Below are positions 1-64,000 of a DNA stretch of 64,000 nucleotides, piece after piece. The translations under genes were made by a program, and so were the position numbers. Every line of letters starts with the position of its first letter. Positions within the stretch are counted from its first letter, which is position 1. This DNA comes from Flavihumibacter solisilvae (lineage in GTDB: Bacteria > Bacteroidota > Bacteroidia > Chitinophagales > Chitinophagaceae). The notes below the pieces were generated by a model. That model did not search any database and was not told where the DNA came from. It worked only from the letters and a program-made list of their open reading frames with translations. The DNA lies in contig NZ_JSVC01000015.1 in NCBI RefSeq assembly GCF_000814475.1, positions 62,001 through 126,000 on the forward strand, read 5' to 3'.

Positions 1-374
1 CCGTGGTCATGATGTTTAAAGATATTCCTGTGTTGGACCCGATCCTGTCCCTGGCTATCGCAGCTTTTGTGTTGTTTAATGTATATCGAAATATAAAACC
101 GGCATTCCAGATCATTTTGCAGGGCGCTCCGGATGGACTTGGTGAAACTGAAATCAGGCAACTGGTGGTTGACGGGACAGAAGTTCTTGATCTCCATGAT
201 TTTCATTTGTGGACACTCGACGGTGAACATCACATTTTATCGATGCATATTGTCGTTAACAGGAATATGGATCTGAAAAATGCTGAAGTGTTAAAAGAGA
301 ATATCAAACGGAAACTTCATGAACTGCATATTACCCACGCTACAATCGAAGTTGAGTATGACCCGGATCATTGA
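1..374 (+). CDS. Cation diffusion facilitator (CDF) exporter, C-terminal part
   Basis: This is the 3' end of a gene that begins before the window. The frame is open from the first bases and stops at 372-374. The visible 123 or so residues hold the end of a membrane segment (VLDPILSLAIAAFVLFNVY) and then a soluble domain of about 85 residues. That domain has the CDF cytoplasmic dimerisation pattern, with LHDFHLWTLDGEHHILSMHI and a C-terminal THATIEVE stretch. CDF proteins export divalent metals such as Zn, Co or Cd in exchange for protons. The metal cannot be told from this fragment. The stop lies three bases from the stop of the convergent cyclase gene. The GTG and ATG codons near position 3 are internal and not the real start. 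Confidence 0.85.
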   Translation, partial: VVMMFKDIPVLDPILSLAIAAFVLFNVYRNIKPAFQIILQGAPDGLGETEIRQLVVDGTEVLDLHDFHLWTLDGEHHILSMHIVVNRNMDLKNAEVLKENIKRKLHELHITHATIEVEYDPDH

Positions 375-377
375 GTT

Positions 378-1196
378 TTAGCTGGCGGGTATCCAGGCTG
401 CTATTCTTAATGGTCCGCCGCTGCCGCCTTTTATTTTCATGGGCAGTGCCATAATATAAATGCCCGATGCGGGCAAAGCCTGGATATTGGCCACATTTTC
501 AAAAGCCGGGATATTATTACCCATCAGTACCTGGTGCGTTCTAAAGTCTTTTGACTGTCCATAATCGATACTTGGTGTATCGAGCCCTGCTGCTTTAATT
601 TTTCGATTATTTACCAGCCAGGTTGCAGCATCGGGGTGCAGGCCCGGAAAATGTAATTGATCAAGGGCCGCAGGTCCTTTGGCATTGGTTCCGAAATACC
701 TGGCAGCATCGGGGTAGTAAGCACCGAATCCGGTACGGAATAACACGATACTGCTGTCAGGGATAGTTTTATGCTCTTTCTCCCAACTTTCAATATCGGC
801 TATGCTTACCTGGTAGTCGCTGTTCGCCAGCGCCTTAGCTGAAACATCAATCACTACTGCGTTGCCACAGAGCTGTTCAATGGTCAACGCGTCCACGCTC
901 ATCCTGCCTTCGGCGAAATGGACAGGCGCGTCGAGGTGTGTTCCGCCATGTTCCGGGCTGCAGAACGAATATGCGGAGTAATAGTAGCCGGCTTCCGTGC
1001 GCCCGTTAAAATTCGTATCTAGTCGAAAAGTTGTGGTTGCAGTGGGCCAGTATAAGGTCTGGTTCGAAAATTCGTAGCTCAGATCGATCCATTTTCCTTT
1101 TGAGAAAAAAGCAGCCGCATCTGGTTTCTGTGGTTCGGGTGTCTGGCATCCGGCAAGAATTAGCAAGGCAGAAATACAGAAGTTTATTTTGCACAT
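378..1196 (-). CDS. Cyclase family lipoprotein (kynurenine formamidase-like hydrolase)
   Basis: The 272-residue product starts with a lipoprotein signal (MCKINFCISALLILAGC), so it is probably anchored in the outer membrane or periplasm. The body matches the cyclase / kynurenine formamidase-like fold: HGGTHLDAPVHF near residue 86 is the HxGTHxDxPxH metal-binding motif, and a VLFRTGFG strand follows. Such enzymes are metal-dependent amidases or lactonases, and the substrate here is unknown. It lies 25 bases downstream of the DeoR-type regulator on the same strand and is probably co-transcribed with it. Its 3' end meets the CDF gene tail to tail. A role in glycerol metabolism is not evident. Confidence 0.8.
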   Translation of the reverse strand: MCKINFCISALLILAGCQTPEPQKPDAAAFFSKGKWIDLSYEFSNQTLYWPTATTTFRLDTNFNGRTEAGYYYSAYSFCSPEHGGTHLDAPVHFAEGRMSVDALTIEQLCGNAVVIDVSAKALANSDYQVSIADIESWEKEHKTIPDSSIVLFRTGFGAYYPDAARYFGTNAKGPAALDQLHFPGLHPDAATWLVNNRKIKAAGLDTPSIDYGQSKDFRTHQVLMGNNIPAFENVANIQALPASGIYIMALPMKIKGGSGGPLRIAAWIPAS

Positions 1197-1221
1197 CGTA
1201 AAAATGGTTTATGCAATCAGG

Positions 1222-1989
1222 TCAGGCAACGATCGTGACTTCAATCCCCATGTCCATAAGTGATTTTCGCATATGATCGGAAATACCACTATCGGTAATG
1301 ATCTGTACGATTTCGTCTAATGCGCATATTCGGCCAAATCCGCGCCTGCCGAACTTGCTCGAGTCGGCAAGTACAATGGTCTTTTGTGCCGTAGCCATCA
1401 TCTTCCTGTTTAGTCGCGCTTCTTCCACATGGGTGGTGGTCAGGCCAAACTCAAGATCAATACCATCAACCCCTATGAACAATTTGCTGCAGGCAAAATC
1501 ATCGAGTGCACGTTCTGCATACACCCCCGTCGCGGAGGAGGAGCTTTTTCGGAGCATCCCACCCAGCACCAGCACTTCAATTTCAGGGTGCTGGTTAAGT
1601 TCAGTGGCCACGTTCAGGGCGGCAGTGATCACAGTGAGGTTTCCTTTTGGTTTAATATTCCTGGCAAGCGATAACACTGTGGTGCCCGAACCGATAATAA
1701 CACAATCATTCGGTTCAATCAACTCCGCCGCCACCGCGCCGATTTCGGTCTTCTCATCTGCATGAAGCTTCTCCTTTTCACTAACATGCCTGTCACTGGT
1801 ATACGGGTTACCTGCTGTAGCACCACCGTGCGTCCGGAACAAGAGGTTTTTATCCTCAAGTAATTTCAGATCCTTTCGGATGGTTACAGATGATACTTTC
1901 AAATCCCTGCACAGCTCCAGCACGTTTACGTTTCCTTCCTCTTTAAGTCGCAGCAGGATTAATTGATGTCTTTCCGCTAATGTGCTCAT
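1222..1989 (-). CDS. glpR: DeoR-family transcriptional repressor, probable GlpR
   Basis: The product has 255 residues from the ATG at 1989. The reading frame extends nine codons further upstream, but the DeoR N-terminus (MSTLAERHQLILLRLKEEG) begins at this Met. Residues 1-60 form the DeoR helix-turn-helix (VSSVTIRKDLKLLEDKNLL) followed by the hallmark RTHGGA. The rest is the DeoRC sensor domain with GSGTTV and FIGVDGID. Such repressors sense phosphorylated sugars or, for GlpR, glycerol-3-phosphate. It is transcribed away from the glpD operon, and inverted repeats with TTTCG/CGAAA half-sites lie in the shared region. The symbol rests on family plus neighbourhood; sequence alone does not separate GlpR from other DeoR members. 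Confidence 0.8.
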   Translation of the reverse strand: MSTLAERHQLILLRLKEEGNVNVLELCRDLKVSSVTIRKDLKLLEDKNLLFRTHGGATAGNPYTSDRHVSEKEKLHADEKTEIGAVAAELIEPNDCVIIGSGTTVLSLARNIKPKGNLTVITAALNVATELNQHPEIEVLVLGGMLRKSSSSATGVYAERALDDFACSKLFIGVDGIDLEFGLTTTHVEEARLNRKMMATAQKTIVLADSSKFGRRGFGRICALDEIVQIITDSGISDHMRKSLMDMGIEVTIVA

Positions 1990-2057
1990 AATGAATACAA
2001 AGTACCGAATTCCCATTGAGAAAAGAAAAGAAGCCGGGAGTGCGGTTTTATGCGGGC

Positions 2058-2088
2058 TGCGAAAGCAGGTGAAAACTACAGTTTCGCA
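2058..2088. promoter_or_regulatory. Second, weaker candidate GlpR half-site pair
   Basis: TGCGAAA at 2058-2064 and TTTCGCA at 2082-2088 form a perfect 7-base inverted repeat around a 17-base spacer, in the regulator/glpD intergenic region. The half-sites share the CGAAA/TTTCG core of the stronger palindrome at 2156. The longer spacer makes this less certain. It could give autoregulation of the repressor gene. Confidence 0.35.
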
Positions 2089-2155
2089 AGTATTTACGAA
2101 TTATTTTAAATGAAACCGAAATTTTAATTTTTATATTTCATTTTGTTATTAATTT

Positions 2156-2182
2156 GGTTTCGAATTAGAACTAATCGAAACC
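2156..2182. promoter_or_regulatory. Candidate GlpR operator upstream of glpD
   Basis: GGTTTCGA (2156-2163) and TCGAAACC (2175-2182) form a perfect 8-base inverted repeat with an 11-base centre (ATTAGAACTAA) that is itself partly symmetric. It ends 14 bases before the glpD start codon. DeoR-family repressors often bind inverted TTTCG/CGAAA half-sites, and this lies between the divergent regulator and the glp operon. A further TGAAACCGAAA stretch at 2111-2121 may be another half-site. I saw no clean TTTG/TAnnTTTG promoter here; TTAATTTG at 2149-2156 is one mismatch from the -7 box and abuts the palindrome. Confidence 0.6.
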
Positions 2183-2196
2183 TACTGAAATAGCTT

Positions 2197-3786
2197 ATGA
2201 TGGAAATGAAAGGCATTGACGGGACCTATGATCGTGCTGCATACTTAAGTAAACTCGCAGAACCCGGATCGGAATGGGATATATTGGTAATCGGTGGCGG
2301 TGCAACCGGTCTTGGTGTCGCACTGGAAGCAGTTTCCCGTGGTTACAAAACCTTGCTGGTTGAACAGGCAGATTTTGCCAAAGGAACATCCAGCCGAAGT
2401 ACAAAACTGGTACATGGGGGCGTGCGTTACCTCGCCCAGGGCGATATACGCCTGGTGCGCGAAGCCAGTATCGAAAGGGGATTGCTTCACCGCAATGCTC
2501 CTCACCTGGTTAAAGACCAACTTTTCATAGTTCCCGTATATTCCCTGCTCGACAGGCTGAAATACACAATCGGCCTCAAATTGTACGATCGGATCGCAGG
2601 CAAACTCAGGCTGGGACCATCTGTATTTATTTCGAAAGAGGAAACCCTCAGGAGGTTACCGGGAATCCGGGCAGCCGGATTGAAAGGAGGGGTGGTGTAC
2701 CACGACGGTCAGTTTGATGATTCCCGCCTTGCCGTGAATATCGCGCAGACCATCTGGGAAAATGGTGGCGATGCCATCAATTACATGAAGGTTGTGGGCT
2801 TGTTCAAATCACAGGATGGTAAACTCACCGGGGCTTCGGTTCTGGATATTGAATCAGGTAAGCAATACCGCATATGCGCGAAGGTGGTGGTGAACGCCAC
2901 TGGTGTGTTTGTAGATGACATCCTGCAACTCGATAACCCGGGTGGTGGCCGTACTATTTGCGTCAGCCAGGGTGTTCACATTGTGCTGGATAAATCATTC
3001 TATTCTGCCGACGCCGCGCTGATGATCCCGCGTACCAGTGACGGCCGGGTGTTGTTTGCCGTTCCATGGCACGATAAAGTGGTTGTGGGCACCACAGATA
3101 CGCCTGTTGACACAGCCGAACTCGAGCCACGCGCACTTGAAAAAGAAATAAACTTTATCCTCGATACAGCCAGTGCCTACCTCGAAAAAGCGCCTCAACG
3201 TTCAGATGTGCTGAGCGTGTTTGCAGGGCAACGCCCACTAGCTGCTCCTAAGAATGGTGAACAGACAACCAAGGAAATTTCACGCAGTCATAAGATCATC
3301 GTTTCCCCTTCACGACTCTTCACCATGCTCGGCGGAAAATGGACCACATACCGCAGGATGGGAGAAGATATGGTGAACCGGATAGAACAGGAACTGAAAT
3401 GGATGCATCGGTCAAGCACAACCGCAAACCTTTCGCTCCACGGGGCCATTTCACCTTTATCCCACAGTGATCCTTTTTATTTCTACGGAAGTGATGCAGC
3501 ACTTATCAAAGAACGTATTAACGGAACGGCAGGACAATGGCTGAGTGAAAAATTAAAGATCCATCCTCAGCAGGTAAAATGGGCTGTCGAAAAAGAAATG
3601 GCAAGAACGGTGGAAGACGTGCTGGCCCGCCGCACCCGAGCACTGTTACTCGATGCTGCGGAGAGCCGGCGGATAGCACCAACTGTTGCGTCCATAATGG
3701 CACAGTGCCTTCAAAAAGACGATGACTGGGTGCAGGAGCAGGTCACGGCATTTACAAAGCTCGCAAACGACTATACCCTTAAATGA
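2197..3786 (+). CDS. glpD: FAD-dependent glycerol-3-phosphate dehydrogenase
   Basis: The 529-residue product oxidises sn-glycerol-3-phosphate to dihydroxyacetone phosphate and passes electrons to the quinone pool at the inner face of the membrane. The FAD-binding Rossmann motif (WDILVIGGGATGLG) is at residues 27-40, followed by the GlpD signature TSSRSTKLVHGGVRYL near 66-80. Later come PWHDKVVVGTTDTP and MLGGKWTTYR, and a C-terminal GlpD cap domain. Length is normal for the family. This is the first gene of the glp operon, 14 bases after a palindromic operator, and glpT follows after 26 bases. Confidence 0.95.
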   Translation: MMEMKGIDGTYDRAAYLSKLAEPGSEWDILVIGGGATGLGVALEAVSRGYKTLLVEQADFAKGTSSRSTKLVHGGVRYLAQGDIRLVREASIERGLLHRNAPHLVKDQLFIVPVYSLLDRLKYTIGLKLYDRIAGKLRLGPSVFISKEETLRRLPGIRAAGLKGGVVYHDGQFDDSRLAVNIAQTIWENGGDAINYMKVVGLFKSQDGKLTGASVLDIESGKQYRICAKVVVNATGVFVDDILQLDNPGGGRTICVSQGVHIVLDKSFYSADAALMIPRTSDGRVLFAVPWHDKVVVGTTDTPVDTAELEPRALEKEINFILDTASAYLEKAPQRSDVLSVFAGQRPLAAPKNGEQTTKEISRSHKIIVSPSRLFTMLGGKWTTYRRMGEDMVNRIEQELKWMHRSSTTANLSLHGAISPLSHSDPFYFYGSDAALIKERINGTAGQWLSEKLKIHPQQVKWAVEKEMARTVEDVLARRTRALLLDAAESRRIAPTVASIMAQCLQKDDDWVQEQVTAFTKLANDYTLK

Positions 3787-3812
3787 AAATGTGCTCAAAA
3801 CGATAAGTAGCT

Positions 3813-5150
3813 ATGCCATCCCTGAAAATCCTTCAACCCGCCGCACATCAACCATTGATCGCGGCAGAGAACATCGACCCTGAATATAAAAAACAACGCC
3901 TCCGCGTTTTTCTCGGCATCTTTATCGGTTATGCCGGTTACTACCTGGTACGGAAGAATTTTTCTCTTGCAATGCCTGACCTGGTGGAAAGAGGTTATAC
4001 CAAAGCCGAGCTCGGAATTGCCCTGTCCGGGGTATCCATTGCGTATGGACTCAGTAAATTCCTGATGGGTAACGTATCGGATCGCAGCAATTCGAGGATC
4101 TTTCTATCGCTCGGTCTCGTGTTGTCTGCTGTTACGATGATCTGCATGGGAGTATTTCCATTTGCTACCGGATCCATTGCCATCATGTTCTCCCTTCTTA
4201 TGGTGAACGGCTGGTTCCAGGGAATGGGCTGGCCGGCCTGCGGACGCGTAATGGTGCATTGGTTTTCCGTTCGTGAACGCGGAGTGAAAATGTCAATCTG
4301 GAACGTTGCGCATAATGTCGGCGGCGGACTTATCGGTCCGCTCGCGATTCTTGGTGTTGCCCTCTTCAGTGATTGGCAAAGCAAATTCTATTTTCCCGGC
4401 ATTATAGCATTGGTCGTGGCCGCTATTGCGTATGTTCTTGTCCGTGATACGCCACAATCGTGCGGACTTCCCACTATCGAGACCTACAAGAAAGAATTTT
4501 CACCCCAGTACAATGAGTCCCATGAAAAGGAAATGTCAGCTCGGCAGATCTTCATGGACTATGTTTTGGTTAACAAAATGCTTTGGTTCATTGCGCTCGC
4601 AAATGTTTTCGTTTATTTGGTCCGTTATGGCGTGCTTGATTGGGCTCCTACCTACTTGCAGGAGGCCAAGGGATTCTCCATCAAAGAAGCCGGTTGGGCT
4701 TATTTCGCGTACGAATATGCCGGTATTCCCGGAACGCTGCTCTGTGGCTGGATCAGCGATAAACTATTCAACGGCAGGAGAGCTCCCGCCACAATCATTT
4801 ACATGCTGCTGGTATTGCTTGCGCTGTGGGTGTACTGGACTAACCCTCCCGGACAACCGCTGGTAGACAATATTGCCCTGATCGCAATCGGGTTCCTTAT
4901 TTATGGACCGGTAATGCTGATCGGTGTGCAGGCGCTTGACCTGGTGCCAAAAAAAGCCGCAGGAACTGCTGCGGGACTGACGGGACTCTTCGGGTATCTC
5001 GGCGGGGCATTATTTGCCAACATAGCAATGGGGTACGTGGTGGATCATTGGGGATGGGATGGAGGATTCATGGTTCTGTTCGCCTCATGTATTCTGACCA
5101 TACTTTTCACCGCACTAACCTGGAAAAAAGAAAAAACTAAGACTTTTTAA
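3813..5150 (+). CDS. glpT: Glycerol-3-phosphate/phosphate antiporter (MFS)
   Basis: The 445-residue inner-membrane protein has about 12 hydrophobic segments. The stretch [19 protein letters not shown] matches the organophosphate:phosphate antiporter family (GlpT/UhpT), whose conserved arginine lies in the first helix. NVSDRSNSR is the MFS loop 2-3 motif, and [19 protein letters not shown] is typical of GlpT. It would import glycerol-3-phosphate in exchange for inorganic phosphate. It lies between glpD and the susC-like gene on the same strand with short gaps. UhpT (hexose phosphate) is the alternative, but the context favours glycerol-3-phosphate. Confidence 0.9.
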
Positions 5151-5179
5151 TACAAACCAACTAAAATCAAGATTGCTTT

Positions 5180-8100
5180 ATGAGGACTTTATGGAGCTTA
5201 TTCCTGCTGTTCTTTGCCACATCACTGGCAGCACAGCAAAAGACCATCAGCGGCATGGTAAAAAACGCGGAAGACGGTACTCCGGTAACCGGCGTTTCCA
5301 TCCAGGTCAAAGGCACTGCCACGGGAACAACAACCGATGACCAGGGCCGTTACACCATTGCCGCTTCCCCCAGCCATGTATTGGTTGCCTCCGCTGTAGG
5401 TTTCAACACTTTGGAACAAACAGTGGGTAACCGGACTACAATCGATTTTTCCCTCAGCAGCGCAACAAAAGAGCTCGAGAATGTCGTGGTAACGGCATTG
5501 GGTATACGCCGTGAAGAAAAGGCGCTGGGTTATGCCGTTTCAAAAGTGAAGACTGAAGAGCTGACGGACGCCATGTCGAACAACTGGAGCAATGCCCTAA
5601 CCGGTAAGGTGGCAGGCATCAACCTGGTGAAGTCCGGCGGCGGGCCGTCCGGCAGTAACAAGATCATCCTCCGCGGCGAAAACTCACTCGGTGGTAACAG
5701 CGCTGCGCTCATCGTTGTTGACGGTGTGGTAATCAGCAGCAGCAGTGGGAATATGACCGGTACCGGAAGTTCTTCTTACCTGCAGGGCGAATCACCTGTT
5801 GACTTCGGCAGCAGCATCAACGATATCAATCCAGATGACATCGAGAGTGTGTCGATCCTTAAAGGCCCTGGTGCCTCCGCACTTTACGGTGCACGCGGAG
5901 CAAACGGTGCCGTCATCATCACCACCAAATCCGGTCGTGCGCTCCAGAAAGGACTTGGTGTAAGCGTGAGCTCGAACACTATGTTCGAATCAGTGAACCG
6001 CTGGCCCGAATACCAGTATGAATTCGGTCAGGGCGCATCCCAGCAACATACCTGGTATTCATATAATGATTCGGAAGATGGCCAGAGTACCCGCAGCACC
6101 AGTTCTGCCTGGGGGCCTGCATTTAATGGCCAGTCTTACTACCAGTACGATCCTGTTACGCGCACTAAGGGCGAATCGAGGACTCCCTGGGTTCCGTATA
6201 AAGACAACCGTAAAGATTTCTTCCAGACGGGCCGTACATTCACAAACTCAGTTACTATCGAAGGTGGTAACAAAATGACACAGGCCCGGCTTTCACTTAC
6301 CAACCTCAATAACAAATGGATTGTTCCAAATACCGGCTACAAACGGAATACTGTCGCACTTTCGGTAAACCAGAAAGTGTCGGAGAAACTTCAGCTCGCT
6401 ACGAAGGTGAACTATACCAACAAAAGCAGTGACAATCTTCCTTCTACAGGGTACAACAACCAGAGCATCATGTATTTTATCCGGGGTATGACTCCCAACA
6501 TGAACCTCGACTGGTTCAGGGAGTACTGGGTACCGGAGCAGGAGCAGATCTCACAGACAAGACCATTCAGCAGTCTCCTCGATAACCCTTACCTGATCAG
6601 CTACGAAATGCTGAATAAAACATCCCGACATGGGGTAATCGGTAATATCTCTGCAACTTATAATTTTACAAAAGACCTCAGCCTTTTGGTACGTTCGGCG
6701 CTTGACTACTCGTCTGAGTATCGCTCGCAGCAACGGCCGTTCGGTACGAACAAGTTTGCTGAAGGTATGTTCCGCACACAAAATATCTTCGCACAGGAAA
6801 TCAACTCCGACTTCCTGGTGCGGTACAACCGCCCAATCACCAAAAAACTCGGTTCCAATTTCTCTGTAGGTGGAAGCACCATGACGAACAGGTATGTACG
6901 TGACGAGAACAGGGCCGACCAGCTGAACCTACCCGGTTATTACAAGCTGGCTAACAGCAAGAACCCTGTTGTATCACTTCCTTACCGTGCCGATTACAAG
7001 GTGAACAGCTTCTATGGACTCGCGCAGTTCAGCTATGACAACTTCCTGTTCCTCGATGTAACTGCACGTGAAGACTGGGCAAGTACACTCGCAACACCTG
7101 ATAATGACAAAAACGCTGACTTTTTCTATTCATCAGTAAACGCGAGTGTGGTTGTGTCTGAAAAGCTGAAACTTCCTTCGGTGATCTCCTTCCTGAAACT
7201 TCGTGCATCATATGCCGGGGTGGGTAGTGGTGGAACCATTCCTTACCTCACAGCGTACGCTTATGCGCCGACGTTGTTCCCGGGTGGACTCTCTAACCCG
7301 ACAGCAATCGCCAATCCGGACCTGATGGCACTGCTCACACAGAGCTTTGAAGCCGGTTTGGATATGCGTTTCCTGAACAACCGCATTTCACTCGATGTGG
7401 CAGTTTATCGCAACAATACAAAGAACCAGATCTTCCCCGTGCCTATTGATCGTGCTTCCGGCTATGAAGCAACAATCGCAAACGCAGGCCTCGTGCGCAA
7501 CTCGGGAATTGAAGTGCAAATGAATGCAAATGTACTTCAGTCGAAGAGCGGCCTGAGCTGGAATGTATATGGTACTTTCAGTGCCAACCAGAACAGGGTA
7601 GTGGAGCTGGTAGACGGTGTCGACACTTATGTAATGTCTACCGGTCCTGCAAACCGTGGCTCTGTTGAAGCAAGGCCGGGCGGTCGCATGGGCGATATGT
7701 ATGGCATCGGTTACGAACGTACGCCTGATGGCCAGATCATTTACAACGAACAGGGCTTACCTGTACGCACCACTACAATCAAGTATCTCGGTAACACCAA
7801 TCCTAAATGGAAGGCTGGTATCGGTAATGACCTTAAGTACAAAAATTTCGGCCTGAGCTTCCTGTTCGATGGACAGTATGGCGCTGTGGCATATTCGCTT
7901 ACCCACGCTGTTCTTGCTGAAGAAGGCAAGCTGAAGAAGACCGTTCCCGGACGATACAACGGGATCATAGGCGATGGCGTGCGACTGGATGCCTCTTCAC
8001 AGAAATATGTAAAGAATGATATTGTAGCAACCAATATCCAGGCTTACTATGATGCACATTTCAACCGTGATAACGTTGAAGCCAATACTTTCAGCACTGA

Positions 8101-8341
8101 TTACATCAAACTGCGTGAAATGCGGATCGATTATACTTTCAGCGGTAACGCTTTGAAAAAACTTGGATTGCAGCGTGCAACGGTGGGACTATACGGAAGG
8201 GACCTGCTGGTGATCTCTGAATGGCCCTCGTTCGATCCTGAGTTTGGAACCCTGAATGACGGCACGATCAATGCCGGATTTGAGATTGGGCAGTTCCCGT
8301 CGACCCGCAGCTTCGGCATCGCAATCAATTTTGGTCTCTGA
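5180..8341 (+). CDS. SusC/RagA-type TonB-dependent outer-membrane transporter of the glp operon
   Basis: The 1053-residue product has a signal peptide (MRTLWSLFLLFFATSLAAQQ). A carboxypeptidase-D-like domain follows at about residues 22-105 (ISGMVKNAEDGTPVTGVSIQ). The TonB plug at about 115-255 includes GPGASALYGARGANGAVIITT, and the rest is a 22-strand-type barrel ending in FGIAINFGL. SusC proteins take up oligomers or complex nutrients with a SusD lid lipoprotein, driven by TonB. Its place between glpT and the secreted phosphodiesterase genes suggests that it imports glycerophosphodiesters, lysophospholipid fragments or a glycerophosphate polymer into the periplasm. That substrate is inferred from context only. 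The susD-like partner starts 16 bases after its stop. Confidence 0.93.
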   Translation: MRTLWSLFLLFFATSLAAQQKTISGMVKNAEDGTPVTGVSIQVKGTATGTTTDDQGRYTIAASPSHVLVASAVGFNTLEQTVGNRTTIDFSLSSATKELENVVVTALGIRREEKALGYAVSKVKTEELTDAMSNNWSNALTGKVAGINLVKSGGGPSGSNKIILRGENSLGGNSAALIVVDGVVISSSSGNMTGTGSSSYLQGESPVDFGSSINDINPDDIESVSILKGPGASALYGARGANGAVIITTKSGRALQKGLGVSVSSNTMFESVNRWPEYQYEFGQGASQQHTWYSYNDSEDGQSTRSTSSAWGPAFNGQSYYQYDPVTRTKGESRTPWVPYKDNRKDFFQTGRTFTNSVTIEGGNKMTQARLSLTNLNNKWIVPNTGYKRNTVALSVNQKVSEKLQLATKVNYTNKSSDNLPSTGYNNQSIMYFIRGMTPNMNLDWFREYWVPEQEQISQTRPFSSLLDNPYLISYEMLNKTSRHGVIGNISATYNFTKDLSLLVRSALDYSSEYRSQQRPFGTNKFAEGMFRTQNIFAQEINSDFLVRYNRPITKKLGSNFSVGGSTMTNRYVRDENRADQLNLPGYYKLANSKNPVVSLPYRADYKVNSFYGLAQFSYDNFLFLDVTAREDWASTLATPDNDKNADFFYSSVNASVVVSEKLKLPSVISFLKLRASYAGVGSGGTIPYLTAYAYAPTLFPGGLSNPTAIANPDLMALLTQSFEAGLDMRFLNNRISLDVAVYRNNTKNQIFPVPIDRASGYEATIANAGLVRNSGIEVQMNANVLQSKSGLSWNVYGTFSANQNRVVELVDGVDTYVMSTGPANRGSVEARPGGRMGDMYGIGYERTPDGQIIYNEQGLPVRTTTIKYLGNTNPKWKAGIGNDLKYKNFGLSFLFDGQYGAVAYSLTHAVLAEEGKLKKTVPGRYNGIIGDGVRLDASSQKYVKNDIVATNIQAYYDAHFNRDNVEANTFSTDYIKLREMRIDYTFSGNALKKLGLQRATVGLYGRDLLVISEWPSFDPEFGTLNDGTINAGFEIGQFPSTRSFGIAINFGL

Positions 8342-8357
8342 TCTTTCACCAACATCA

Positions 8358-9845
8358 ATGAAGCAAATCATGAAACAACATAAACTGATCTTTGGCGGAC
8401 TGCTCGCACTCAGCCTTTTTACTATGAGTGGCTGTACCAAGGATTTTAAGGAAACCAATACTGATCCCAACAGGATGCCGGAAGCAAGACCGGAGCTTCT
8501 GCTGGAGTCGGCAATCTATAGTGCGGTAAAAGCAAACCAGACCCGCGCTCTTCGCCTTACTCATGAACTCATGCAGGTGCATGTTACAACCATCAATTCA
8601 GATGAGATTCACCGTTATATCATTCGGCCATCGGAATCTGACTATATGTGGAATGCCTGGTACCTGCAGATGACCAACTTCCGCGACATGTATGAAACCG
8701 CGAAGAAGTTGCGCAATCTTCCCAACCAGACCTATTATGATTCCTATATGGGAATGGCCCTGATCATGGACACCTGGCTGGCTTCCCTTGCGACGGATAC
8801 TTACGGCGATGTGCCATACACTGACGCTAACAAAGGGCGGAGTGATAACCTTTATCAGCCCACGTTCGACCGGCAGCAGGTCATCTACGACAGCATGTTC
8901 CATAAACTGGAAGAGGCAAATACGCTGCTTGCTCAGAACATCGCCCTGCCCGCTGCAAACCTGGTCCGCGACCCCTTGTTTGCCGGAAATATCAGTCAAT
9001 GGCGCAAGTTTGGCAACAGCCTTTACCTGCGCCTGCTGCTGCGTGCATCGGACCGACCTGAGTCCAATGCGGTAGTAAAAATCAAGGAGATCTGCGAAAC
9101 CAATACAGCATTATATCCCTTGATGAACAGTAATGCTGAATCGGCGGTTTTGCGCTTTACGACCACTGCGCCTTTCGTCTCGGCCTTCAATACTTACCGC
9201 GATTATGACTTCAACGGTGATAACGGCCTGACACAGTTCTTTATCAATACGCTGAACAACTGGGCAGACCCCAGGCTGACGAAATGGGCCAACACAGTTG
9301 GTGGAGTATACGAAGGAATTCCAAGCGGCTATGCGCCTGGTCAACAACCTGAACGCATGTCTAGCTATAATGCAGCGCTCAAAAATGAACCGTTGCTGGG
9401 GAATATCCTGAATTATGCAGAAGTCCAGTTTATGCTGGCGGAAGCATCACTAAAAGGATACTTCAACGGTACTTCGCAAACCTATTATAACAATGGGGTG
9501 AATAACGCCATTACATTCTGGGGACTCGCAGTTCCGGTTGATCACCTGCTTAATCCTGCCATTACCTGGGTAGATGCAGAAACAACCGAACAGAAAATGG
9601 AAAAAATCATCACCCAGAAATATTTCACCCTGTTCTTTACGGATTTCCAGTCGTGGTATGAACACCGCCGTACAGGTTACCCTGTTCTTCCTGTTGGACC
9701 TGGCGTTCAAAACAATGGAGAAATGCCTGCGAGACTGCAATACCCCGTGTCGGTTCAGTCACTCAACCGCACAAACTATGATGCAGCTGTTTCGGCTATG
9801 GGCGGTGACCAGATTAACGTAAAAGTCTGGTGGCAAAAAGACTAA
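8358..9845 (+). CDS. SusD-like outer-membrane lipoprotein (SusD-like_2 type)
   Basis: The ATG at 8358 (or 8370) is chosen because a clear lipoprotein signal follows (MKQHKLIFGGLLALSLFTMSGC). The frame is open to 8256, but that would overlap the susC-like gene and bury the signal. From 8358 the product has 495 residues. The KDFKETNTDPN stretch after the lipid-carrying Cys and the ILNYAEVQFMLAEASLKG helix are typical of the shorter SusD-like group usually called SusD-like_2. It forms the surface lid on the upstream SusC barrel and sets substrate preference. Ligand unknown; glycerophosphodiester-type compounds are suggested by the operon. Confidence 0.9.
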   Translation: MKQIMKQHKLIFGGLLALSLFTMSGCTKDFKETNTDPNRMPEARPELLLESAIYSAVKANQTRALRLTHELMQVHVTTINSDEIHRYIIRPSESDYMWNAWYLQMTNFRDMYETAKKLRNLPNQTYYDSYMGMALIMDTWLASLATDTYGDVPYTDANKGRSDNLYQPTFDRQQVIYDSMFHKLEEANTLLAQNIALPAANLVRDPLFAGNISQWRKFGNSLYLRLLLRASDRPESNAVVKIKEICETNTALYPLMNSNAESAVLRFTTTAPFVSAFNTYRDYDFNGDNGLTQFFINTLNNWADPRLTKWANTVGGVYEGIPSGYAPGQQPERMSSYNAALKNEPLLGNILNYAEVQFMLAEASLKGYFNGTSQTYYNNGVNNAITFWGLAVPVDHLLNPAITWVDAETTEQKMEKIITQKYFTLFFTDFQSWYEHRRTGYPVLPVGPGVQNNGEMPARLQYPVSVQSLNRTNYDAAVSAMGGDQINVKVWWQKD

Positions 9846-9879
9846 CAGGTAAGAATTCTTCAACATTCAACTAACTAAC

Positions 9880-11175
9880 ATGAACAAACGCATATATACT
9901 TTGCTGGCTGCGCTGCCACTATTGCAACTGGCTGCCTGCAAAAAAGACGTTAATCCGGCAGAAGGTACGCTAAACGACCAGGCTGCGCTTTATGTGGTAC
10001 GCGACACATGGCATAAGGGCGATGTGGCCCTGGGCCCATCTACCCTGGGAGGAGCATCCTTTACAACAGGTACAGTCATTTCTGATGCCTCTAACGGGAA
10101 TATTGCTTCCGGATCCTTCATTATCCAGTCAACTACTCTCACTGCCAACCAGGCAACGGATCTCACCCGGGGAATCATTATCGACATGGGAAGCGGCACG
10201 CAGGTTCCCTATGTTCCCGGCGATTCGCTGATGGTGAACATCGCCGGTGCCACCCTGAAACGCATCAACGGAAAACTGACGATCCAGGGAGTGACCTCCG
10301 ATAAGGTGACAAAGCTGGCTGAAGGCAGGCAGGTTTACGTACGCCCGGTGAACCTGGCAATCCTGAATAACATGTTTGATGTTTTCGAATCGACGCTGGT
10401 TGCTGTGCATGCTGATATCAATGATTATTCAGCAGGACAAACATTTTCCGGCCTTCATCCCATCGGAGATAATACTGGCAATCTTTTCCTGCATACTACT
10501 TCTGGTGCTGCTTTTGCTGGTGCGGAAACGCCACAGAATGCCCGCTTCATGGGAATTGTGGGATATAAGAACGATAACGGAAACGATACGGCCGGCGCCC
10601 AGCGCACCATAAGTTTGCGTTCGCTTAACGACACAAGCTTTGTGAGTGGCACTATTTACAGTGGATTTCCCGAAAGTTTTGAATCACCCGATTTCACAGA
10701 GAAGTCGAGCTACAACATGACCGCGACTTCCAACAATATTGACCTTGCTACCGGCAATTGGAAACTGCAGCAGGCAATCCTGGGAAATACACCTATCCGT
10801 GACCGTTTCAACCTGCCGGGTAAACAGTGTATCCGAATGCAACAGAACCTTACGAGCAGTGCATATGTGCAAATGAACTTTGATCTTCCGGATGGCGCTT
10901 CTAAAGTGACGGTGTTTTACGGGAAGTATTATACCGATCCCCGGAGTACTTTCAGGCTCGAATATTCGATCGACGGTGGTACGACCTGGGTGGTTGCAGG
11001 TACCAATGTAAATGATATGCCGGAACAGGGCTCCAACCAGGCCAGTTTCATGGTGAATGTTAGCGGACCCGTTCGATTCAGGATCAACAAACTGGGCCTG
11101 GGTGCATCCAGCTCAACAGTGCAGAATGGTCGTTTGTGTATCGAGGATATTGTTGTTTACAAACAAATTCAATAA
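9880..11175 (+). CDS. DUF5689-like lipoprotein
   Basis: The 431-residue product has a lipoprotein signal ending in LLQLAAC and is probably exposed at the outer membrane. Residues about 25-240 resemble the DUF5689 domain, an OB-like beta domain with GTVISDASNGNI and the repeated 'KLAEGRQVYV' style strands. The last 190 residues look like a beta-sandwich of the choice-of-anchor or carbohydrate-binding kind (SSAYVQMNFDLPDGASKVTV, ending IEDIVVYKQ). Proteins of this kind often follow a SusCD pair next to secreted phosphoesterases. The stop codon shares a base with the ATG of the next gene, so translation is probably coupled. Function unknown; ligand binding is the most likely role. Confidence 0.7.
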   Translation: MNKRIYTLLAALPLLQLAACKKDVNPAEGTLNDQAALYVVRDTWHKGDVALGPSTLGGASFTTGTVISDASNGNIASGSFIIQSTTLTANQATDLTRGIIIDMGSGTQVPYVPGDSLMVNIAGATLKRINGKLTIQGVTSDKVTKLAEGRQVYVRPVNLAILNNMFDVFESTLVAVHADINDYSAGQTFSGLHPIGDNTGNLFLHTTSGAAFAGAETPQNARFMGIVGYKNDNGNDTAGAQRTISLRSLNDTSFVSGTIYSGFPESFESPDFTEKSSYNMTATSNNIDLATGNWKLQQAILGNTPIRDRFNLPGKQCIRMQQNLTSSAYVQMNFDLPDGASKVTVFYGKYYTDPRSTFRLEYSIDGGTTWVVAGTNVNDMPEQGSNQASFMVNVSGPVRFRINKLGLGASSSTVQNGRLCIEDIVVYKQIQ

Positions 11176-12593
11176 TGCAAAGAAGAAAATTTGTTGCCAA
11201 CCTGTTCTGGCTTACAGGAGGCATCATGGTAGGAAGCGATCTGCTGGCAGGCAGCTCGCTTTCCTTCCGTAAAAAGATAAAAGGAACGATAAGGGCGAAC
11301 GGTGAAGGGCTTTCTAACGTAGTTGTCAGCAATGGCTTCGACGTGGTGATTACAGACCGCGATGGTGACTATACACTTCCTGTCCGTCCTGAAGCGGAAT
11401 TTATTTCTGTATCTACTCCATCCGGCTACGCGTTTCCGGCAGAAAAAGGGATTTCAAGAAGTTATGTAAGCCTGGCCGAAGCTGGTAAGAACCAGCTTGA
11501 TTTCAACCTCGTTCCGCTTGATCGTGAGGACAACGAACACCAGTTCATCATCTGGGCCGACCCGCAGGTCAAGAATAAAAAAGATGTAGGGAAAATGATG
11601 GCTGAATCAGTTCCCGATGTGAAACAGTTGGTAAATGCTGCAGGCAATGGTGCTTTACTGCATGGCATCACTGTGGGTGACCTGATGTGGGATGACCTTT
11701 CCCTATTCGGGGATTATGACAAGGCTGTAGAACAGATGGGAATTCCTTTTTTCCAGTGCATCGGTAACCATGATATGGATTATAATAAAGGAGGGGATGA
11801 AGCCTCGGACGACAGTTTCCGCAGGCAATACGGTCCGACTTATTATTCGTTCAATCGTGGTAAGGCTCATTATGTGGTGATGGATGATGTGCGTTATCTT
11901 GGTAAGGATCGTGATTATGACGGGCATATTTCACAACAGCAGCTCGAATGGCTGAAGAAAGATCTCGCTTACATTTCCAAGGACCATCTGCTGATCATTT
12001 GTGTGCACATTCCCGTTCATGATGGTGTGAAGAACAACCAGGAATTATACGACCTGCTGAAAGGATATGAGCACGTGCATATCATGTCTGGCCATACTCA
12101 TTATAACAAGAACGTGATCCGTAATGGCATTTATGAACATAACCATGGAACGGTTTGTGGCGCATGGTGGACTGGCCCGATCTGTGGTGATGGCACTCCC
12201 AGTGGTTATGGTGTCTATTCTGTAAAAGGAAATAAGCTGACATGGCAATACAAGGGTACCGGATCCCATATTGATGAACAGGTGAAATTGTTTGTTGAGA
12301 AATCACAGGATGGCGAGCAGCATCTTATTGCCAACGTCTGGAACTTCGACCCGGAATGGAAGGTTGAATGTCGTGCAGGCGATCAACGCCTCCCGTTGCT
12401 GCAGTTCAAGGGATTTGATCCGCATGCAACTGCAACCCTGCTTGGACCGGAACTACCCAAACCGCGCGGATTTGCGGAACCCAAAAAAACTGATCACCTG
12501 TTCAGGGCTGTACTGCCTGCAGGTGCAACCACTGTAACCGTTACAGCAACCGACCGATTTGGTAAACAATACACTGCAACCTATAACAGCTGA
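11175..12593 (+). CDS. Secreted calcineurin-like metallophosphoesterase
   Basis: The start at 11175 overlaps the previous stop by one base. It leaves a 472-residue product with an N-terminal RRKF and hydrophobic segment, resembling a Tat or Sec signal. Residues about 33-115 form a beta-sandwich N-terminal domain. The calcineurin-like core follows: D129-P-Q131 (the usual DxH with Gln in place of His), GDL with D169, GNHD (N198, H199), VHIPVH (H278) and SGHTH (H307, H309). A C-terminal beta domain completes the MetallophosN/Metallophos/MetallophosC layout common in Bacteroidota. It probably hydrolyses a phosphomono- or diester in the periplasm or at the surface, supplying phosphate or glycerol. 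The exact substrate is not deducible. The DxQ variant is usual for this subgroup. Confidence 0.88.
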   Translation: MQRRKFVANLFWLTGGIMVGSDLLAGSSLSFRKKIKGTIRANGEGLSNVVVSNGFDVVITDRDGDYTLPVRPEAEFISVSTPSGYAFPAEKGISRSYVSLAEAGKNQLDFNLVPLDREDNEHQFIIWADPQVKNKKDVGKMMAESVPDVKQLVNAAGNGALLHGITVGDLMWDDLSLFGDYDKAVEQMGIPFFQCIGNHDMDYNKGGDEASDDSFRRQYGPTYYSFNRGKAHYVVMDDVRYLGKDRDYDGHISQQQLEWLKKDLAYISKDHLLIICVHIPVHDGVKNNQELYDLLKGYEHVHIMSGHTHYNKNVIRNGIYEHNHGTVCGAWWTGPICGDGTPSGYGVYSVKGNKLTWQYKGTGSHIDEQVKLFVEKSQDGEQHLIANVWNFDPEWKVECRAGDQRLPLLQFKGFDPHATATLLGPELPKPRGFAEPKKTDHLFRAVLPAGATTVTVTATDRFGKQYTATYNS

Positions 12594-14104
12594 TGATGCA
12601 AAGAACTTTCCTGATGCTTTGTACTGCTGGTTTAACAACGCTTTCGTTCGCACAGGGAACGAAATGGGACAGTACTTACCGACCGAATAACTACCAGGTA
12701 AAAGTGGACCAGTTCAGGCAACTGCCCAATGATGCAGATGATATTTACTTCCTGGGAAACAGTATTACTGCCGGAATTGACTGGAATGAATTGCTCGGCG
12801 TTTCGAATATCCGGAACCGTGGCATCTCTGGCGACATCAGCTTTGGCGTTCTGGAACGCCTCGATGAAGTGATCGAAGGCAAACCTGCAAAGCTGTTCCT
12901 CCTGATCGGGATCAATGATATTTCAAGGAACATTCCCGACAGCATCATTGTTGCTAACTATCGCAACATAGTGCGAAGAATGAAGGCGGGGAGTCCCCGT
13001 ACGCGTTTGTACCTTCAGACCATACTACCGGTGAATAACCAGTTCACGCAATTCAAAAACCATTACAACAAGGATGGGCATATCCTTTTTGTAAATGATG
13101 CCATCAAAAAAATTGCGAAGGAGTTCGACGCAGTTGTAATTGACCTGCATGCACATTTCCTGGACAAAGACGGCCGGTTGGTAAAACAGTACACACACGA
13201 TGGCTTACATCTTACTATTGAAGGCTATCATCACTGGGCTTCTTTACTGAATTCTGACGGCTACATTCAGGGTAGTAAGTCGCCTGTATTCCCCGCCTTT
13301 TCAAAGGAAGGGCACCGGGGAAGCCGCGGACTGATGCCTGAGAACACTATCCCGGCAATGGAAAAAGCAATCGACTGTGGTGTTACCACACTGGAAATGG
13401 ATGTGGTAATCTCGAAGGACAGGAAGGTGGTGGTTTCGCATGACCCATATTTCAATGCGGATATCACGATTACACCTGAGGGAAAACAACTAACAAAATC
13501 GGAAGCGTCGGCCCGCGTTTTGTACGGAATGGATTACGACAGCATCCGCCGTTATGATGTAGGTTCAAAATTGCATCCCGGTTTTCCGCAACAACAGAAA
13601 ATGCCGGTCCATAAGCCCTTGCTGTCTTCTCTTATTCGCGCTGCAGAATCTTACGCAAAGGAAAACGGGGCGGGACCAATGTGGTATAATATTGAAACGA
13701 AGACAAGTGCCGGTGGCGATGGTGTTAGGCATCCTGCGCCGGAAGAGTTTGTAGACCTCCTTGTGGCATTACTTAAAGAGGAAGGAATTCTTTCACGCAC
13801 CGTAATCCAGTCGTTTGACATCCGTACCCTGCAGGTATTGAACAGGAAATATCCTTCCATTAAAACCTCGCTGCTGATAAATGCGAACGATAGCCGGTCG
13901 CTAAAAAAGCAGATCGATGAATTAGGCTTCTTGCCATTTGTATATAGTCCTCACTTTAAACTCGTAACTACTTCGCTTGTGCGTGATTGTCATGAGAAAG
14001 GGATTAAAGTAGTACCTTGGACCGTTAACACAAAAGCAGATATCGAGGCAATGAAAGTGTTGCAGGTGGATGGTATCATTTCAGATTACCCTAACCTATT
14101 CTAA
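12593..14104 (+). CDS. Fusion of SGNH/GDSL esterase and glycerophosphodiester phosphodiesterase
   Basis: This secreted protein of 503 residues (signal MMQRTFLMLCTAGLTTLSFAQ) joins two enzymes. Residues 45-225 are an SGNH hydrolase: FLGNSIT with nucleophile Ser57, GIND at 106-109, and D203-GL-H206 as the acid/base pair. Residues 235-503 are a GDPD barrel: GHRG (H241-R242), PENT (E250-N251), EMD (E268, D270) and SHDP (H283). GDPD enzymes split glycerophosphodiesters into glycerol-3-phosphate and an alcohol. SGNH esterases remove acyl chains from lipids such as lysophospholipids. Together they could turn a lysophospholipid into fatty acid, glycerol-3-phosphate and head group. The start overlaps the previous stop (ATGA-type). 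All catalytic residues of both halves appear present. Confidence 0.92.
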   Translation: MMQRTFLMLCTAGLTTLSFAQGTKWDSTYRPNNYQVKVDQFRQLPNDADDIYFLGNSITAGIDWNELLGVSNIRNRGISGDISFGVLERLDEVIEGKPAKLFLLIGINDISRNIPDSIIVANYRNIVRRMKAGSPRTRLYLQTILPVNNQFTQFKNHYNKDGHILFVNDAIKKIAKEFDAVVIDLHAHFLDKDGRLVKQYTHDGLHLTIEGYHHWASLLNSDGYIQGSKSPVFPAFSKEGHRGSRGLMPENTIPAMEKAIDCGVTTLEMDVVISKDRKVVVSHDPYFNADITITPEGKQLTKSEASARVLYGMDYDSIRRYDVGSKLHPGFPQQQKMPVHKPLLSSLIRAAESYAKENGAGPMWYNIETKTSAGGDGVRHPAPEEFVDLLVALLKEEGILSRTVIQSFDIRTLQVLNRKYPSIKTSLLINANDSRSLKKQIDELGFLPFVYSPHFKLVTTSLVRDCHEKGIKVVPWTVNTKADIEAMKVLQVDGIISDYPNLF

Positions 14105-14116
14105 AAAACGATTGAC

Positions 14117-15613
14117 ATGTCTAAATACGTACTGGCGCTCGACCAGGGCACAACAAGTTCAAGGGCAATCCTTTTCGACCGAAAGGGGCAGATCATCCGG
14201 CAGGCGCAGAAGGAATTCACCCAGCATTATCCACAACCAGGTTGGGTTGAGCATGACCCGGAAGAGATCTGGTCATCTCAGTTTGCCGTTCTGGCTGAAG
14301 TGCTTGCCAAAGCAGGGATCACGACTGGCGACGTTGCTGGTATCGGCATAACCAACCAGCGTGAAACGACTGTTGTGTGGGACCGTAAAACTTCCAGGCC
14401 GGTTTATAATGCAATAGTATGGCAGGACAGAAGAACCGCGGCTTATTGTGACCAGTTACGAGCAGAAGGTTATGAAACAATGATCCGCAATAAAACCGGC
14501 CTTCTTCCCGACGCTTATTTTTCTGCCACGAAAGTGAAATGGATCCTCGATAATGTGAGTGGCGCGCGGGAAAAAGCGATGAACGGTGAGCTTGCTTTCG
14601 GAACCATAGATACCTGGCTATCATGGAAACTGACTAACGGAAAAGTGCATGTGACAGACCTTAGCAATGCATCCCGCACGATGTTACTGAATATCCGGAC
14701 CTGTGAATGGGATGAAGAACTATTAAAATTATTTGATATTCCTGCTTCAATGCTGCCTTCCGTTGTTTCAAGCAGTGGGCAGTATGCAGTTACAGATTCC
14801 GTCGTTTCCGGCACGCATATTCCTTTGGCGGGGATTGCCGGCGATCAGCAGGCAGCTTTGTTCGGCCAGCAATGCACTCAACCGGGAATGGTGAAGAATA
14901 CATATGGAACAGGTTGCTTCATGCTGATGCATACGGGTGAGAAAATAGTCCACTCAACCCACAACCTGCTAACCACGATAGCCTGGAAAGTTAACGATCG
15001 CGTTGAGTACGCAGTTGAAGGAAGTATCTTCATTGGCGGGGCGGTAGTGCAATGGTTACGTGATGGATTGCAATTGATCCGGACCTCTGGTGAAATCGGC
15101 GAACTGGCCGGCAGTACTTCCCATACCGATGGCGTTTATATGGTTCCGGCATTTGCCGGTCTCGGTGCGCCGCACTGGAACCAGCATGCACGCGGCACCC
15201 TGTTCGGCCTTACGCGGGGAACAACGAAAGCTCATGTCGCGCGCGCTGGCCTCGAGAGCATTGCTTACCAGACTATGGAAGTGTTAAAAGCTATGGAAGC
15301 CGATGCCGGGCTGCCGATCAAAGAACTACGTGTTGATGGTGGCGCAACAGTGAATGACCTTCTCATGCAATTTCAGTGTGACTTGCTGCAGGTTCCTGTG
15401 GTTCGCCCGAAAGTCTATGAAACAACTGCACTTGGGGCCGCATACCTTGCAGGACTAGCTGTGGGATATTGGGAAAGCGAAGAGGCGATCCGTAGTCAAT
15501 GGACGGCCGACCGCTACTTTCATCCTGCAGCACCTGCTGAAGCCATGGAACCGCTGATCCGCGGCTGGCACCGCGCGGTGAAAGCCAGCGTGGCATGGGC
15601 GAATGAATCCTGA
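14117..15613 (+). CDS. glpK: Glycerol kinase
   Basis: The 498-residue product is a cytoplasmic FGGY-family kinase that phosphorylates glycerol to glycerol-3-phosphate with ATP. It shows the ATP-binding N-terminus [15 protein letters not shown], the glycerol-site stretch [22 protein letters not shown], and the C-terminal [14 protein letters not shown] and [16 protein letters not shown] motifs. Length is normal. It starts 12 bases after the esterase-phosphodiesterase fusion and is followed by glpF. The glycerol-3-phosphate it makes is the substrate of GlpD at the head of the operon. Confidence 0.97.
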
Positions 15614-15662
15614 ATTTGTTGTCTCTTTTGAATTTTTCATTTTTACTTTTTAATTTGACCAG

Positions 15663-16373
15663 ATGAACAATTGCTTTGCCGAATTCCTTGGTACCCTCAT
15701 TTTAATCCTGTTCGGAAATGGAGTAGTTGCTAATGTGCTCCTGCAGAAATCCAAAGGCCAGAACAGTGGCTGGATTGTGATCACTTTTGGTTGGGCGATG
15801 GCGGTATTTGTCGCCGTATTCGCTGTTTCAAAGTATAGCGGAGCGCATCTTAATCCCGCTGTCAGTGTTTGCCTTGCGCTTGCCGGAAAATTTGACTGGT
15901 CACTGGTGCCGATGTATATACTCTGCCAGGTGGCAGGAGCTTTCTGTGGTGCCCTGCTGGTTTGGCTGACTTATCGCCAGCATTTCGCCGCAACTGAGGA
16001 TGCTGGGCTCAAACTTGCCGTGTTCAGCACCGGTCCTGCCATTCCAAACAGGTTTTACAACCTGCTCACTGAAACTATTGCCACCGCCATCTTCCTTTTG
16101 CTTGTATTGATGATAGTGTCACCATCAAATAGTCTTGGTTCTATTGATGCCCTGCCGGTTGCCCTGCTGGTATTGGCCATTGGTCTCAGTCTTGGTGGTC
16201 CAACCGGTTACGCTATCAATCCGGCCCGCGACCTTGGCCCGCGGATGGCACATGCAGTGCTGCCTATGGGGAATAACAAGAACAGCCAGTGGGTATACGC
16301 ATGGATCCCGGTTGTTGGTCCACTGTTGGGTGCTGTTCTCGCAGCAATGGTATTCAAGGCAATCAGTCAATAA
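15663..16373 (+). CDS. glpF: Aquaglyceroporin, glycerol facilitator
   Basis: The 236-residue inner-membrane channel has six helices and two half-helices. The two NPA boxes are N64-P65-A66 (HLNPAVSVCLALAG) and N186-P187-A188, followed by R189-D190. The Asp after NPAR marks glycerol-conducting aquaglyceroporins rather than water-only aquaporins. It lets glycerol diffuse in, where GlpK traps it. It is the last gene of the glp operon, 49 bases after glpK, and is followed by an intrinsic terminator. Confidence 0.95.
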   Translation: MNNCFAEFLGTLILILFGNGVVANVLLQKSKGQNSGWIVITFGWAMAVFVAVFAVSKYSGAHLNPAVSVCLALAGKFDWSLVPMYILCQVAGAFCGALLVWLTYRQHFAATEDAGLKLAVFSTGPAIPNRFYNLLTETIATAIFLLLVLMIVSPSNSLGSIDALPVALLVLAIGLSLGGPTGYAINPARDLGPRMAHAVLPMGNNKNSQWVYAWIPVVGPLLGAVLAAMVFKAISQ

Positions 16374-16396
16374 ATTAATCGATACGTAAGTAAACA

Positions 16397-16427
16397 AAAA
16401 GGACACGAAATCTATTCGTGTCCTTTT
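16397..16427. terminator. Hairpin terminator between convergent glpF and epoxide hydrolase genes
   Basis: AAAAGGACACGAA (16397-16409) pairs perfectly with TTCGTGTCCTTTT (16415-16427) around a 5-base loop. The A-rich and T-rich ends make it usable from both strands, fitting its place between two converging genes. Confidence 0.85.
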
Positions 16428-16457
16428 GTATTAGCTGTCGTATTATCTTTTTCTTTC

Positions 16458-17714
16458 TCAGCGTAATGTCCTGAAACCGGTACGCAACGCGTCAATGATC
16501 CGTTGGGGTCGTTCCCACGAAGGGAAATGCGCGCCTTTCTCCTCTTGCCTGTAGTATACCAGGTTGGGATATGCCTGTTCTGACCAACTCTTTGGGGCCT
16601 GGTAAAGTTCGCCGGGGAAAACGCTCACTGCAGTCGGCACCTTCACACCTTTCGGAGTAAAAAACGGAAACTTGTTTTCCCAATAGATCCGGCTTGCTGA
16701 CACACCTGATTTTGTGAACCAGAAAAGGGTTATGATATCAAGCAGATCATTCCTGGAAAGGCCTTCATCATAAACTGAAAATAGTCGCGCATCAGGTTTT
16801 TCGTTGTCCGCGTTCTGAAACAGTTCTGTCGCCGGCGGATAGAATAAGGCCGTTATTGGGTCGAGCAGGAATGCTGCCAGTCCAATCGGAGAATCAATCA
16901 ATCCGGCAAGCGCCTGTGGACGCGATGCCAGGTAATAGGCATAATGCACGTTTTTGTAGGCTTTGCTTAATTGCTCATAGGCACGTTGTTCTTCCTGGGT
17001 AAGACCTGCAGGTACCGGTGCACCGGTTGCTGAAGCCTGGTGTATATTATCGGGGACCACACCCGGCATATTGGAATGTAGACCAATTATATTTTCCGGA
17101 AATTGTGCTGCCAACAGGTCTACGGTGATTGCGCCCCAGTCTGTTCCATGTAAAAAGTACCTGTCATAACCCAGCCGGTTCATAAGTGTCGCCCAGGCAA
17201 CTGCAATCTGTCCCGGATCCCAACCTGTCGTTGTTGGTTTTCCTGAAAATCCATATCCCGGAAAGGAAGGCAATACCACATGAAAGGCATCGGATTCATT
17301 GCCGCCATATGCTGTTGGATTAATCAGGGGGTCGATTATCTTCAAATGTTCAATGATAGTTCCGGGCCATCCATGCGCAAGAAGGATCGGCCTGGCATTT
17401 TCATGATTAGATCGGGCATGGATAAAGTGGATGTCAACGCCGTTGATTTCTGTAAGAAAATTAGGGTACGAATTCAGTTTGGTTTCCACCTTTCGCCAGT
17501 CATATTCATTGGCCCAAAACTTCGCAAGTTCCTCGATTGTGGACAGCTGAATGCCCTGCGATATGTCGTTGACTGTTTCTCTTTCTGGAAATCTCGTCGC
17601 CAGGATGCGGCGTTTCAACTCGTCCAGTTCAGATTGAGGAATGGTTACCTTAAAAGGACGAATGTCAATGACGGATCCTTTTACTTGTGACGCAGTGCTT
17701 TCAGGCTGTTTCAT
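16458..17714 (-). CDS. Epoxide hydrolase family alpha/beta hydrolase, cytoplasmic copy
   Basis: The 418-residue product has no signal peptide. Residues 18-130 hold the epoxide hydrolase N-terminal region (IRPFKVTIPQSELDELKRRI, then YDWRKVETKLNSYPNF). The alpha/beta hydrolase core follows, with HGWPG (114-118) forming the oxyanion hole, GYGFSGKP, and the nucleophile Asp192 in HGTDWGA. The catalytic His is in EEKGAHFPSWERP near the C-terminus. Such enzymes open epoxides to diols through an aspartyl ester. It lies 35 bases downstream of a second copy on the same strand, with almost gap-free alignment between the two. It differs in lacking the export signal. Substrate unknown. Confidence 0.9.
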   Translation of the reverse strand: MKQPESTASQVKGSVIDIRPFKVTIPQSELDELKRRILATRFPERETVNDISQGIQLSTIEELAKFWANEYDWRKVETKLNSYPNFLTEINGVDIHFIHARSNHENARPILLAHGWPGTIIEHLKIIDPLINPTAYGGNESDAFHVVLPSFPGYGFSGKPTTTGWDPGQIAVAWATLMNRLGYDRYFLHGTDWGAITVDLLAAQFPENIIGLHSNMPGVVPDNIHQASATGAPVPAGLTQEEQRAYEQLSKAYKNVHYAYYLASRPQALAGLIDSPIGLAAFLLDPITALFYPPATELFQNADNEKPDARLFSVYDEGLSRNDLLDIITLFWFTKSGVSASRIYWENKFPFFTPKGVKVPTAVSVFPGELYQAPKSWSEQAYPNLVYYRQEEKGAHFPSWERPQRIIDALRTGFRTLR

Positions 17715-17749
17715 TTTTTGAAGTTATAAGATGAAATGGTTGGGTTTAT

Positions 17750-19027
17750 TTATTTACGGAGGGAACGGAATGAGTTGCGGAGTTCCTGAGTGAAGATTTC
17801 CGGCTGTTCCCATGCTGCAAAGTGACCACCTTTCTCAAGCTTGTTGTAATAGATCAGGTTAGGATATGCTTTTTCTGCCCAGCTGCGCGGAGTTTGATAA
17901 AGCTCATCAGGGAACGCGCTTACAGCAACAGGTACTGTTACACCCTTCGGACTGAAGTAGTTTGATTTGTTCTCCCAATAGAGACGGGCAGCTGAAATCG
18001 CCGTATTTGTAAACCAGTAGAGAGAAACGTTATCAAGTACATCATCTTTGGTCAGGCCTTCCTTTTGCCCTGCGAACGTACGTGTAATTAGGGCCATGCT
18101 GCGAGGGTCGTGGTCAAGGAGGAAAGTTGCCAGTCCTACCGGTGAGTCTGCCAACCCTGTCAAAGTTTGCGGACGTGATCCCATAAAGAAAGCATAATAA
18201 ACGTTCTTATAAGTAACACTCACCTGATCGTATGCATGCCTTTCATCTGGAGTAAGGCCTGAAGGTGCGGGTGCACCAGCGAATGCCGATTTGTCAATGT
18301 CTGCCGGAATTGCGCCAGGCATATTGGTATGAATGCCTAATAAGTCATTTGGTGACTGTACAGCCATGATATCCACAATAACCGAGCCCCAGTCTCCACC
18401 TTGTGCAAGGAATTTTTTATAACCCAGCCGCTTCATTAATGTCACGTATGCCTTTGCAATTCTGTCAGGGTTCCATCCTGTTGTTGTCGGCTTCCCTGAG
18501 AATCCGTAACCGGGCATCGATGGTATCACCACATCAAATGCATCTTCAGGTTTACCTCCATAAGCCACGGGATTTGTCAACGGATCAATGAGTTTCATCA
18601 GTTCGATGAAGGAGCCCGGCCAGCCATGGGTAAGAATAATTGGAAGTGCATTTTTTTCTTTTGAACGGACATGAACGTAATGAATGTCTACCCCGTCGAT
18701 TTTCGTAAGGAAATGTGGATACCTGTTCAGCCTCGCCTCGGTTTTGCGCCAGTCATATTTGGTTGCCCAATAGGTCGCAAGTTCGTGAACGGTTTTCGAT
18801 GGTACACCCTGGGAGTGATCATTGACTGTTTCTTTTTCAGTCCAGCGGGTTGCTATAATTCGCTGTTTAAGGTCTGCCAGTTCAGATTCCGCGATCTGCA
18901 CTTTGAACGGGCGGATGGCTGTATCAGCCGCAGCCGTCTGTGCATTACTAACTGTTCCAAGCAGGAGGGATCCTGCTACCAATACTCCTCCGAAGAGGGA
19001 CCTGCGGATTTTGTTCGCTGTTGTCAT
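17750..19027 (-). CDS. Epoxide hydrolase family alpha/beta hydrolase, exported copy
   Basis: The start is placed at 19027, where a signal peptide begins (MTTANKIRRSLFGGVLVAGS, cleavage near Asn-Ala-Gln). The frame is open 62 codons further upstream, but that part looks non-coding and holds repeated operator-like sites. The mature part mirrors the downstream copy with a constant offset of 20 residues: HGWPG at 134-138, nucleophile Asp212 in QGGDWGS, and the terminal His in KLEKGGHFAAWEQP. The pair is therefore a tandem duplication with one copy sent to the periplasm and one kept inside. Three TGGAAC-N4-GTTCCA palindromes lie upstream, one inside a promoter spacer, so repressor control is likely. 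Confidence 0.9.
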   Translation of the reverse strand: MTTANKIRRSLFGGVLVAGSLLLGTVSNAQTAAADTAIRPFKVQIAESELADLKQRIIATRWTEKETVNDHSQGVPSKTVHELATYWATKYDWRKTEARLNRYPHFLTKIDGVDIHYVHVRSKEKNALPIILTHGWPGSFIELMKLIDPLTNPVAYGGKPEDAFDVVIPSMPGYGFSGKPTTTGWNPDRIAKAYVTLMKRLGYKKFLAQGGDWGSVIVDIMAVQSPNDLLGIHTNMPGAIPADIDKSAFAGAPAPSGLTPDERHAYDQVSVTYKNVYYAFFMGSRPQTLTGLADSPVGLATFLLDHDPRSMALITRTFAGQKEGLTKDDVLDNVSLYWFTNTAISAARLYWENKSNYFSPKGVTVPVAVSAFPDELYQTPRSWAEKAYPNLIYYNKLEKGGHFAAWEQPEIFTQELRNSFRSLRK

Positions 19028-19079
19028 TGTTTGATGGTTTTGATGTTTGATATGTTGATTTGAAATGAGACGAATAGAG

Positions 19080-19095
19080 TGGAACAAACGTTCCA
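19080..19095. promoter_or_regulatory. Palindromic operator copy 1, TGGAAC-N4-GTTCCA
   Basis: TGGAAC AAAC GTTCCA, with 6-base perfect arms, 53 bases upstream of the exported epoxide hydrolase start. It is one of three sites with identical arms and spacer length within 230 bases. The shape suits a dimeric TetR/AcrR-type repressor. Confidence 0.7.
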
Positions 19096-19147
19096 GATTA
19101 AGAGAAAAAAAAGGATTCAGTGAATCAGGATGTAAAGCTATACAAAA

Positions 19148-19163
19148 TGGAACGAATGTTCCA
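19148..19163. promoter_or_regulatory. Palindromic operator copy 2, TGGAAC-N4-GTTCCA
   Basis: TGGAAC GAAT GTTCCA, centred 68 bases from copy 1. On the minus strand a TACATTTG (19169-19162), matching the -7 consensus TAnnTTTG, overlaps its edge. No good -33 box was seen, so this second promoter is uncertain. Confidence 0.7.
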
Positions 19164-19278
19164 AATGTAAACCTGAAAATAATTGTTAAGCATTCTTGAA
19201 ACGAAAAATGCAATGTCTGTCAGTGCTGGGCTCATCGTAGTGGCTGAATGATTAGGTATTAATTTCTGTTTCATGACA

Positions 19279-19311
19279 CAAATATAGAAACAATGGAACA
19301 GTCGTTCCAAA
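19279..19311 (-). promoter_or_regulatory. Bacteroidota-type promoter with operator copy 3 in its spacer
   Basis: On the minus strand TTTG (19311-19308) is followed by 21 bases and TATATTTG (19286-19279), matching the TTTG / TAnnTTTG promoter form. Operator copy 3, TGGAAC AGTC GTTCCA, occupies 19294-19309, which is the spacer and the edge of the -33 box. A bound repressor would block polymerase. The transcript would start near 19272 and read through operators 2 and 1 before the epoxide hydrolase start at 19027. The whole gene-free stretch 19028-19345 holds these sites and no convincing gene. Confidence 0.65.
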
Positions 19312-19345
19312 TAATTAAATGAAAAATACTGTTAAAGGAATAGTT

Positions 19346-21886
19346 TTAAAAGAAAAAGCCTCCCCTTAATACTATCATTCCCGTTTCTTCAGAAAGCCCA
19401 TAGTGCAAAGTCAATGCTGCGCGGTTATAAGGAAGCAGGAAAATTCCACCACCATAACCCAAATGCAGCGTGGAAGAATGCTCGTCCTCGATCCAGACAC
19501 GACCATCGTCGAAGAAGGCAAACAAACCAAACCTTCCCCTGATTATGGCTCCTTTAAAACTTGTTAAACTAAGGCGTAATTCTGTATTCTGATAAAAGCT
19601 TGATTTTCCTGTGAAACGGCTTCTCCAATAACCGCGCAGGTATTGGTCTCCGCCAATCGAGTTTGCCTGGTAGAATTCATATTTCCCGAATATGGTCGCT
19701 GCGCCCGTACGATGTGCAAATACCAGGTCGTGCAGCAAGGGATAGTAAAATGATGCCGAACCATTCAGTTTCAGCATTTTCCTGTCGCTTTTATCAAGGT
19801 TGTCGGTGTAGGAAAATCCACTGTTCAGTTGTATTCCCTTGGTTCGCCAGATCTCAGCCAATGCAGTTGACCAGTCCAGTTGCCCGTTAACACCTCCAAA
19901 GTGTAAAGTTGTAAATGTGGCTGAATCGAGTTTTGCATCTGGAGAAGTGACGAATTTCTCCTGGTGACTGTTTACATATGCCGATTCATAATGCAGACCG
20001 AAGCGCAGGTAGGTTTTTCTCCAGGCTCTGCTGGCGCCGGGACTAAAAGCAAAATTATTGGCCTTTACCCTGAAATAAGATTTGTCATGACCGTTGAGTT
20101 CGGTTTCATTTCCGTATCCATAAAAGTTGAATGTATACCGTGGCCCCTTGTAATACGCTGTCAGATCGAAGTCCCATTTTCCAAACGTTTGCTTGAATAG
20201 TCCGTTGTAGCCAAATCCATAAGCGCCTGTTCCGGAAGCATAATGAAGAACAACGCTTTGCTGCCATCCGAATGGGGTTTTTCCCCATGTCTGTCGCCTG
20301 TATATGAGTCCGATACCAATAGCGAAGCCATCGTCTGGGTTGTAAGCCGGCAGGATCCTCGGAAAATACCAGTCGTAAGTTACCCAGTTGCGACGGTAGC
20401 GGTACAATGTATCCCATTTTTCGTTCGACTTGAAAATTTTGTCTGATGGCGTTTGTAAATAGACACTGTCAAACGATCTTATCCGTTTCCCCTGGATCCG
20501 GATTTCATTTGAAAGATATTTATCATTGCCGTCGCCGCCCAATACACGGATGTTAAATTTGTTCGGTGCTTTGCCTTCTATAGTGAAACTGTCATCTCCG
20601 CCAAGGCCGTATATATTGATTTCCTTTGTTTCCTTTCGGACGAATGTCCGGTGATAAAAAGTGTCATTCCCGGGTAACAGGCCTGTTACAGAAACCTGTC
20701 CCTTCTTATCCTGTGAGATGGTGAACTGTTCTGTCTCTTCTGAACCATTTATGCAAACACGTTTGCTGATCACATCATAATATCGTAGTCCGTCCTTCAT
20801 CAGGTGGTTTCTCCTTTCAGTCAGTCTATTGATCAGAAAATCACCGGAAATATTATATACTTCCTTAGGCATGGCATGAATTGCCTCTTTGATCGAAGCA
20901 TCTGTCAGGTGCTTCTGTGCGAAGCTGATCCGCTCCTTCCATTCATCTTTCGTCAGCTCATTCATAAATTGACGGTCGAGGTTTCTTGCTATAAAGTTCA
21001 TTCCCCTCACATCCTTTATATGTGAATGCATGTGTTGCAGTTGTCGGATTGTCCACGGTCTTGTAAGTTGGTAAAGGAAAACGCCATCGGTTTTCAGGAA
21101 TGCCTGATCCCTGTCTCTGGCTATCGGGATGAAAGTTTCATGATCATTATTTTTATATGTTGCCCAGATCCACTGGTCTTCGTGCCGGTCCCAGTCGTTA
21201 ATGATCATATCGAATAACCTCACCTGTAGAAATGCCTGTTGATCTACACGATTCCTGGTGCTTTCAAAAACCTTTTCAAACATCTTTTCCGAATTGACAA
21301 TATTATCAGCGTTGCCAAACAGCTCATTGTGTTCCCATCCTTTACCCGAAGGACGTTCCTCCAGCATACATAGCTTATTCGCAAAGACAGGCCGGAATTC
21401 ACCTAGAACAGGGTCATCGGGAATATAGTAGATCCTGGGATGGGTATGTTTGAGTTGAATGGCATCCGCCATTTCTGCTGCAGCGAGCGGACTATAGGGA
21501 TGTGCAGTGCTAAGTTGGTCAGTAGCCAGTGCATGGAGAAAAGTACCCCTGAATTCTATCGGCACAAGAATATCGATGCTCTTGTCCATTGTTCGCAATA
21601 CATATTCATGGCCTTCGTTGGTCAGTATGCGTAATGATTTCGACTGGTGACCACCGCCCGCTTTCAATGGTACGGCACCGCCTTCCAAGGTATCGAGGTG
21701 CAGCACCGGGAAGGCGACAGGGGTGACCCATTCCTGTCGGTAATGTTTGCCCCACCAGAATGTTTTCCAGCCATTGGCTTTGTATTGTTTTCCTGCCGGC
21801 ATGGTAACCGGTAGCGAATCCTGTGCCTGTATATACAGGAAGGAAATGGAGAATATAAATATTCCCATCCCGGTAAACTTATTCAT
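19346..21886 (-). CDS. Outer-membrane beta-barrel (BamA/TamA-like) protein with kinase-like N-terminal region
   Basis: From the ATG at 21886 the product has 846 residues and a signal peptide (MNKFTGMGIFIFSISFLYIQ, then AQ). Residues about 60-370 resemble a protein-kinase-like fold: a Gly-rich GGGHQSKS (77-84), YVLR at 95-98 where a catalytic Lys might be expected, NDWDRHEDQW with D231 and H235, and ARDRDQAF with D258 and D260. This D..RH..Q and DRD pattern recalls CotH, FAM20 or HipA active sites. The last 400 or so residues are an aromatic-rich beta-barrel like the bacterial surface-antigen family (GGDQYLRGYWRSRF, then a terminal LRGGFFF). The barrel assignment is firm; the kinase assignment is inference. 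The N-terminal calcineurin domain found in some larger relatives is absent. Confidence 0.7.
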   Translation of the reverse strand: MNKFTGMGIFIFSISFLYIQAQDSLPVTMPAGKQYKANGWKTFWWGKHYRQEWVTPVAFPVLHLDTLEGGAVPLKAGGGHQSKSLRILTNEGHEYVLRTMDKSIDILVPIEFRGTFLHALATDQLSTAHPYSPLAAAEMADAIQLKHTHPRIYYIPDDPVLGEFRPVFANKLCMLEERPSGKGWEHNELFGNADNIVNSEKMFEKVFESTRNRVDQQAFLQVRLFDMIINDWDRHEDQWIWATYKNNDHETFIPIARDRDQAFLKTDGVFLYQLTRPWTIRQLQHMHSHIKDVRGMNFIARNLDRQFMNELTKDEWKERISFAQKHLTDASIKEAIHAMPKEVYNISGDFLINRLTERRNHLMKDGLRYYDVISKRVCINGSEETEQFTISQDKKGQVSVTGLLPGNDTFYHRTFVRKETKEINIYGLGGDDSFTIEGKAPNKFNIRVLGGDGNDKYLSNEIRIQGKRIRSFDSVYLQTPSDKIFKSNEKWDTLYRYRRNWVTYDWYFPRILPAYNPDDGFAIGIGLIYRRQTWGKTPFGWQQSVVLHYASGTGAYGFGYNGLFKQTFGKWDFDLTAYYKGPRYTFNFYGYGNETELNGHDKSYFRVKANNFAFSPGASRAWRKTYLRFGLHYESAYVNSHQEKFVTSPDAKLDSATFTTLHFGGVNGQLDWSTALAEIWRTKGIQLNSGFSYTDNLDKSDRKMLKLNGSASFYYPLLHDLVFAHRTGAATIFGKYEFYQANSIGGDQYLRGYWRSRFTGKSSFYQNTELRLSLTSFKGAIIRGRFGLFAFFDDGRVWIEDEHSSTLHLGYGGGIFLLPYNRAALTLHYGLSEETGMIVLRGGFFF

Positions 21887-22060
21887 GGCGCTGCGGTTGT
21901 CGCACAAAGTTCCCAATCCCGGCGACTATTCCAATGAATTAATAGTTACGGCCGCAACCACCACCTAAGTTTGTCCCATTTACCCCTGTTCGATAGAAAT
22001 TGCGCAAAATAACTTTGAAGGGCCATTACCAATACTACGTCACCACCTAAATTACCTGAC

Positions 22061-22843
22061 ATGCTTCGCCAACTTTTCATGCAGTCAATTGCAACTTGCG
22101 TTGCAGTTCTGTCATTTACCCACCTGGTCGCCCAGGAAACTGCCGGAACACAGCTTGAAAAAATGCCGGCTGACCTGGAATCTGATTTTGCCCGAAGTGC
22201 CTTGCCACCACACCTTCGCATGGAGGCTACCGTTTACCTGCTGGATCCACAGAAAGGATTTTATGTCGGGCACCAGGGGAGCAACGGATTTATCTGTTTT
22301 GTTTCACGCACCGAATGGGAGTGGAGCGAATTCAGGAAGGATCTGGCCACGCCTATCAGCTATGACGCTGAAGGCGCCAAAAACATCTTCCCTGTTTACA
22401 TGGCTGTTGCCGAAATGCGCGCTTCTGGAAAATTTACACCAGCACAAATTAAAGACACGATGATCTCGCGTATTAACAGGGGAGTTTATAAAGCACCTGC
22501 CCGGGAAGGTGTGTCCTATATGCTGGCGCCTTTGATGCGGGTTTACCCCGGTTTGCCCGATAACAACACCATTGTTACCGTGAGTTACCCGCACTACATG
22601 TTCTATGCTCCCTATATCACCCATGCAGAATTAGGATTCAGGAAGGAATCACAGGATAGTCCCATGCTTCTTAATCCCGCCAGCTTTGTGATGGGTGAAA
22701 AGAAGGGTCCTCATGGTTATATCATCTTCGCTGCAGGAGAAGCAGAACGCAAGAGAATTGTTAGTGAGGGAAAAGACCTCATGAAACGACTAATGGAATA
22801 TAAACCCTGGTTCAGGGTCGAATCGCAGGCCGGGCATCACTGA
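22061..22843 (+). CDS. Secreted protein of unknown function
   Basis: The 260-residue product has a signal-like N-terminus (MLRQLFMQSIATCVAVLSF, cleavage near HLVAQE). No domain was recognised. The mature part includes ATVYLLDPQKGFYVGHQGSN, FICFVSRTEW and a conserved-looking SYPHYMFYAPYIT, and it is rich in aromatic and proline residues. TAACTTTG at 22010-22017 resembles a -7 box upstream. It stands alone on the plus strand, divergent from the barrel protein, and its last seven bases overlap the 3' end of the convergent sugar-transporter gene. The frame has clear protein-like composition and both ends fit, so it is probably a real gene. Confidence 0.7.
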   Translation: MLRQLFMQSIATCVAVLSFTHLVAQETAGTQLEKMPADLESDFARSALPPHLRMEATVYLLDPQKGFYVGHQGSNGFICFVSRTEWEWSEFRKDLATPISYDAEGAKNIFPVYMAVAEMRASGKFTPAQIKDTMISRINRGVYKAPAREGVSYMLAPLMRVYPGLPDNNTIVTVSYPHYMFYAPYITHAELGFRKESQDSPMLLNPASFVMGEKKGPHGYIIFAAGEAERKRIVSEGKDLMKRLMEYKPWFRVESQAGHH

Positions 22844-24255
22844 ATATTCAATACGCTTCCATGTATGGCATCTTTATCCTTCGCGAACATTTTTTCAATT
22901 TCTTCCAGGCTTTTTCCTTTCGTTTCCATCAGCTTGCTTTTAGCATATAAGAAAGACAGGAAGCAGAAGAAGGAAAAGATAAAGAATGTTGCAGCGATAC
23001 CGAGCCCGTCACGCAGGATAGGAAACAGTAGATTCACCAGCCAGTCGGAAACCCACATGGTCATAATACAAATTGACAAAGCCTGGCCCCTGATATGGGT
23101 TGGAAATATTTCGGTTGAAATGACAAACTTCAATGGGCCGAGTGAAAGCGCAAAAAATAATAGAAAAAGCATAATACAACTGAGCATCCACCATCCGGTA
23201 ATGTTCATCCAGAAACAAACGCCGGTTAATGCCAGAGATATCGCCGCGAAGATTGAGCCATACAGGTATAGTGGGCGACGTCCCCAGCTATCTACTTTCA
23301 TAATGGCGACGAAAGTAAAGAGCATATTGGCAACACCTAATATTACCTGGTAAAACAGTGCATCGCTGGTTACTATACCCGCTGATTTCATTATTGTAGG
23401 GCCATAAAATATGACTCCGTTAATACCACTGAGCTGCGACAGCGCCGTGAGTACCATGGCCAGCATAAGTAGCTTACTGAGCGGCTGGCGCATCAATTCG
23501 CTGAAACCGCCTTTTTTTTGCGATGCCATTTCCCTGATGGCCTCTAAGTCAGCAGCCGCATTTTGTTTACCGGAAGTTTTTATCAAAACGGCCAGCGCTT
23601 CATCTGTCCTTCCGTACTGTACCAGCCAGCGTGGGCTTTCGGGTACGATGAAAAGCAGCAGAGCGAATGCAAGAGCAGGAAAAACTCCCACTAAGAACAT
23701 GCCTCGCCACACGTTTTCTATAAATAACCAATGTAGTAATCCGTTACTGTCACCCGTATAGGCCGCTGCATTTCGCTGCAGAAAAAAGTTGCTGATGTAA
23801 GCCGCCAGGATACCGACCGTGATTGCCAGCTGGTAAAAAGTCACCAGGCCTCCGCGTTTGTTTGCGGGAGAGATTTCGGAAATATATAACGGTGATACGT
23901 TCGATGCTACTCCAACACCCATTCCAGCCAGGATGCGAAAAGCGATTAAAACGGCGTAATCTTCAGAAAATGCAAAACCTACAGCGCTGATGATAAACAG
24001 GAAAGCAGCAATGAATAAACCTTTTCGCCTGCCAATCCTGTCACTGAGATAACCCGAAAACGCCACTCCGGCAATACAACCCAGCAGCGCGCAGGAAACA
24101 AATAAACCTTCCTGGGAGGCAGACAGTCCATATTGCAATTTGACAGGCTCGATTATACCGCTGACAACGGCCATATCAAAGCCAAAGAGAAAACCTCCCA
24201 GCGCTGCAATAAGCGTGATGAGAGCGATAAACTGGTTTGTTTTTGCCTGCAACAT
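22837..24255 (-). CDS. Sugar:H+ symporter, MFS sugar porter family
   Basis: The 472-residue inner-membrane protein has 12 predicted helices and the sugar-porter signatures: GGFLFGFDMAVVSG in helix 1, GYLSDRIGRRKG, PESPRWLVQYGR before the central loop, QLSGINGVIFYGP in helix 7, and a C-terminal ETKGKSLEEIE. Such proteins import hexoses or pentoses with a proton. It lies 43 bases downstream of the kinase-isomerase fusion on the same strand, so mannose released by the nearby mannosidases is the likely substrate. Its stop overlaps the stop of the convergent secreted-protein gene by seven bases. Confidence 0.93.
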   Translation of the reverse strand: MLQAKTNQFIALITLIAALGGFLFGFDMAVVSGIIEPVKLQYGLSASQEGLFVSCALLGCIAGVAFSGYLSDRIGRRKGLFIAAFLFIISAVGFAFSEDYAVLIAFRILAGMGVGVASNVSPLYISEISPANKRGGLVTFYQLAITVGILAAYISNFFLQRNAAAYTGDSNGLLHWLFIENVWRGMFLVGVFPALAFALLLFIVPESPRWLVQYGRTDEALAVLIKTSGKQNAAADLEAIREMASQKKGGFSELMRQPLSKLLMLAMVLTALSQLSGINGVIFYGPTIMKSAGIVTSDALFYQVILGVANMLFTFVAIMKVDSWGRRPLYLYGSIFAAISLALTGVCFWMNITGWWMLSCIMLFLLFFALSLGPLKFVISTEIFPTHIRGQALSICIMTMWVSDWLVNLLFPILRDGLGIAATFFIFSFFCFLSFLYAKSKLMETKGKSLEEIEKMFAKDKDAIHGSVLNIQ

Positions 24256-24298
24256 AAGCTTTCGTTAGATTGAATAGTATTGGTTTGAACCGATCGGT

Positions 24299-26968
24299 TC
24301 AGCAATGTTCGTCTTTTACATGGGCCACTACTAAGAATGCAGTGCCACCTCCGTTGTTGATTACTTCATAATTTCCTGTAAAGGCAGGTACTACAAAGGT
24401 TTCGGCAAAGTGAAAGGTAGACGCATTTCCATTTGCTGTCACGGAGATGCTTTTCCCCTCAACAAGCATGCATATATGGCATTGATTATTGGTATCTATC
24501 TTAACGCTACCTGTGAATTCATAACGGTACACAGCGTAAAAATGCTCTTCATGCGTGGGGAGTTTGATTTTTTTACCGCCCTCAAATTCTGCCTCCGTTA
24601 CCGGGTGCGATACCAGTTTCTCCGTTACATATTCCCCTTTCCTGTCAAAGTAAAGGTTTTTCATTCCATGATCAATATTGATTGGACGAGGCTGGTTATT
24701 CAGATCCAGGCGCATCCAGTCGTACATTTTAAATGTGAAAATGTATGGTGTGCTGCTGATTTCCAGTACGAGATTATTTTTTCCGGAAGCATGTATGGTA
24801 CCGTTGGGGATGAGGAATAAATCATGTTTGTTCGCAGGTAGTTTCTGAACATATTTTTCTACATCCATCTCAATGCCTTTTTCCTGTGCCGCGATCAGTG
24901 CCGTTTCAAACTCCTCCTGGTCGAACGATTCCTGGAATCCAAGATATACTACAGCATCTGGTTTGCAGTCGAGGATATAATATGTTTCGTCCTGCGTGAA
25001 ATTCTCGCCGAAATGCTCTTTTATATAAGCCGGCCTGGGATGGCACTGAACGGAAAGGTTGCCACCGTCAAACGTATCAAGAAAATCAAACCGGATTGGA
25101 AAATCTGTTCCGAATCTTTTAGCGGCTTTTCCTAATAATTTTTCTTTATCTGAATACAGCAGGAAATCAAAGGAGAATTCCAGCAGGTTATTTTGCCCTT
25201 CTATTATTACGCCGTTTTCAGGTGTAATCAACTCGAATGACCACGCATAATTTATCTCTTCCTGGTTGAGCTGGCGAAAGTGATTTTTCATCCAGTCACC
25301 ACCCCAAACCCCCGGTTCAAACCATGGCCTTGCCCGGAAAGGTTGTTTTAGCATCTGGTTCAGGGTACTTCTGAATGCAGTTCCGGTCATCCAGGTTATT
25401 TCTTCAATTCGCTGTTCGTCAATGATGTAATCAAACGTTGCAAGCAGCTGTGCTTTATGTTTGTTCAGGACCGGCCAGTCAACAAAATAAAACCGTTTGT
25501 ACATCTGCGTGCTTTCCGAAGAATCATTGGCTCCGAGGTTCAAAATGCTTCCAGCCCGCATGCGGAGTTGAATTTCATTTTTGGGAACATCGGCATATAG
25601 CAGCTTTCCTTGAATACCTGTTAAAGCAGCGCCCGTGCCGTAAATAATACAAATGTCTGCTGCCGGATCCGGATTGATCAGCTTCAGTTTCTGTTCGTCA
25701 AAAAAATCCCGCAGGTTGCCTGCGTATTTTGTTCCGAATACCGGGTCATCCCCATTTATGCTTTCAGCAATCATTGCCTGTATTTCATCAGCTGATTTCA
25801 GGCATGTGTTTATATTGTACCAGAATACTATTTTGTCATAGCGGCTTAGTTCAGCATGCAGTTTTTCCCTGAAAGTCTCCCATATTACACCGCCATATCC
25901 ATCTACGACAATTAATTTTTCACCTGCGAGTTCCGCCGCCAGGGTATCAAAGCCTTTATACACTTTTTCCCCGGATGAAAATGACGGATAAATATCATAC
26001 GCGCCGGTCTCATTCGTGGTTACTGTCGTAGTTAAAATTTCCTGCGAAGATTTTCTCATTATCTTGTTGCTTGTTGAATGTGTCTCTTTGCCAGCCACTA
26101 TGGCCGCACCAGTTATAATGCAATCCTCCGTGTTTTCACAGATGGAAATATTTATTTTATCTACCAGGGTACCCAGTTCCAGTTTTAATGATGGCCCAAA
26201 CTGGGAAAATGCTTTGGCGATATTCCCACCAATAACGAGCTCATCGCATTGGAACTTTTCCAGCCAGGGCTGAAGGAATCTCCCGAGATTTTCTCCCAAC
26301 TGCTCCATTACCCCACGCGCATCTGTCGATGCGGATTCAACCAGCTCCTTTACAGAAGAAACCTGGTTTCCTGTGCGTTGTGCATAAGCATTCAGTATCC
26401 AGCGGGTCGAAAAATAGTCGTCGGCCTTGGCATCCAGGAAATCCTGGTCATAAAATGCGCCGGATGCCGGAAGGTTGGGATGTATATCTAGTAATTCTGC
26501 ATCCTTCATGAAAGCAGACCCGAATCCCGTTCCCAGGGTAATAAAGACGGTACGTTTGCTTTTAAGGCGTAGTATGCTGTATGCGCCAGTAGCAAAACAA
26601 GACGCATCATTGGAGAATTTAAAAATTGTTTGACGTAGGCCTGTAAAATCTTCTACTGTCTGCCGGATATGGAGGCCGAAAGTCTGCTCGAATTTCCCGC
26701 CAACATTGCGTACGGCGCTTATGCCATTTTCGTAATCAAAAGGACCTGGAAAGGCAATGCCCACTGCCTCGGGTTCCCAACCACCAGCTGTAAGTTCTTT
26801 AATACAATTGCCCAGGGCGGTTGCGATATTGCCGGCGCTGTCCTGGGAGTTGAGCAATAGCCTTTTTTTTGAAGAAAGCTGCCAGTCTCCACCGGTATTG
26901 CTGAGAACAGCCGCTGAGATATGGCTACCGCCTATGTCAATTCCTATCCTCTTACTGTTGGTCGACAT
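24299..26968 (-). CDS. Three-part fusion: ROK sugar kinase, degenerate P-loop kinase domain, class I mannose-6-phosphate isomerase
   Basis: The ATG at 26968 is used; a TTG lies one codon upstream. Of 889 residues, about 1-300 form a ROK kinase: RIGIDIGGSHISAAVL, AFPGPFDYENG, and FITLGTGFGSA. The usual ROK zinc motif (CxCGxxGC) was not found. Residues about 330-540 resemble a nucleoside-kinase-like domain whose P-loop reads VVDGYGGVIWETF, without the GKT/S. Residues about 541-889 are a class I (cupin) mannose-6-phosphate isomerase: PWFEPGVWGGDW and candidate zinc ligands Q641, H643 (VQCHPRP), E661 and H726 (GTIHASG). One chain could thus carry mannose to mannose-6-phosphate to fructose-6-phosphate. 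The sugar specificity of the kinase half is inferred from the mannosidase neighbours. Confidence 0.88.
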   Translation of the reverse strand: MSTNSKRIGIDIGGSHISAAVLSNTGGDWQLSSKKRLLLNSQDSAGNIATALGNCIKELTAGGWEPEAVGIAFPGPFDYENGISAVRNVGGKFEQTFGLHIRQTVEDFTGLRQTIFKFSNDASCFATGAYSILRLKSKRTVFITLGTGFGSAFMKDAELLDIHPNLPASGAFYDQDFLDAKADDYFSTRWILNAYAQRTGNQVSSVKELVESASTDARGVMEQLGENLGRFLQPWLEKFQCDELVIGGNIAKAFSQFGPSLKLELGTLVDKINISICENTEDCIITGAAIVAGKETHSTSNKIMRKSSQEILTTTVTTNETGAYDIYPSFSSGEKVYKGFDTLAAELAGEKLIVVDGYGGVIWETFREKLHAELSRYDKIVFWYNINTCLKSADEIQAMIAESINGDDPVFGTKYAGNLRDFFDEQKLKLINPDPAADICIIYGTGAALTGIQGKLLYADVPKNEIQLRMRAGSILNLGANDSSESTQMYKRFYFVDWPVLNKHKAQLLATFDYIIDEQRIEEITWMTGTAFRSTLNQMLKQPFRARPWFEPGVWGGDWMKNHFRQLNQEEINYAWSFELITPENGVIIEGQNNLLEFSFDFLLYSDKEKLLGKAAKRFGTDFPIRFDFLDTFDGGNLSVQCHPRPAYIKEHFGENFTQDETYYILDCKPDAVVYLGFQESFDQEEFETALIAAQEKGIEMDVEKYVQKLPANKHDLFLIPNGTIHASGKNNLVLEISSTPYIFTFKMYDWMRLDLNNQPRPINIDHGMKNLYFDRKGEYVTEKLVSHPVTEAEFEGGKKIKLPTHEEHFYAVYRYEFTGSVKIDTNNQCHICMLVEGKSISVTANGNASTFHFAETFVVPAFTGNYEVINNGGGTAFLVVAHVKDEHC

Positions 26969-27020
26969 CAACTGTTCTTTTTAGCGATAATTTACTGGCA
27001 GAAATAAACAAGTTATATGT

Positions 27021-27061
27021 TTATATGTTCAAACATATAATTAAAATAGTTTTTCGCCAAA
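27021..27061 (-). promoter_or_regulatory. Promoter of the kinase-isomerase/transporter operon with overlapping GntR-type operator
   Basis: On the minus strand TTTG (27061-27058), 20 bases, then TATGTTTG (27037-27030) match the Bacteroidota promoter. The -7 box lies within the palindrome TTATATGTTCAAACATATAA (27021-27040), which has perfect 9-base arms around CA. A further copy of the half-site TTATATGTT lies at 27013-27021. A repressor bound here would cover the -7 region. The likely ligand is the UTRA regulator encoded next door. Confidence 0.7.
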
Positions 27062-27124
27062 AATATCCCGTTAAAACAGGTATATGTGCCGGATGTCAGG
27101 TAGGAAGGAGAGATGCAGAACGGC

Positions 27125-27862
27125 TTATTTTTCTCTCCTGCTTTCAATAGTATAGACAAAGCTGTCAGCCCTGTAGAAACCCAGGTTATATTCTATCGGG
27201 CGCTCAGCCTGGTCAAAAACAAACCTTTTCCTGATCAGGACAGGGCTTCCGAGGTCGAGATCTAATTTGTCCGCCAGGAATTTGTCGGCAGGTTTTGCAC
27301 TGATTTCTTCTTTGGACAGATCTGCCACAACCTGGTAGTCTTTTTCCAGGATTTCATATAATGGTCTGCTGAAATCTTCTTCCCCTGTCAGCCCGATCCG
27401 CGGGTGGAATATGGAAACAAAATATACAAAAGGCCCTTCTGGCCGTCCCCTTAATCTTTCCAGCTTCAACACCTTCTTGTTTCCCCGGATCTCGAAAAAA
27501 TTCGCTACGGTCTCTTCAGGTTTAACCCAGCTAATACTTAGTTCAAAATTTTTGATGGGTATACCCCGTACCGCCATTTCCTGGGAAAAGCTCAGCCAGC
27601 TCAATGCTTTCGAGCTTACAACGTTATTAACCTTGGTGCCGAAACCCTTTTTCCGTACCAGCAGACCTTCATAGACAAGCTTATTGATCGCCTGTCTCAG
27701 GGTTCCCCTGGATATATTAAGTTTTTTCGCTAGTTCTATTTCATTAGGCAGATGCTTGCCTTTCACATACTGGGGCTGCTTGATGATCTTTCTTAGGAGT
27801 TCCTCTGTCTGGATGTGCAGTGGGATCGGACTCTTATGGTCTATTGCAAAGGTCATACGCAT
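27125..27862 (-). CDS. GntR-family (HutC/UTRA subfamily) transcriptional regulator
   Basis: The 245-residue product has a GntR winged helix at about residues 10-78 (LPNEIELAKKLNISRGTLRQ, AINKLVYEGLLVRKKGFGT). A UTRA effector domain follows at about 90-240 (KVLKLERLRGRPEGPFVYF, then PVLIRKRFVFDQAERPIEYN). UTRA regulators sense small sugars or sugar phosphates. ATG codons at 27862 and 27856 both fit. It sits between the kinase-isomerase operon and the mannosidase operon, with palindromes on the promoters of both. This suggests that it controls import, metabolism and hydrolysis together, with mannose or mannose-6-phosphate as a plausible inducer. Confidence 0.9.
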   Translation of the reverse strand: MRMTFAIDHKSPIPLHIQTEELLRKIIKQPQYVKGKHLPNEIELAKKLNISRGTLRQAINKLVYEGLLVRKKGFGTKVNNVVSSKALSWLSFSQEMAVRGIPIKNFELSISWVKPEETVANFFEIRGNKKVLKLERLRGRPEGPFVYFVSIFHPRIGLTGEEDFSRPLYEILEKDYQVVADLSKEEISAKPADKFLADKLDLDLGSPVLIRKRFVFDQAERPIEYNLGFYRADSFVYTIESRREK

Positions 27863-27935
27863 TTATAAAGGCACAATATTAGTTTTTTTTGAGGCAGTAA
27901 ACCGGACCGGGAAAAAAAAGTAGGATTATTTACAC

Positions 27936-27963
27936 TTTGTAAGTATATATGTATATACATTTG
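27936..27963 (+). promoter_or_regulatory. Promoter of the mannosidase operon with HutC-type operator
   Basis: TACATTTG (27956-27963) fits the -7 box TAnnTTTG, with TTTG at 27936-27939 after a short spacer of 16 bases. Between them GTATATA TG TATATAC (27943-27958) is a perfect palindrome. It contains GTATATAC (27951-27958), which fits the GTnTAnAC consensus reported for the HutC subgroup of GntR regulators. The first GH92 gene begins 46 bases after the -7 box. The regulator gene lies immediately to the left, transcribed away. Confidence 0.6.
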
Positions 27964-28008
27964 GACAAGAACCTTTCCTGATTTGTTCATTTGCCAATTG
28001 TGTAAAAA

Positions 28009-30393
28009 ATGATCAAGATTGCCAAGCTGTATTTTTTATGCTATCTGGTGCTAACCACGGGCACATTCGCACAGGTAGCTAAAAAAGAATTCAATCCATC
28101 GGCATGGGTCGATCCCCAGATCGGCTCCGTTCATGGCAGGTGGTTTTTTTATACCCCGGCCTCTCTGCCATTTGGGATGGCAAAACTTGCACCTCACACC
28201 AATGCCTTCGGGAGCAGGGGAGGCTGGCAGCCCTGCGGTTATGATGACCGGCATTCTTCCATTGAAGGATTCGGTCATTTCCACGAATTCCAGATCGGAG
28301 GACTGGTGGTTATGCCTACTACCGGTTCATTGCAAACTGTTCCGGGGTCACTTGAAAATCCGGATTCCGGGTACCGCTCCCGTTTCGATAAAGCAACAGA
28401 ACACGCTGAGCCCGGATACTATACCGTTTACCTGAAAGACTACAAGATCAAGGCAGAAATTACTGCAACAGAGAGAGTAGGCTATCACCGTTATACTTTT
28501 CCGCAGTCCACGGCATCCCGGATCATTTTCGATGTTGGTCATCGCCAGGGAGAAAGCAGCGATGTAACTGAAGCTTATATCCGCTTATCAGGTCCTAAAG
28601 AACTGGAAGGTTCCATAGAAACTTACCCCGAATATCTGAAGTTTTGTGATGCCGGAAAAAGGGTGAGAATGTATTTTGTTATCCGGTTGAACAAAGCCCC
28701 CAGGTCTTTTGGAACGTTTATTGACTCTGTAGCTTCGCCTGGTCAGAAATCCACTCATGGAACTGGAAACGGGATGTTTTTGAACTTTTCTACTGTTAAG
28801 GATGAAGTCGTTGAAATGCAGGTGGGCCTTTCCTATACCAGCACGGAAAATGCAAGAAAAAATCTGGAGGCGGAAACCGGGTTACAAAGCTTTGATGCTG
28901 TAAGGCACGCCGCTCGGAATAAATGGAATGAAAAGCTGGGCAGAATTATCGTAGAAGGAAAGGACAGTGTTGACAAGGTGAAATTTTATACAGGTCTTTA
29001 TCATGCACTCCTGGGAAGAGGTTTGGCTAGTGATGTAAACGGCCAGTACCCGAAGAATGACGGAAGCATCGGCCAGATACAGCTGGGCAAAAACGGGAAA
29101 CCCAAATACAATCATTACAACACCGATGGAATCTGGGGTGCCTTCTGGAATCTTGGTCAGCTGTGGGCATTGGTTTACCCTGAATTTCAAAGCGAGTATA
29201 TTCAAACGAACCTCGACTTTGCGCAGGAAACCGGCTGGATGCACGATGGTGTGGCAGCAGGAGCACATTCGAACGGAGTTCTTACCAATTTCTTCGGACT
29301 CATGATCGCTGCAACTTATAATTGCGGCATCAGGGATTTCGATATCAGCAGGGCATATGAAACTGCTTACAAAAATGAAACAGGGTACATCAATCGTCCA
29401 TTTGGTTCCGGTAAGTATGACCTGCATTATTTTGTAAACCAGGGCTACATCCCGGCAAAGGATACTACCTTATCCAACGGATGGGTGTTTAACTTCGGTG
29501 CCTCACACACGCTTGAATTCTGTTTCAGTTCATACGCCGTTTCACAATTTGCCAAAGCCCTTGGGAAGAAGGATGATTATAAACTCCTTATCGGGCTGGC
29601 TAGTGGCTGGAAAAATCTTTTTGACCAGGAAACGAAATTTATCCGCCCAAGATATGAGAATGGAAAATTCATCGACAGTTTTAATGCTATGCAGGCATGG
29701 AGGGGATTCCAGGAAGGGAACGCATTTCAATATACCTGGTACGTGCCTCAGGATGTTGCAGGTTTAATAGCTGCGCTGGGAAAAGACACTTTTAATGCAC
29801 GCCTTGAGAATACCTTTAACGAAAGCAGGAAATCAACCTTTGGCGGAGGTAAGGAGGTCAATAGTTTTTCCGGACTTGAAAAGTTATATAATCACGGCAA
29901 CCAGCCCTGTCTCCATCATTCCTGGTTGTTTAATTATTCTGGGAAACCCTGGCTCAGCCAGAAATGGACTCGTGCCATCTGTGATGAGTTTTATGGTGCA
30001 ACTCCTTTGCATGGTTATGGCTATGGACAGGATGAAGATCAGGGGCAGTTGGGCGCCTGGTTTGTAATGGCTGCTCTCGGATTGTTTGATGTGCAGGGCC
30101 ATGCCGGCATGAATCCTACTTTCCAGTTTGGTAGTCCAATTTTCGATAGGGTGACGATAAAACTTAGCGGGAAATATTATCCGGGTAAAACGCTTGTTAT
30201 AGAAACGAGGAACAACTCGAAACAACACCCATATATCCAATCGGCATCGTTTAATAATATGAAATTGGACAATTGCTGGATCGAGCGGACGAAACTAACA
30301 GACGGTGGAGTATTATCGTTTGATATGGGGCCCGATCCTAATACGGCATTCGGAATCCAGACCCCACCGCCTTCGATGAGTACAAACCAATAA
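28009..30393 (+). CDS. GH92 alpha-mannosidase, first copy
   Basis: The 794-residue product has a signal peptide (MIKIAKLYFLCYLVLTTGTFAQ). It has the GH92 two-domain layout: an N-terminal beta-sandwich from about residue 30 (WVDPQIGS...PFGMAKLAP) and an (alpha/alpha)6 barrel with KFYTGLYHALLG and the active-site loop D675-E676-D677-Q-G-Q. GH92 enzymes are Ca2+-dependent inverting exo-alpha-mannosidases acting on N-glycans or yeast mannan, with a Glu acid and Asp base in this loop region. The GQLGAWFVMAALGLF stretch after it is typical. It leads an operon of five hydrolases; its stop shares a base with the next start codon. Linkage specificity cannot be read from the sequence. Confidence 0.92.
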   Translation: MIKIAKLYFLCYLVLTTGTFAQVAKKEFNPSAWVDPQIGSVHGRWFFYTPASLPFGMAKLAPHTNAFGSRGGWQPCGYDDRHSSIEGFGHFHEFQIGGLVVMPTTGSLQTVPGSLENPDSGYRSRFDKATEHAEPGYYTVYLKDYKIKAEITATERVGYHRYTFPQSTASRIIFDVGHRQGESSDVTEAYIRLSGPKELEGSIETYPEYLKFCDAGKRVRMYFVIRLNKAPRSFGTFIDSVASPGQKSTHGTGNGMFLNFSTVKDEVVEMQVGLSYTSTENARKNLEAETGLQSFDAVRHAARNKWNEKLGRIIVEGKDSVDKVKFYTGLYHALLGRGLASDVNGQYPKNDGSIGQIQLGKNGKPKYNHYNTDGIWGAFWNLGQLWALVYPEFQSEYIQTNLDFAQETGWMHDGVAAGAHSNGVLTNFFGLMIAATYNCGIRDFDISRAYETAYKNETGYINRPFGSGKYDLHYFVNQGYIPAKDTTLSNGWVFNFGASHTLEFCFSSYAVSQFAKALGKKDDYKLLIGLASGWKNLFDQETKFIRPRYENGKFIDSFNAMQAWRGFQEGNAFQYTWYVPQDVAGLIAALGKDTFNARLENTFNESRKSTFGGGKEVNSFSGLEKLYNHGNQPCLHHSWLFNYSGKPWLSQKWTRAICDEFYGATPLHGYGYGQDEDQGQLGAWFVMAALGLFDVQGHAGMNPTFQFGSPIFDRVTIKLSGKYYPGKTLVIETRNNSKQHPYIQSASFNNMKLDNCWIERTKLTDGGVLSFDMGPDPNTAFGIQTPPPSMSTNQ

Positions 30394-33098
30394 TGGCTGA
30401 CTTCAAAATCCAGATGAAAATGGCACGAGTAAATAGAGTATTGCTTCTTTTTGTGTTTTCAGTCTCGTTTTTGATGGTGCATGCCCAAAAGGATGAAAGC
30501 CGTTCCAATTCAAAAGTAACCGACATCTGGGTAGTGTTTAAAACCCACTTCGACCTGGGATTTACAGATCTGCCGGAAAATGTATTTAAACGTTACCGGG
30601 AAGAAATGATGGACAATGCATTGACGGTGATTGAAAACAGCGAAACGCTTCCAAAAGAGAAACGGTTTGCATGGACTGTTTCCGGTTGGCCTTTACAGGC
30701 CCAGATCCTTGGCCCGCTGCAGACACCTGAAAGAAAGGCAAGAATTGAAAAGGCAATCAGGTCCGGAACGCTCGTAGTACATGGCCTTCCATTTACAACT
30801 CATACTGAATCGCTGGACTATGAAGATCTCGTTCGGGGATTGGGATATTCTTCTGCGGTCGCAAGAAAATACGGACTTCCATTACCAATCAGTGCCAAGA
30901 TGACGGATGTGCCCAGTCATTCATGGGTTATGCCCACCTTGCTGAATCATGCCGGCATCCGGTTTTTGCAGTTAGGTTGCAATCCGGCGAGTCAATATCC
31001 CAGGTTTCCGGAACTGTTCTGGTGGGAAGGAGCCGATGGTTCAAAAATATTATGCAATTACACTGCGTTGTATGGTTCTGATATCAGGCCGACTGCAGGC
31101 TGGCCCTGTAAAAATTACCTCGCTATGCAAATGACTGGCGACAATCATGGTCCGCCCTCAGCAAAGGAAATTGATAACCTGCTTGACTTTGCTGGGAAGG
31201 AACTGCCAGGGGTTAAGATACACTTCGGTACGCTTGATGATTTTGCAAAAGCCATTTTAGCAGAAGAACCTCAATTACCTGTTGTTAAGGGTGATTGTCC
31301 GGATACCTGGATCCAGGGACTACAATCAAATCCAAAGGAAACCAAGATTGCAAGAAATATCCGTCCACTGGAATCGGCACTGGATGGCTTGAACACCCAG
31401 ATGAGATCCTGGGGTATCCCGGTTTCGCCTGTGTCTGCAAAGCTGGCAAAAGCGTACGAGCAAAGTCTTTTATATGGTGAACATACCTGGGGTATGAACG
31501 CTGAATATGGGCCCCGTTACAGCTATGAAAACGCATGGAAGCAATGGATGGATGAAGCGGCATCAGAACCTCTTCCGGAAAAGGGAAATTATGCCGCATT
31601 GAAAAACAGCAATGCCCATAATACAGCCATTGGGAGCAAAAATAAATGGCTTCGTTCCTATGACGACAAACGCCGGTACATTCTAACAACAAATGATATT
31701 ATAACTAAAGAACTCAATACAAACCTTAACCTGCTTGCGACCTCAGTTGAAAAGAAAGGTAAGCGTATAGTTGTTTATAACCCATTGCCCTGGGTAAGAT
31801 CGGGCATAATTGAAAATCCATGGGAGAAAGGAAATTATTTTTATGCTCGTAATGTGGCAGCATCCGGGTACAGTAGTTATTCCAGTGATGAATTGAATGA
31901 AGACGCTGTTACAAGTGATGAGAAATCCACTTTCAACACAAGTTTTTTCGAAGTGGTTTTTGATTTGAGAAAAGGCGGAATAACATCATTGATTGAACGA
32001 TCAACTGGCCGTGAACTGGTCGATTTGTCTTCGAAGTATATTGTCGGTCAGTTTTTGCACGAGCGTTTCAGTTCAAATGAAGTGGACAAATGGTTTAATC
32101 AATACAGCCGGATAAAAGACGGTTGGGGTTTGAATGATCTCGGAAAACCCGGAATGCCGAATGCCGTAAATGTTCCTTACGTAGCATTTACGCCAGATGC
32201 CTGGAAAATTAATGTTGTGCATTCAGCAGTTGCTGATGTTGCATTACTGACAGCCTTGTCGACAGGTGGTTACGCCCGCGGATATACGCTGAAATTTACT
32301 TTTCCCAGGCACGCGGCTTATGTAGATGTAGAATGGTCCGTAGATTCTAAAACTGCTGATAAGCAGGCCGAAGGAGGGTGGCTTTGCTTCCCTTTTAAAG
32401 TGGAAAAGCCAAAGTTTACAGTTGGCCGCCTGGGTGGTGATATCGACCCGGCGACAGATATTGTACCTGGTACAAACCGACACCTGATGGCGACGACAAC
32501 CGGAGTGTCAATCACCCAGGCCGATCATTCAGGTGTTGCAATCGTTTCCACAGATGCGCCATTGGTGAGTCTGGGAGAGCCGGGACTTTGGAAATATTCG
32601 ATGGATTATATTCCCACAACACCAGCGGTGTTTGTTAACCTGTATAACAATATGTGGAATACCAATTTTCCGTTGTGGCAGGATGGTTCATGGAGTGAAA
32701 AAGTACGTCTCTGGCCGGTTGATCAACAGTCACAGGAAGTTGCAAACCTGGCAAAATATGGATGGGAAGCCCGTCTGCCATTGCTGACTGGCATTGCGGA
32801 CGGCCTACCTGGAGATTTGCCGGCAAACACAAGTGGAATATCAGTTTCCGGGTCTGTCGTTTTGGTTACAGCATATGGGGAAAATCCTGATGGCGATGGT
32901 ACTGTACTGCGGTTGTGGGAGCAGGCCGGCGTTTCAGGCACCTGTACCGTTAAGCTGGGTAACAGCTCCAAGGTAAAGTCAGTGCATCCAATTGATTTGC
33001 GTGGAAATAAAAAAGGTAAAAAAATCATTGTAAGGAATGGTGTATTTGATTTTTACCTGGGCAAATATAGTCCTGCTTCCTTCCTGCTGGTTTACTGA
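30393..33098 (+). CDS. GH38-like alpha-mannosidase family protein
   Basis: The 901-residue frame starts with an ATG overlapping the previous stop. A start at 30414 or 30420 would place the signal peptide (VNRVLLLFVFSVSFLMVHAQ) nearer the N-terminus. The N-terminal catalytic domain resembles GH38: VVFKTHFDLGFTD (His52, Asp54 as zinc ligands), WTVSGWPLQAQ, TTHTES, and KMTDVPSHSW with Asp172 at the place of the GH38 nucleophile. A helical region and large beta-sandwich domains follow. GH38 enzymes are Zn-dependent retaining alpha-mannosidases. The sequence diverges from classical GH38, so activity on mannose is inferred from family and neighbours. Confidence 0.75.
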   Translation: MADFKIQMKMARVNRVLLLFVFSVSFLMVHAQKDESRSNSKVTDIWVVFKTHFDLGFTDLPENVFKRYREEMMDNALTVIENSETLPKEKRFAWTVSGWPLQAQILGPLQTPERKARIEKAIRSGTLVVHGLPFTTHTESLDYEDLVRGLGYSSAVARKYGLPLPISAKMTDVPSHSWVMPTLLNHAGIRFLQLGCNPASQYPRFPELFWWEGADGSKILCNYTALYGSDIRPTAGWPCKNYLAMQMTGDNHGPPSAKEIDNLLDFAGKELPGVKIHFGTLDDFAKAILAEEPQLPVVKGDCPDTWIQGLQSNPKETKIARNIRPLESALDGLNTQMRSWGIPVSPVSAKLAKAYEQSLLYGEHTWGMNAEYGPRYSYENAWKQWMDEAASEPLPEKGNYAALKNSNAHNTAIGSKNKWLRSYDDKRRYILTTNDIITKELNTNLNLLATSVEKKGKRIVVYNPLPWVRSGIIENPWEKGNYFYARNVAASGYSSYSSDELNEDAVTSDEKSTFNTSFFEVVFDLRKGGITSLIERSTGRELVDLSSKYIVGQFLHERFSSNEVDKWFNQYSRIKDGWGLNDLGKPGMPNAVNVPYVAFTPDAWKINVVHSAVADVALLTALSTGGYARGYTLKFTFPRHAAYVDVEWSVDSKTADKQAEGGWLCFPFKVEKPKFTVGRLGGDIDPATDIVPGTNRHLMATTTGVSITQADHSGVAIVSTDAPLVSLGEPGLWKYSMDYIPTTPAVFVNLYNNMWNTNFPLWQDGSWSEKVRLWPVDQQSQEVANLAKYGWEARLPLLTGIADGLPGDLPANTSGISVSGSVVLVTAYGENPDGDGTVLRLWEQAGVSGTCTVKLGNSSKVKSVHPIDLRGNKKGKKIIVRNGVFDFYLGKYSPASFLLVY

Positions 33099-33130
33099 AC
33101 TTAATAATATCTAAATTTAGTTGCGACATC

Positions 33131-35920
33131 ATGCAAAAAAGAAAACTTCTGAAATCCGCTTTCGTTGTTCTGCTGCTGTGTTGCTGCTGTTTCGTGTATG
33201 CAGGTCCGGGAAGTATTGCCAATAAGGCCAGTGTAACTGCTTCATCTGAAACCGCCGGTAAAGGCAGCGCTGTGAATGTTACAGATGGCATTATCCGGAC
33301 CGACGGTTTAGGCGAATGGGTAGCAAAAACTTCTGTGACCTTCTGGGGATATATTGATTATCCCTGGATCCAGTTGGATTGGCAAAAGCCACAGTCGATC
33401 AATAAAATTATTCTCTATGACCGTGTCGCTGAATCATCTCATAATGCCGGGGGTACACTGATTTTCAGCAATGGAACAAGGATTCCCGTTTTTGAAATTC
33501 CCAATAACGGTGCTCCCAGGGTAGTTTATTTTCCCGATCAACTCATTACCTGGGTGCGTTTTGAAACAACCGATGCAAATGGAAGCAATATTGGTTTATC
33601 TGAGCTGGAAGTATTTCCATCACCCACGCAGTTTGCTGATCCGGTTTCGTGGGTAGATCCGTATATTGAATCGGCACGTGGGCGGTATTTTTATTTTGTA
33701 ACAGGAAGTCAGCCTTTCGGGATGATCAGCGCCGCTCCTTTAACCCGCAACAAGAACCAGTACGGCGGTGGATACAATTATAATTCAACAGAAGTACTGG
33801 GCTTTCCACAAGTACATTGCTGGATGCTTGCAGGTATTACCCTTATGCCGACAACAGGCCCGGTAAATCCCAGTAACGGAGAACAGGGATGGAAATCGAA
33901 ATTTTCACATGATGCTGAAATTGTACAACCCGGTTATCACCGCATGTATCTTGATGATTACAATTTGTGGGTTGAACAAACTGCCGGCGATCGGGTAAGC
34001 TTTTACCGCTTTACCTATACCAAAGAGGCAATTACCGATATTTTGGTGAACCTCGGCGGATATGTGTCTACCGCGACCATGACAGATGCGAGGGTGGAAA
34101 AAGTGACTAATACCCGGATCGAAGGCTCCGTAAACACAACGGGCCGTTTGTGGGGTGGTCCCGAAAATGTGCGCATTTATTTTGCCATTGAGTTTGAAAA
34201 GCCATTCGAAAAGCTGAACGGATGGGATAGCAAACAGGTATTGGCAGATGTGAAATCCTTGATCGGAACCGCCGAAAAAACGGCAAAGAACAGCGGTGCT
34301 ATGAGTTATTATGATGCGCCTACTACCGGTGTATCTGCTCAATACCATGTAAAAGCGGGCGAAACAGTGCAGGTAAAAGTTGCCGTTTCTTATACGAATG
34401 TTGAAAATGCCAGGCTTAACCTGCAATCTGAAAGCAATCACTGGAATTTTGACCAGCTTCGTGAAGCATCTCAGCAGGAATGGAATGAAATGCTTGGCCG
34501 CATTGACGTAAAAGGAGGAAGTGCCGACCAGAAGAAGAAATTTTATACCGATCTCTGGCATGTTCTATTGGGGCGCCATAAACTGGATGACGTATCGGGC
34601 GATTATCCCGATAATACTGAAGGGGAAAGACGCGGATCTTTCACACTCAACAAGTTTAAGCTCCGGACCTTACCCAAAGACCGGAACGGTAAGGTTAAGT
34701 TTCACATGTATAATTCTGACGCTTTCTGGTTGACTCAATGGAACCTGAATGTGCTTTGGGGCCTGGCGTGGCCCGAAGTACTTGATGATTTTGCAGCATC
34801 CCTGATTCAATATGCGGAAAACGGTAAGTTGCTACCGCGAGGTCCGTGCGGTGGCGGGTATTCATATATCATGACGGGTTGCCCTGCCACCAACCTTATT
34901 ACATGTGCCTACCAGAAAGATCTTCTCACAAAGAAACCTGTTTTAACTGCTTACGAAGTAATGAAGCAGAACCATGCGCCTGGTGGCATGATGGGCGCAA
35001 AAGACGAAATGGAGTTTTATATCAAAAACGGGTATTATCCTTCCAATGCTGGCATCACGGTTGAAATTGCTTTCCAGGATTGGGCTTTGGCACAGATGGC
35101 CCAGCGGTTGGGAATGAAAAAAGATGCGGCTTATTTTATGCAACGTTCGCAAGGCTGGACCAAACTGTTTGATCCGGAACAAAAATTGATTTTTCCGAAA
35201 ACAAAAGAAGGGGCCTGGCTGCATAAAAACCCACTGGATGGTCATGGCTGGGTAGAAGCAAATGCCTGGCAGGCTACATGGTCCGTTTCGCATGGCATCA
35301 ATCAACTGGCAAGCATGATGGGAGGCACAGACACTCTTTGTAAGATGCTGAATTATGCTTTTGAGAAAGCCAAAGACCAGGATTTTGTGTTCGGTTATAG
35401 TTCAGGTTATGTTAGCTATGCCAATCAGCCGGGCTGTTCAAATGCGCATGTATTTAGTTATGCAGGTCGTCCTGATCTCACGCAATACTGGGTAAGAAGA
35501 GTAAATGAACAGGCATATGGTGCCGTAACTCCGGACAAAGGTTATGGCGGCCATGATGAAGACCAGGGACAGATGGGAGGAGTAAGTGCCTTAACTTCTA
35601 TCGGGCTCTTCAGCCTGGATGGAAATACTTCCATTGATCCAAATTATGACATCACCAGCCCGGTCTTTGATGAAATTGTGATCAGGCTCAATAATGACTA
35701 CTATCCTGGTAAACAGTTTGTGATAAAAACTTACAACAACTCGAAAGCGAATTGTTACATACAACGGGCTTCTTTAAATGGCAAAGAACATAACCAGTTT
35801 TTCTTTTCCCATTCTGATTTCAGGAAAGGAGGGGTACTGGAGTTGTGGATGGGTGCTGAACCCGGGGCATCCTGGGGAAAAGCGTTGTCCAAGAAAATGA
35901 ATAAACTGACCAAAAAATAG
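33131..35920 (+). CDS. GH92 family protein with N-terminal F5/8-type binding domain, second copy
   Basis: The 929-residue secreted product begins MQKRKLLKSAFVVLLLCCCC. Residues about 30-170 look like a discoidin/F5-8 type C carbohydrate-binding domain (KASVTASSETAGKGSAVNVT, DYPWIQLDWQKPQSINKIIL). The GH92 part follows from WVDPYIESARGRYFYF to the active-site loop D809-E810-D811-Q-G-Q. After the loop it reads MGGVSALTSIGLF, where the sister copies have (S/G)AW(F)VMA.(L/I)GLF, so the conserved Trp is missing. It also lacks the usual GG(W/Y) spacing seen in copy 1. It may have altered specificity or reduced activity. It lies 32 bases after the GH38-like gene. Confidence 0.88.
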   Translation: MQKRKLLKSAFVVLLLCCCCFVYAGPGSIANKASVTASSETAGKGSAVNVTDGIIRTDGLGEWVAKTSVTFWGYIDYPWIQLDWQKPQSINKIILYDRVAESSHNAGGTLIFSNGTRIPVFEIPNNGAPRVVYFPDQLITWVRFETTDANGSNIGLSELEVFPSPTQFADPVSWVDPYIESARGRYFYFVTGSQPFGMISAAPLTRNKNQYGGGYNYNSTEVLGFPQVHCWMLAGITLMPTTGPVNPSNGEQGWKSKFSHDAEIVQPGYHRMYLDDYNLWVEQTAGDRVSFYRFTYTKEAITDILVNLGGYVSTATMTDARVEKVTNTRIEGSVNTTGRLWGGPENVRIYFAIEFEKPFEKLNGWDSKQVLADVKSLIGTAEKTAKNSGAMSYYDAPTTGVSAQYHVKAGETVQVKVAVSYTNVENARLNLQSESNHWNFDQLREASQQEWNEMLGRIDVKGGSADQKKKFYTDLWHVLLGRHKLDDVSGDYPDNTEGERRGSFTLNKFKLRTLPKDRNGKVKFHMYNSDAFWLTQWNLNVLWGLAWPEVLDDFAASLIQYAENGKLLPRGPCGGGYSYIMTGCPATNLITCAYQKDLLTKKPVLTAYEVMKQNHAPGGMMGAKDEMEFYIKNGYYPSNAGITVEIAFQDWALAQMAQRLGMKKDAAYFMQRSQGWTKLFDPEQKLIFPKTKEGAWLHKNPLDGHGWVEANAWQATWSVSHGINQLASMMGGTDTLCKMLNYAFEKAKDQDFVFGYSSGYVSYANQPGCSNAHVFSYAGRPDLTQYWVRRVNEQAYGAVTPDKGYGGHDEDQGQMGGVSALTSIGLFSLDGNTSIDPNYDITSPVFDEIVIRLNNDYYPGKQFVIKTYNNSKANCYIQRASLNGKEHNQFFFSHSDFRKGGVLELWMGAEPGASWGKALSKKMNKLTKK

Positions 35921-35925
35921 AATAT

Positions 35926-37221
35926 ATGAAAATGAAGCGGTGTGCGTTAACGTTTCTGTACCTGGTGCCGGCCTTTATTGCTGTCGCACAAACGGGTCAA
36001 TCAGGTAACCAGGTTCTTGGCGAAAGGATTAAAAGTAATCAATACTTCAGCTATGTAAAATCCAAAGCGCTGGAAGTAATGAAGACAGGGTTTAATGCAG
36101 GAGACGGGTACAGGGAAGTATGGATCAGGGATTACAATACTTTTATAGAGCTGGCAGCAGAAGTATATTCAAAAGAAGTTTTGAAGGAAAATCTGCTGGT
36201 GTTTTTCAGAATGCAGGGCGATGATGGTAACATCATTGACGGATTTACTCCCGCGGAAAAAATTGGCAAAGGCGAAACGGATTTTTCTTATTCAAAACTT
36301 GAGCCTCGCTATGCCGGGCATAAGAATACTGTCGAAACCGACCAGGAAACTTCGCTGGTGCAGGCTGTTTACAAATACATTCAACTTACCGGCGATAAAT
36401 CAATTTTATCTGAAAAGGTTGGTGATAAAACGGTAAGTCAAAGGCTTGACTGGGCCATGAAGTTTCTGATGGATCACCGGTATAATAAGCAGTACGGACT
36501 AATCATCGGCGCTACCACTGCCGACTGGGGCGATGTGCAACCTGAACATGGATGGGGTGTTGACCTGGATAACAATACACATCCGGCAATAGATATTTAC
36601 GACAATGCCATGTTGATTGTGGCGTTGAATAACCTGATGGAAATCGATCCTTCTTCAAAGAAGCAATGGGCTGAAATAAAGGAACGACTCGCGAAGAATT
36701 GCATGAAGTATCTGTGGGATAAAAAAGAACAGAAGTTCATTCCGCACATTTACCTGAAAGGTTCTCCCTTCCCGGCTGATTTTGATGAGAATAAAATCTA
36801 CTATTTCGGCGGCACAACAGTAGCCATCGAAGCCGGGCTGTTAAGCCGTCAGGAAATTAAGGCATCCCTGGAAGAAATGAAGAAGAGAGTAAAGCAGGCT
36901 GGTGCGGCTTCCATTGGACTTACCCTCTATCCTCCTTACCCCGATGGGTACTTCGCCAATAAGATTATGAATCCGGTTTACAGTTATCAGAACGGAGGGG
37001 ACTGGACATGGTTTGGGGCCAGGATGATTCAGCAGTTAGTCAAATATGGTTTTACTGAAGATGCTTATGAGCAAATCCAACCCATGGTTAAACGGGTGAA
37101 GGATAACAGTGGTTTTTATGAATGGTATTCGGTTGACAACAAGCCCCGTGGATCCGGTACTTTCAGGGGGGAAGCCGGTGTGTTGTATACTGCTATCAGG
37201 ATGATGGAAAACTTGAAATAA
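35926..37221 (+). CDS. Six-hairpin ((alpha/alpha)6 barrel) glycosidase, family not assigned
   Basis: The 431-residue product has a signal peptide ending near AFIAVAQ. The rest is a run of paired helices with aromatic/acidic loops typical of six-hairpin glycosidases: YREVWIRDYNTFIELAAEV, TVETDQETSLVQAVYKYI, TTADWGDVQPEHGWGVDLDN, YDNAMLIVALNNL and YQNGGDWTWFGARM. Candidate catalytic acids are in the RDYN and DWGD segments. It has some likeness to GH63- or amylo-alpha-glucosidase-type barrels, but I could not place it in a family. It starts five bases after the second GH92 gene and lies nine bases before the third, so it should act on the same glycan, perhaps removing a non-mannose cap. Confidence 0.7.
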   Translation: MKMKRCALTFLYLVPAFIAVAQTGQSGNQVLGERIKSNQYFSYVKSKALEVMKTGFNAGDGYREVWIRDYNTFIELAAEVYSKEVLKENLLVFFRMQGDDGNIIDGFTPAEKIGKGETDFSYSKLEPRYAGHKNTVETDQETSLVQAVYKYIQLTGDKSILSEKVGDKTVSQRLDWAMKFLMDHRYNKQYGLIIGATTADWGDVQPEHGWGVDLDNNTHPAIDIYDNAMLIVALNNLMEIDPSSKKQWAEIKERLAKNCMKYLWDKKEQKFIPHIYLKGSPFPADFDENKIYYFGGTTVAIEAGLLSRQEIKASLEEMKKRVKQAGAASIGLTLYPPYPDGYFANKIMNPVYSYQNGGDWTWFGARMIQQLVKYGFTEDAYEQIQPMVKRVKDNSGFYEWYSVDNKPRGSGTFRGEAGVLYTAIRMMENLK

Positions 37222-37230
37222 AAATAATTT

Positions 37231-40200
37231 ATGCATCGGATCTTATGTTTATTGGCTTGGTTGGTCAGTATCCCTGGAATGAAGTGTGCTGCACAAAATG
37301 CCCTCTGGACAATTGGTACAGCTGACAATGCATCCAAAGAATTTGCATTGGCGCCTGACAAGTTCAGGAATTTTGTCGGACAGGATTTTGGGTATGAAGA
37401 CAAGTTCTTTTTGATCGGTTATTCAAAGGAAAGAGAAAGTTTTCCTTATGTACTTCCTGGGCCGGTTGATACCTGGGGTGGAACCTGGCCGACCTCAGGC
37501 TGGCGGACCAACCAGGTGAATGTTTTATTCGGAGTTCAGAACGAACCGGCAACCGGGGATTATAAATTGACCATCAGGCTGGCGGATTATGCAAAAAAGT
37601 TCCTGCCTCTTATCAAAGTTATGGTTAACCAGCAGGAGGAAATAATCCAGTTGGAAGCTCCCGGTTATGGAGTCAAAAAGCAACGCTCTCCACGACTGAA
37701 TGAAAAATATGTAGATACTGCATCTATAACAGGGAATTTGTCTGGTGCTACACCAAGGACAATTGAAATTCCCCTCAGGCGTAATGTGATCAGAAGAGGC
37801 GGTAATAATGTTACTATAACTGTACTCCAGGGTTCCTGGATAATGTTTGACCAGGTGCAGTTATCGGGTGCTGCCTGCAAACTTTTGAAACCGTCTGATC
37901 TTTTCATTCGCAAAGTTGAACCCGCAGACTATACCATTGAAAAAGATGGTAAAGAGGTCCAGCCTCTGCTGGTGAACGTAGAACATTTGTCCGGAAAGTC
38001 AGTATTAAGCGTTGAGATAGATGGAGTGAAAGTATCTGACCATGTAGTTGAAGAAGGGAATTACATCTTCGAAGCTCCAATGCCTGCGGTACAGTCTCTA
38101 AAACAAAGCAGGTACAGAATTCTTGCTGATCATAAATTGCTTGAAGAAGGGACCATTCGCCGTTCCGGGCAAAAGAAGCAGACCCCGGCTGATTATGTTG
38201 ATACCCGGATGGGCACTGCCCATTCCCGTTGGATGATTGCACCAGGCCCGTGGATGCCTTTCAGCATGGTTAAACTCAGTCCCGATAACCAGAATGCAGG
38301 TTGGCAGGCCGGTTATGAACCTGCTTATGAGAGCATTGGCACTTTCAGTCATATTCATGAATGGACCCTGGGTGGCTTAGGGATTTTCCCAACTAATGGA
38401 CAATTGAAAACAAGAATTGGCGATGAGTTGATTCCGGGTTCGGGCTACCGGTCAGCGATAGATAAAAAATCCGAAGAAGCTCCTATTGGATATTATAAAG
38501 TGCTGCTGAAAGACTATGACATCCAGGCGGAACTTACTTCAACTACCCATTGCGGATTTCACCGGTACACTTTTCCCGGTAAGAAAACTGATTCCCGGAT
38601 CCTCGTCGACTTACATATTCCTGCAGAATACGATTACCAGTTAAAAGATATTTTCCTGCGGAAGGTTGGTAAAAACCGGATAGAGGGCTTCTCGCATCAG
38701 CTTTCACCTAAGGTGTGGAGCAATGATGCGGGCCAGGATTATACAGTAAACTTCGTGATTGAATTCGACCAGCCCATCAAACGTATGGGCAGATGGATCA
38801 ACGATGAAATTGCCTATGCAGATTCCATTGAAGGAAAAGACATAAAAGATGCCGGGATATTTTTGGAATTTGATACCCGCACTAATCGCGTTGTGCAAAC
38901 TCGTACCGGTATTTCACTCGTCAGCATTTCCAATGCCGCTGAAAACCTTCAGACGGAGATCAGTTCTGTTTTCGGCTGGGATTTTGATGCGGTCAGAAAT
39001 CATCATAAAAATGTGTGGAACGAAATCTTCAATCGGGTGAAAGTGACTACCGGCAACAGGCTCGATAAAATTCGCTTTTACAATGCCATGTACCGCTCAG
39101 TTTGCAGCAGGAATATTTGGAGTGATGTGAACGGCGAATGGAAAGGAACAGATGGTGCCGTTCAGAAATTTAAAAATAAAAACGATGTGGCATTGGGCTG
39201 CGATGCCTTCTGGAATACATTCTGGAATCTGAACCAATTCTGGAACCTTGTAACGCCGGAATGGAGCAGTAAATGGGTAAAATCGCAACTTGCCATGTAC
39301 GATGCATACGGTTGGCTGGCAAAGGGTCCTGCAGGCATGAACTACATACCTGTTATGGTCGCCGAACATGAAATTCCCATGATGGTAAGTGCGTACCAGA
39401 TGGGGATAAAAGACTTCGATGCTGAAAAAGTATTGAACGCGTCTGTTAAAATGCAAACCACACCTGCCCAAAAACTATTTACCGGTTTTGCCGGAAACCG
39501 TGACCTTACTGCTTACCTGAGTCATAAGTATGTTCCTTCAGATAAAGGTCGTTTCTCCAATACAATGGAATATTCCTATGATGACTGGTGTGTTGGTCAA
39601 CTAGCGAAATCTTTGGGAGACTCGGCCCTTTATCGAACCTTCAATGACAGGGGATACTGGTGGAAGAACGCAATTGATAAGGACGGGTATTGCCATATGA
39701 AATTAAGTAATGGTGAATGGGTTTCGGATTTCAATCCCTTCCGTAGTGGTGCCAATGAACATTATGTGGAAGGCAATGCGTGGCAGCTTACCTTTTTTGT
39801 GCCGCAGGATGTGACAGCACTGACCAGCATCATCGGGAAAGAAGAGTTCGCAAAAAGACTTGATTGGGGATTCACTCAAAGTGAACCCTGGAGATACAAT
39901 GGAATGAATGACCAGTATTGGGATTACCCGGTTGTTCAGGGCAATCAGCAATCAATGCATTTTGCCTTCCTTTTTAACTGGGCTGGTAAACCCTGGTTAA
40001 CACAAAAATGGTGTCGGTCCATCGTCGAGCGTTATTATGGGAATGGATTGTCGAATGCCTACCTGGGTGATGAGGACCAGGGGCAGATGAGTGCCTGGTT
40101 TGTAATGGCTTCAATTGGACTGTTCCAGACAGACGGTGGATCCAGGTCAAATCCCATTTATGAAATTGGTAGTCCGCTCTACCAGAAAGTGGAAATTGAT

Positions 40201-40401
40201 TTGGGAAAAAAATATGGCCGTGGCGAGAAATTTGTCATTTCGGCTCACAATTCCAGCCGGCTCAATAAATATGTGCAGAAGGCAACACTGAACGGGAAAC
40301 CTTTAAATTCTTTTGCTTTCCCGGCAAGCGAACTCCTTAAGGGCGGTGAACTGGTGCTTGAAATGGGACCGGAACCAAATCCTGGCTGGGGGTTGGATTA
40401 G
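37231..40401 (+). CDS. GH92 alpha-mannosidase with N-terminal lyase-type binding domain, third copy
   Basis: The 1056-residue secreted product has a short signal (LLAWLVSIPGMKCAAQ). Residues about 25-220 resemble the C-terminal carbohydrate-binding domain of rhamnogalacturonan lyases of family PL4: LWTIGTADNASKEFALAP, FGYEDKFFLIGYSKE, WRTNQVNVLFGVQN, and VTVLQGSWIMFDQVQLSG. A linker domain follows, then the GH92 catalytic part from YVDTRMGTAHSRWM to the active-site loop D947-E948-D949-Q-G-Q and MSAWFVMASIGLF. Many residues match GH92 copy 1. It closes the hydrolase operon and is followed by a hairpin terminator. The binding domain suggests docking to a different polymer or side chain. Confidence 0.88.
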   Translation: MHRILCLLAWLVSIPGMKCAAQNALWTIGTADNASKEFALAPDKFRNFVGQDFGYEDKFFLIGYSKERESFPYVLPGPVDTWGGTWPTSGWRTNQVNVLFGVQNEPATGDYKLTIRLADYAKKFLPLIKVMVNQQEEIIQLEAPGYGVKKQRSPRLNEKYVDTASITGNLSGATPRTIEIPLRRNVIRRGGNNVTITVLQGSWIMFDQVQLSGAACKLLKPSDLFIRKVEPADYTIEKDGKEVQPLLVNVEHLSGKSVLSVEIDGVKVSDHVVEEGNYIFEAPMPAVQSLKQSRYRILADHKLLEEGTIRRSGQKKQTPADYVDTRMGTAHSRWMIAPGPWMPFSMVKLSPDNQNAGWQAGYEPAYESIGTFSHIHEWTLGGLGIFPTNGQLKTRIGDELIPGSGYRSAIDKKSEEAPIGYYKVLLKDYDIQAELTSTTHCGFHRYTFPGKKTDSRILVDLHIPAEYDYQLKDIFLRKVGKNRIEGFSHQLSPKVWSNDAGQDYTVNFVIEFDQPIKRMGRWINDEIAYADSIEGKDIKDAGIFLEFDTRTNRVVQTRTGISLVSISNAAENLQTEISSVFGWDFDAVRNHHKNVWNEIFNRVKVTTGNRLDKIRFYNAMYRSVCSRNIWSDVNGEWKGTDGAVQKFKNKNDVALGCDAFWNTFWNLNQFWNLVTPEWSSKWVKSQLAMYDAYGWLAKGPAGMNYIPVMVAEHEIPMMVSAYQMGIKDFDAEKVLNASVKMQTTPAQKLFTGFAGNRDLTAYLSHKYVPSDKGRFSNTMEYSYDDWCVGQLAKSLGDSALYRTFNDRGYWWKNAIDKDGYCHMKLSNGEWVSDFNPFRSGANEHYVEGNAWQLTFFVPQDVTALTSIIGKEEFAKRLDWGFTQSEPWRYNGMNDQYWDYPVVQGNQQSMHFAFLFNWAGKPWLTQKWCRSIVERYYGNGLSNAYLGDEDQGQMSAWFVMASIGLFQTDGGSRSNPIYEIGSPLYQKVEIDLGKKYGRGEKFVISAHNSSRLNKYVQKATLNGKPLNSFAFPASELLKGGELVLEMGPEPNPGWGLD

Positions 40402-40462
40402 CAGCGAAATCTGATGCTATAAAATGTGTACTCTTTTCATGCAGTATAACACCGCGAGGTGT

Positions 40463-40490
40463 ATGCCAGTTGGTTTCTACCAACTGGCAT
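40463..40490. terminator. Hairpin terminator between the mannosidase operon and the haloperoxidase gene
   Basis: ATGCCAGTTGGT (40463-40474) pairs perfectly with ACCAACTGGCAT (40479-40490) around TTCT, with TTTT running on from its end. Outer bases (GTGTAT/ATACAC) can extend the stem. It lies between two converging genes and can serve both. Confidence 0.75.
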
Positions 40491-40504
40491 TTTCATACAC
40501 ATTA

Positions 40505-41827
40505 TTATTTAAGGATTTTTGCAATAATCAATTCGCCGACTTTTTTGCCCTGTGCAGCACCTGCTTCAACTCCGGTGCGATAGTGAATGCCGCCATAAAC
40601 CCGGCTTATAGAGGCTTCTGCTGCGGCTTCCTGGAAAGAGTTGAAGTTTCGTTCCATGCCGATATACCGAAGATCGCTGGTATCACGGAAAGCGAAATTG
40701 TTGCCGTATATATGGGCCAACACCGTTGATGCTGATGCAGTAATAGCACTATGTCCGCTGGTATATTCAGGGAATGGCGGCGTTTGCAGGAAGGGAACAA
40801 ATTTATCATCAATATGTTCGTTGATATAGGTTACAGGTCGGACTACATTGCTCCGGTATTTTTCATCCCAACAGGCAATGAACGCGTCGTACAGCGCTAT
40901 TGCGGTTAATGCATATCCTCTCGCAACCTGTACCGGGTCTGCGCCGGTCTGTTTGGCTGCAATTGCTGCAATGCCCATCCAATGGCCCCCGGGTGTTATC
41001 TTTTTTGTGCCGAACATCAGGTGGCCTGAATGTTCAATCACAAAGGGATTGTCATCCCAGTAACGCGCAATCGTCTTTTGCTCTTCAGTCAGGCTTTTGT
41101 TGATTGCATACACTTCTCTTGCATTTTTATAAAAGAGGCTGCTGCTATCAGTACTATATTTAGGCGGACGGGGTGGCATATATTGGGATGCAGAATCCAA
41201 TACCATTGTTTTCATCGTATTCCAGCACCACTCTACACCATCCAGATAGTCGGGTGGGGTAGGCCTCCATTTTCCGGCATCGTTACTTCCCAGGAATTTT
41301 TCCTTTCCCCTGGATAAATGATAACCATCATTCCTTGCCCTTGCCAGTATCGCTTTGGCAATTGTATCACCAAATGCAACCGATCTTTGATAAGTGGAGT
41401 CGTCTAATTTTTCTTTGAATGTATTATACACCACATCTTCATGTGCTTTCAGTGAGTCTACTGAGAATACCTTTACATTGCGGGTGACCGCGAAAAAAGC
41501 TTTTGTGGCAGCCAGCGTATAATCGTAAGTCTTTCCTTTTTCGGGCTCTGGCATTTTTCCAAAACCACTCAACTGTTCCGCAATGGAAGCCGATCCGTTC
41601 TTGTTGTGCCGCATTGCCTCATAAGACGCTAAAGATGTATACACATATAGCCTTGCAGCTACCGGTGGTGTGAATACATCATGAATAATCACCTCGGTGA
41701 GGAGGTCCTGGTTCTGGTGTAAGATCTCGGCGTCCGTCATGCTGACGCCTGCTTTTTTCTGGCTACAGCTGCTGAACAGAATTATTAAGCCTGTAAACCA
41801 ACAAAGGCCTGCAATTGACTTTCTCAT
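40505..41827 (-). CDS. Vanadium-dependent haloperoxidase / PAP2-type lipoprotein
   Basis: The 440-residue product has a lipoprotein signal with Cys21 (LIILFSSCSQ). The vanadate/phosphate site is complete: K323 and R330-P331 (KYRSNVVRPVTYI), the YTSGHSA box with S357-G358-H359, and SRVYGGIHYRTG with R409 and H415. The fold is shared by vanadium haloperoxidases and PAP2 acid phosphatases. Proteins of this length in Bacteroidota are usually called vanadium-dependent haloperoxidases, though acid phosphatase activity is possible. It lies 18 bases downstream of the FG-GAP lipoprotein gene on the same strand, a frequent pairing in this phylum. Confidence 0.88.
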   Translation of the reverse strand: MRKSIAGLCWFTGLIILFSSCSQKKAGVSMTDAEILHQNQDLLTEVIIHDVFTPPVAARLYVYTSLASYEAMRHNKNGSASIAEQLSGFGKMPEPEKGKTYDYTLAATKAFFAVTRNVKVFSVDSLKAHEDVVYNTFKEKLDDSTYQRSVAFGDTIAKAILARARNDGYHLSRGKEKFLGSNDAGKWRPTPPDYLDGVEWCWNTMKTMVLDSASQYMPPRPPKYSTDSSSLFYKNAREVYAINKSLTEEQKTIARYWDDNPFVIEHSGHLMFGTKKITPGGHWMGIAAIAAKQTGADPVQVARGYALTAIALYDAFIACWDEKYRSNVVRPVTYINEHIDDKFVPFLQTPPFPEYTSGHSAITASASTVLAHIYGNNFAFRDTSDLRYIGMERNFNSFQEAAAEASISRVYGGIHYRTGVEAGAAQGKKVGELIIAKILK

Positions 41828-41845
41828 CTTTTCCCGGTTGGAGTT

Positions 41846-44800
41846 TTAAAAAGTTAATGTCCTGGTTTGTCCATTACCATCTGTAATTACTGCTGATTCC
41901 ACATTTTTGCTGACCTGGAGGAATCTTGCAGATTGCGAGAGAAAGGAAGTACCATAGTAGCATTCCTGCTTTTGTTTTTTTCCATCTTTAAATGAAATGT
42001 CGATTGTAACATCGGCAGGTTGCAGTACTATATGCTTACAGTCTTTTTTAAGTTGAAATACCGCTAAAGGTCCGCGATTCTGTGTAGCCGCCAACAGGTA
42101 TTTATTATTCTTTCCCTTTAGCTTAATTAATGCCTTTCCATTGCCCGGAATATAGATGCCGCTTTCTATGATAGATTTTGCGATAAAATTTCCCCTGCCA
42201 TCACCCTTCAGCATTAGCCCGTTTAAGGCATCGTATCGGCCTAACGATACATCAGTGCCATAATCGTTGGTGTTGATCACTACATCAAGATTGCCATCAC
42301 CGTCAAAGTCATCGGTCACCATTCCATTCAATGCAGAAAGTTGCGCTTTTAAGGGCAGGGCTACAAGGGTGAATTTACCGTCGCCGTCATTCCTGCAAAA
42401 GGACGAGTTAAAATTATTTGCGTTGAGTCTGAGAGAGCCATTGCATTGCTCCGGCGTAAACAATTGGTCAATGGTAGTTGTGGCATACGATTTATAATTC
42501 TGGAATTTTGACCGCATGCCGATGATCTGTTTTACCATGTCATCCCGTCCTGGAACTGCAAACTGTTTTCTGCTTGTATCGTCCTGGCTGGCCTTCAGGA
42601 ATAGTGCCGGAATAGCATCATAACTTCCATTGTTGTCAAAGTCTTTGGCAATGATGGAAGCAGGGTGTTGCGAAGTGGCTTTGTAAAATGAATTTTGGCC
42701 GAGATTCCCGGATAAAAAATCAATGTCGCCATCGTTATCAAAGTCACCTGCCGTTAAACTGTTCCACCAGCCGCTCTGATCAGAAATTCCCGTGCTGTTT
42801 GTTATGTTCCTGAAGATGCCTTTCTCATTTTTCAAAAAGGTAAGTGGCATCCATTCACCTGCCAACACCATATCTGGCCAACTGTCGTTGTCAAAATCAG
42901 TAAACAGTGCATCGCATACCAGCCCAATATTAGCGAGTTCCTTTGCCACCAGGCTGCTGGCGTCAACAAATTTTATTTGCCCATCCTTTGAATCATTGCG
43001 GTAAATAAAACTGGACACTGGCTTTGGATACTGCCAGGGATCTACCCGGCCCGCGACAAACAGGTCAAGGTCTCCGTCCTTATCATAATCTACGGCACGC
43101 ACACAAGATTTGCTTGTAAGATTTTCAGGTAACGCAGATGAGTCAATAATGAAATTACCTTTACCGTCGTTGATCAAAAGCTGGTCCTGGTACGCAATGC
43201 TGTTGCGTTTGCTTTCATAACCGCCATGCGCCAGGTACAGGTCCAGGTCCAGATCTCCATCAGCATCGAAGAGGATAGCTCCCATATCCTGGTAATGCAC
43301 ATTGATATTTTCAACCGGTTTAGTTATAGGTTTTTGTAGGAACAAGCCATTATCCTGTTGCAATAAGGCCATTGCACCAAACGATGAGTTTCCACCAATG
43401 ACTACATCGTCCAATCCATCACCATTCAGATCACCCGCCGCCAGGGATGGGCCATATTCTGAGAATTTATGAGGTAATAATTTCTGGATGTTGAAATCGA
43501 CATAGTCTGTTTGCGAGTGACTGTAGCGAATGCCCAATGAATGGGTTACTTCGCTGAAAAGATTGTGTTTCGCCAGGGCAGAGCTAGACCAGTCAAAACG
43601 CGCCCCAGCATCTTTTTTATTGATGTTTACCGTATTGTCTGCTGTGACATTCTTACGGGTCTCTTTACTTCCGTCCGGCCATTTGATAACCAAAGAATCT
43701 ATTGTTGAAATTGCTCCCAGTCCAAAGTGTGCATTTGCCTGTATACTGGACAGGTACCCGCGGTACGGGGTTTGTTCATAAACCTGTTGCTGGTTTCCAT
43801 AATAGATTTCGATCCATGCGCCAATACCATCCCTGTTTAACGAATCACCTGACAATTGCACGGTCAGGTAGTGCCTGGTGCCTGGCTTTTCATTCATCAG
43901 GCTGTTTTCATAAACGGATGCTTCATCGTTGATGTTGTTTACTATCATGTCAAGGTCGCCATCATTATCCAGGTCTGCATAGGCTGCGCCATTAGAAAAT
44001 GTGCGCGTGGTGAGACCCCATTCCGGTGACACGTCTGAGAAGCTGCAGTTGCCGTTGTTGCGGAAAGCATAATTGTGAAGTTTAACCTGTGGGATCTGTG
44101 CCAGGGTGTTCTCCTGCGGGGTGATGGGAGAAGCTTCCTGGCGATAAGCTATAAAGTCCCGGTCTGTTACGTCCCGCGGAAAGCCGTTTGTTACTACAAG
44201 GTCGCGCCATCCGTCGTTATCAAAATCTGCTACCAACGGGCACCAGCTCCAGTCTGTTTCAGCGATGCCTGAAAAATATCCCGTTTCGCTGAATACCGGA
44301 TCGCCTATTGAGTCGTTGGCATTGAGTCGAGGCCCTTCATTGATTTGAATGGAATTCCGGACATACTGATATTGATACCTGAAAAAATCATTGAGCTGGA
44401 AGGTCTGGTAACTGCTTGCACCAAGCATCATTTTTTTCCTGTAATTGTCTTCGGGATTCATGTCCAGTTCTACGATATCAGAAAGGCCGTCGTTGTTGAT
44501 GTCTATCACGTCCTGACCCATTCCGTTGGCGGATGTGTGTTTAAAATAGGTAGTAGCCTTTTCTGTAAATGTTCCATTTTGGTTATTGATGTACAGCAGG
44601 TCAGTAGCAATAAAGTCGTTGGTAACGAAAATGTCTTTCCAGCCATCTTTATTGATATCTGAAATCGTTGCACCGTGCCCGTAACCTTCGATGGTTACCC
44701 CGGCTGCATGGGTTACATCTGTAAATACAGGGTGTTTCAGTGACTTGTTTACATCATTCCGGTAGAGTCGACCGGTACTGGGAAAACTTCCATCCGTAAT

Positions 44801-45427
44801 CTTATGTTTAAAAACAGAAGGGTTGACGCCTGCAATAATTTCATTTACAACAATGTACACGTCCAGGTCGCCATCGTTATCATAATCGAAAAAGTTGGCC
44901 ATGGTAGAGTGGGTGCTGTCATCCAGTCCGTAGGCCGCTGCCTCATCCTTAAATGTAGGCACTCCCTCTTTGTTCAGTCCTTTATTAATGTACAGCAGGT
45001 TTCTCCGTTGTTGTGGGTCCTTGTTCATGGAGGCGCAGACGTACATATCCAACAACCCGTCATTATTGATATCCACTACGGACACTCCTTTGCACCACCT
45101 GCCGCTTCCGTTTACCCCCGCAATGGAAGTTATATCTGTAAACTCCAGGCCGCCCTTATTTAAATAGAGCGCGGAAGAGACCATATTGCCTGTCAGGTAC
45201 ACGTCCTGCAGCCCATCGTTGTTGAAATCGCCAATCCCCACACCACCACCATTGTAAATATTGGTCACATCAATGGGATTGAGGGAATCTGTTTCGACTA
45301 TTTTGTTGTTGAATACAATTCCGGAATGTTTTGAATCTACCGGCTGGAAAAGCTGTTTCCTCTGGCTGCAGGAGGCAACCAGCAACCAGTTAATTGCTAT
45401 AACGGTAATGAACCCGGGTAATCTCAT
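41846..45427 (-). CDS. FG-GAP/VCBS repeat lipoprotein with ASPIC/UnbV domain
   Basis: The ATG at 45427 is chosen because a lipoprotein signal follows (MRLPGFITVIAINWLLVASC), giving 1193 residues; the frame is open 15 codons further. It contains many FG-GAP repeats, seen as DxNxDGxxD calcium-binding loops (for example DFNNDGLQDVYLTG, DYDKDGDLDLFVAG, DFDNDGDIDFLSG), which form a seven-bladed propeller. Near residues 530-600 lies an ASPIC/UnbV segment (RDGIGAWIEIYYGNQQ, VIKWPDGSKETR). Such proteins are surface adhesins or ligand binders. It is co-transcribed with the haloperoxidase and divergent from the SusC gene, sharing an operator region with it. Confidence 0.9.
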   Translation of the reverse strand: MRLPGFITVIAINWLLVASCSQRKQLFQPVDSKHSGIVFNNKIVETDSLNPIDVTNIYNGGGVGIGDFNNDGLQDVYLTGNMVSSALYLNKGGLEFTDITSIAGVNGSGRWCKGVSVVDINNDGLLDMYVCASMNKDPQQRRNLLYINKGLNKEGVPTFKDEAAAYGLDDSTHSTMANFFDYDNDGDLDVYIVVNEIIAGVNPSVFKHKITDGSFPSTGRLYRNDVNKSLKHPVFTDVTHAAGVTIEGYGHGATISDINKDGWKDIFVTNDFIATDLLYINNQNGTFTEKATTYFKHTSANGMGQDVIDINNDGLSDIVELDMNPEDNYRKKMMLGASSYQTFQLNDFFRYQYQYVRNSIQINEGPRLNANDSIGDPVFSETGYFSGIAETDWSWCPLVADFDNDGWRDLVVTNGFPRDVTDRDFIAYRQEASPITPQENTLAQIPQVKLHNYAFRNNGNCSFSDVSPEWGLTTRTFSNGAAYADLDNDGDLDMIVNNINDEASVYENSLMNEKPGTRHYLTVQLSGDSLNRDGIGAWIEIYYGNQQQVYEQTPYRGYLSSIQANAHFGLGAISTIDSLVIKWPDGSKETRKNVTADNTVNINKKDAGARFDWSSSALAKHNLFSEVTHSLGIRYSHSQTDYVDFNIQKLLPHKFSEYGPSLAAGDLNGDGLDDVVIGGNSSFGAMALLQQDNGLFLQKPITKPVENINVHYQDMGAILFDADGDLDLDLYLAHGGYESKRNSIAYQDQLLINDGKGNFIIDSSALPENLTSKSCVRAVDYDKDGDLDLFVAGRVDPWQYPKPVSSFIYRNDSKDGQIKFVDASSLVAKELANIGLVCDALFTDFDNDSWPDMVLAGEWMPLTFLKNEKGIFRNITNSTGISDQSGWWNSLTAGDFDNDGDIDFLSGNLGQNSFYKATSQHPASIIAKDFDNNGSYDAIPALFLKASQDDTSRKQFAVPGRDDMVKQIIGMRSKFQNYKSYATTTIDQLFTPEQCNGSLRLNANNFNSSFCRNDGDGKFTLVALPLKAQLSALNGMVTDDFDGDGNLDVVINTNDYGTDVSLGRYDALNGLMLKGDGRGNFIAKSIIESGIYIPGNGKALIKLKGKNNKYLLAATQNRGPLAVFQLKKDCKHIVLQPADVTIDISFKDGKKQKQECYYGTSFLSQSARFLQVSKNVESAVITDGNGQTRTLTF

Positions 45428-45491
45428 ATGGCAATCGTTTAGGCATGTTAACATCCAGGATGTTTCTGTCAATTATTTCGTAAAAAAAATA

Positions 45492-45522
45492 TTTGACTTA
45501 AATATCTTTTCTTTTATATTTG
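45492..45522 (+). promoter_or_regulatory. Promoter of the second susCD pair
   Basis: TTTG (45492-45495), exactly 19 bases, and TATATTTG (45515-45522) match the Bacteroidota consensus TTTG-N19-TAnnTTTG. Transcription would start near 45529, leaving a leader of about 165 bases before the susC start at 45694. Confidence 0.75.
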
Positions 45523-45526
45523 ATCA

Positions 45527-45540
45527 TGTATAGACATACA
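45527..45540. promoter_or_regulatory. Candidate GntR/HutC-type operator between divergent promoters
   Basis: TGTAT AGAC ATACA is a palindrome with 5-base arms. It lies at the predicted start site of the plus-strand promoter and touches the -7 box of the minus-strand promoter. It resembles the GTnTAnAC-like site before the mannosidase operon and hut-type operators of the form TGTATAGACA. Control by the UTRA regulator encoded at 27125 is a reasonable guess. Confidence 0.5.
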
Positions 45541-45569
45541 AACATAGGTACAATACAAATATAGGGCAA
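45539..45569 (-). promoter_or_regulatory. Promoter of the FG-GAP/haloperoxidase genes
   Basis: On the minus strand TTG (45569-45567), 20 bases, and TATGTTTG (45546-45539) match the promoter form. Start near 45533, about 105 bases before the FG-GAP start codon. It overlaps the plus-strand promoter region back to back. Confidence 0.55.
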
Positions 45570-45693
45570 TCACATAAAGAAAAGTGCGGTGGAATATTAA
45601 GGCCTGATGTTGAAATGTCAATGTTCTGACACCAGAAGTGTTGCCATAACCTTAACCTGCTTGGGGATAATATATTAACTATAAACCACTGTT

Positions 45694-48600
45694 ATGAGAC
45701 CAAAACGATTGCCTGGTGTTTGGTATAAAGCCAAATGCGCTCTTTGCATGATATTAGTGCAAGGTTTCTTGTGTAACACTCTTTCAGCAAAGGAGAAGGA
45801 TTCCCCGTCAGATGCGGGTCACAATATCCGAAACCGGGGCAAACATACTGACCTGCCCGACCGTGTTGTCAAAGGACAGATAACCGGCGACAACGGTGAG
45901 CCTTTGGCGGGAGTAAGCGTTTCTGAAAAAGGAACTAACAATGTAGTCGTTACCGATAAGGAAGGAAGATATACCATCAACGTAAAGGATGAAAACAGTG
46001 TGCTGTTGTTTTCCCATGTCGGATTCCTGGATGTGGAAATCAAAGCCGGCTCATCGTCGTCTGTGGTTAAAATGGAGAAACTTTCAAAGAACCTCGAAGA
46101 CGTAGTCGTGGTCGGTTATGGCACCCAGAAAAAGAAGGAACTGACAAACGCTGTTGTACAGGTGTCAGGTTCGGAGGTTAAGAAATCGACTTCGGTTTCC
46201 CTGTCGAACTCGCTGTCAGGGCGACTTGCAGGATTATTCGTAAACCAAAGAAGTGCAATACCTGGTTTTGATGATGCGCAGATCCTGGTGCGGGGACCAA
46301 ATACTTACCGGAACAGTTCTGCATTGATCGTTATTGACGGTATTGCCAACGCGGATCCGGACGGACTGAACAGGCTGGATCCCAACGACATCGAGTCAAT
46401 ATCCGTATTGAAAGATGCCTCCGCAGCCGTTTATGGTGCACAGTCAGCAGGAGGGGTAATTCTTGTTACTACCAAGCGCGGAAAAAGTGGGAAACCCTCT
46501 TTTGATTTTACAACCACGCATTCTTACCAATCACCGACCATGAAAGTGAATTCAGCTGATGTTTTCCAGTACATGGATGTACTCAATCAGCGCAGGGCAC
46601 TGGAAGGTACACCGCCCGATTTCCCTGATGAGTTGATCGAATCATTTAAAAATGGTACAAGAAGACCGGAAGACTGGTACAATGCGTTGATCGATCCTCC
46701 TGCCAAGCAGTCACGGCAATCGCTCACTATGAGGGGCGGAACAGATAAAGTGAGATATTTTGTTTCTCTCGGAACTGCTTCGCAGGGCGGAATTATGCGA
46801 GGCGATGATAAAACCAGGTTGAAACAGTACAACGTAAGAAGCAATATCGATGTTTCTGTTACTGATAATTTTGAAGTAGGACTGGACCTTTCCTTCAGGC
46901 AAAAAAATACAGAGTCTCCACAAGGTGGTTCGGGTGAGATAGCCTATTTCGCAAATACCAGTCCATTACAGGAAGCATATATCGGTGGTGACTATCGCTA
47001 TCCAGGCGAAGGCTGGTCACACCTGAATCCTGCCGCCAGGCTTCTAAGCCCGGGCTATCGCGATACTAAGGCTGACGTAGGTATGGGTACACTTAAGTTT
47101 AAATACAACATACCGTTTGTGAAAGGTCTTGCATTGGATGGATTTGCTTCTGTTGTGAAGACCTCCAATTATGATAAGACCTTTAACTACACCTGGTTTT
47201 ATTGGGAGAGGGGAGCTAACCCCGGGGAAGTTGTGAAACGCCCGTCAAGAACAGTGGAAGATATCGGCTTAAGGGAAGGCTTTGTACAGAGCCAGCGGAT
47301 TACAGAAAATATTAAGTTATCCTATAACACCACGATAAGCGACCATAAAATCGGCGCATTCATTGCTTATGAGCAGATGGATTATAAGGACAATAATTTC
47401 TGGACCAGCCGCCTCGGTTATGCCTCTCCGTTGATCGACCAGCTTTCGGCCGGAAGTGCCAACCGCCAAAACTGGAACAATAATGGCGGAGCTACTGAAT
47501 CAGCAAGGAAGAACTATTTTGGCCGCCTTAATTATGATTACGCAGGTAAATACCTGTTTGGCTTCAGCGCCCGTTACGATGGTTCTCCGATTTTTCCCAA
47601 AGAGACCCGTTATGGTTTCTTTCCACAGGTATCTGCGGGATGGGTGTTGAGCAGTGAGTCTTTCATTCCTGAGAATATCTTCAGCAACCTGAAGTTAAGA
47701 GCTTCATGGGGCCAGTTGGGTAACGACAGGGTAAATCCCTTCCAGTATATAGGAGCATATGGATATTCAAATGGTTGGGTAATTAATGGAACGGATGCCC
47801 AGGGTATCGCGCCCACTTCCACACCCAATCCGAATATTACCTGGGAAGTAAGTGAAAAAACTGACATTGGCCTGGAAGCCGGCTTCCTGGATAACAGGTT
47901 AACTTTTGAATTCGATGTCTTCAATACAAAGACTTCACAGATTCTTGCCAAGAGACAGGCGTCGATCCCGGGATACACCGGCCTGGTGCTGCCCGACGAG
48001 AATATCGGAAAGATGAACAGCAAAGGATTTGAAATTCAGGCAGGTTACAGGCAGAATTTTGGCCGCCTCGGTTTCAGAGCAAGCGGAAATATCTCGTATG
48101 CTAAAAACGAGATCATTTATTTTGATGAGCCACCACAGGCAGAATCGTATCAGAAACAGGAAGGAAATCCTCTCGGTGCAATTCTGGTATACAAGGCTAT
48201 CGGGATCTACAGAACAGAAGACGACCTGACCAAGGGGGCCAGCTATGCAGGTGCCCGCACAGGGGGATTGATATTTGCGGATCTGAACAATGATGGCGAG
48301 ATCGATGTGAATGACCGCTACAGGTACGATGGTACCGGTTTTCCGAAAACGCAGTTTGGTCTGACCATCGGTTTGGATTACCAGAACTTCGACCTGACAA
48401 TGCTCCTGCAGGGACAGTCAGGAGCTAAGTGGCGGTTAAGCACCGGCTTTAGTTCCGGGTCTAATGGAAATGGTCTCGAGTATGTTGCGTTGAACTCCTA
48501 TTCATTGGAAAATCCCAATGCCATTCTGCCAATGATAGCGCCAACAGGTGTAGCATCATCCGACGCGGATTTCTATTACCATAACGTATCATGGGCACGC

Positions 48601-48816
48601 TTAAAAGCTATTGAGTTAGGATACAGCCTTCCCAAAAGCCTGGTGTCAAAGGTTAAAATAGCCAACCTCAGGGTCTATTTATCCGGCGACAATGTTTTTA
48701 TGCTCTATAACAACCTGAAGAAGTACGGTGCCGGCGATCCTGAATTCCTGCTTGGTAACGGTGGTGCATATCCCAATATGAGAACATTCAGCTTCGGAGT
48801 TAATCTTACTTTCTAA
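45694..48816 (+). CDS. SusC/RagA-type TonB-dependent transporter, mannoside-region pair
   Basis: The 1040-residue product begins with an export signal (CALCMILVQGFLCNTLSAKE). A carboxypeptidase-D-like domain (VVKGQITGDNGEPLAGVSVS) occupies about residues 57-130. The SusC box VVVVGYGTQKKKELTNAV is near 137-154, then comes the plug with SVLKDASAAVYGAQSAGGVI, and a barrel ending in FSFGVNLTF. It would import oligosaccharides with the SusD protein encoded 11 bases downstream. It lies beyond the mannosidase operon and the reversed haloperoxidase pair, so alpha-mannosides are the most likely cargo, but this rests on location and a shared operator-like site. Confidence 0.93.
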   Translation: MRPKRLPGVWYKAKCALCMILVQGFLCNTLSAKEKDSPSDAGHNIRNRGKHTDLPDRVVKGQITGDNGEPLAGVSVSEKGTNNVVVTDKEGRYTINVKDENSVLLFSHVGFLDVEIKAGSSSSVVKMEKLSKNLEDVVVVGYGTQKKKELTNAVVQVSGSEVKKSTSVSLSNSLSGRLAGLFVNQRSAIPGFDDAQILVRGPNTYRNSSALIVIDGIANADPDGLNRLDPNDIESISVLKDASAAVYGAQSAGGVILVTTKRGKSGKPSFDFTTTHSYQSPTMKVNSADVFQYMDVLNQRRALEGTPPDFPDELIESFKNGTRRPEDWYNALIDPPAKQSRQSLTMRGGTDKVRYFVSLGTASQGGIMRGDDKTRLKQYNVRSNIDVSVTDNFEVGLDLSFRQKNTESPQGGSGEIAYFANTSPLQEAYIGGDYRYPGEGWSHLNPAARLLSPGYRDTKADVGMGTLKFKYNIPFVKGLALDGFASVVKTSNYDKTFNYTWFYWERGANPGEVVKRPSRTVEDIGLREGFVQSQRITENIKLSYNTTISDHKIGAFIAYEQMDYKDNNFWTSRLGYASPLIDQLSAGSANRQNWNNNGGATESARKNYFGRLNYDYAGKYLFGFSARYDGSPIFPKETRYGFFPQVSAGWVLSSESFIPENIFSNLKLRASWGQLGNDRVNPFQYIGAYGYSNGWVINGTDAQGIAPTSTPNPNITWEVSEKTDIGLEAGFLDNRLTFEFDVFNTKTSQILAKRQASIPGYTGLVLPDENIGKMNSKGFEIQAGYRQNFGRLGFRASGNISYAKNEIIYFDEPPQAESYQKQEGNPLGAILVYKAIGIYRTEDDLTKGASYAGARTGGLIFADLNNDGEIDVNDRYRYDGTGFPKTQFGLTIGLDYQNFDLTMLLQGQSGAKWRLSTGFSSGSNGNGLEYVALNSYSLENPNAILPMIAPTGVASSDADFYYHNVSWARLKAIELGYSLPKSLVSKVKIANLRVYLSGDNVFMLYNNLKKYGAGDPEFLLGNGGAYPNMRTFSFGVNLTF

Positions 48817-48827
48817 AATCAACAATT

Positions 48828-50672
48828 ATGAGATCCTTAAAATTTTTAAATAAACAGGCAGCCAGAATTTATATCACGCTGTTTACCGGCCTGGCTATCA
48901 CTGCTATTTCGTGCGACAGGGACTTGCTGGATAAAAAGCCATTGGATTCACTGACCGATGATGCAGTTTTTTCCGATGCCAATTTTCTTCAAAGCTATGT
49001 TTACAATGTGTATAATGGCATGAAGCCCATATGGTTGCCGGGCACCGGTGGTTTCGAACCTTTGACAGATGTAGCCGTATCTCAGCCTGAAACGCATGAT
49101 AGATCGGCTGGAATCCGCCAATACCTGGAGGGAAACCTTTCTGCCGACAATATCACCGATCTTACCAATGTATGGAACGATGAATATGGGTATATCAGGA
49201 AGGCAAATGTGTTCTTCGAAAACATTGAGAATTCTGCAATCGATGCAACTGTGCTTGATCCGATGAAAGGCGAAATGCATTTCCTGCGGGCATGGATGTA
49301 CTTCGAGCTCACGAAGACCTTTGGAGGGGTACCTATTATTACCAGCAGCTTCAAACTGGATGATGAAAATTTTGATGTTCCCCGGAACACATACGATGAG
49401 TGCACTAAATTTATTATGGATGAATGCGACCTGGCTGCTGATTTATTGAAAACAACCAGCCCCACACCCGGAAAGATAAGCAAAGCCGCTGCCATGGCTT
49501 TAAAGGCGAGGGTGCTGTTGTACATGGCAAGTCCACTTAATAACCCTTCCAATGATGTGGCTAAATGGCAGGCGGCAGAGGTTGCCACCAAAGCTGTGAT
49601 CGACCTGAACTATACGCTGCATCCCACGCACGACGATCTGTTTACAAGGCCACTGAAATCGGACGAAATAATCCTCGGTAAATCCCATACTGCCGGCACC
49701 CGTATTCCGGACTGGGGCTTTAACTATGACTATTGGCCAAGCGGGTTTGATGCAAGACAGCGCATAATGCCCACGCAGACTTTTGTAAACATGTTTCAAA
49801 TGACCAACGGGCAGTATCCATACATGCCCGACGGAGTTACCGTAAACCCTGCCTCGGGATATGATCCACAGGATCCGCATAAAAACAGGGATCCAAGATT
49901 CTATAGCGACATCATTTATCCGGGTGCAGGTCCGTTTACCATCAATGATGGAGCGAAGAGTACACTCAGAACCTATGAATACTGGGAAGATGCCAATCCC
50001 AATCCGGACAATGCAGCGCCATATGTCAACCCAAATAAGGTGGACCCCAAAAATGGCCAGGAACTCTATGATTTCGGCCGTGATTCAAAAACGTATTGGG
50101 TAAAAGGTAAGACACCGTTTCACTGGAGGGTTCAGACGGGCTATACTTTCAGAAGGTTACTGGATTTTACCGGTCCACGTGCAAGCTTTGATCATGATTA
50201 CAACCAGGCTATCACCTTCCTCCGGATTGCTGAATTCTACCTGAACTATGCGGAAATCCAGATCGCCCTGGGAAATGAAGCAGTTGCCCGCGAGTATATT
50301 AACAAGGTAAGGAAAAGGCCATCTGTGAACATGCCGGATATTACGAGCTCCGGCACCGATCTCGTACGGGAGTACAGGAACGAAAGAGCAATTGAACTAC
50401 ACCTTGAAGATCACCGCTTCTTTGACCTGATGCGTTGGAAAGCCGCTCCATCAAATATTGACATTCCTATCCGCGGATTGACCAGCGTGAAAATGGATTG
50501 GTCAAGTGCACAGCCTGGTGATTTGTTAGGTAAAATGACTTTCAATTATGGAGTTATTGAAGCCGCCGAAGTCAGAAAACCATGGGCAGGTGATTTTTAT
50601 TACTTATTACCTATTCCACGCGAAGAAATCAAAAGGAGTCATGATGCTATCTCGCAAAATCCTGGTTATTAA
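48828..50672 (+). CDS. SusD/RagB-family glycan-binding lipoprotein
   Basis: The 614-residue product has a lipoprotein signal ending in AITAISC. It has the canonical SusD layout: DLLDKKPLDSLTDDAVFSD after the lipid anchor, TPR-like helices such as RAWMYFELTKTFGGVPII, a MALKARVLLYMAS helix, and the C-terminal VREYRNERAIELHLEDHRFFDLMRW and YYLLPIPREEI signatures. It forms the lid on the SusC barrel just upstream. It is followed by a strong terminator, so susC-susD form a two-gene unit. Confidence 0.95.
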   Translation: MRSLKFLNKQAARIYITLFTGLAITAISCDRDLLDKKPLDSLTDDAVFSDANFLQSYVYNVYNGMKPIWLPGTGGFEPLTDVAVSQPETHDRSAGIRQYLEGNLSADNITDLTNVWNDEYGYIRKANVFFENIENSAIDATVLDPMKGEMHFLRAWMYFELTKTFGGVPIITSSFKLDDENFDVPRNTYDECTKFIMDECDLAADLLKTTSPTPGKISKAAAMALKARVLLYMASPLNNPSNDVAKWQAAEVATKAVIDLNYTLHPTHDDLFTRPLKSDEIILGKSHTAGTRIPDWGFNYDYWPSGFDARQRIMPTQTFVNMFQMTNGQYPYMPDGVTVNPASGYDPQDPHKNRDPRFYSDIIYPGAGPFTINDGAKSTLRTYEYWEDANPNPDNAAPYVNPNKVDPKNGQELYDFGRDSKTYWVKGKTPFHWRVQTGYTFRRLLDFTGPRASFDHDYNQAITFLRIAEFYLNYAEIQIALGNEAVAREYINKVRKRPSVNMPDITSSGTDLVREYRNERAIELHLEDHRFFDLMRWKAAPSNIDIPIRGLTSVKMDWSSAQPGDLLGKMTFNYGVIEAAEVRKPWAGDFYYLLPIPREEIKRSHDAISQNPGY

Positions 50673-50699
50673 AATTACTGATTACTGAATGATTGATAT

Positions 50700-50732
50700 A
50701 ACCGGGCGGCATTTGCTGCCCGGTTTTTTTTT
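50700..50732 (+). terminator. Intrinsic terminator after the second susCD pair
   Basis: AACCGGGCGGC (50700-50710) pairs with GCTGCCCGGTT (50715-50725), with one G-T pair, around ATTT, followed by nine T residues. This is a textbook hairpin plus T-run on the plus strand. Confidence 0.9.
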
Positions 50733-50742
50733 GCCGCATACT

Positions 50743-51636
50743 TCATTTCACTACTACACTCTTTGTATTGACACTAAACCCGCTGAAACAACCAATCACG
50801 TTTTCACCGCTGATCGTGCTCTGCAGGTTTACCGGGGTGGAGAAGGGGCTGGCACTTTCACTTGCCTTTAAATAGCTGTCCCAGAAATTATAGACCTTCC
50901 TTTCAACATTCACCAGGTGATAGCTCACGGTATCGCCTATATCAAATCCATTCGAATGAGTAATGTGCATGTACTGTCCGTTCACAAGCTCATCTGTTCG
51001 TGGTGAATACCTGTTTGTGCCCAGTGCACCCCAGCCAAAATTTTCGCCTGTCTGCCTCGTCCTCCAGTAATATAATTGGGTGTTCCCGATAGTGTCCGGG
51101 TCCTTGAAGTGAACGGTAAGCCGGGCCATATATTCGGGATCATCTTCCTCGTCAATAAAATAGTAACCGCTGGTAATACTGTCAATCGACAATGGTTGCA
51201 ATAGCTCCGTCGTGGCACTATACATTTTGCCTTCTACTTCGATTTCAAGCAGGTAATGCATGCCCGGCGTGCCTCTTAGGGTTGTATCAAAATAAACGCC
51301 CGGGATATAAGCGTTGCTGAGCTGTGTAAGCGCAGCCTCTTTCAGTTCTTTCCGGCTGGATGCATCCCATTCATATTGGCCGGAAATCAACCGGCCTTCC
51401 GTTATTGCAACACTGGCGCCTGTTACCGGTACATTCGTGAAATCAGGTGCGTAGTAATCCTGGCTCCTTCCGAGTATAACGTAGTTGTACAGGGGCAGTT
51501 CATTGTTGATATAAGCCTCCACCACCAGCTTCGGTTGGTGGCTATTTACTTTTATATCGAAATCCTTTTCACACGAGGTCAACCCGGCCACGATGGCTGA
51601 AATAAAGACAAAGACAATGCCTGACGTCGTTCTCAT
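50743..51636 (-). CDS. DUF4249 lipoprotein
   Basis: The 297-residue product has a lipoprotein signal ending in AGLTSC, then the DUF4249 opening EKDFDIKVNSHQPKLVVEAY. The rest is mainly beta strands (GMHYLLEIEVEGKMYSATTE). DUF4249 proteins regularly follow a TonB-dependent receptor of the type encoded just upstream here, with only three bases between the genes. They are thought to be the surface partner of that receptor, in the way SusD is for SusC. Ligand unknown. Confidence 0.85.
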   Translation of the reverse strand: MRTTSGIVFVFISAIVAGLTSCEKDFDIKVNSHQPKLVVEAYINNELPLYNYVILGRSQDYYAPDFTNVPVTGASVAITEGRLISGQYEWDASSRKELKEAALTQLSNAYIPGVYFDTTLRGTPGMHYLLEIEVEGKMYSATTELLQPLSIDSITSGYYFIDEEDDPEYMARLTVHFKDPDTIGNTQLYYWRTRQTGENFGWGALGTNRYSPRTDELVNGQYMHITHSNGFDIGDTVSYHLVNVERKVYNFWDSYLKASESASPFSTPVNLQSTISGENVIGCFSGFSVNTKSVVVK

Positions 51637-51639
51637 GTT

Positions 51640-54027
51640 TCAGAATTTAAAATTCCAGGTTATACCCGGAGTGATTGGGAAAAGATAAACCTGCTTGCCC
51701 TGGATTACGCCCTCGTCTTCATCGGCATACAGGTAAATGAAGTACGGGTTGTATCGGTTGTACACATTATAAAGGCTGAAGACCCAGCTGCTCTTATATC
51801 TTTTGGTAGTCCGCGGCCTCGGTGTAAATGTGAAGGCCAGGTCCAGCCGGTGATAAGGCGGCATGCGGTAATCGTTGATCCTGTCGTATTGATTAACATT
51901 AGTCAGGATAGGCACCATGTTGCGCGGGTCATAACCCATGTCATATGCAAACCTTCCTGTCGGCATTGTGAGCGCATTGCCGGTGCCATATACAAATACC
52001 GTAGATGCTTCCCAGTGCCGGTTGAACCGGTAATTCAATACCAAACTCATGTCATGGGTACGATCGTACCTGTATGGAAAAGGTTTGCCATCGTTCATGC
52101 CAGGGAAAGTGCGGGTGGTACGACTTAACGTATACCCGATCCAGCCGTTGAGTTTTCCTTTTTTCTTTTGAAGAAAGAATTCAATTCCATATGCTTTGCC
52201 ACTTCCAAAAACCATTTCTCCCTCTATATTCTGGTTCAGTAGCAATTGCGCACCGGGTTTGAATTCCAGTTGATTGGTCATGGTTTTATAATAGGCTTCC
52301 ATACTTATCTCATACCTGCCTTTGCCGAAGCCTTTGAAAAATCCTGCCGCAACCTGCTCCGCCCTCCCGGGCCTGATCAACCTGCTTACCGGCACCCAGA
52401 GATCACTCGGGAATGTTGCGGCACTCGTGGTGGCGAGATGCAGGTACTGCGTGGTACGCGTATAAGACATCTTGATGCTGGAAGCATTACTGGTTTTATA
52501 CAAAACACTGATGCGTGGCTCCGGGTACTGGTAACGGGCAATGCTTTCCCCTTTTTTGAAAGATTCCGTTTCGCCGGTTGGTGCTCCATTTGCACCATAG
52601 AGTACTCTTTCGGTCGGACCGACCTGGTTAAAATAACTGTAACGGAAACCGGCAACGAGATTCAGTCGTGGCGTAACATTGATATCTGTACTGATATATG
52701 CAGCTGCCTCCCGGGCATGCTGGTCATTGATCTGCGATTTGAAATCCTGTATTCCTACAGTTGAGTTACCCGCTCCCGGCCTGAAGGAATGCAAAGTATA
52801 CTGAACGCCTGTTTTCCACCTGATCCACCTATGGGGAGTATAGACCCAGTCGTTCTTGACCTGGTAGTCGGTGAGTCCCGAGGAAAGCACGAAACTGCTC
52901 GTGCTGTAAAAGATCCTGCTGCTCAGGTTGAAATTATTCCGCACTACGGACAATTCCTGTTTCCAGCGGTTGTTCAGCTGTAGTTTCCACGTCAGCCCAA
53001 AAATGGTGTTGCCCCAGAGTGCATTGAACTCACGCCCCAGGAATTCGGAATAATCGTCCTGGAACTTGAAATCATCACGCCCTGAATAGAAAGTAAATGA
53101 CAGGGTGTTCTTTCTGTTGACCCGGTAATCAGCCCTTCCGTTGAAGTCATAAAAGTAGTACGCATTCTGGCCGATCTTGCCGGGTACGACCAGCCGGGCT
53201 AACTGGTCAATGTAGGTGCGTCGCGCACTGATGATGAATGTCAGTTTCTTTTTGACGATTGGTCCCTCAAGTGATAGCCGGGATGAGATCAGGCCAATTC
53301 CACCGCTGACTTTCAAAGAATCCTTATTTCCCTCCCTCGTGGTTACTGAAATTACACTGCTCAGCCGCCCGCCATATTCGGCGGGCATTCCGCCTTTTAT
53401 GACCTCTACGTTTTTTACTGCGTCGCCGTTGAAAACGCTGAAGAAGCCCAGCAGGTGGTTCGGGTTGTAGACCGTAATACCGTCGAGCAGAACGAGATTC
53501 TGGTCAGGACCACCTCCCCGCACATACATCCCGGCGCTTGATTCTCCACTACCTTTAATGCCAGGCAGGAGGGTGACAATTTTCAGCGGGTCAACTTCAC
53601 CCAGTACAACCGGCAGTTTCTGGATCTGTGCCATATCGAGGATATGGGTGCTCATCTGGTTGCGCATGATATTGCGGCTGGCAGAAATGGTTACGTTTTG
53701 CAATAGGCTTTCCCGCGGCTGCAGTACAACCAACAAACTAGTGTCATTATTCAGGAGGATACTGCGGGAAAAGGGAAAATACCCGACTGAGCTGACAGCA
53801 ATGTGGTGACGCCCGCTGGGTAATATGGCAATAATGGCTCCGCTGCTGTCGGCCGACTGCTCTAACCGGTTAATTTTTACGGTGGCATTGCCAATGGGGA
53901 TTTTTTCGGCGTCGACCACCTTGAAGGTAAGGGTATGGCTTTGCGGGTAAGCTGTACGGACAGCCAACACCACGATGGCAATCAGGAGAATTCGGAAAAT
54001 GCAGCACATTTTCTCACCCGTCTTCAT
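51640..54027 (-). CDS. TonB-dependent receptor with carboxypeptidase-like N-terminal domain
   Basis: The ATG at 54027 is preferred over a TTG two codons upstream. The 795-residue product has an export signal (FRILLIAIVVLAVRTAYPQ). A carboxypeptidase-D-like domain follows at about residues 28-110, then a plug with GMYVRGGGPDQNLVLLDGI and GGMPAEYGGRLSSVISV, and a barrel. It is shorter than SusC proteins and pairs with DUF4249 rather than SusD. Such receptors import siderophores, peptides or other small ligands. Nothing nearby identifies the cargo. Confidence 0.9.
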   Translation of the reverse strand: MKTGEKMCCIFRILLIAIVVLAVRTAYPQSHTLTFKVVDAEKIPIGNATVKINRLEQSADSSGAIIAILPSGRHHIAVSSVGYFPFSRSILLNNDTSLLVVLQPRESLLQNVTISASRNIMRNQMSTHILDMAQIQKLPVVLGEVDPLKIVTLLPGIKGSGESSAGMYVRGGGPDQNLVLLDGITVYNPNHLLGFFSVFNGDAVKNVEVIKGGMPAEYGGRLSSVISVTTREGNKDSLKVSGGIGLISSRLSLEGPIVKKKLTFIISARRTYIDQLARLVVPGKIGQNAYYFYDFNGRADYRVNRKNTLSFTFYSGRDDFKFQDDYSEFLGREFNALWGNTIFGLTWKLQLNNRWKQELSVVRNNFNLSSRIFYSTSSFVLSSGLTDYQVKNDWVYTPHRWIRWKTGVQYTLHSFRPGAGNSTVGIQDFKSQINDQHAREAAAYISTDINVTPRLNLVAGFRYSYFNQVGPTERVLYGANGAPTGETESFKKGESIARYQYPEPRISVLYKTSNASSIKMSYTRTTQYLHLATTSAATFPSDLWVPVSRLIRPGRAEQVAAGFFKGFGKGRYEISMEAYYKTMTNQLEFKPGAQLLLNQNIEGEMVFGSGKAYGIEFFLQKKKGKLNGWIGYTLSRTTRTFPGMNDGKPFPYRYDRTHDMSLVLNYRFNRHWEASTVFVYGTGNALTMPTGRFAYDMGYDPRNMVPILTNVNQYDRINDYRMPPYHRLDLAFTFTPRPRTTKRYKSSWVFSLYNVYNRYNPYFIYLYADEDEGVIQGKQVYLFPITPGITWNFKF

Positions 54028-54061
54028 ATGCAATTTAGTCTTTTACCGGCGGTTGGTGGGT

Positions 54062-54121
54062 AAAAAAAAAGACCGCTGTAATATCCGGATTGCAATACGT
54101 ATACCAGCCGGATGTTAGCGG
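54062..54121 (-). terminator. Intrinsic terminator after the SSS transporter gene
   Basis: Read on the minus strand, CCGCT...ATCCGG (54121-54108) can pair with CCGGAT...AGCGG (54088-54073). A run of nine T residues follows at 54070-54062. The stem is interrupted by small bulges. It lies about 160 bases after the transporter stop and before the TonB-receptor start. The surrounding gene-free stretch 54028-54278 holds nothing else I could recognise. Confidence 0.6.
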
Positions 54122-54278
54122 AAAGCGAAAGAGCCTGGCGATTAAGGTGACGGGTTGAGGGTACCGGGATGTCTTCAAAAAGTAAAATCGTAACGTTGTT
54201 CAGTAACCGCTTTACCGAAGGCCGTGGATGGTTTTTTTCACTTCAAACTTCCCGCATGGACATCTTGCCAGATTAAGT

Positions 54279-55895
54279 TCACCTTGCCAATCCAACCGGC
54301 GAGAAAATAACGTACATGCCCACCAGCGCCAGCAACAATACCAACGCAACCCAATGCCGATTCTTCCATGGTGTCAGTTCCTGTTTGACGGCTTTGTTCG
54401 GCTGGTAGGGTATGGACAGTGGGTGCAGCCGTCCGATCAGCAACATCAGCGCAGCGGTAAGCACAAACAGAATTGCCAGCACATGCAGGAAGTGAAGTTT
54501 GATTTCCAGCACAAACTCAGCAATCGCATAGCTGCAGATGAAAAATACAAGTCCGATCCTCGCGGCTATTGGTGGTACCCTGCGGGTGAGCAGCCCCACG
54601 ACCAGAATTGTAAATATTGGTACACTGAATAGCCCGCCTACCGTCTGCACATAGGTGTAGAAACCACGGCTTGCAAACAGGATGAAAGGTGCTATGAACA
54701 TCGCGGCAAGGCACAGTATGATCTCAAATCGCTTAGCGGTTCGCACAAGCTGCGTTTCTGAGAGTTTCCTTCCCTTTTTTAATGCCCAGGGCTTATAAAG
54801 ATTCAGCATGAACAATGTGCTTGAGCTGTTCAGTCCAGCGTTGAAAGTAGTGAACGCTGCACCAAACAGCAATGCGGCCATAAAGCCGGTATAAAAAGGC
54901 GGCGAAGCATCACCTAATAATTTGGGGAATACCTCTGCAGTGTTTGACATCCCGGAATACAGGTGCACCGCAATAACACCAGGAATATTAATAAGCAACG
55001 GGCACAGCAGCTTGCCAACACAGGCAAGTGCAATTCCTTTCTGGCAGCTCGCAAGATCCCGGGAACCCAGCAGTTGCTGTACAATATATTGTTCAGTGCC
55101 CCAATAGTAAAGATTCACCAGCAACATGCCGGTAAATATTGTGGCGAAAGGGATGGCATCTGCAGGTCCGCCGATGCTGTTCCAGTGACTGGTCTTGTAT
55201 GTCGTTACCATATTCCAACCGCTGACCAGGTTGCCTTCACCCAGTTCGCAAAGTGCATAAAGAGGCAACAGGAGTCCACCGGTAAACATCGCGAATCCCA
55301 GCAGGGTATCCGATACGGAGATTGCTTTCAATCCGCCCAGCAACGAATACAACGCCCCGGCGATCCCCAGGCACCAGACCAGGACCCAGATCACCAGCCA
55401 GTAATCCACCTTGTAAATCTCTGAAAAGCGGAAGATGCCATTGAAAGCTACAGCGCCACTGTACAATACAGAAGGTAGCAGGTTAACGATATAGTTCACC
55501 AGGAAAATCAACGAAACGATCACCTTGGTCTTACGGTCATACCGGTTCTCGAGGTAATCAGGCGTAGTTGCGATTTCGTGCCTGAGGTAGATGGGCATAA
55601 TAAATTCCGAAACCACCAGCATGGCAAACACTGAGGTCACCCCCCATGCCATTACACTCATGTTATTGGTAAAAGTGAGTTCATTTTCGCCAATGAATAG
55701 CGCCGTATTGATATTTGCAAACAGAACGCCACTGCCTACCGTAATAAAACCGAGGTTCCGGTTCGCGAAGAACAATCCTGAAAGGGTGTTGAGTTTTTCC
55801 TTCCTGGTCTGAAGCCATGAAATAACGGCAATACCCCCGGTTATGGAGATAAAGGCAAGCAACGCAATCGGGTCCATGAAACTAAAATAGGACAT
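54279..55895 (-). CDS. Sodium:solute symporter (SSS family), probable sugar transporter
   Basis: The 538-residue inner-membrane protein has about 13-14 hydrophobic segments. Family features include NINTALFIGENELTF in the region of helix 1-2, TPDYLENRYDRKTKVIVSLI, the helix with GALYSLLGGLKAISVSDTL, and YYWGTEQYIVQQLLGSRDLA, all typical of SGLT-like sodium/sugar symporters. It would import the sugar freed by the upstream glycosidase. It is the last gene of the susC-susD-hydrolase-regulator operon and is followed by a terminator. Confidence 0.92.
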   Translation of the reverse strand: MSYFSFMDPIALLAFISITGGIAVISWLQTRKEKLNTLSGLFFANRNLGFITVGSGVLFANINTALFIGENELTFTNNMSVMAWGVTSVFAMLVVSEFIMPIYLRHEIATTPDYLENRYDRKTKVIVSLIFLVNYIVNLLPSVLYSGAVAFNGIFRFSEIYKVDYWLVIWVLVWCLGIAGALYSLLGGLKAISVSDTLLGFAMFTGGLLLPLYALCELGEGNLVSGWNMVTTYKTSHWNSIGGPADAIPFATIFTGMLLVNLYYWGTEQYIVQQLLGSRDLASCQKGIALACVGKLLCPLLINIPGVIAVHLYSGMSNTAEVFPKLLGDASPPFYTGFMAALLFGAAFTTFNAGLNSSSTLFMLNLYKPWALKKGRKLSETQLVRTAKRFEIILCLAAMFIAPFILFASRGFYTYVQTVGGLFSVPIFTILVVGLLTRRVPPIAARIGLVFFICSYAIAEFVLEIKLHFLHVLAILFVLTAALMLLIGRLHPLSIPYQPNKAVKQELTPWKNRHWVALVLLLALVGMYVIFSPVGLAR

Positions 55896-55945
55896 AAGCC
55901 CGCGCTGTCAATGCTGGATTCTACCGAATTATTCTACAATATTGA

Positions 55946-56956
55946 TCAAAGCGATTTTCTTCGAGCCAGTTCTGTCGGCAGGGTCAGCCGGATCTTTTCC
56001 TTTTTAAGAATAGCCTGCGCTGCCAGCTTACCCATCTGGCTGAAATCGGCCGAGTAAGTAGTAATTCCTGCAAATTCCTTCGACGGCTCATCATTGTGCG
56101 ACAGCAGGCCGATATCTTTTCCCGGCTTTAGTTTTTTCGCATTGCATTCTTTCAGGATCTCCCACATCAGGAAATTGTCCAGCGTGAAATAGACTTTCCC
56201 TTTCTGGATGCTGCCGGGCACAAACTCCCGCACGATACGGCCCCTGATCCTGTACTTCTTCAGGAACTTCTTGAAGGCTGACGTGATCTCTTTCGGATCT
56301 AATGAATCCGGGGAATGGAAAAAAACGAATTCATCGAACTGCCTGATCTCTTCTGCTAGTTCAGCAAATACGTTGAATGAAGATTGTTCAAACTCCTGCG
56401 TAATATGATTGAATTCGCCGTCGATTGGCTCGTAGCGGTCGAACATCAGGAATTTATTACGCGGAATTGATTCAAGCATCGCTTTCGATCGCGGGTGGGG
56501 GATAGGTGCCACCACATACATCCCGAAATGCCCCTTGATCCGTTGCAGGATGGTTTCGAAGATTTCGATATTGCCATGATGAAAAAACACCTGCAGTTCC
56601 ACCGACTTTCCCAACGTATTGCGGAAGTTCCGGTAAAACTGTTCTTCGAAACTATCGAGGTTGTACATGAGCAACGCAACATTCAGTGTCTGCGATGTAC
56701 TTCCACCCGAAACGAAATAGCCCAGCCTGTTCTTCGACTGGATAATCCCCCTGCTCACCAGTTCGCGGTATGCTTTCATGATCGTTTCCCTGGAAAAATG
56801 CGTTTCCCTGATCATGGTGTTTACCGATGGCAGCGTATCATTCTGCACCAGGATCTTGTCATCGATCGCATTGATGACTCCCTGTACCAGGCTGTCGTGT
56901 TTTGAAAAAGAAGAAAGTTTTTCCAGCTCCTTGATTTTCTCGAAAATATTGGCCAT
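55946..56956 (-). CDS. GntR-type regulator with LacI-like ligand-binding domain
   Basis: The 336-residue product has a GntR winged helix at residues about 15-85 (TLPSVNTMIRETHFSRETIM, KAYRELVSRGIIQSKNRLGYFV). From about residue 90 a periplasmic-binding-protein-like domain follows (LNVALLMYNLDSFEEQFYRN, GKDIGLLSHNDEPSKEFAGI). This architecture, with a LacI-type sensor on a GntR reader, is found in Bacteroidota sugar loci. It lies three bases after the glycosidase gene and 50 bases before the transporter. It probably controls the susC promoter at 63216-63360, where short inverted repeats occur. Confidence 0.9.
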   Translation of the reverse strand: MANIFEKIKELEKLSSFSKHDSLVQGVINAIDDKILVQNDTLPSVNTMIRETHFSRETIMKAYRELVSRGIIQSKNRLGYFVSGGSTSQTLNVALLMYNLDSFEEQFYRNFRNTLGKSVELQVFFHHGNIEIFETILQRIKGHFGMYVVAPIPHPRSKAMLESIPRNKFLMFDRYEPIDGEFNHITQEFEQSSFNVFAELAEEIRQFDEFVFFHSPDSLDPKEITSAFKKFLKKYRIRGRIVREFVPGSIQKGKVYFTLDNFLMWEILKECNAKKLKPGKDIGLLSHNDEPSKEFAGITTYSADFSQMGKLAAQAILKKEKIRLTLPTELARRKSL

Positions 56957-56959
56957 CCG

Positions 56960-58393
56960 CTATTGTTTAATAGATGCTGCCAGCTCTTTACCCGCCGGCA
57001 CCTGCAGATCCGTAAATGAAATAATATTACCCAATTTTCCCAGTTGCGTCTGCGCTTTTATTTTTTTTCCGCTTACCATGATATAACGGTGACGTCCGTT
57101 GAATGCCACGCGCCACGTAATGTCACGATCACCCTTATTTTCCAGGGTGCTTTGATTTTTGCCATGGCGGATGGTTATCCGGGTTGACAGCACTGGCAGG
57201 TGTTCGAGTACGGCATTGTGATCATTGCTTCCACGATAAACTGTGCTGAGTCGGTTGTGCCGGGCATCGGCTTCCGCACCCATCATGCCCTGCACCAGGC
57301 CATCTATCACTCCATAAGACACTTCGGGATATTCCCTTCTTGGCGTAGCCGGGTTGGCCAGCTGCAACATCAACGCATATGCCTCGCTGTTGTACCCGTA
57401 CCGGTAAAAGATCGCCGGAAGGTAACTCAGGTTTTCAACATTCCATTTTCCTGCAGCAAGATGCTCCAGCGTCCGCCGGGTCTTTAAAGTATCCGTCAGT
57501 GCATCAAACCACAACAGGAAGGTTTCGCCTTCCCCCTTTCCGAATATATGCTTATTGGTTATATGCGTGTGAAACAATGAAGCCTGGTCATCCCACCATT
57601 GCTGTTGCAGGTTGTCCCTGTATGCTGACGCTTTCGCAGAATATTGTTTGGCCAGGTCACTGTTGCCCATCAACGCTTCCATTTCAGCCGCGGTCTGCAT
57701 ACCACGGAATAACGCTGCCACCAGGTCGGCACCCATCTTGAGATCGGGCACTCCTTCTGAATAGGAAGGTAATCCCCTGCAACGATGGAAATGATCCCTG
57801 ATATTGAAAGGAATGGGCGCATTGGGATAGGCCGGCCGGCTGAGAAGTGAATCGGGCTGAAGGATCCACCGATCGATGAAATCATGCAGCGAACGGCGGC
57901 GGAAGTCTGTAAAAACAGGATCGGTTATAAAACTGCTGTCACCTGTCCACAGGTACAATTTCCAACTCGCATAGATGAGGTCGGAATTGGCATTCAGGTT
58001 ATACCAGAATGCAGTGTCATTCCGGTAGTCTTCTGGTGCCGGTAGTCCCTCCCTGTTCATTTCCCAGTACGAGCACCAGTCTTTGGACGCGGAAATATTA
58101 GTTACAAAATGCCGGAAGATGTTTTTGTTTTCAATGCCCAGCCCGAGCATCGCCGCGGGCAGGCTCTGGTGTGATACATCACGCATACAAAAGGCATTGC
58201 GCGAAGGCAATGCGGCTTCGTACCATGGGCCAACCGGGTCTTTCGGATCGCCCCTGTACGATAATGCCATTTCCTTTGCATGCATAAAGGCGGTGGTGAG
58301 GGCTGTATCCGACGAATAAAAATTTAACTCCTGTACCTGGCCGGGTGATACGGAACTTATCGCCAGTAATAATAGGCCGAATATTATTCTCAT
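56960..58393 (-). CDS. Secreted six-hairpin glycosidase, family not assigned
   Basis: The start at 58393 gives a signal peptide (MRIIFGLLLLAISSVSPGQ) and 477 residues; the 40 codons upstream look non-coding. The body is an (alpha/alpha)6-barrel glycosidase by pattern: SRNAFCMRDVSHQSLPAAML, WYNLNANSDLIYASWKLYLW, GLPSYSEGVPDLKMGADLVA and the Trp/Tyr-rich EYPEVSYGVIDGLVQG. Candidate catalytic acids are in RDVSHQ and EGVPDLK. A C-terminal beta domain closes it. I could not assign a CAZy family. It lies 79 bases after the susD gene and is the only hydrolase of this locus, so its substrate is probably a short glycoside. Confidence 0.72.
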   Translation of the reverse strand: MRIIFGLLLLAISSVSPGQVQELNFYSSDTALTTAFMHAKEMALSYRGDPKDPVGPWYEAALPSRNAFCMRDVSHQSLPAAMLGLGIENKNIFRHFVTNISASKDWCSYWEMNREGLPAPEDYRNDTAFWYNLNANSDLIYASWKLYLWTGDSSFITDPVFTDFRRRSLHDFIDRWILQPDSLLSRPAYPNAPIPFNIRDHFHRCRGLPSYSEGVPDLKMGADLVAALFRGMQTAAEMEALMGNSDLAKQYSAKASAYRDNLQQQWWDDQASLFHTHITNKHIFGKGEGETFLLWFDALTDTLKTRRTLEHLAAGKWNVENLSYLPAIFYRYGYNSEAYALMLQLANPATPRREYPEVSYGVIDGLVQGMMGAEADARHNRLSTVYRGSNDHNAVLEHLPVLSTRITIRHGKNQSTLENKGDRDITWRVAFNGRHRYIMVSGKKIKAQTQLGKLGNIISFTDLQVPAGKELAASIKQ

Positions 58394-58472
58394 GTTGTTG
58401 ATATCGCTTGTATGGCCATCGCCTGTCCGGGTGATTGCTGCGGGCCCGGACAGGCATTGATGGCCGGTAAAT

Positions 58473-60146
58473 TTAATTATAACCGGGGTTCTGTGGCAGT
58501 CCGGTTCTTTCAATTTCCGTTGCGGGAATGGGCAACAGGTAATTGCCTGGTTTAAAAAAACGTTGTTCCAGCGTTTTGTACTGGTAGGTCTTTGATCCCC
58601 CGTCAGTACGATTGATGATTACCTGGCCAATGTTCACGTTCTGCGTTTCCTCCGCGATCTTCCAGCGACGGACATCATAATAGCGATGTCCTTCAAAACA
58701 AAGCTCCACCTGCCGCTCATTGCGGATCCGCGCCTCCAGTGCAGTGCCGCTTTCCGTGACCGGTGCAGTAATTCCGGCCCTGCCCCGGATCATATCGAGG
58801 TACTGTCGGGCATTTGCCTCGCGCCCGAGGTGAAATTCAGCCTCTGCATAATTGAGGTAGATCTCTGCCAGCCTGGAAAGGATCCAGAACTTGTTCGTTT
58901 GCGTGGTTACGTTGAAATCATAGGTAGTGTCCATGTACTTCCGGAAAGTGTACCGGGTCTCACTGTTGTTCCAGGTGTCAATGCCCTGTGGTGAATCCAT
59001 TCCGCCTTCATAGAATTCTGTTTCTGTACCCGTTGGATTGGTACTTGTTACCCGGTAAGTGACATATGCGGGGTTGCCGAGCGGACGACCATCATACACA
59101 ATGTTTGCATAAAACCGGGGATCACGGTTGAGATATGGTTGCTGGTCGCTGTAACCGGATGCAGGATCGGAAATGGACTTCCCGTTTGCCATGCCAAATG
59201 CATCGACCAGGTTTTGTGTCGGCGCAAAGGCCGCCCAACCATGGAATCCGCTGGGGTATGACATCATTTCAATGCCATCGAAGGCGCTCCAGTTGTATTG
59301 CTTGTTCGATAATCTTACACCAATCAGTTCATTATTGAAACTGGTAAAGAGATCCGCATAGTTGCCTGTAAACAACTGGAACTGGTTCAGGTCGATCACG
59401 GCTTTTGCAGCGGCTGAAGCGGCTTCCCATTTTGCTGCGTCGTTCGTCGTGTTCCATTGCGCACTGGCGGCATACAACAACACCCGCGATTTGAGTGCCA
59501 TTGCCATTGATGCCGTTACACGGCCAAGGGTTGAAGATGATGCGCCCGCCGGTAATAACGTTACTGCCTGGTCGAGTTCCTGTACGATGAATGAAATGCA
59601 TTCTTCGTATGTGCCTCGGGGGACTTCGAAATTGGAATTTAAGTCGAAGGGCTCGCGGATCAGCGGCACCCCGCCATAATCACTTGCCAGCTGGAAATAG
59701 GCAAAGGCACGCAGGAAAATAACTTCCCCTTTGATCCGGTTACGGTATGCTTCATCACCGGGTATCCCGTCGATTTTTGACAGGAAAAGATTCGAATTCT
59801 GGATATGATAGTAGTTCTTCGCCCAGATATCAAAATCGCCTGCATTATCGGGCGACAGGATTCCCTTTGTTATTACGCTTCTCACACCCGCATAGTCAAA
59901 TTTGTTATAGGCTTCATCAACTGCGCTGGAAAGCAGGAAACTCCGGTTGATGGAGTTGCCCCAGTTGTAGGTGCAGGTAGGAAGCACATTGTAAATGTTG
60001 TTGGCGAATGCTTCTGCAAGCTTCAGGTCTGACCATACTGACTGGTCAGTGTACGAATCGAGTGGCGCCTTGTCCAGCACCTTGCTGCAGGAAAATAAAA
60101 TGTTACTTGTTATTATGGATGCCAGGATGATTTTAGTTATCCTCAT
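58473..60146 (-). CDS. SusD/RagB-family glycan-binding lipoprotein, third pair
   Basis: The 557-residue product has a lipoprotein signal ending in SNILFSC. SusD features are KVLDKAPLDSYTDQSVWSD, RAFAYFQLASDYGGVPLI, MALKSRVLLYAAS, and the C-terminal RNERQVELCFEGHRYYDVRRW with YLLPIPATEIERT. It follows its susC partner by 30 bases and precedes the glycosidase gene. Cargo unknown. Confidence 0.95.
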   Translation of the reverse strand: MRITKIILASIITSNILFSCSKVLDKAPLDSYTDQSVWSDLKLAEAFANNIYNVLPTCTYNWGNSINRSFLLSSAVDEAYNKFDYAGVRSVITKGILSPDNAGDFDIWAKNYYHIQNSNLFLSKIDGIPGDEAYRNRIKGEVIFLRAFAYFQLASDYGGVPLIREPFDLNSNFEVPRGTYEECISFIVQELDQAVTLLPAGASSSTLGRVTASMAMALKSRVLLYAASAQWNTTNDAAKWEAASAAAKAVIDLNQFQLFTGNYADLFTSFNNELIGVRLSNKQYNWSAFDGIEMMSYPSGFHGWAAFAPTQNLVDAFGMANGKSISDPASGYSDQQPYLNRDPRFYANIVYDGRPLGNPAYVTYRVTSTNPTGTETEFYEGGMDSPQGIDTWNNSETRYTFRKYMDTTYDFNVTTQTNKFWILSRLAEIYLNYAEAEFHLGREANARQYLDMIRGRAGITAPVTESGTALEARIRNERQVELCFEGHRYYDVRRWKIAEETQNVNIGQVIINRTDGGSKTYQYKTLEQRFFKPGNYLLPIPATEIERTGLPQNPGYN

Positions 60147-60176
60147 ATCGTCAGAGTTTAATGCTGATGGAATGTA

Positions 60177-63100
60177 TTACAGGCCGATGTTTACACCGAA
60201 ACGGTAGATCCTCGATTGCGGGTAGTTTACCCCGGTGATGTTGTTGGTTTCGGCATCAATGCCGTATTGCTTCAAACCGTCGAATGACAACAGGTTGTAT
60301 GCAGACAGGTAAATGCGGAGATTGCTTATTCCTGTTTTTGAAAGTGACCGCTCTGGCAGGTTATAGCCAAACTCCAGCGATTTCAGGCGGAGAAAAGCGG
60401 CATTCTTCAGCCAGAAATCGGCATAGATGCTGTTGTAGGAATCCGTCGAATTAAAAGCCTTAGGATATTTGGATTCCGTATTTTCTGCCGTCCACCTTCC
60501 ATCGTATAACCATTGGGGTGGTGCAATCAGCGACCCCTGCATTTGAGACAGGATCATCTGCTTCGCCATGGCCTGTCCTGAAAAAAGCATGCTTAACGTA
60601 AAGCCTTTGTAACCCCCGTTGAGTGAGAGGCCGTATACCAGTTTCGGTGTGGCCGATTCATATTTCCTTACCCTGTCCGTGCTGGTGATGATGCCGTTTC
60701 CATCAACATCCTTTATCCAGAGATCACCTGGCTCCGCGCCGGGAAGATGCACGGATTCATCAACCTCTTTCTGGCTGCTGTAAACACCATTGGTAAGATA
60801 TACCAGCCATGAATCAATCGGATGACCTTCTGATTTCTGCCACTCTGGAACATTGGCGGCTTCATCGCGGAACAACACCTTGCTTTTTGCATACGTGAGG
60901 TTGGTGCCAATTGAATAGAAGAAATTACCTGACCGGTTATCGAAGCTGGCGGAGAAGTCGATACCGCGGTTCAATGACTTGCCAATGTTTTCTGCCGGCA
61001 GTGCCATCCCTGTATAAAGCGGAATAGAGGCGCTCCGCTGCGCAAGGATGTCTTTACGGAGGTAACGGAAATAGTCTATGGTAAGATTGAGTTTACCTTC
61101 AAGGAATCCTGCGTCAAGCCCGATATTTTTGGTGTCCTGCTTCTCCCAGGTGATATTGGTATTGGGTGTGCTCGAAAGCTGGATGGCGCTGGCCAGCGCA
61201 TAGTTGCTGCCAAAGTAAGTGTAGTAGTTCATGTTATTCACCAGCTGATACCTGGTCAGGAAGAGGTATTGCGCCACGGCATCGCTTCCCATCAATCCCC
61301 ACGATGCCCGCAGTTTCAGGTTGTTGATGAAGCGGACATTGTCGCGGAAGAATCTTTCTTCTGAAATCCGCCATCCTGCAGAAACGGCTGGAAACAATCC
61401 CCAGCGGTTATCTTCCGGGAAATTGAATGAACCGTTATATCGCATGGATACTTCAGCAAAATACCTGCTGTCGTAATTGTATGCGATCCTTCCCAGGTAA
61501 CTCAGCCTTCCGTCCTGCGCTGCAGAACCGGTTCCCTGCTGCCCTTCGGCACTGCCGGTGAAGATCTGGTCCACCTGCTCGCTCAGCAGGTTCTTCCTGT
61601 ATGCATAGGTCTGTGAGAAATTTGAAGAAGTTTGTTCAACGCCCGCAAATGCTGCGATGTTATTCCCTCCGAACTGCCGCTCATAATTCAACCTGATGAA
61701 CGCAGTACTGGCAGTGGTCTGCCTGTCATCCTGCGTAATGCTGGTAGTGGCAGTGGAAGTACGTTGGTTGGAGTACGTGTCGGTAGAACTGTTGTATGAC
61801 CAGGCGTCCCACGGCCTGGTGAAGATCTTCTGGTCGCGGAATGTAATGTCATAAGAGGCATAACCATTAATGGAAAGCCCTTGCGTGATAAAGGGCAGCT
61901 GCCAGTCGAAACCTGCCAGCGGAGTAAACACATAGGATTTGGATTTATCGTAACCTGGCGCATCGGAAACCAGGATTACCGGGTTCCTTCCATTGGAAAC
62001 GCCTGCACTGAGTGAACCGTTGGGCCAGCGTACAGGAATGAAAGGATATAGTGAACGTGTCTCATGCATGATGCTGCTGACACCATAAGTGGGATAGTTG
62101 CGGTTTTCCGTTCGCCCGGCAAGATCAAGATTGACCTTCAGGTTCTTCGTGATGCGGGCATCGATATTGGACCGCAGGTTGAACTGGCGGTAGTGTTCGA
62201 TACTGTTCCTGAAATTGCTCGACTGATCGAGGAACTGCCCGGAGAAATAATAGCGCACATTTTCTGAACCACCTCTTACAGAAAGGGAGTGAGCAGTCTG
62301 CGGCGCATTTTTCCTGAACACTTCATTGATCCAATCCGTGCTCGGATAAGCGGGGTCGTTACCTGCCTTATATTTTTCAATGTCTTCAGTGGTATAACTG
62401 TTGGGATTTATCTCGTTGTAGTAGGTCATATATTGCCACGCGGGTACAATTTCCGGCAGGCGGGTGAGTTGTTGCACGCTAACAGATCCATCGTATTGGA
62501 TTGAGGGCTTGCCGCTTTTTCCTCTCTTGGTTGTGACGAGAATAACACCGTTTGCTGAACGCACACCATAGATCGCTGCCGATGCATCTTTCAGCACAGT
62601 AATATTTTCAATATCGGCCGGATTGATCCGGGAGAAGTCGCGGTCAGGAATTCCATCCACAACGAAAAGCGGACTGGTTCCACCGCCAAAGGAATTAAAG
62701 CCCCTGATCAGGATACTGGAGCCGTCATCCCCTGGTCGCCCCGAACGGTTATTGGCGATAACGCCGGGCACCCGTCCTGCAATGGCATTGGTAACGTTTG
62801 CAGAGGAACTCTGAGTAAGTTCAGATCCTTTCACAGAAGCTACAGAACCGGTTAAACTGGTTTTTTTCTGTGAACCGTAACCGATGACCACTACTTCATT
62901 CATGGACTTGCTTTCGGGGGACAGGACAATGTCGAGCAGCTTACCGGCAACAGCCCGGGTTTCCATGTTTGCAAAACCGGTATGGGTAATGACGAGGATG
63001 AGATTTTTTCCTTCAACAGTTAGCGAGAAGTGGCCGTCGTTTCCGGACACTGTTCCCGTTGTATTGTCTTTGATGCGGATGCTGGCACCCACAACAGGTT

Positions 63101-63215
63101 CGCCCTTTTCGGTGCGGATGATGCCCGACACCTGTTGCTGGGCAAGGGTGATTAAGGGCAATAGGAGGAGAGTGGCCTGGATCAGCCAGGCCATTAAGGC
63201 AGACTTTTTTAGCAT
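60177..63215 (-). CDS. SusC/RagA-type TonB-dependent transporter, third pair
   Basis: The 1012-residue product has a signal peptide (LMAWLIQATLLLLPLITLAQ). A carboxypeptidase-D-like domain follows (VSGIIRTEKGEPVVGASIRI, about residues 29-105), then the SusC box MNEVVVIGYGSQKKTSLTGS and plug motif TVLKDASAAIYGVRSANGVI, and a barrel ending in YRFGVNIGL. It heads an operon with susD, glycosidase, gntR and SSS symporter, so it imports the oligosaccharide that the locus uses. The region upstream of its start holds inverted repeats suited to regulator binding. Confidence 0.95.
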   Translation of the reverse strand: MLKKSALMAWLIQATLLLLPLITLAQQQVSGIIRTEKGEPVVGASIRIKDNTTGTVSGNDGHFSLTVEGKNLILVITHTGFANMETRAVAGKLLDIVLSPESKSMNEVVVIGYGSQKKTSLTGSVASVKGSELTQSSSANVTNAIAGRVPGVIANNRSGRPGDDGSSILIRGFNSFGGGTSPLFVVDGIPDRDFSRINPADIENITVLKDASAAIYGVRSANGVILVTTKRGKSGKPSIQYDGSVSVQQLTRLPEIVPAWQYMTYYNEINPNSYTTEDIEKYKAGNDPAYPSTDWINEVFRKNAPQTAHSLSVRGGSENVRYYFSGQFLDQSSNFRNSIEHYRQFNLRSNIDARITKNLKVNLDLAGRTENRNYPTYGVSSIMHETRSLYPFIPVRWPNGSLSAGVSNGRNPVILVSDAPGYDKSKSYVFTPLAGFDWQLPFITQGLSINGYASYDITFRDQKIFTRPWDAWSYNSSTDTYSNQRTSTATTSITQDDRQTTASTAFIRLNYERQFGGNNIAAFAGVEQTSSNFSQTYAYRKNLLSEQVDQIFTGSAEGQQGTGSAAQDGRLSYLGRIAYNYDSRYFAEVSMRYNGSFNFPEDNRWGLFPAVSAGWRISEERFFRDNVRFINNLKLRASWGLMGSDAVAQYLFLTRYQLVNNMNYYTYFGSNYALASAIQLSSTPNTNITWEKQDTKNIGLDAGFLEGKLNLTIDYFRYLRKDILAQRSASIPLYTGMALPAENIGKSLNRGIDFSASFDNRSGNFFYSIGTNLTYAKSKVLFRDEAANVPEWQKSEGHPIDSWLVYLTNGVYSSQKEVDESVHLPGAEPGDLWIKDVDGNGIITSTDRVRKYESATPKLVYGLSLNGGYKGFTLSMLFSGQAMAKQMILSQMQGSLIAPPQWLYDGRWTAENTESKYPKAFNSTDSYNSIYADFWLKNAAFLRLKSLEFGYNLPERSLSKTGISNLRIYLSAYNLLSFDGLKQYGIDAETNNITGVNYPQSRIYRFGVNIGL

Positions 63216-63543
63216 AATTGAGTTTATTTGGTTGGTGGTCTTCGAAAGAATGGTGCGATCGTTCGCACGCCGGCAGGTGCCGTCAGGAGTGGCGGGTCTT
63301 ACGCATGGGCAATCGTTTTGGTTAGGTAAAAGACTAATAGTCTATTCTAGTCTGTTCTACTGTATAAAGATATAAGCTTTATTCTTTATCGGAAAAATAT
63401 TTTTTGGGGAAAGCGGGAAACCAGGCCGGGCTGGCACCAGATTTTAGTGAATTGGGAGGCCGAACAGGTAACCAGGGAAGTGCCGGTTGAAAAACCGCTG
63501 GACTGATTGCTTTAGTTTAACTTAACCCTGTAAATACCAGATT
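63216..63543. promoter_or_regulatory. Regulatory region of the third susC operon, with two inverted repeats
   Basis: This 328-base stretch has no gene. GTGCGA (63253-63258) and TCGCAC (63263-63268) form an inverted repeat around TCGT. AGACT (63331-63335) and AGTCT (63339-63343) form another, and AGTCT recurs at 63349-63353. Either may bind the GntR/LacI-type regulator of the operon. No consensus TTTG/TAnnTTTG pair was found for the minus strand; TATCTTTA near 63370 is only a near match. The right part should also hold the promoter of the divergent gene at 63544, which I could not place. Confidence 0.45.
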
Positions 63544-64000
63544 ATGAAACTTTGTACACTCCTTGTCTTGTTACTGTTTAATGGTTTCACTGCACTTGCA
63601 CAAACCGATATCATTGAAACAAATAAAGGCCCATTGGAAATTCACCCGGTTTTACACGGCTCATTGTGGTTGAAATGGAACAACATAAAGATTGCAGTTG
63701 ATCCTTATGGTGGGGCCACCCGGTTTACGGAAATGGGCGAGGCTGACCTGGTGATCATTACTGATATTCATGGGGATCACCTCGACAGCAGTACACTCGC
63801 GGCTATGAACCTGGGAAAGGCCAAACTGATCGTGCCCGCAGCAGTGGCGGAGCGATTGAAAGTTGTATTGCCTTCTTTTAAAAATATCGAAGTGTTGGCA
63901 AATGGTGCCCAAACGTCTTTCAAGGACATAACCATCACTGCGCTGCCAATGTATAACCTTCCCGAAACTGCCGACTCAAGGCATCCGAAGGGTCGTGGCA
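63544..64000 (+). CDS. Secreted metallo-beta-lactamase-fold hydrolase, N-terminal part
   Basis: An ATG at 63544 opens a frame that runs off the window after 152 codons. It begins with a signal peptide (MKLCTLLVLLLFNGFTALAQ). It continues with HPVLHGSLWLKWNNIKIAVDPYG and VIITDIHGDHLDSSTL, whose HGDHLD is the HxxDH-like metal motif of metallo-beta-lactamase-fold proteins of the UPF0173/RNase-Z-like type. The opening 'substrate-path' strands match small metal-dependent hydrolases annotated as MBL-fold hydrolases. It is divergent from the third susC gene. The function cannot be set without the rest. Confidence 0.8.
   Translation, partial: MKLCTLLVLLLFNGFTALAQTDIIETNKGPLEIHPVLHGSLWLKWNNIKIAVDPYGGATRFTEMGEADLVIITDIHGDHLDSSTLAAMNLGKAKLIVPAAVAERLKVVLPSFKNIEVLANGAQTSFKDITITALPMYNLPETADSRHPKGRG

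Follow-up and report, generated by a model that had tools for sequence, protein, structure and literature searches.

Two kinds of described system come closest to the locus reported here, i.e., the polysaccharide utilisation loci and the phosphate-starvation PusCD clusters. Polysaccharide utilisation loci likewise combine adjacent SusC and SusD genes with a further lipoprotein, secreted depolymerising enzymes (predicted as such here) and a dedicated regulator in a single gene run, whereas the present locus carries phosphodiesterases and an esterase, glp catabolic genes and a regulator of the DeoR type, and no glycoside hydrolase or polysaccharide lyase was detected with Pfam among its nine proteins. 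The bacterial glp regulon comprises glpF-glpK-glpD, glpT and glpQ (a GDPD), and the locus resembles it in having the same catabolic and inner membrane genes, a GDPD, and a DeoR-type regulator gene beside glpD, glpK and the glycerol-3-phosphate transporter gene. Unlike that regulon, however, it adds SusCD, a DUF5689 protein, a calcineurin-like phosphodiesterase (MPE) and an SGNH esterase, to which the GDPD is fused.

In the PusCD clusters of Flavobacterium, SusCD is also located next to periplasmic phosphodiesterases, one of which has a Metallophos domain (PMC8115612). According to the same source, PusD1 and PusD2 belong to PF07980/PF14322 and the regulators are ECF sigma/FecR proteins, in contrast with PF12771 and the DeoR type here, and the presence of glpD, glpT, glpK and glpF further sets our locus apart; PusD proteins are reported there to be polyphyletic, and the difference in SusD family is not decisive by itself. 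GlpQ of Bacillus subtilis, a glycerophosphodiesterase that releases glycerol phosphate from wall teichoic acid (PMC7086022), has the glycerophosphodiesterase activity class predicted for our GDPD, but acts in the breakdown of a Gram-positive organism's own wall, with no outer membrane uptake involved. Among the titles and abstract openings listed from an open-licence library, no description was found of a SusCD locus tied to the use of glycerol-phosphate, phospholipid or teichoic acid.

The locus is situated in a 64,000-nt stretch of Flavihumibacter solisilvae contig NZ_JSVC01000015.1 (referred to as the window, to which all coordinates refer), where nine genes form one tight plus-strand run from 2197 to 16373. 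This run opens with glpD (2197–3786), for an FAD glycerol-3-phosphate dehydrogenase with PF01266 (DAO) and PF16901 (DAO_C) domains, which was named from homology and context because no equivalog cut-off was passed (best score of 290.9 bits vs. a cut-off of 360). It continues with glpT for a glycerol-3-phosphate transporter (3813–5150; TIGR00712 at 711 bits, curated cut-off 632.55), susC for a SusC/RagA TonB-linked outer membrane transporter (5180–8341; TIGR04056 at 588 bits, above cut-off), susD for a SusD-like lipoprotein (8358–9845; PF12771, lipobox MSGC then TKD), and the genes for the DUF5689 lipoprotein (9880–11175; PF18942, lipobox LAAC then KKD), the MPE (11175–12593; MetallophosN PF16371, PF00149 and MetallophosC PF16370) and the SGNH esterase-GDPD phosphodiesterase fusion (12593–14104; assigned from domain matches, with a signal-like stretch at the N-terminus). 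Finally, glpK for a glycerol kinase (14117–15613; TIGR01311 at 729 bits) and a glpF-type MIP channel gene (15663–16373; TIGR00861 at 186 bits) both score above cut-off. All nine genes are thus present on the same strand and in the order given by the earlier note, and its description of them as overlapping or near-contiguous is borne out by intergenic gaps of, from glpD to glpF, 26, 29, 16, 34, –1, –1, 12 and 49 bases. The mechanical susD ORF, opening at 8256, runs into susC, and the actual start is likely at 8358 or 8370; the MPE probably starts at the ATG at 11175, overlapping the DUF5689 stop by 1 base, and not at the GTG at 11136.

A search for the same gene order in related genomes, as the earlier note had suggested, revealed that the set stays together elsewhere. 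We named 80 loci, mainly from Chitinophagaceae, Pedobacter, Pontibacter and Rufibacter, which are the best 80 of 247 confirmed MPE matches, so that all counts out of 80 given below are biased toward close relatives. Within these, window-type SusCD (excluding SusC/SusD matches below 40% identity) occurs in 63/80, GDPD in 69/80, SGNH in 64/80, and at least one of glpD, glpK, glpT and glpF in 60/80 loci. SusCD and glp genes are found together in 46/80, with arrangements that vary among Chitinophagaceae, Pedobacter and Pontibacter, while SusCD accompanies glp, GDPD or SGNH genes in 59/80. Moreover, 12 of 147 family genomes, counting the window's own, have window-type SusCD adjoining glp genes, and the MPEs from glp-linked loci fall into a single clade. 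Because the neighbourhood is conserved both in family genomes and in the best 80 of 247 loci, chance adjacency of SusCD and glp genes was set aside, and there is support for the earlier proposal that one gene run couples SusCD import to the catabolism of glycerol-3-phosphate and glycerol. The SusCD pair is missing from 17/80 loci, nine of which have the enzymes and glp genes with no contig end nearby, while several of the other eight are interrupted by contig ends. Loci L103 and L107 likewise carry glp genes and enzymes, with SusCD absent, and such cases tell against the reading proposed below.

Regarding the hydrolases, the predicted structure of the MPE (pLDDT 86.9) has Rv0805 and the glycerophosphodiesterase GpdQ as nearest folds, and no PDB match was found by sequence with either the single sequence or a profile. 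Rv0805-like folds can also cleave cyclic nucleotides. The GDPD half is closest to the solved structure 3ch0, a glycerophosphodiester phosphodiesterase, and distantly matches 5t91 (E 5.9e-14), which we take to be GlpQ of Bacillus subtilis. Family and fold therefore support the glycerophosphodiester reading of both enzymes. The nearest solved structures of the SGNH half are 7pzg and 6njc, with Lysophospholipase L1 and sialate O-acetylesterase as depositor names, and a match to the acetylxylan esterase AxeA1 was weak and below cut-off; 7pzg is handled as a sialic acid acetylesterase in its paper. The phosphodiester part of the proposed "secreted lipid/phosphodiester hydrolases" is supported and, with these names among the SGNH relatives, the lipid part less well so. 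Among the loci examined, the SGNH-GDPD fusion is confined to this genome, relatives having SGNH and GDPD as separate and often neighbouring genes. A sequencing error as the origin of the fusion was set aside, given the one open frame in the assembled sequence and the separate genes in relatives.

The DUF5689 lipoprotein is a probable surface binding protein. Its predicted structure (pLDDT 83.0) yielded partial beta-sandwich matches of CBM- and MAM-like type, with query TM-scores of at most 0.27 among the matches listed, and the sole outcome of a profile search against the PDB was a marginal match to Reelin close to the C-terminal end. A crude lipobox test, limited by the uncertain start of many of these ORFs, found a signal in 33/64 SusD and 30/61 DUF5689 ORFs. 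The SusDs of glp-linked loci are scattered on the tree (100/500 label shuffles were as low), unlike the DUF5689 labels, which are partly clustered (3/500). SusCD-DUF5689 units similar to that of the window also exist with no glp genes nearby, and the two that were checked follow either FecR genes or ECF sigma plus FecR genes. A SusD survey returned 44 rows, from which 40 loci were retrieved (leaving out the window itself, G095:C643, G036:C30:190257 and G002:C11), and, as a further point against the reading proposed below, no SusD match at E ≤ 1e-60 was found in the two same-genus genomes searched (G008 and G108).

The earlier note had listed lysophospholipids, glycerophosphodiesters and teichoic acid as substrates with no choice among them, and it is the accessory genes of relatives, counted in one survey as unlabelled ORFs of at least 150 aa in the same-strand run with gaps below 700 bases, that favour a decorated polymer. 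Among the best 80 of 247 loci, a PLD-like gene is present in 13/80 (one such relative gave only marginal matches to solved structures), a GH36 alpha-galactosidase in 6/80, from three genera, and a GH89 alpha-N-acetylglucosaminidase in 4/80, all Rufibacter. A NAGPA-type phosphodiester glycosidase is found in locus L193. GH92, and not GH36 or GH89, at the edge of seven Niastella/Longitalea loci runs counter to the decorated-polymer reading. The solved GH36 enzymes nearest to these are alpha-galactosidases in general. The 79/80 searchable genomes yielded 53 GH36 copies in all, and on the estimate that the operon takes up 10 of ~4,500 gene places, ~0.12 would be expected in the operon by chance vs. 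the 6 observed; in 5/6 of these genomes the copy in the locus is the sole one found. Since no glycosidase or PLD-like gene is present among the nine proteins of the window's own operon, the decorated-polymer reading rests on these relatives, whose alpha-galactosidase, alpha-N-acetylglucosaminidase and PLD-like genes lead us to favour, from gene families, a glycosylated glycerol-phosphate polymer of the teichoic-acid type rather than the bare head groups of phospholipids.

By a narrow balance of probability, we regard the genes as a locus dedicated to the use of glycerol-phosphate material; the natural substrate class would most likely be a glycosylated, ester-substituted poly(glycerol phosphate), namely wall teichoic acid or capsule polymers of a similar kind. 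SusC, its SusD lid and the DUF5689 lipoprotein would capture the polymer or oligomers at the cell surface, with TonB energy powering import through SusC. In the periplasm, the SGNH domain would strip ester substituents, after which the MPE and GDPD, whose families and predicted MPE fold are compatible with poly(glycerol phosphate) hydrolysis, would cleave the phosphodiester chain and so yield glycerol and glycerol-3-phosphate. These products may then cross the inner membrane via GlpT and GlpF and be turned into dihydroxyacetone phosphate by GlpK and GlpD, all from genes that are presumably co-transcribed. A SusCD system is almost automatically taken for a glycan importer, and one conserved in association with glycerol-phosphate catabolism would widen the known range of such systems to phosphodiester polymers. 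More tentatively, and with somewhat less than even confidence, we propose that outer membrane utilisation loci of a widespread and so far unnamed class allow Bacteroidota to feed on the teichoic acids of Gram-positive neighbours, SusCD importing the anionic glycerol-phosphate polymer and exchangeable SusCD/glycosidase modules being matched to the wall's sugar decoration. If teichoic acid is the substrate, such loci would offer a route for Gram-negative recycling of a large carbon and phosphorus pool in Gram-positive walls, and loci with GH36 are predicted to prefer alpha-galactosylated polymers and those with GH89 alpha-GlcNAc polymers.

Phospholipid scavenging is possible but rather unlikely as an alternative: lysophospholipids or deacylated head groups (glycerophosphocholine, -ethanolamine or -glycerol) would be taken up, with SGNH as deacylase and the GDPD and MPE liberating glycerol-3-phosphate. 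The GDPD and GpdQ-like folds suit such diesters, Lysophospholipase L1 is among the names of the nearest SGNH structures, and lipid head groups and nucleic acids have been proposed for the PUSI system (PMC8115612). Moreover, in genome G007 (L117 and L129) a glp operon is followed by two unrelated SusCD pairs, a gene of the phospholipase C family and an SGNH with 62% identity to the window's, an arrangement that speaks for lipids. However, a SusCD and surface lipoprotein complex would hardly be required for small diesters, the paper on the nearest SGNH structure treats it as an acetylesterase, and alpha-galactose and alpha-GlcNAc are absent from head groups, yet GH36 and GH89 occur in relatives' loci.

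That the locus serves PusCD-like phosphate scavenging under phosphate starvation, glycerol carbon being a by-product, appears improbable: SusCD beside phosphodiesterases matches the PUS clusters, but the regulator at the glp genes is of the DeoR type vs. the ECF sigma/FecR tabled for PUSI-III, the SusD families differ as described above, and the main text of PMC8115612 never uses the word "glycerol". We consider it still more doubtful that SusCD serves an ordinary glycan and sits among glp genes by accident; although the SusDs of glp-linked loci cluster no more than shuffled labels and similar units lack glp neighbours, this would have to be squared with the 46/80 and 59/80 co-occurrences among the best 80 of 247 matches and with the differing arrangements in three groups. 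Plain nucleic acid scavenging was set aside, as Pfam assigned no nuclease family to the nine operon proteins.

Regulation of the proposed glycerol-phosphate polymer locus may involve a DeoR-family regulator of the AgaR/GlpR type (1222–2016, minus strand; HTH_DeoR PF08220 and DeoRC PF00455), encoded divergently from glpD and with homologues in 46/80 loci (best 80 of 247). It passed no curated GlpR or AgaR cut-off, scoring 252.3 bits against the AgaR model (cut-off 260). A palindrome (5′-GTTTCG-N13-CGAAAC-3′, 2157–2181), ending 15 bases 5′ of glpD, is a candidate operator, on which the repressor would act until a glycerol-phosphate intermediate accumulates and frees the operon. Neither regulator nor palindrome appeared in the earlier note. 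The full pattern occurs once in the genome, even with up to 3 mismatches. Operator-like palindromes with at most 1 mismatch were found in 8/37 regulator intergenic regions (0.3 expected from first-order Markov shuffles), the motif having been picked after viewing the window and 11 relatives, several of which are counted again, with different locus ids, among the 37 regions; 23/37 regions had no site at up to 2 mismatches. A sigma-70 scan gave an overall signal close to shuffle level. Between the operon and the convergent gene, a terminator scan that as a whole was near shuffle level (20 found vs. a shuffled mean of 17.0) called a 13-pair hairpin (16397–16427) on the minus strand only, as a possible terminator; because its stem is near-symmetric, we infer that it may also terminate the operon on the plus strand.

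The earlier note had described a run of glp and SusC/SusD (SusCD) genes on one strand, and all of the genes it reported were recovered at 2197–16373 (+ strand) with gaps of –1 to 49 bases: glpD, glpT, susC, susD, a DUF5689 lipoprotein gene, a gene for a calcineurin-like phosphodiesterase (MPE), a gene for an esterase fused to a phosphodiesterase (SGNH-GDPD), glpK and glpF. Judging by this spacing, the nine genes would form a single transcript. GlpT and GlpK scored above the cut-offs of their curated models, and the name GlpD rests on Pfam and homology only. The most likely starts are 8358 or 8370 for susD and 11175 for the MPE gene. A 13-pair hairpin, returned by the terminator scan on the – strand only, was located at 16397–16427, ahead of a convergent tandem pair encoding similar proteins (16458–19213, – strand), the first being epoxide-hydrolase-like (PF06441).

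Divergently from the operon, a DeoR-family regulator is encoded at 1222–2016, adjoined by a gene for a putative cyclase family protein (PF04199; 378–1196, – strand). Since the closest curated model is AgaR, scoring just below its cut-off, "GlpR" would be a name from context only. The intergenic region before glpD contains a palindrome (5′-GTTTCG-N13-CGAAAC-3′, 2157–2181), the full pattern of which occurs once genome-wide with up to three mismatches permitted. When 37 regulator intergenic regions (i.e., that of the window and 36 from the named loci described below) were scanned, the palindrome was found with at most one mismatch in 8 (vs. 0.3 expected) and with at most two in 14 (vs. 2.6 expected), the test not being fully independent since the motif was chosen from the window and 11 relatives, some of which recur among the 37 regions. 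Eleven of the 14 sites end 3–33 bases before glpD and one 142 bases before it, while two precede susC; the palindrome was absent from all eight regions where glpD diverges from a regulator preceding susC. These data fit a DeoR-type protein that represses at the glpD promoter in Chitinophagaceae-type loci, with the palindrome as candidate operator and with a presumed inducer.

Within the family (147 genomes, including that of the window), the window SusD had matches in 32 genomes (E ≤ 1e-60) and GlpD in 90. Mapping of 40 of the 44 SusD places against the window proteins revealed SusCD adjoining glp genes in 12 genomes (G000, G002, G003, G016, G022, G039, G049, G091, G102, G104, G106 and G119), the set being of varying completeness and lacking the MPE in G022 and G119. 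The SusCD-linked glpD was the sole copy at the search threshold in nine of these genomes, with two copies present in G000, G002 and G102. SGNH and GDPD are separate genes in relatives: a match spanning both halves was limited to the window genome among the 147, and neither the 80 named loci nor the other retrieved loci contained an ORF matching both. A second glpD of the window genome (L123, G000:C12:257362–258897; 48% identical) lies with a glpK of its own and has no SusCD of the operon's kind nearby, so that the SusCD operon is a second glp set in this genome. Both same-genus genomes searched (G008 and G108) carry a set similar to that of L123.

Scanning a genome collection with an MPE alignment (A1) confirmed 247 relatives, and the best 80 of these became the named loci, whose genera include Niastella, Terrimonas, Flavisolibacter, Sediminibacterium, Pedobacter, Mucilaginibacter, Pontibacter and Rufibacter. 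In the ca. 10.5 kb around the MPE at these best 80 of 247 loci, several of which are cut by contig ends, SusC and SusD were both present at 63, GDPD at 69, SGNH at 64, DUF5689 at 56, a regulator homologue at 46, glpD at 45, glpK at 42, and glpF and glpT at 34 each, with at least one of the four glp genes at 60. In the same 80, SusCD accompanied any glp gene at 46 loci and a glp gene, GDPD or SGNH at 59, and stood without all of these at 4; 17 loci had no SusCD pair of this kind. Most Chitinophagaceae loci start with glpD and Pontibacter loci with glpK-glpF-glpT, and many Pedobacter loci have glpT between GDPD and SGNH. As gene order thus differs between groups, the set has been kept together through rearrangement.

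In a tree of 20 MPEs, all 10 from glp-linked loci were situated on one side of a branch with 100/99 support. In the tree built from 41 SusD proteins, the 13 glp-linked rows were scattered over 10 changes, at least seven of them forced by well-supported branches, which is no fewer than with shuffled labels (mean 11.4; 100 of 500 as low). The DUF5689 proteins were less scattered (six changes, at least four of them forced; as low in 3 of 500 shuffles). Moreover, L103 and L107 carry regulator-glpD-MPE-SGNH-glpK-glpF-GDPD with no SusCD, and SusCD-DUF5689 units like that of the operon also occur without glp genes (judged within ca. 10 kb only), some of them carrying an MPE from the other clade; two such units were checked and had upstream FecR (L067) or ECF sigma and FecR (L070) genes. 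Because of the tree scatter and both of these kinds of loci, an exchange of importer and partner lipoprotein between two kinds of loci seems to have taken place, although much the same pattern would result from glp gene loss in some lines. Seven Niastella/Longitalea loci without SusCD (L136, L137, L138, L139, L144, L146 and L147) have GH92 glycosidase-type genes after GDPD, the family being checked for L136 and L103 (same place as L138) and assigned by BLAST cluster for the other five.

No description of such a locus was found in the open-licence literature searched. Flavobacterium has PusCD clusters, in which SusCD and phosphodiesterases are combined under phosphate starvation; their SusD family and regulators differ from those of the operon, and the word glycerol is absent from the main text describing them (PMC8115612).

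The MPE model (pLDDT 86.9) best matched Rv0805 (target TM-score up to 0.73), followed by the glycerophosphodiesterase GpdQ (0.63–0.64), with purple acid phosphatases close behind. Its D129, Q131, G168-D169, G197-N198-H199-D200, H278 and G306-H307-T308-H309 show no variation across 41 homologues and are, going by the family motif, presumably metal-binding. The GDPD half was nearest to 3ch0. For the SGNH half, the nearest structures were 7pzg and 6njc, which bear the depositor names Lysophospholipase L1 and sialate O-acetylesterase; the paper naming both deals with the sialic acid acetylesterase of Phocaeicola vulgatus (PMC9063846). The predicted DUF5689 fold, largely beta, partially matches carbohydrate-binding modules and MAM domains, probably in its C-terminal part, since a marginal sequence match to Reelin lies there. 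Lipoprotein signals were present in the window's SusD (followed by TKD) and the DUF5689 protein (followed by KKD); such residues can mark surface export in Bacteroidota.

Unlabelled ORFs of at least 150 aa within the operon run numbered 27 across the best 80 of 247 loci, and locus ORFs were searched with profiles of the recurrent ones. A PLD-like protein was encoded at 13 of these 80 loci; 11 were internal ORFs, all with a lipoprotein-like N-terminus by eye, and that of L194 lies beyond an inverted ORF. In L190 (7717–9987), the PLD-like domain (Pfam) is part of a longer ORF, the rest of which is DUF5689-like by BLAST with no DUF5689 match in Pfam, hinting at a DUF5689-phosphodiesterase link. 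A GH36 alpha-galactosidase was internal in 6 of the 80 loci (Flavisolibacter, Rufibacter and Pedobacter), at three positions (GDPD-GH36-glpK, MPE-GH36-GDPD and GDPD-GH36-glpT). The 79 searchable genomes of the 80 contained 53 GH36 copies (E ≤ 1e-100; 26 in 40, 27 in 39), of which 0.12 would be expected inside the operon by chance, against the 6 observed, taking the operon as ca. 10 of 4,500 gene places by our own estimate. The operon copy was the sole one (E ≤ 1e-40) in five of the six genomes. A GH89 alpha-N-acetylglucosaminidase was found in four Rufibacter loci (three internal, and L194 beyond the inverted ORF), as the genome's only copy in two of the four; none was found in a fifth Rufibacter genome. 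Singletons were a NAGPA-type phosphodiester glycosidase (L193), a DUF6528 protein (L208), a GFO/IDH oxidoreductase (L196), a SusC-like protein with an unclassified 539-residue ORF (L161), and two short unclassified ORFs (L169 and L204).

Among the decorations usual on the glycerol-phosphate backbone of teichoic acids are alpha-galactose, alpha-GlcNAc and ester groups. The locus is real and conserved, and it looks like a utilisation locus for glycerol-phosphate compounds, working much as a polysaccharide utilisation locus does; a role in the use of such compounds of any kind is quite probable, and a teichoic-type polymer as natural substrate has about an even chance. Bacillus subtilis GlpQ is reported to degrade wall teichoic acid in its unsubstituted form, a polymer of sn-glycerol-3-phosphate, but not intact lipoteichoic acid, which is built from sn-glycerol-1-phosphate (PMC7086022). 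On that basis, GlpT and GlpD could be supplied directly by wall teichoic acid. Similar polymers, poly(glycosylglycerol phosphate) capsules, are reported from some Gram-negatives (PMC8262930). Counting against a teichoic-type substrate, the window's own operon has no accessory glycosidase, and an unrelated arrangement on contig G007:C32 (L117 and L129) includes a phospholipase C family protein. There, two unrelated SusCD pairs (PF07980) lie downstream of a glp operon and on its strand, with a purple acid phosphatase-like protein and an SGNH also present; SusCD and glp genes appear to have come together independently in this case.
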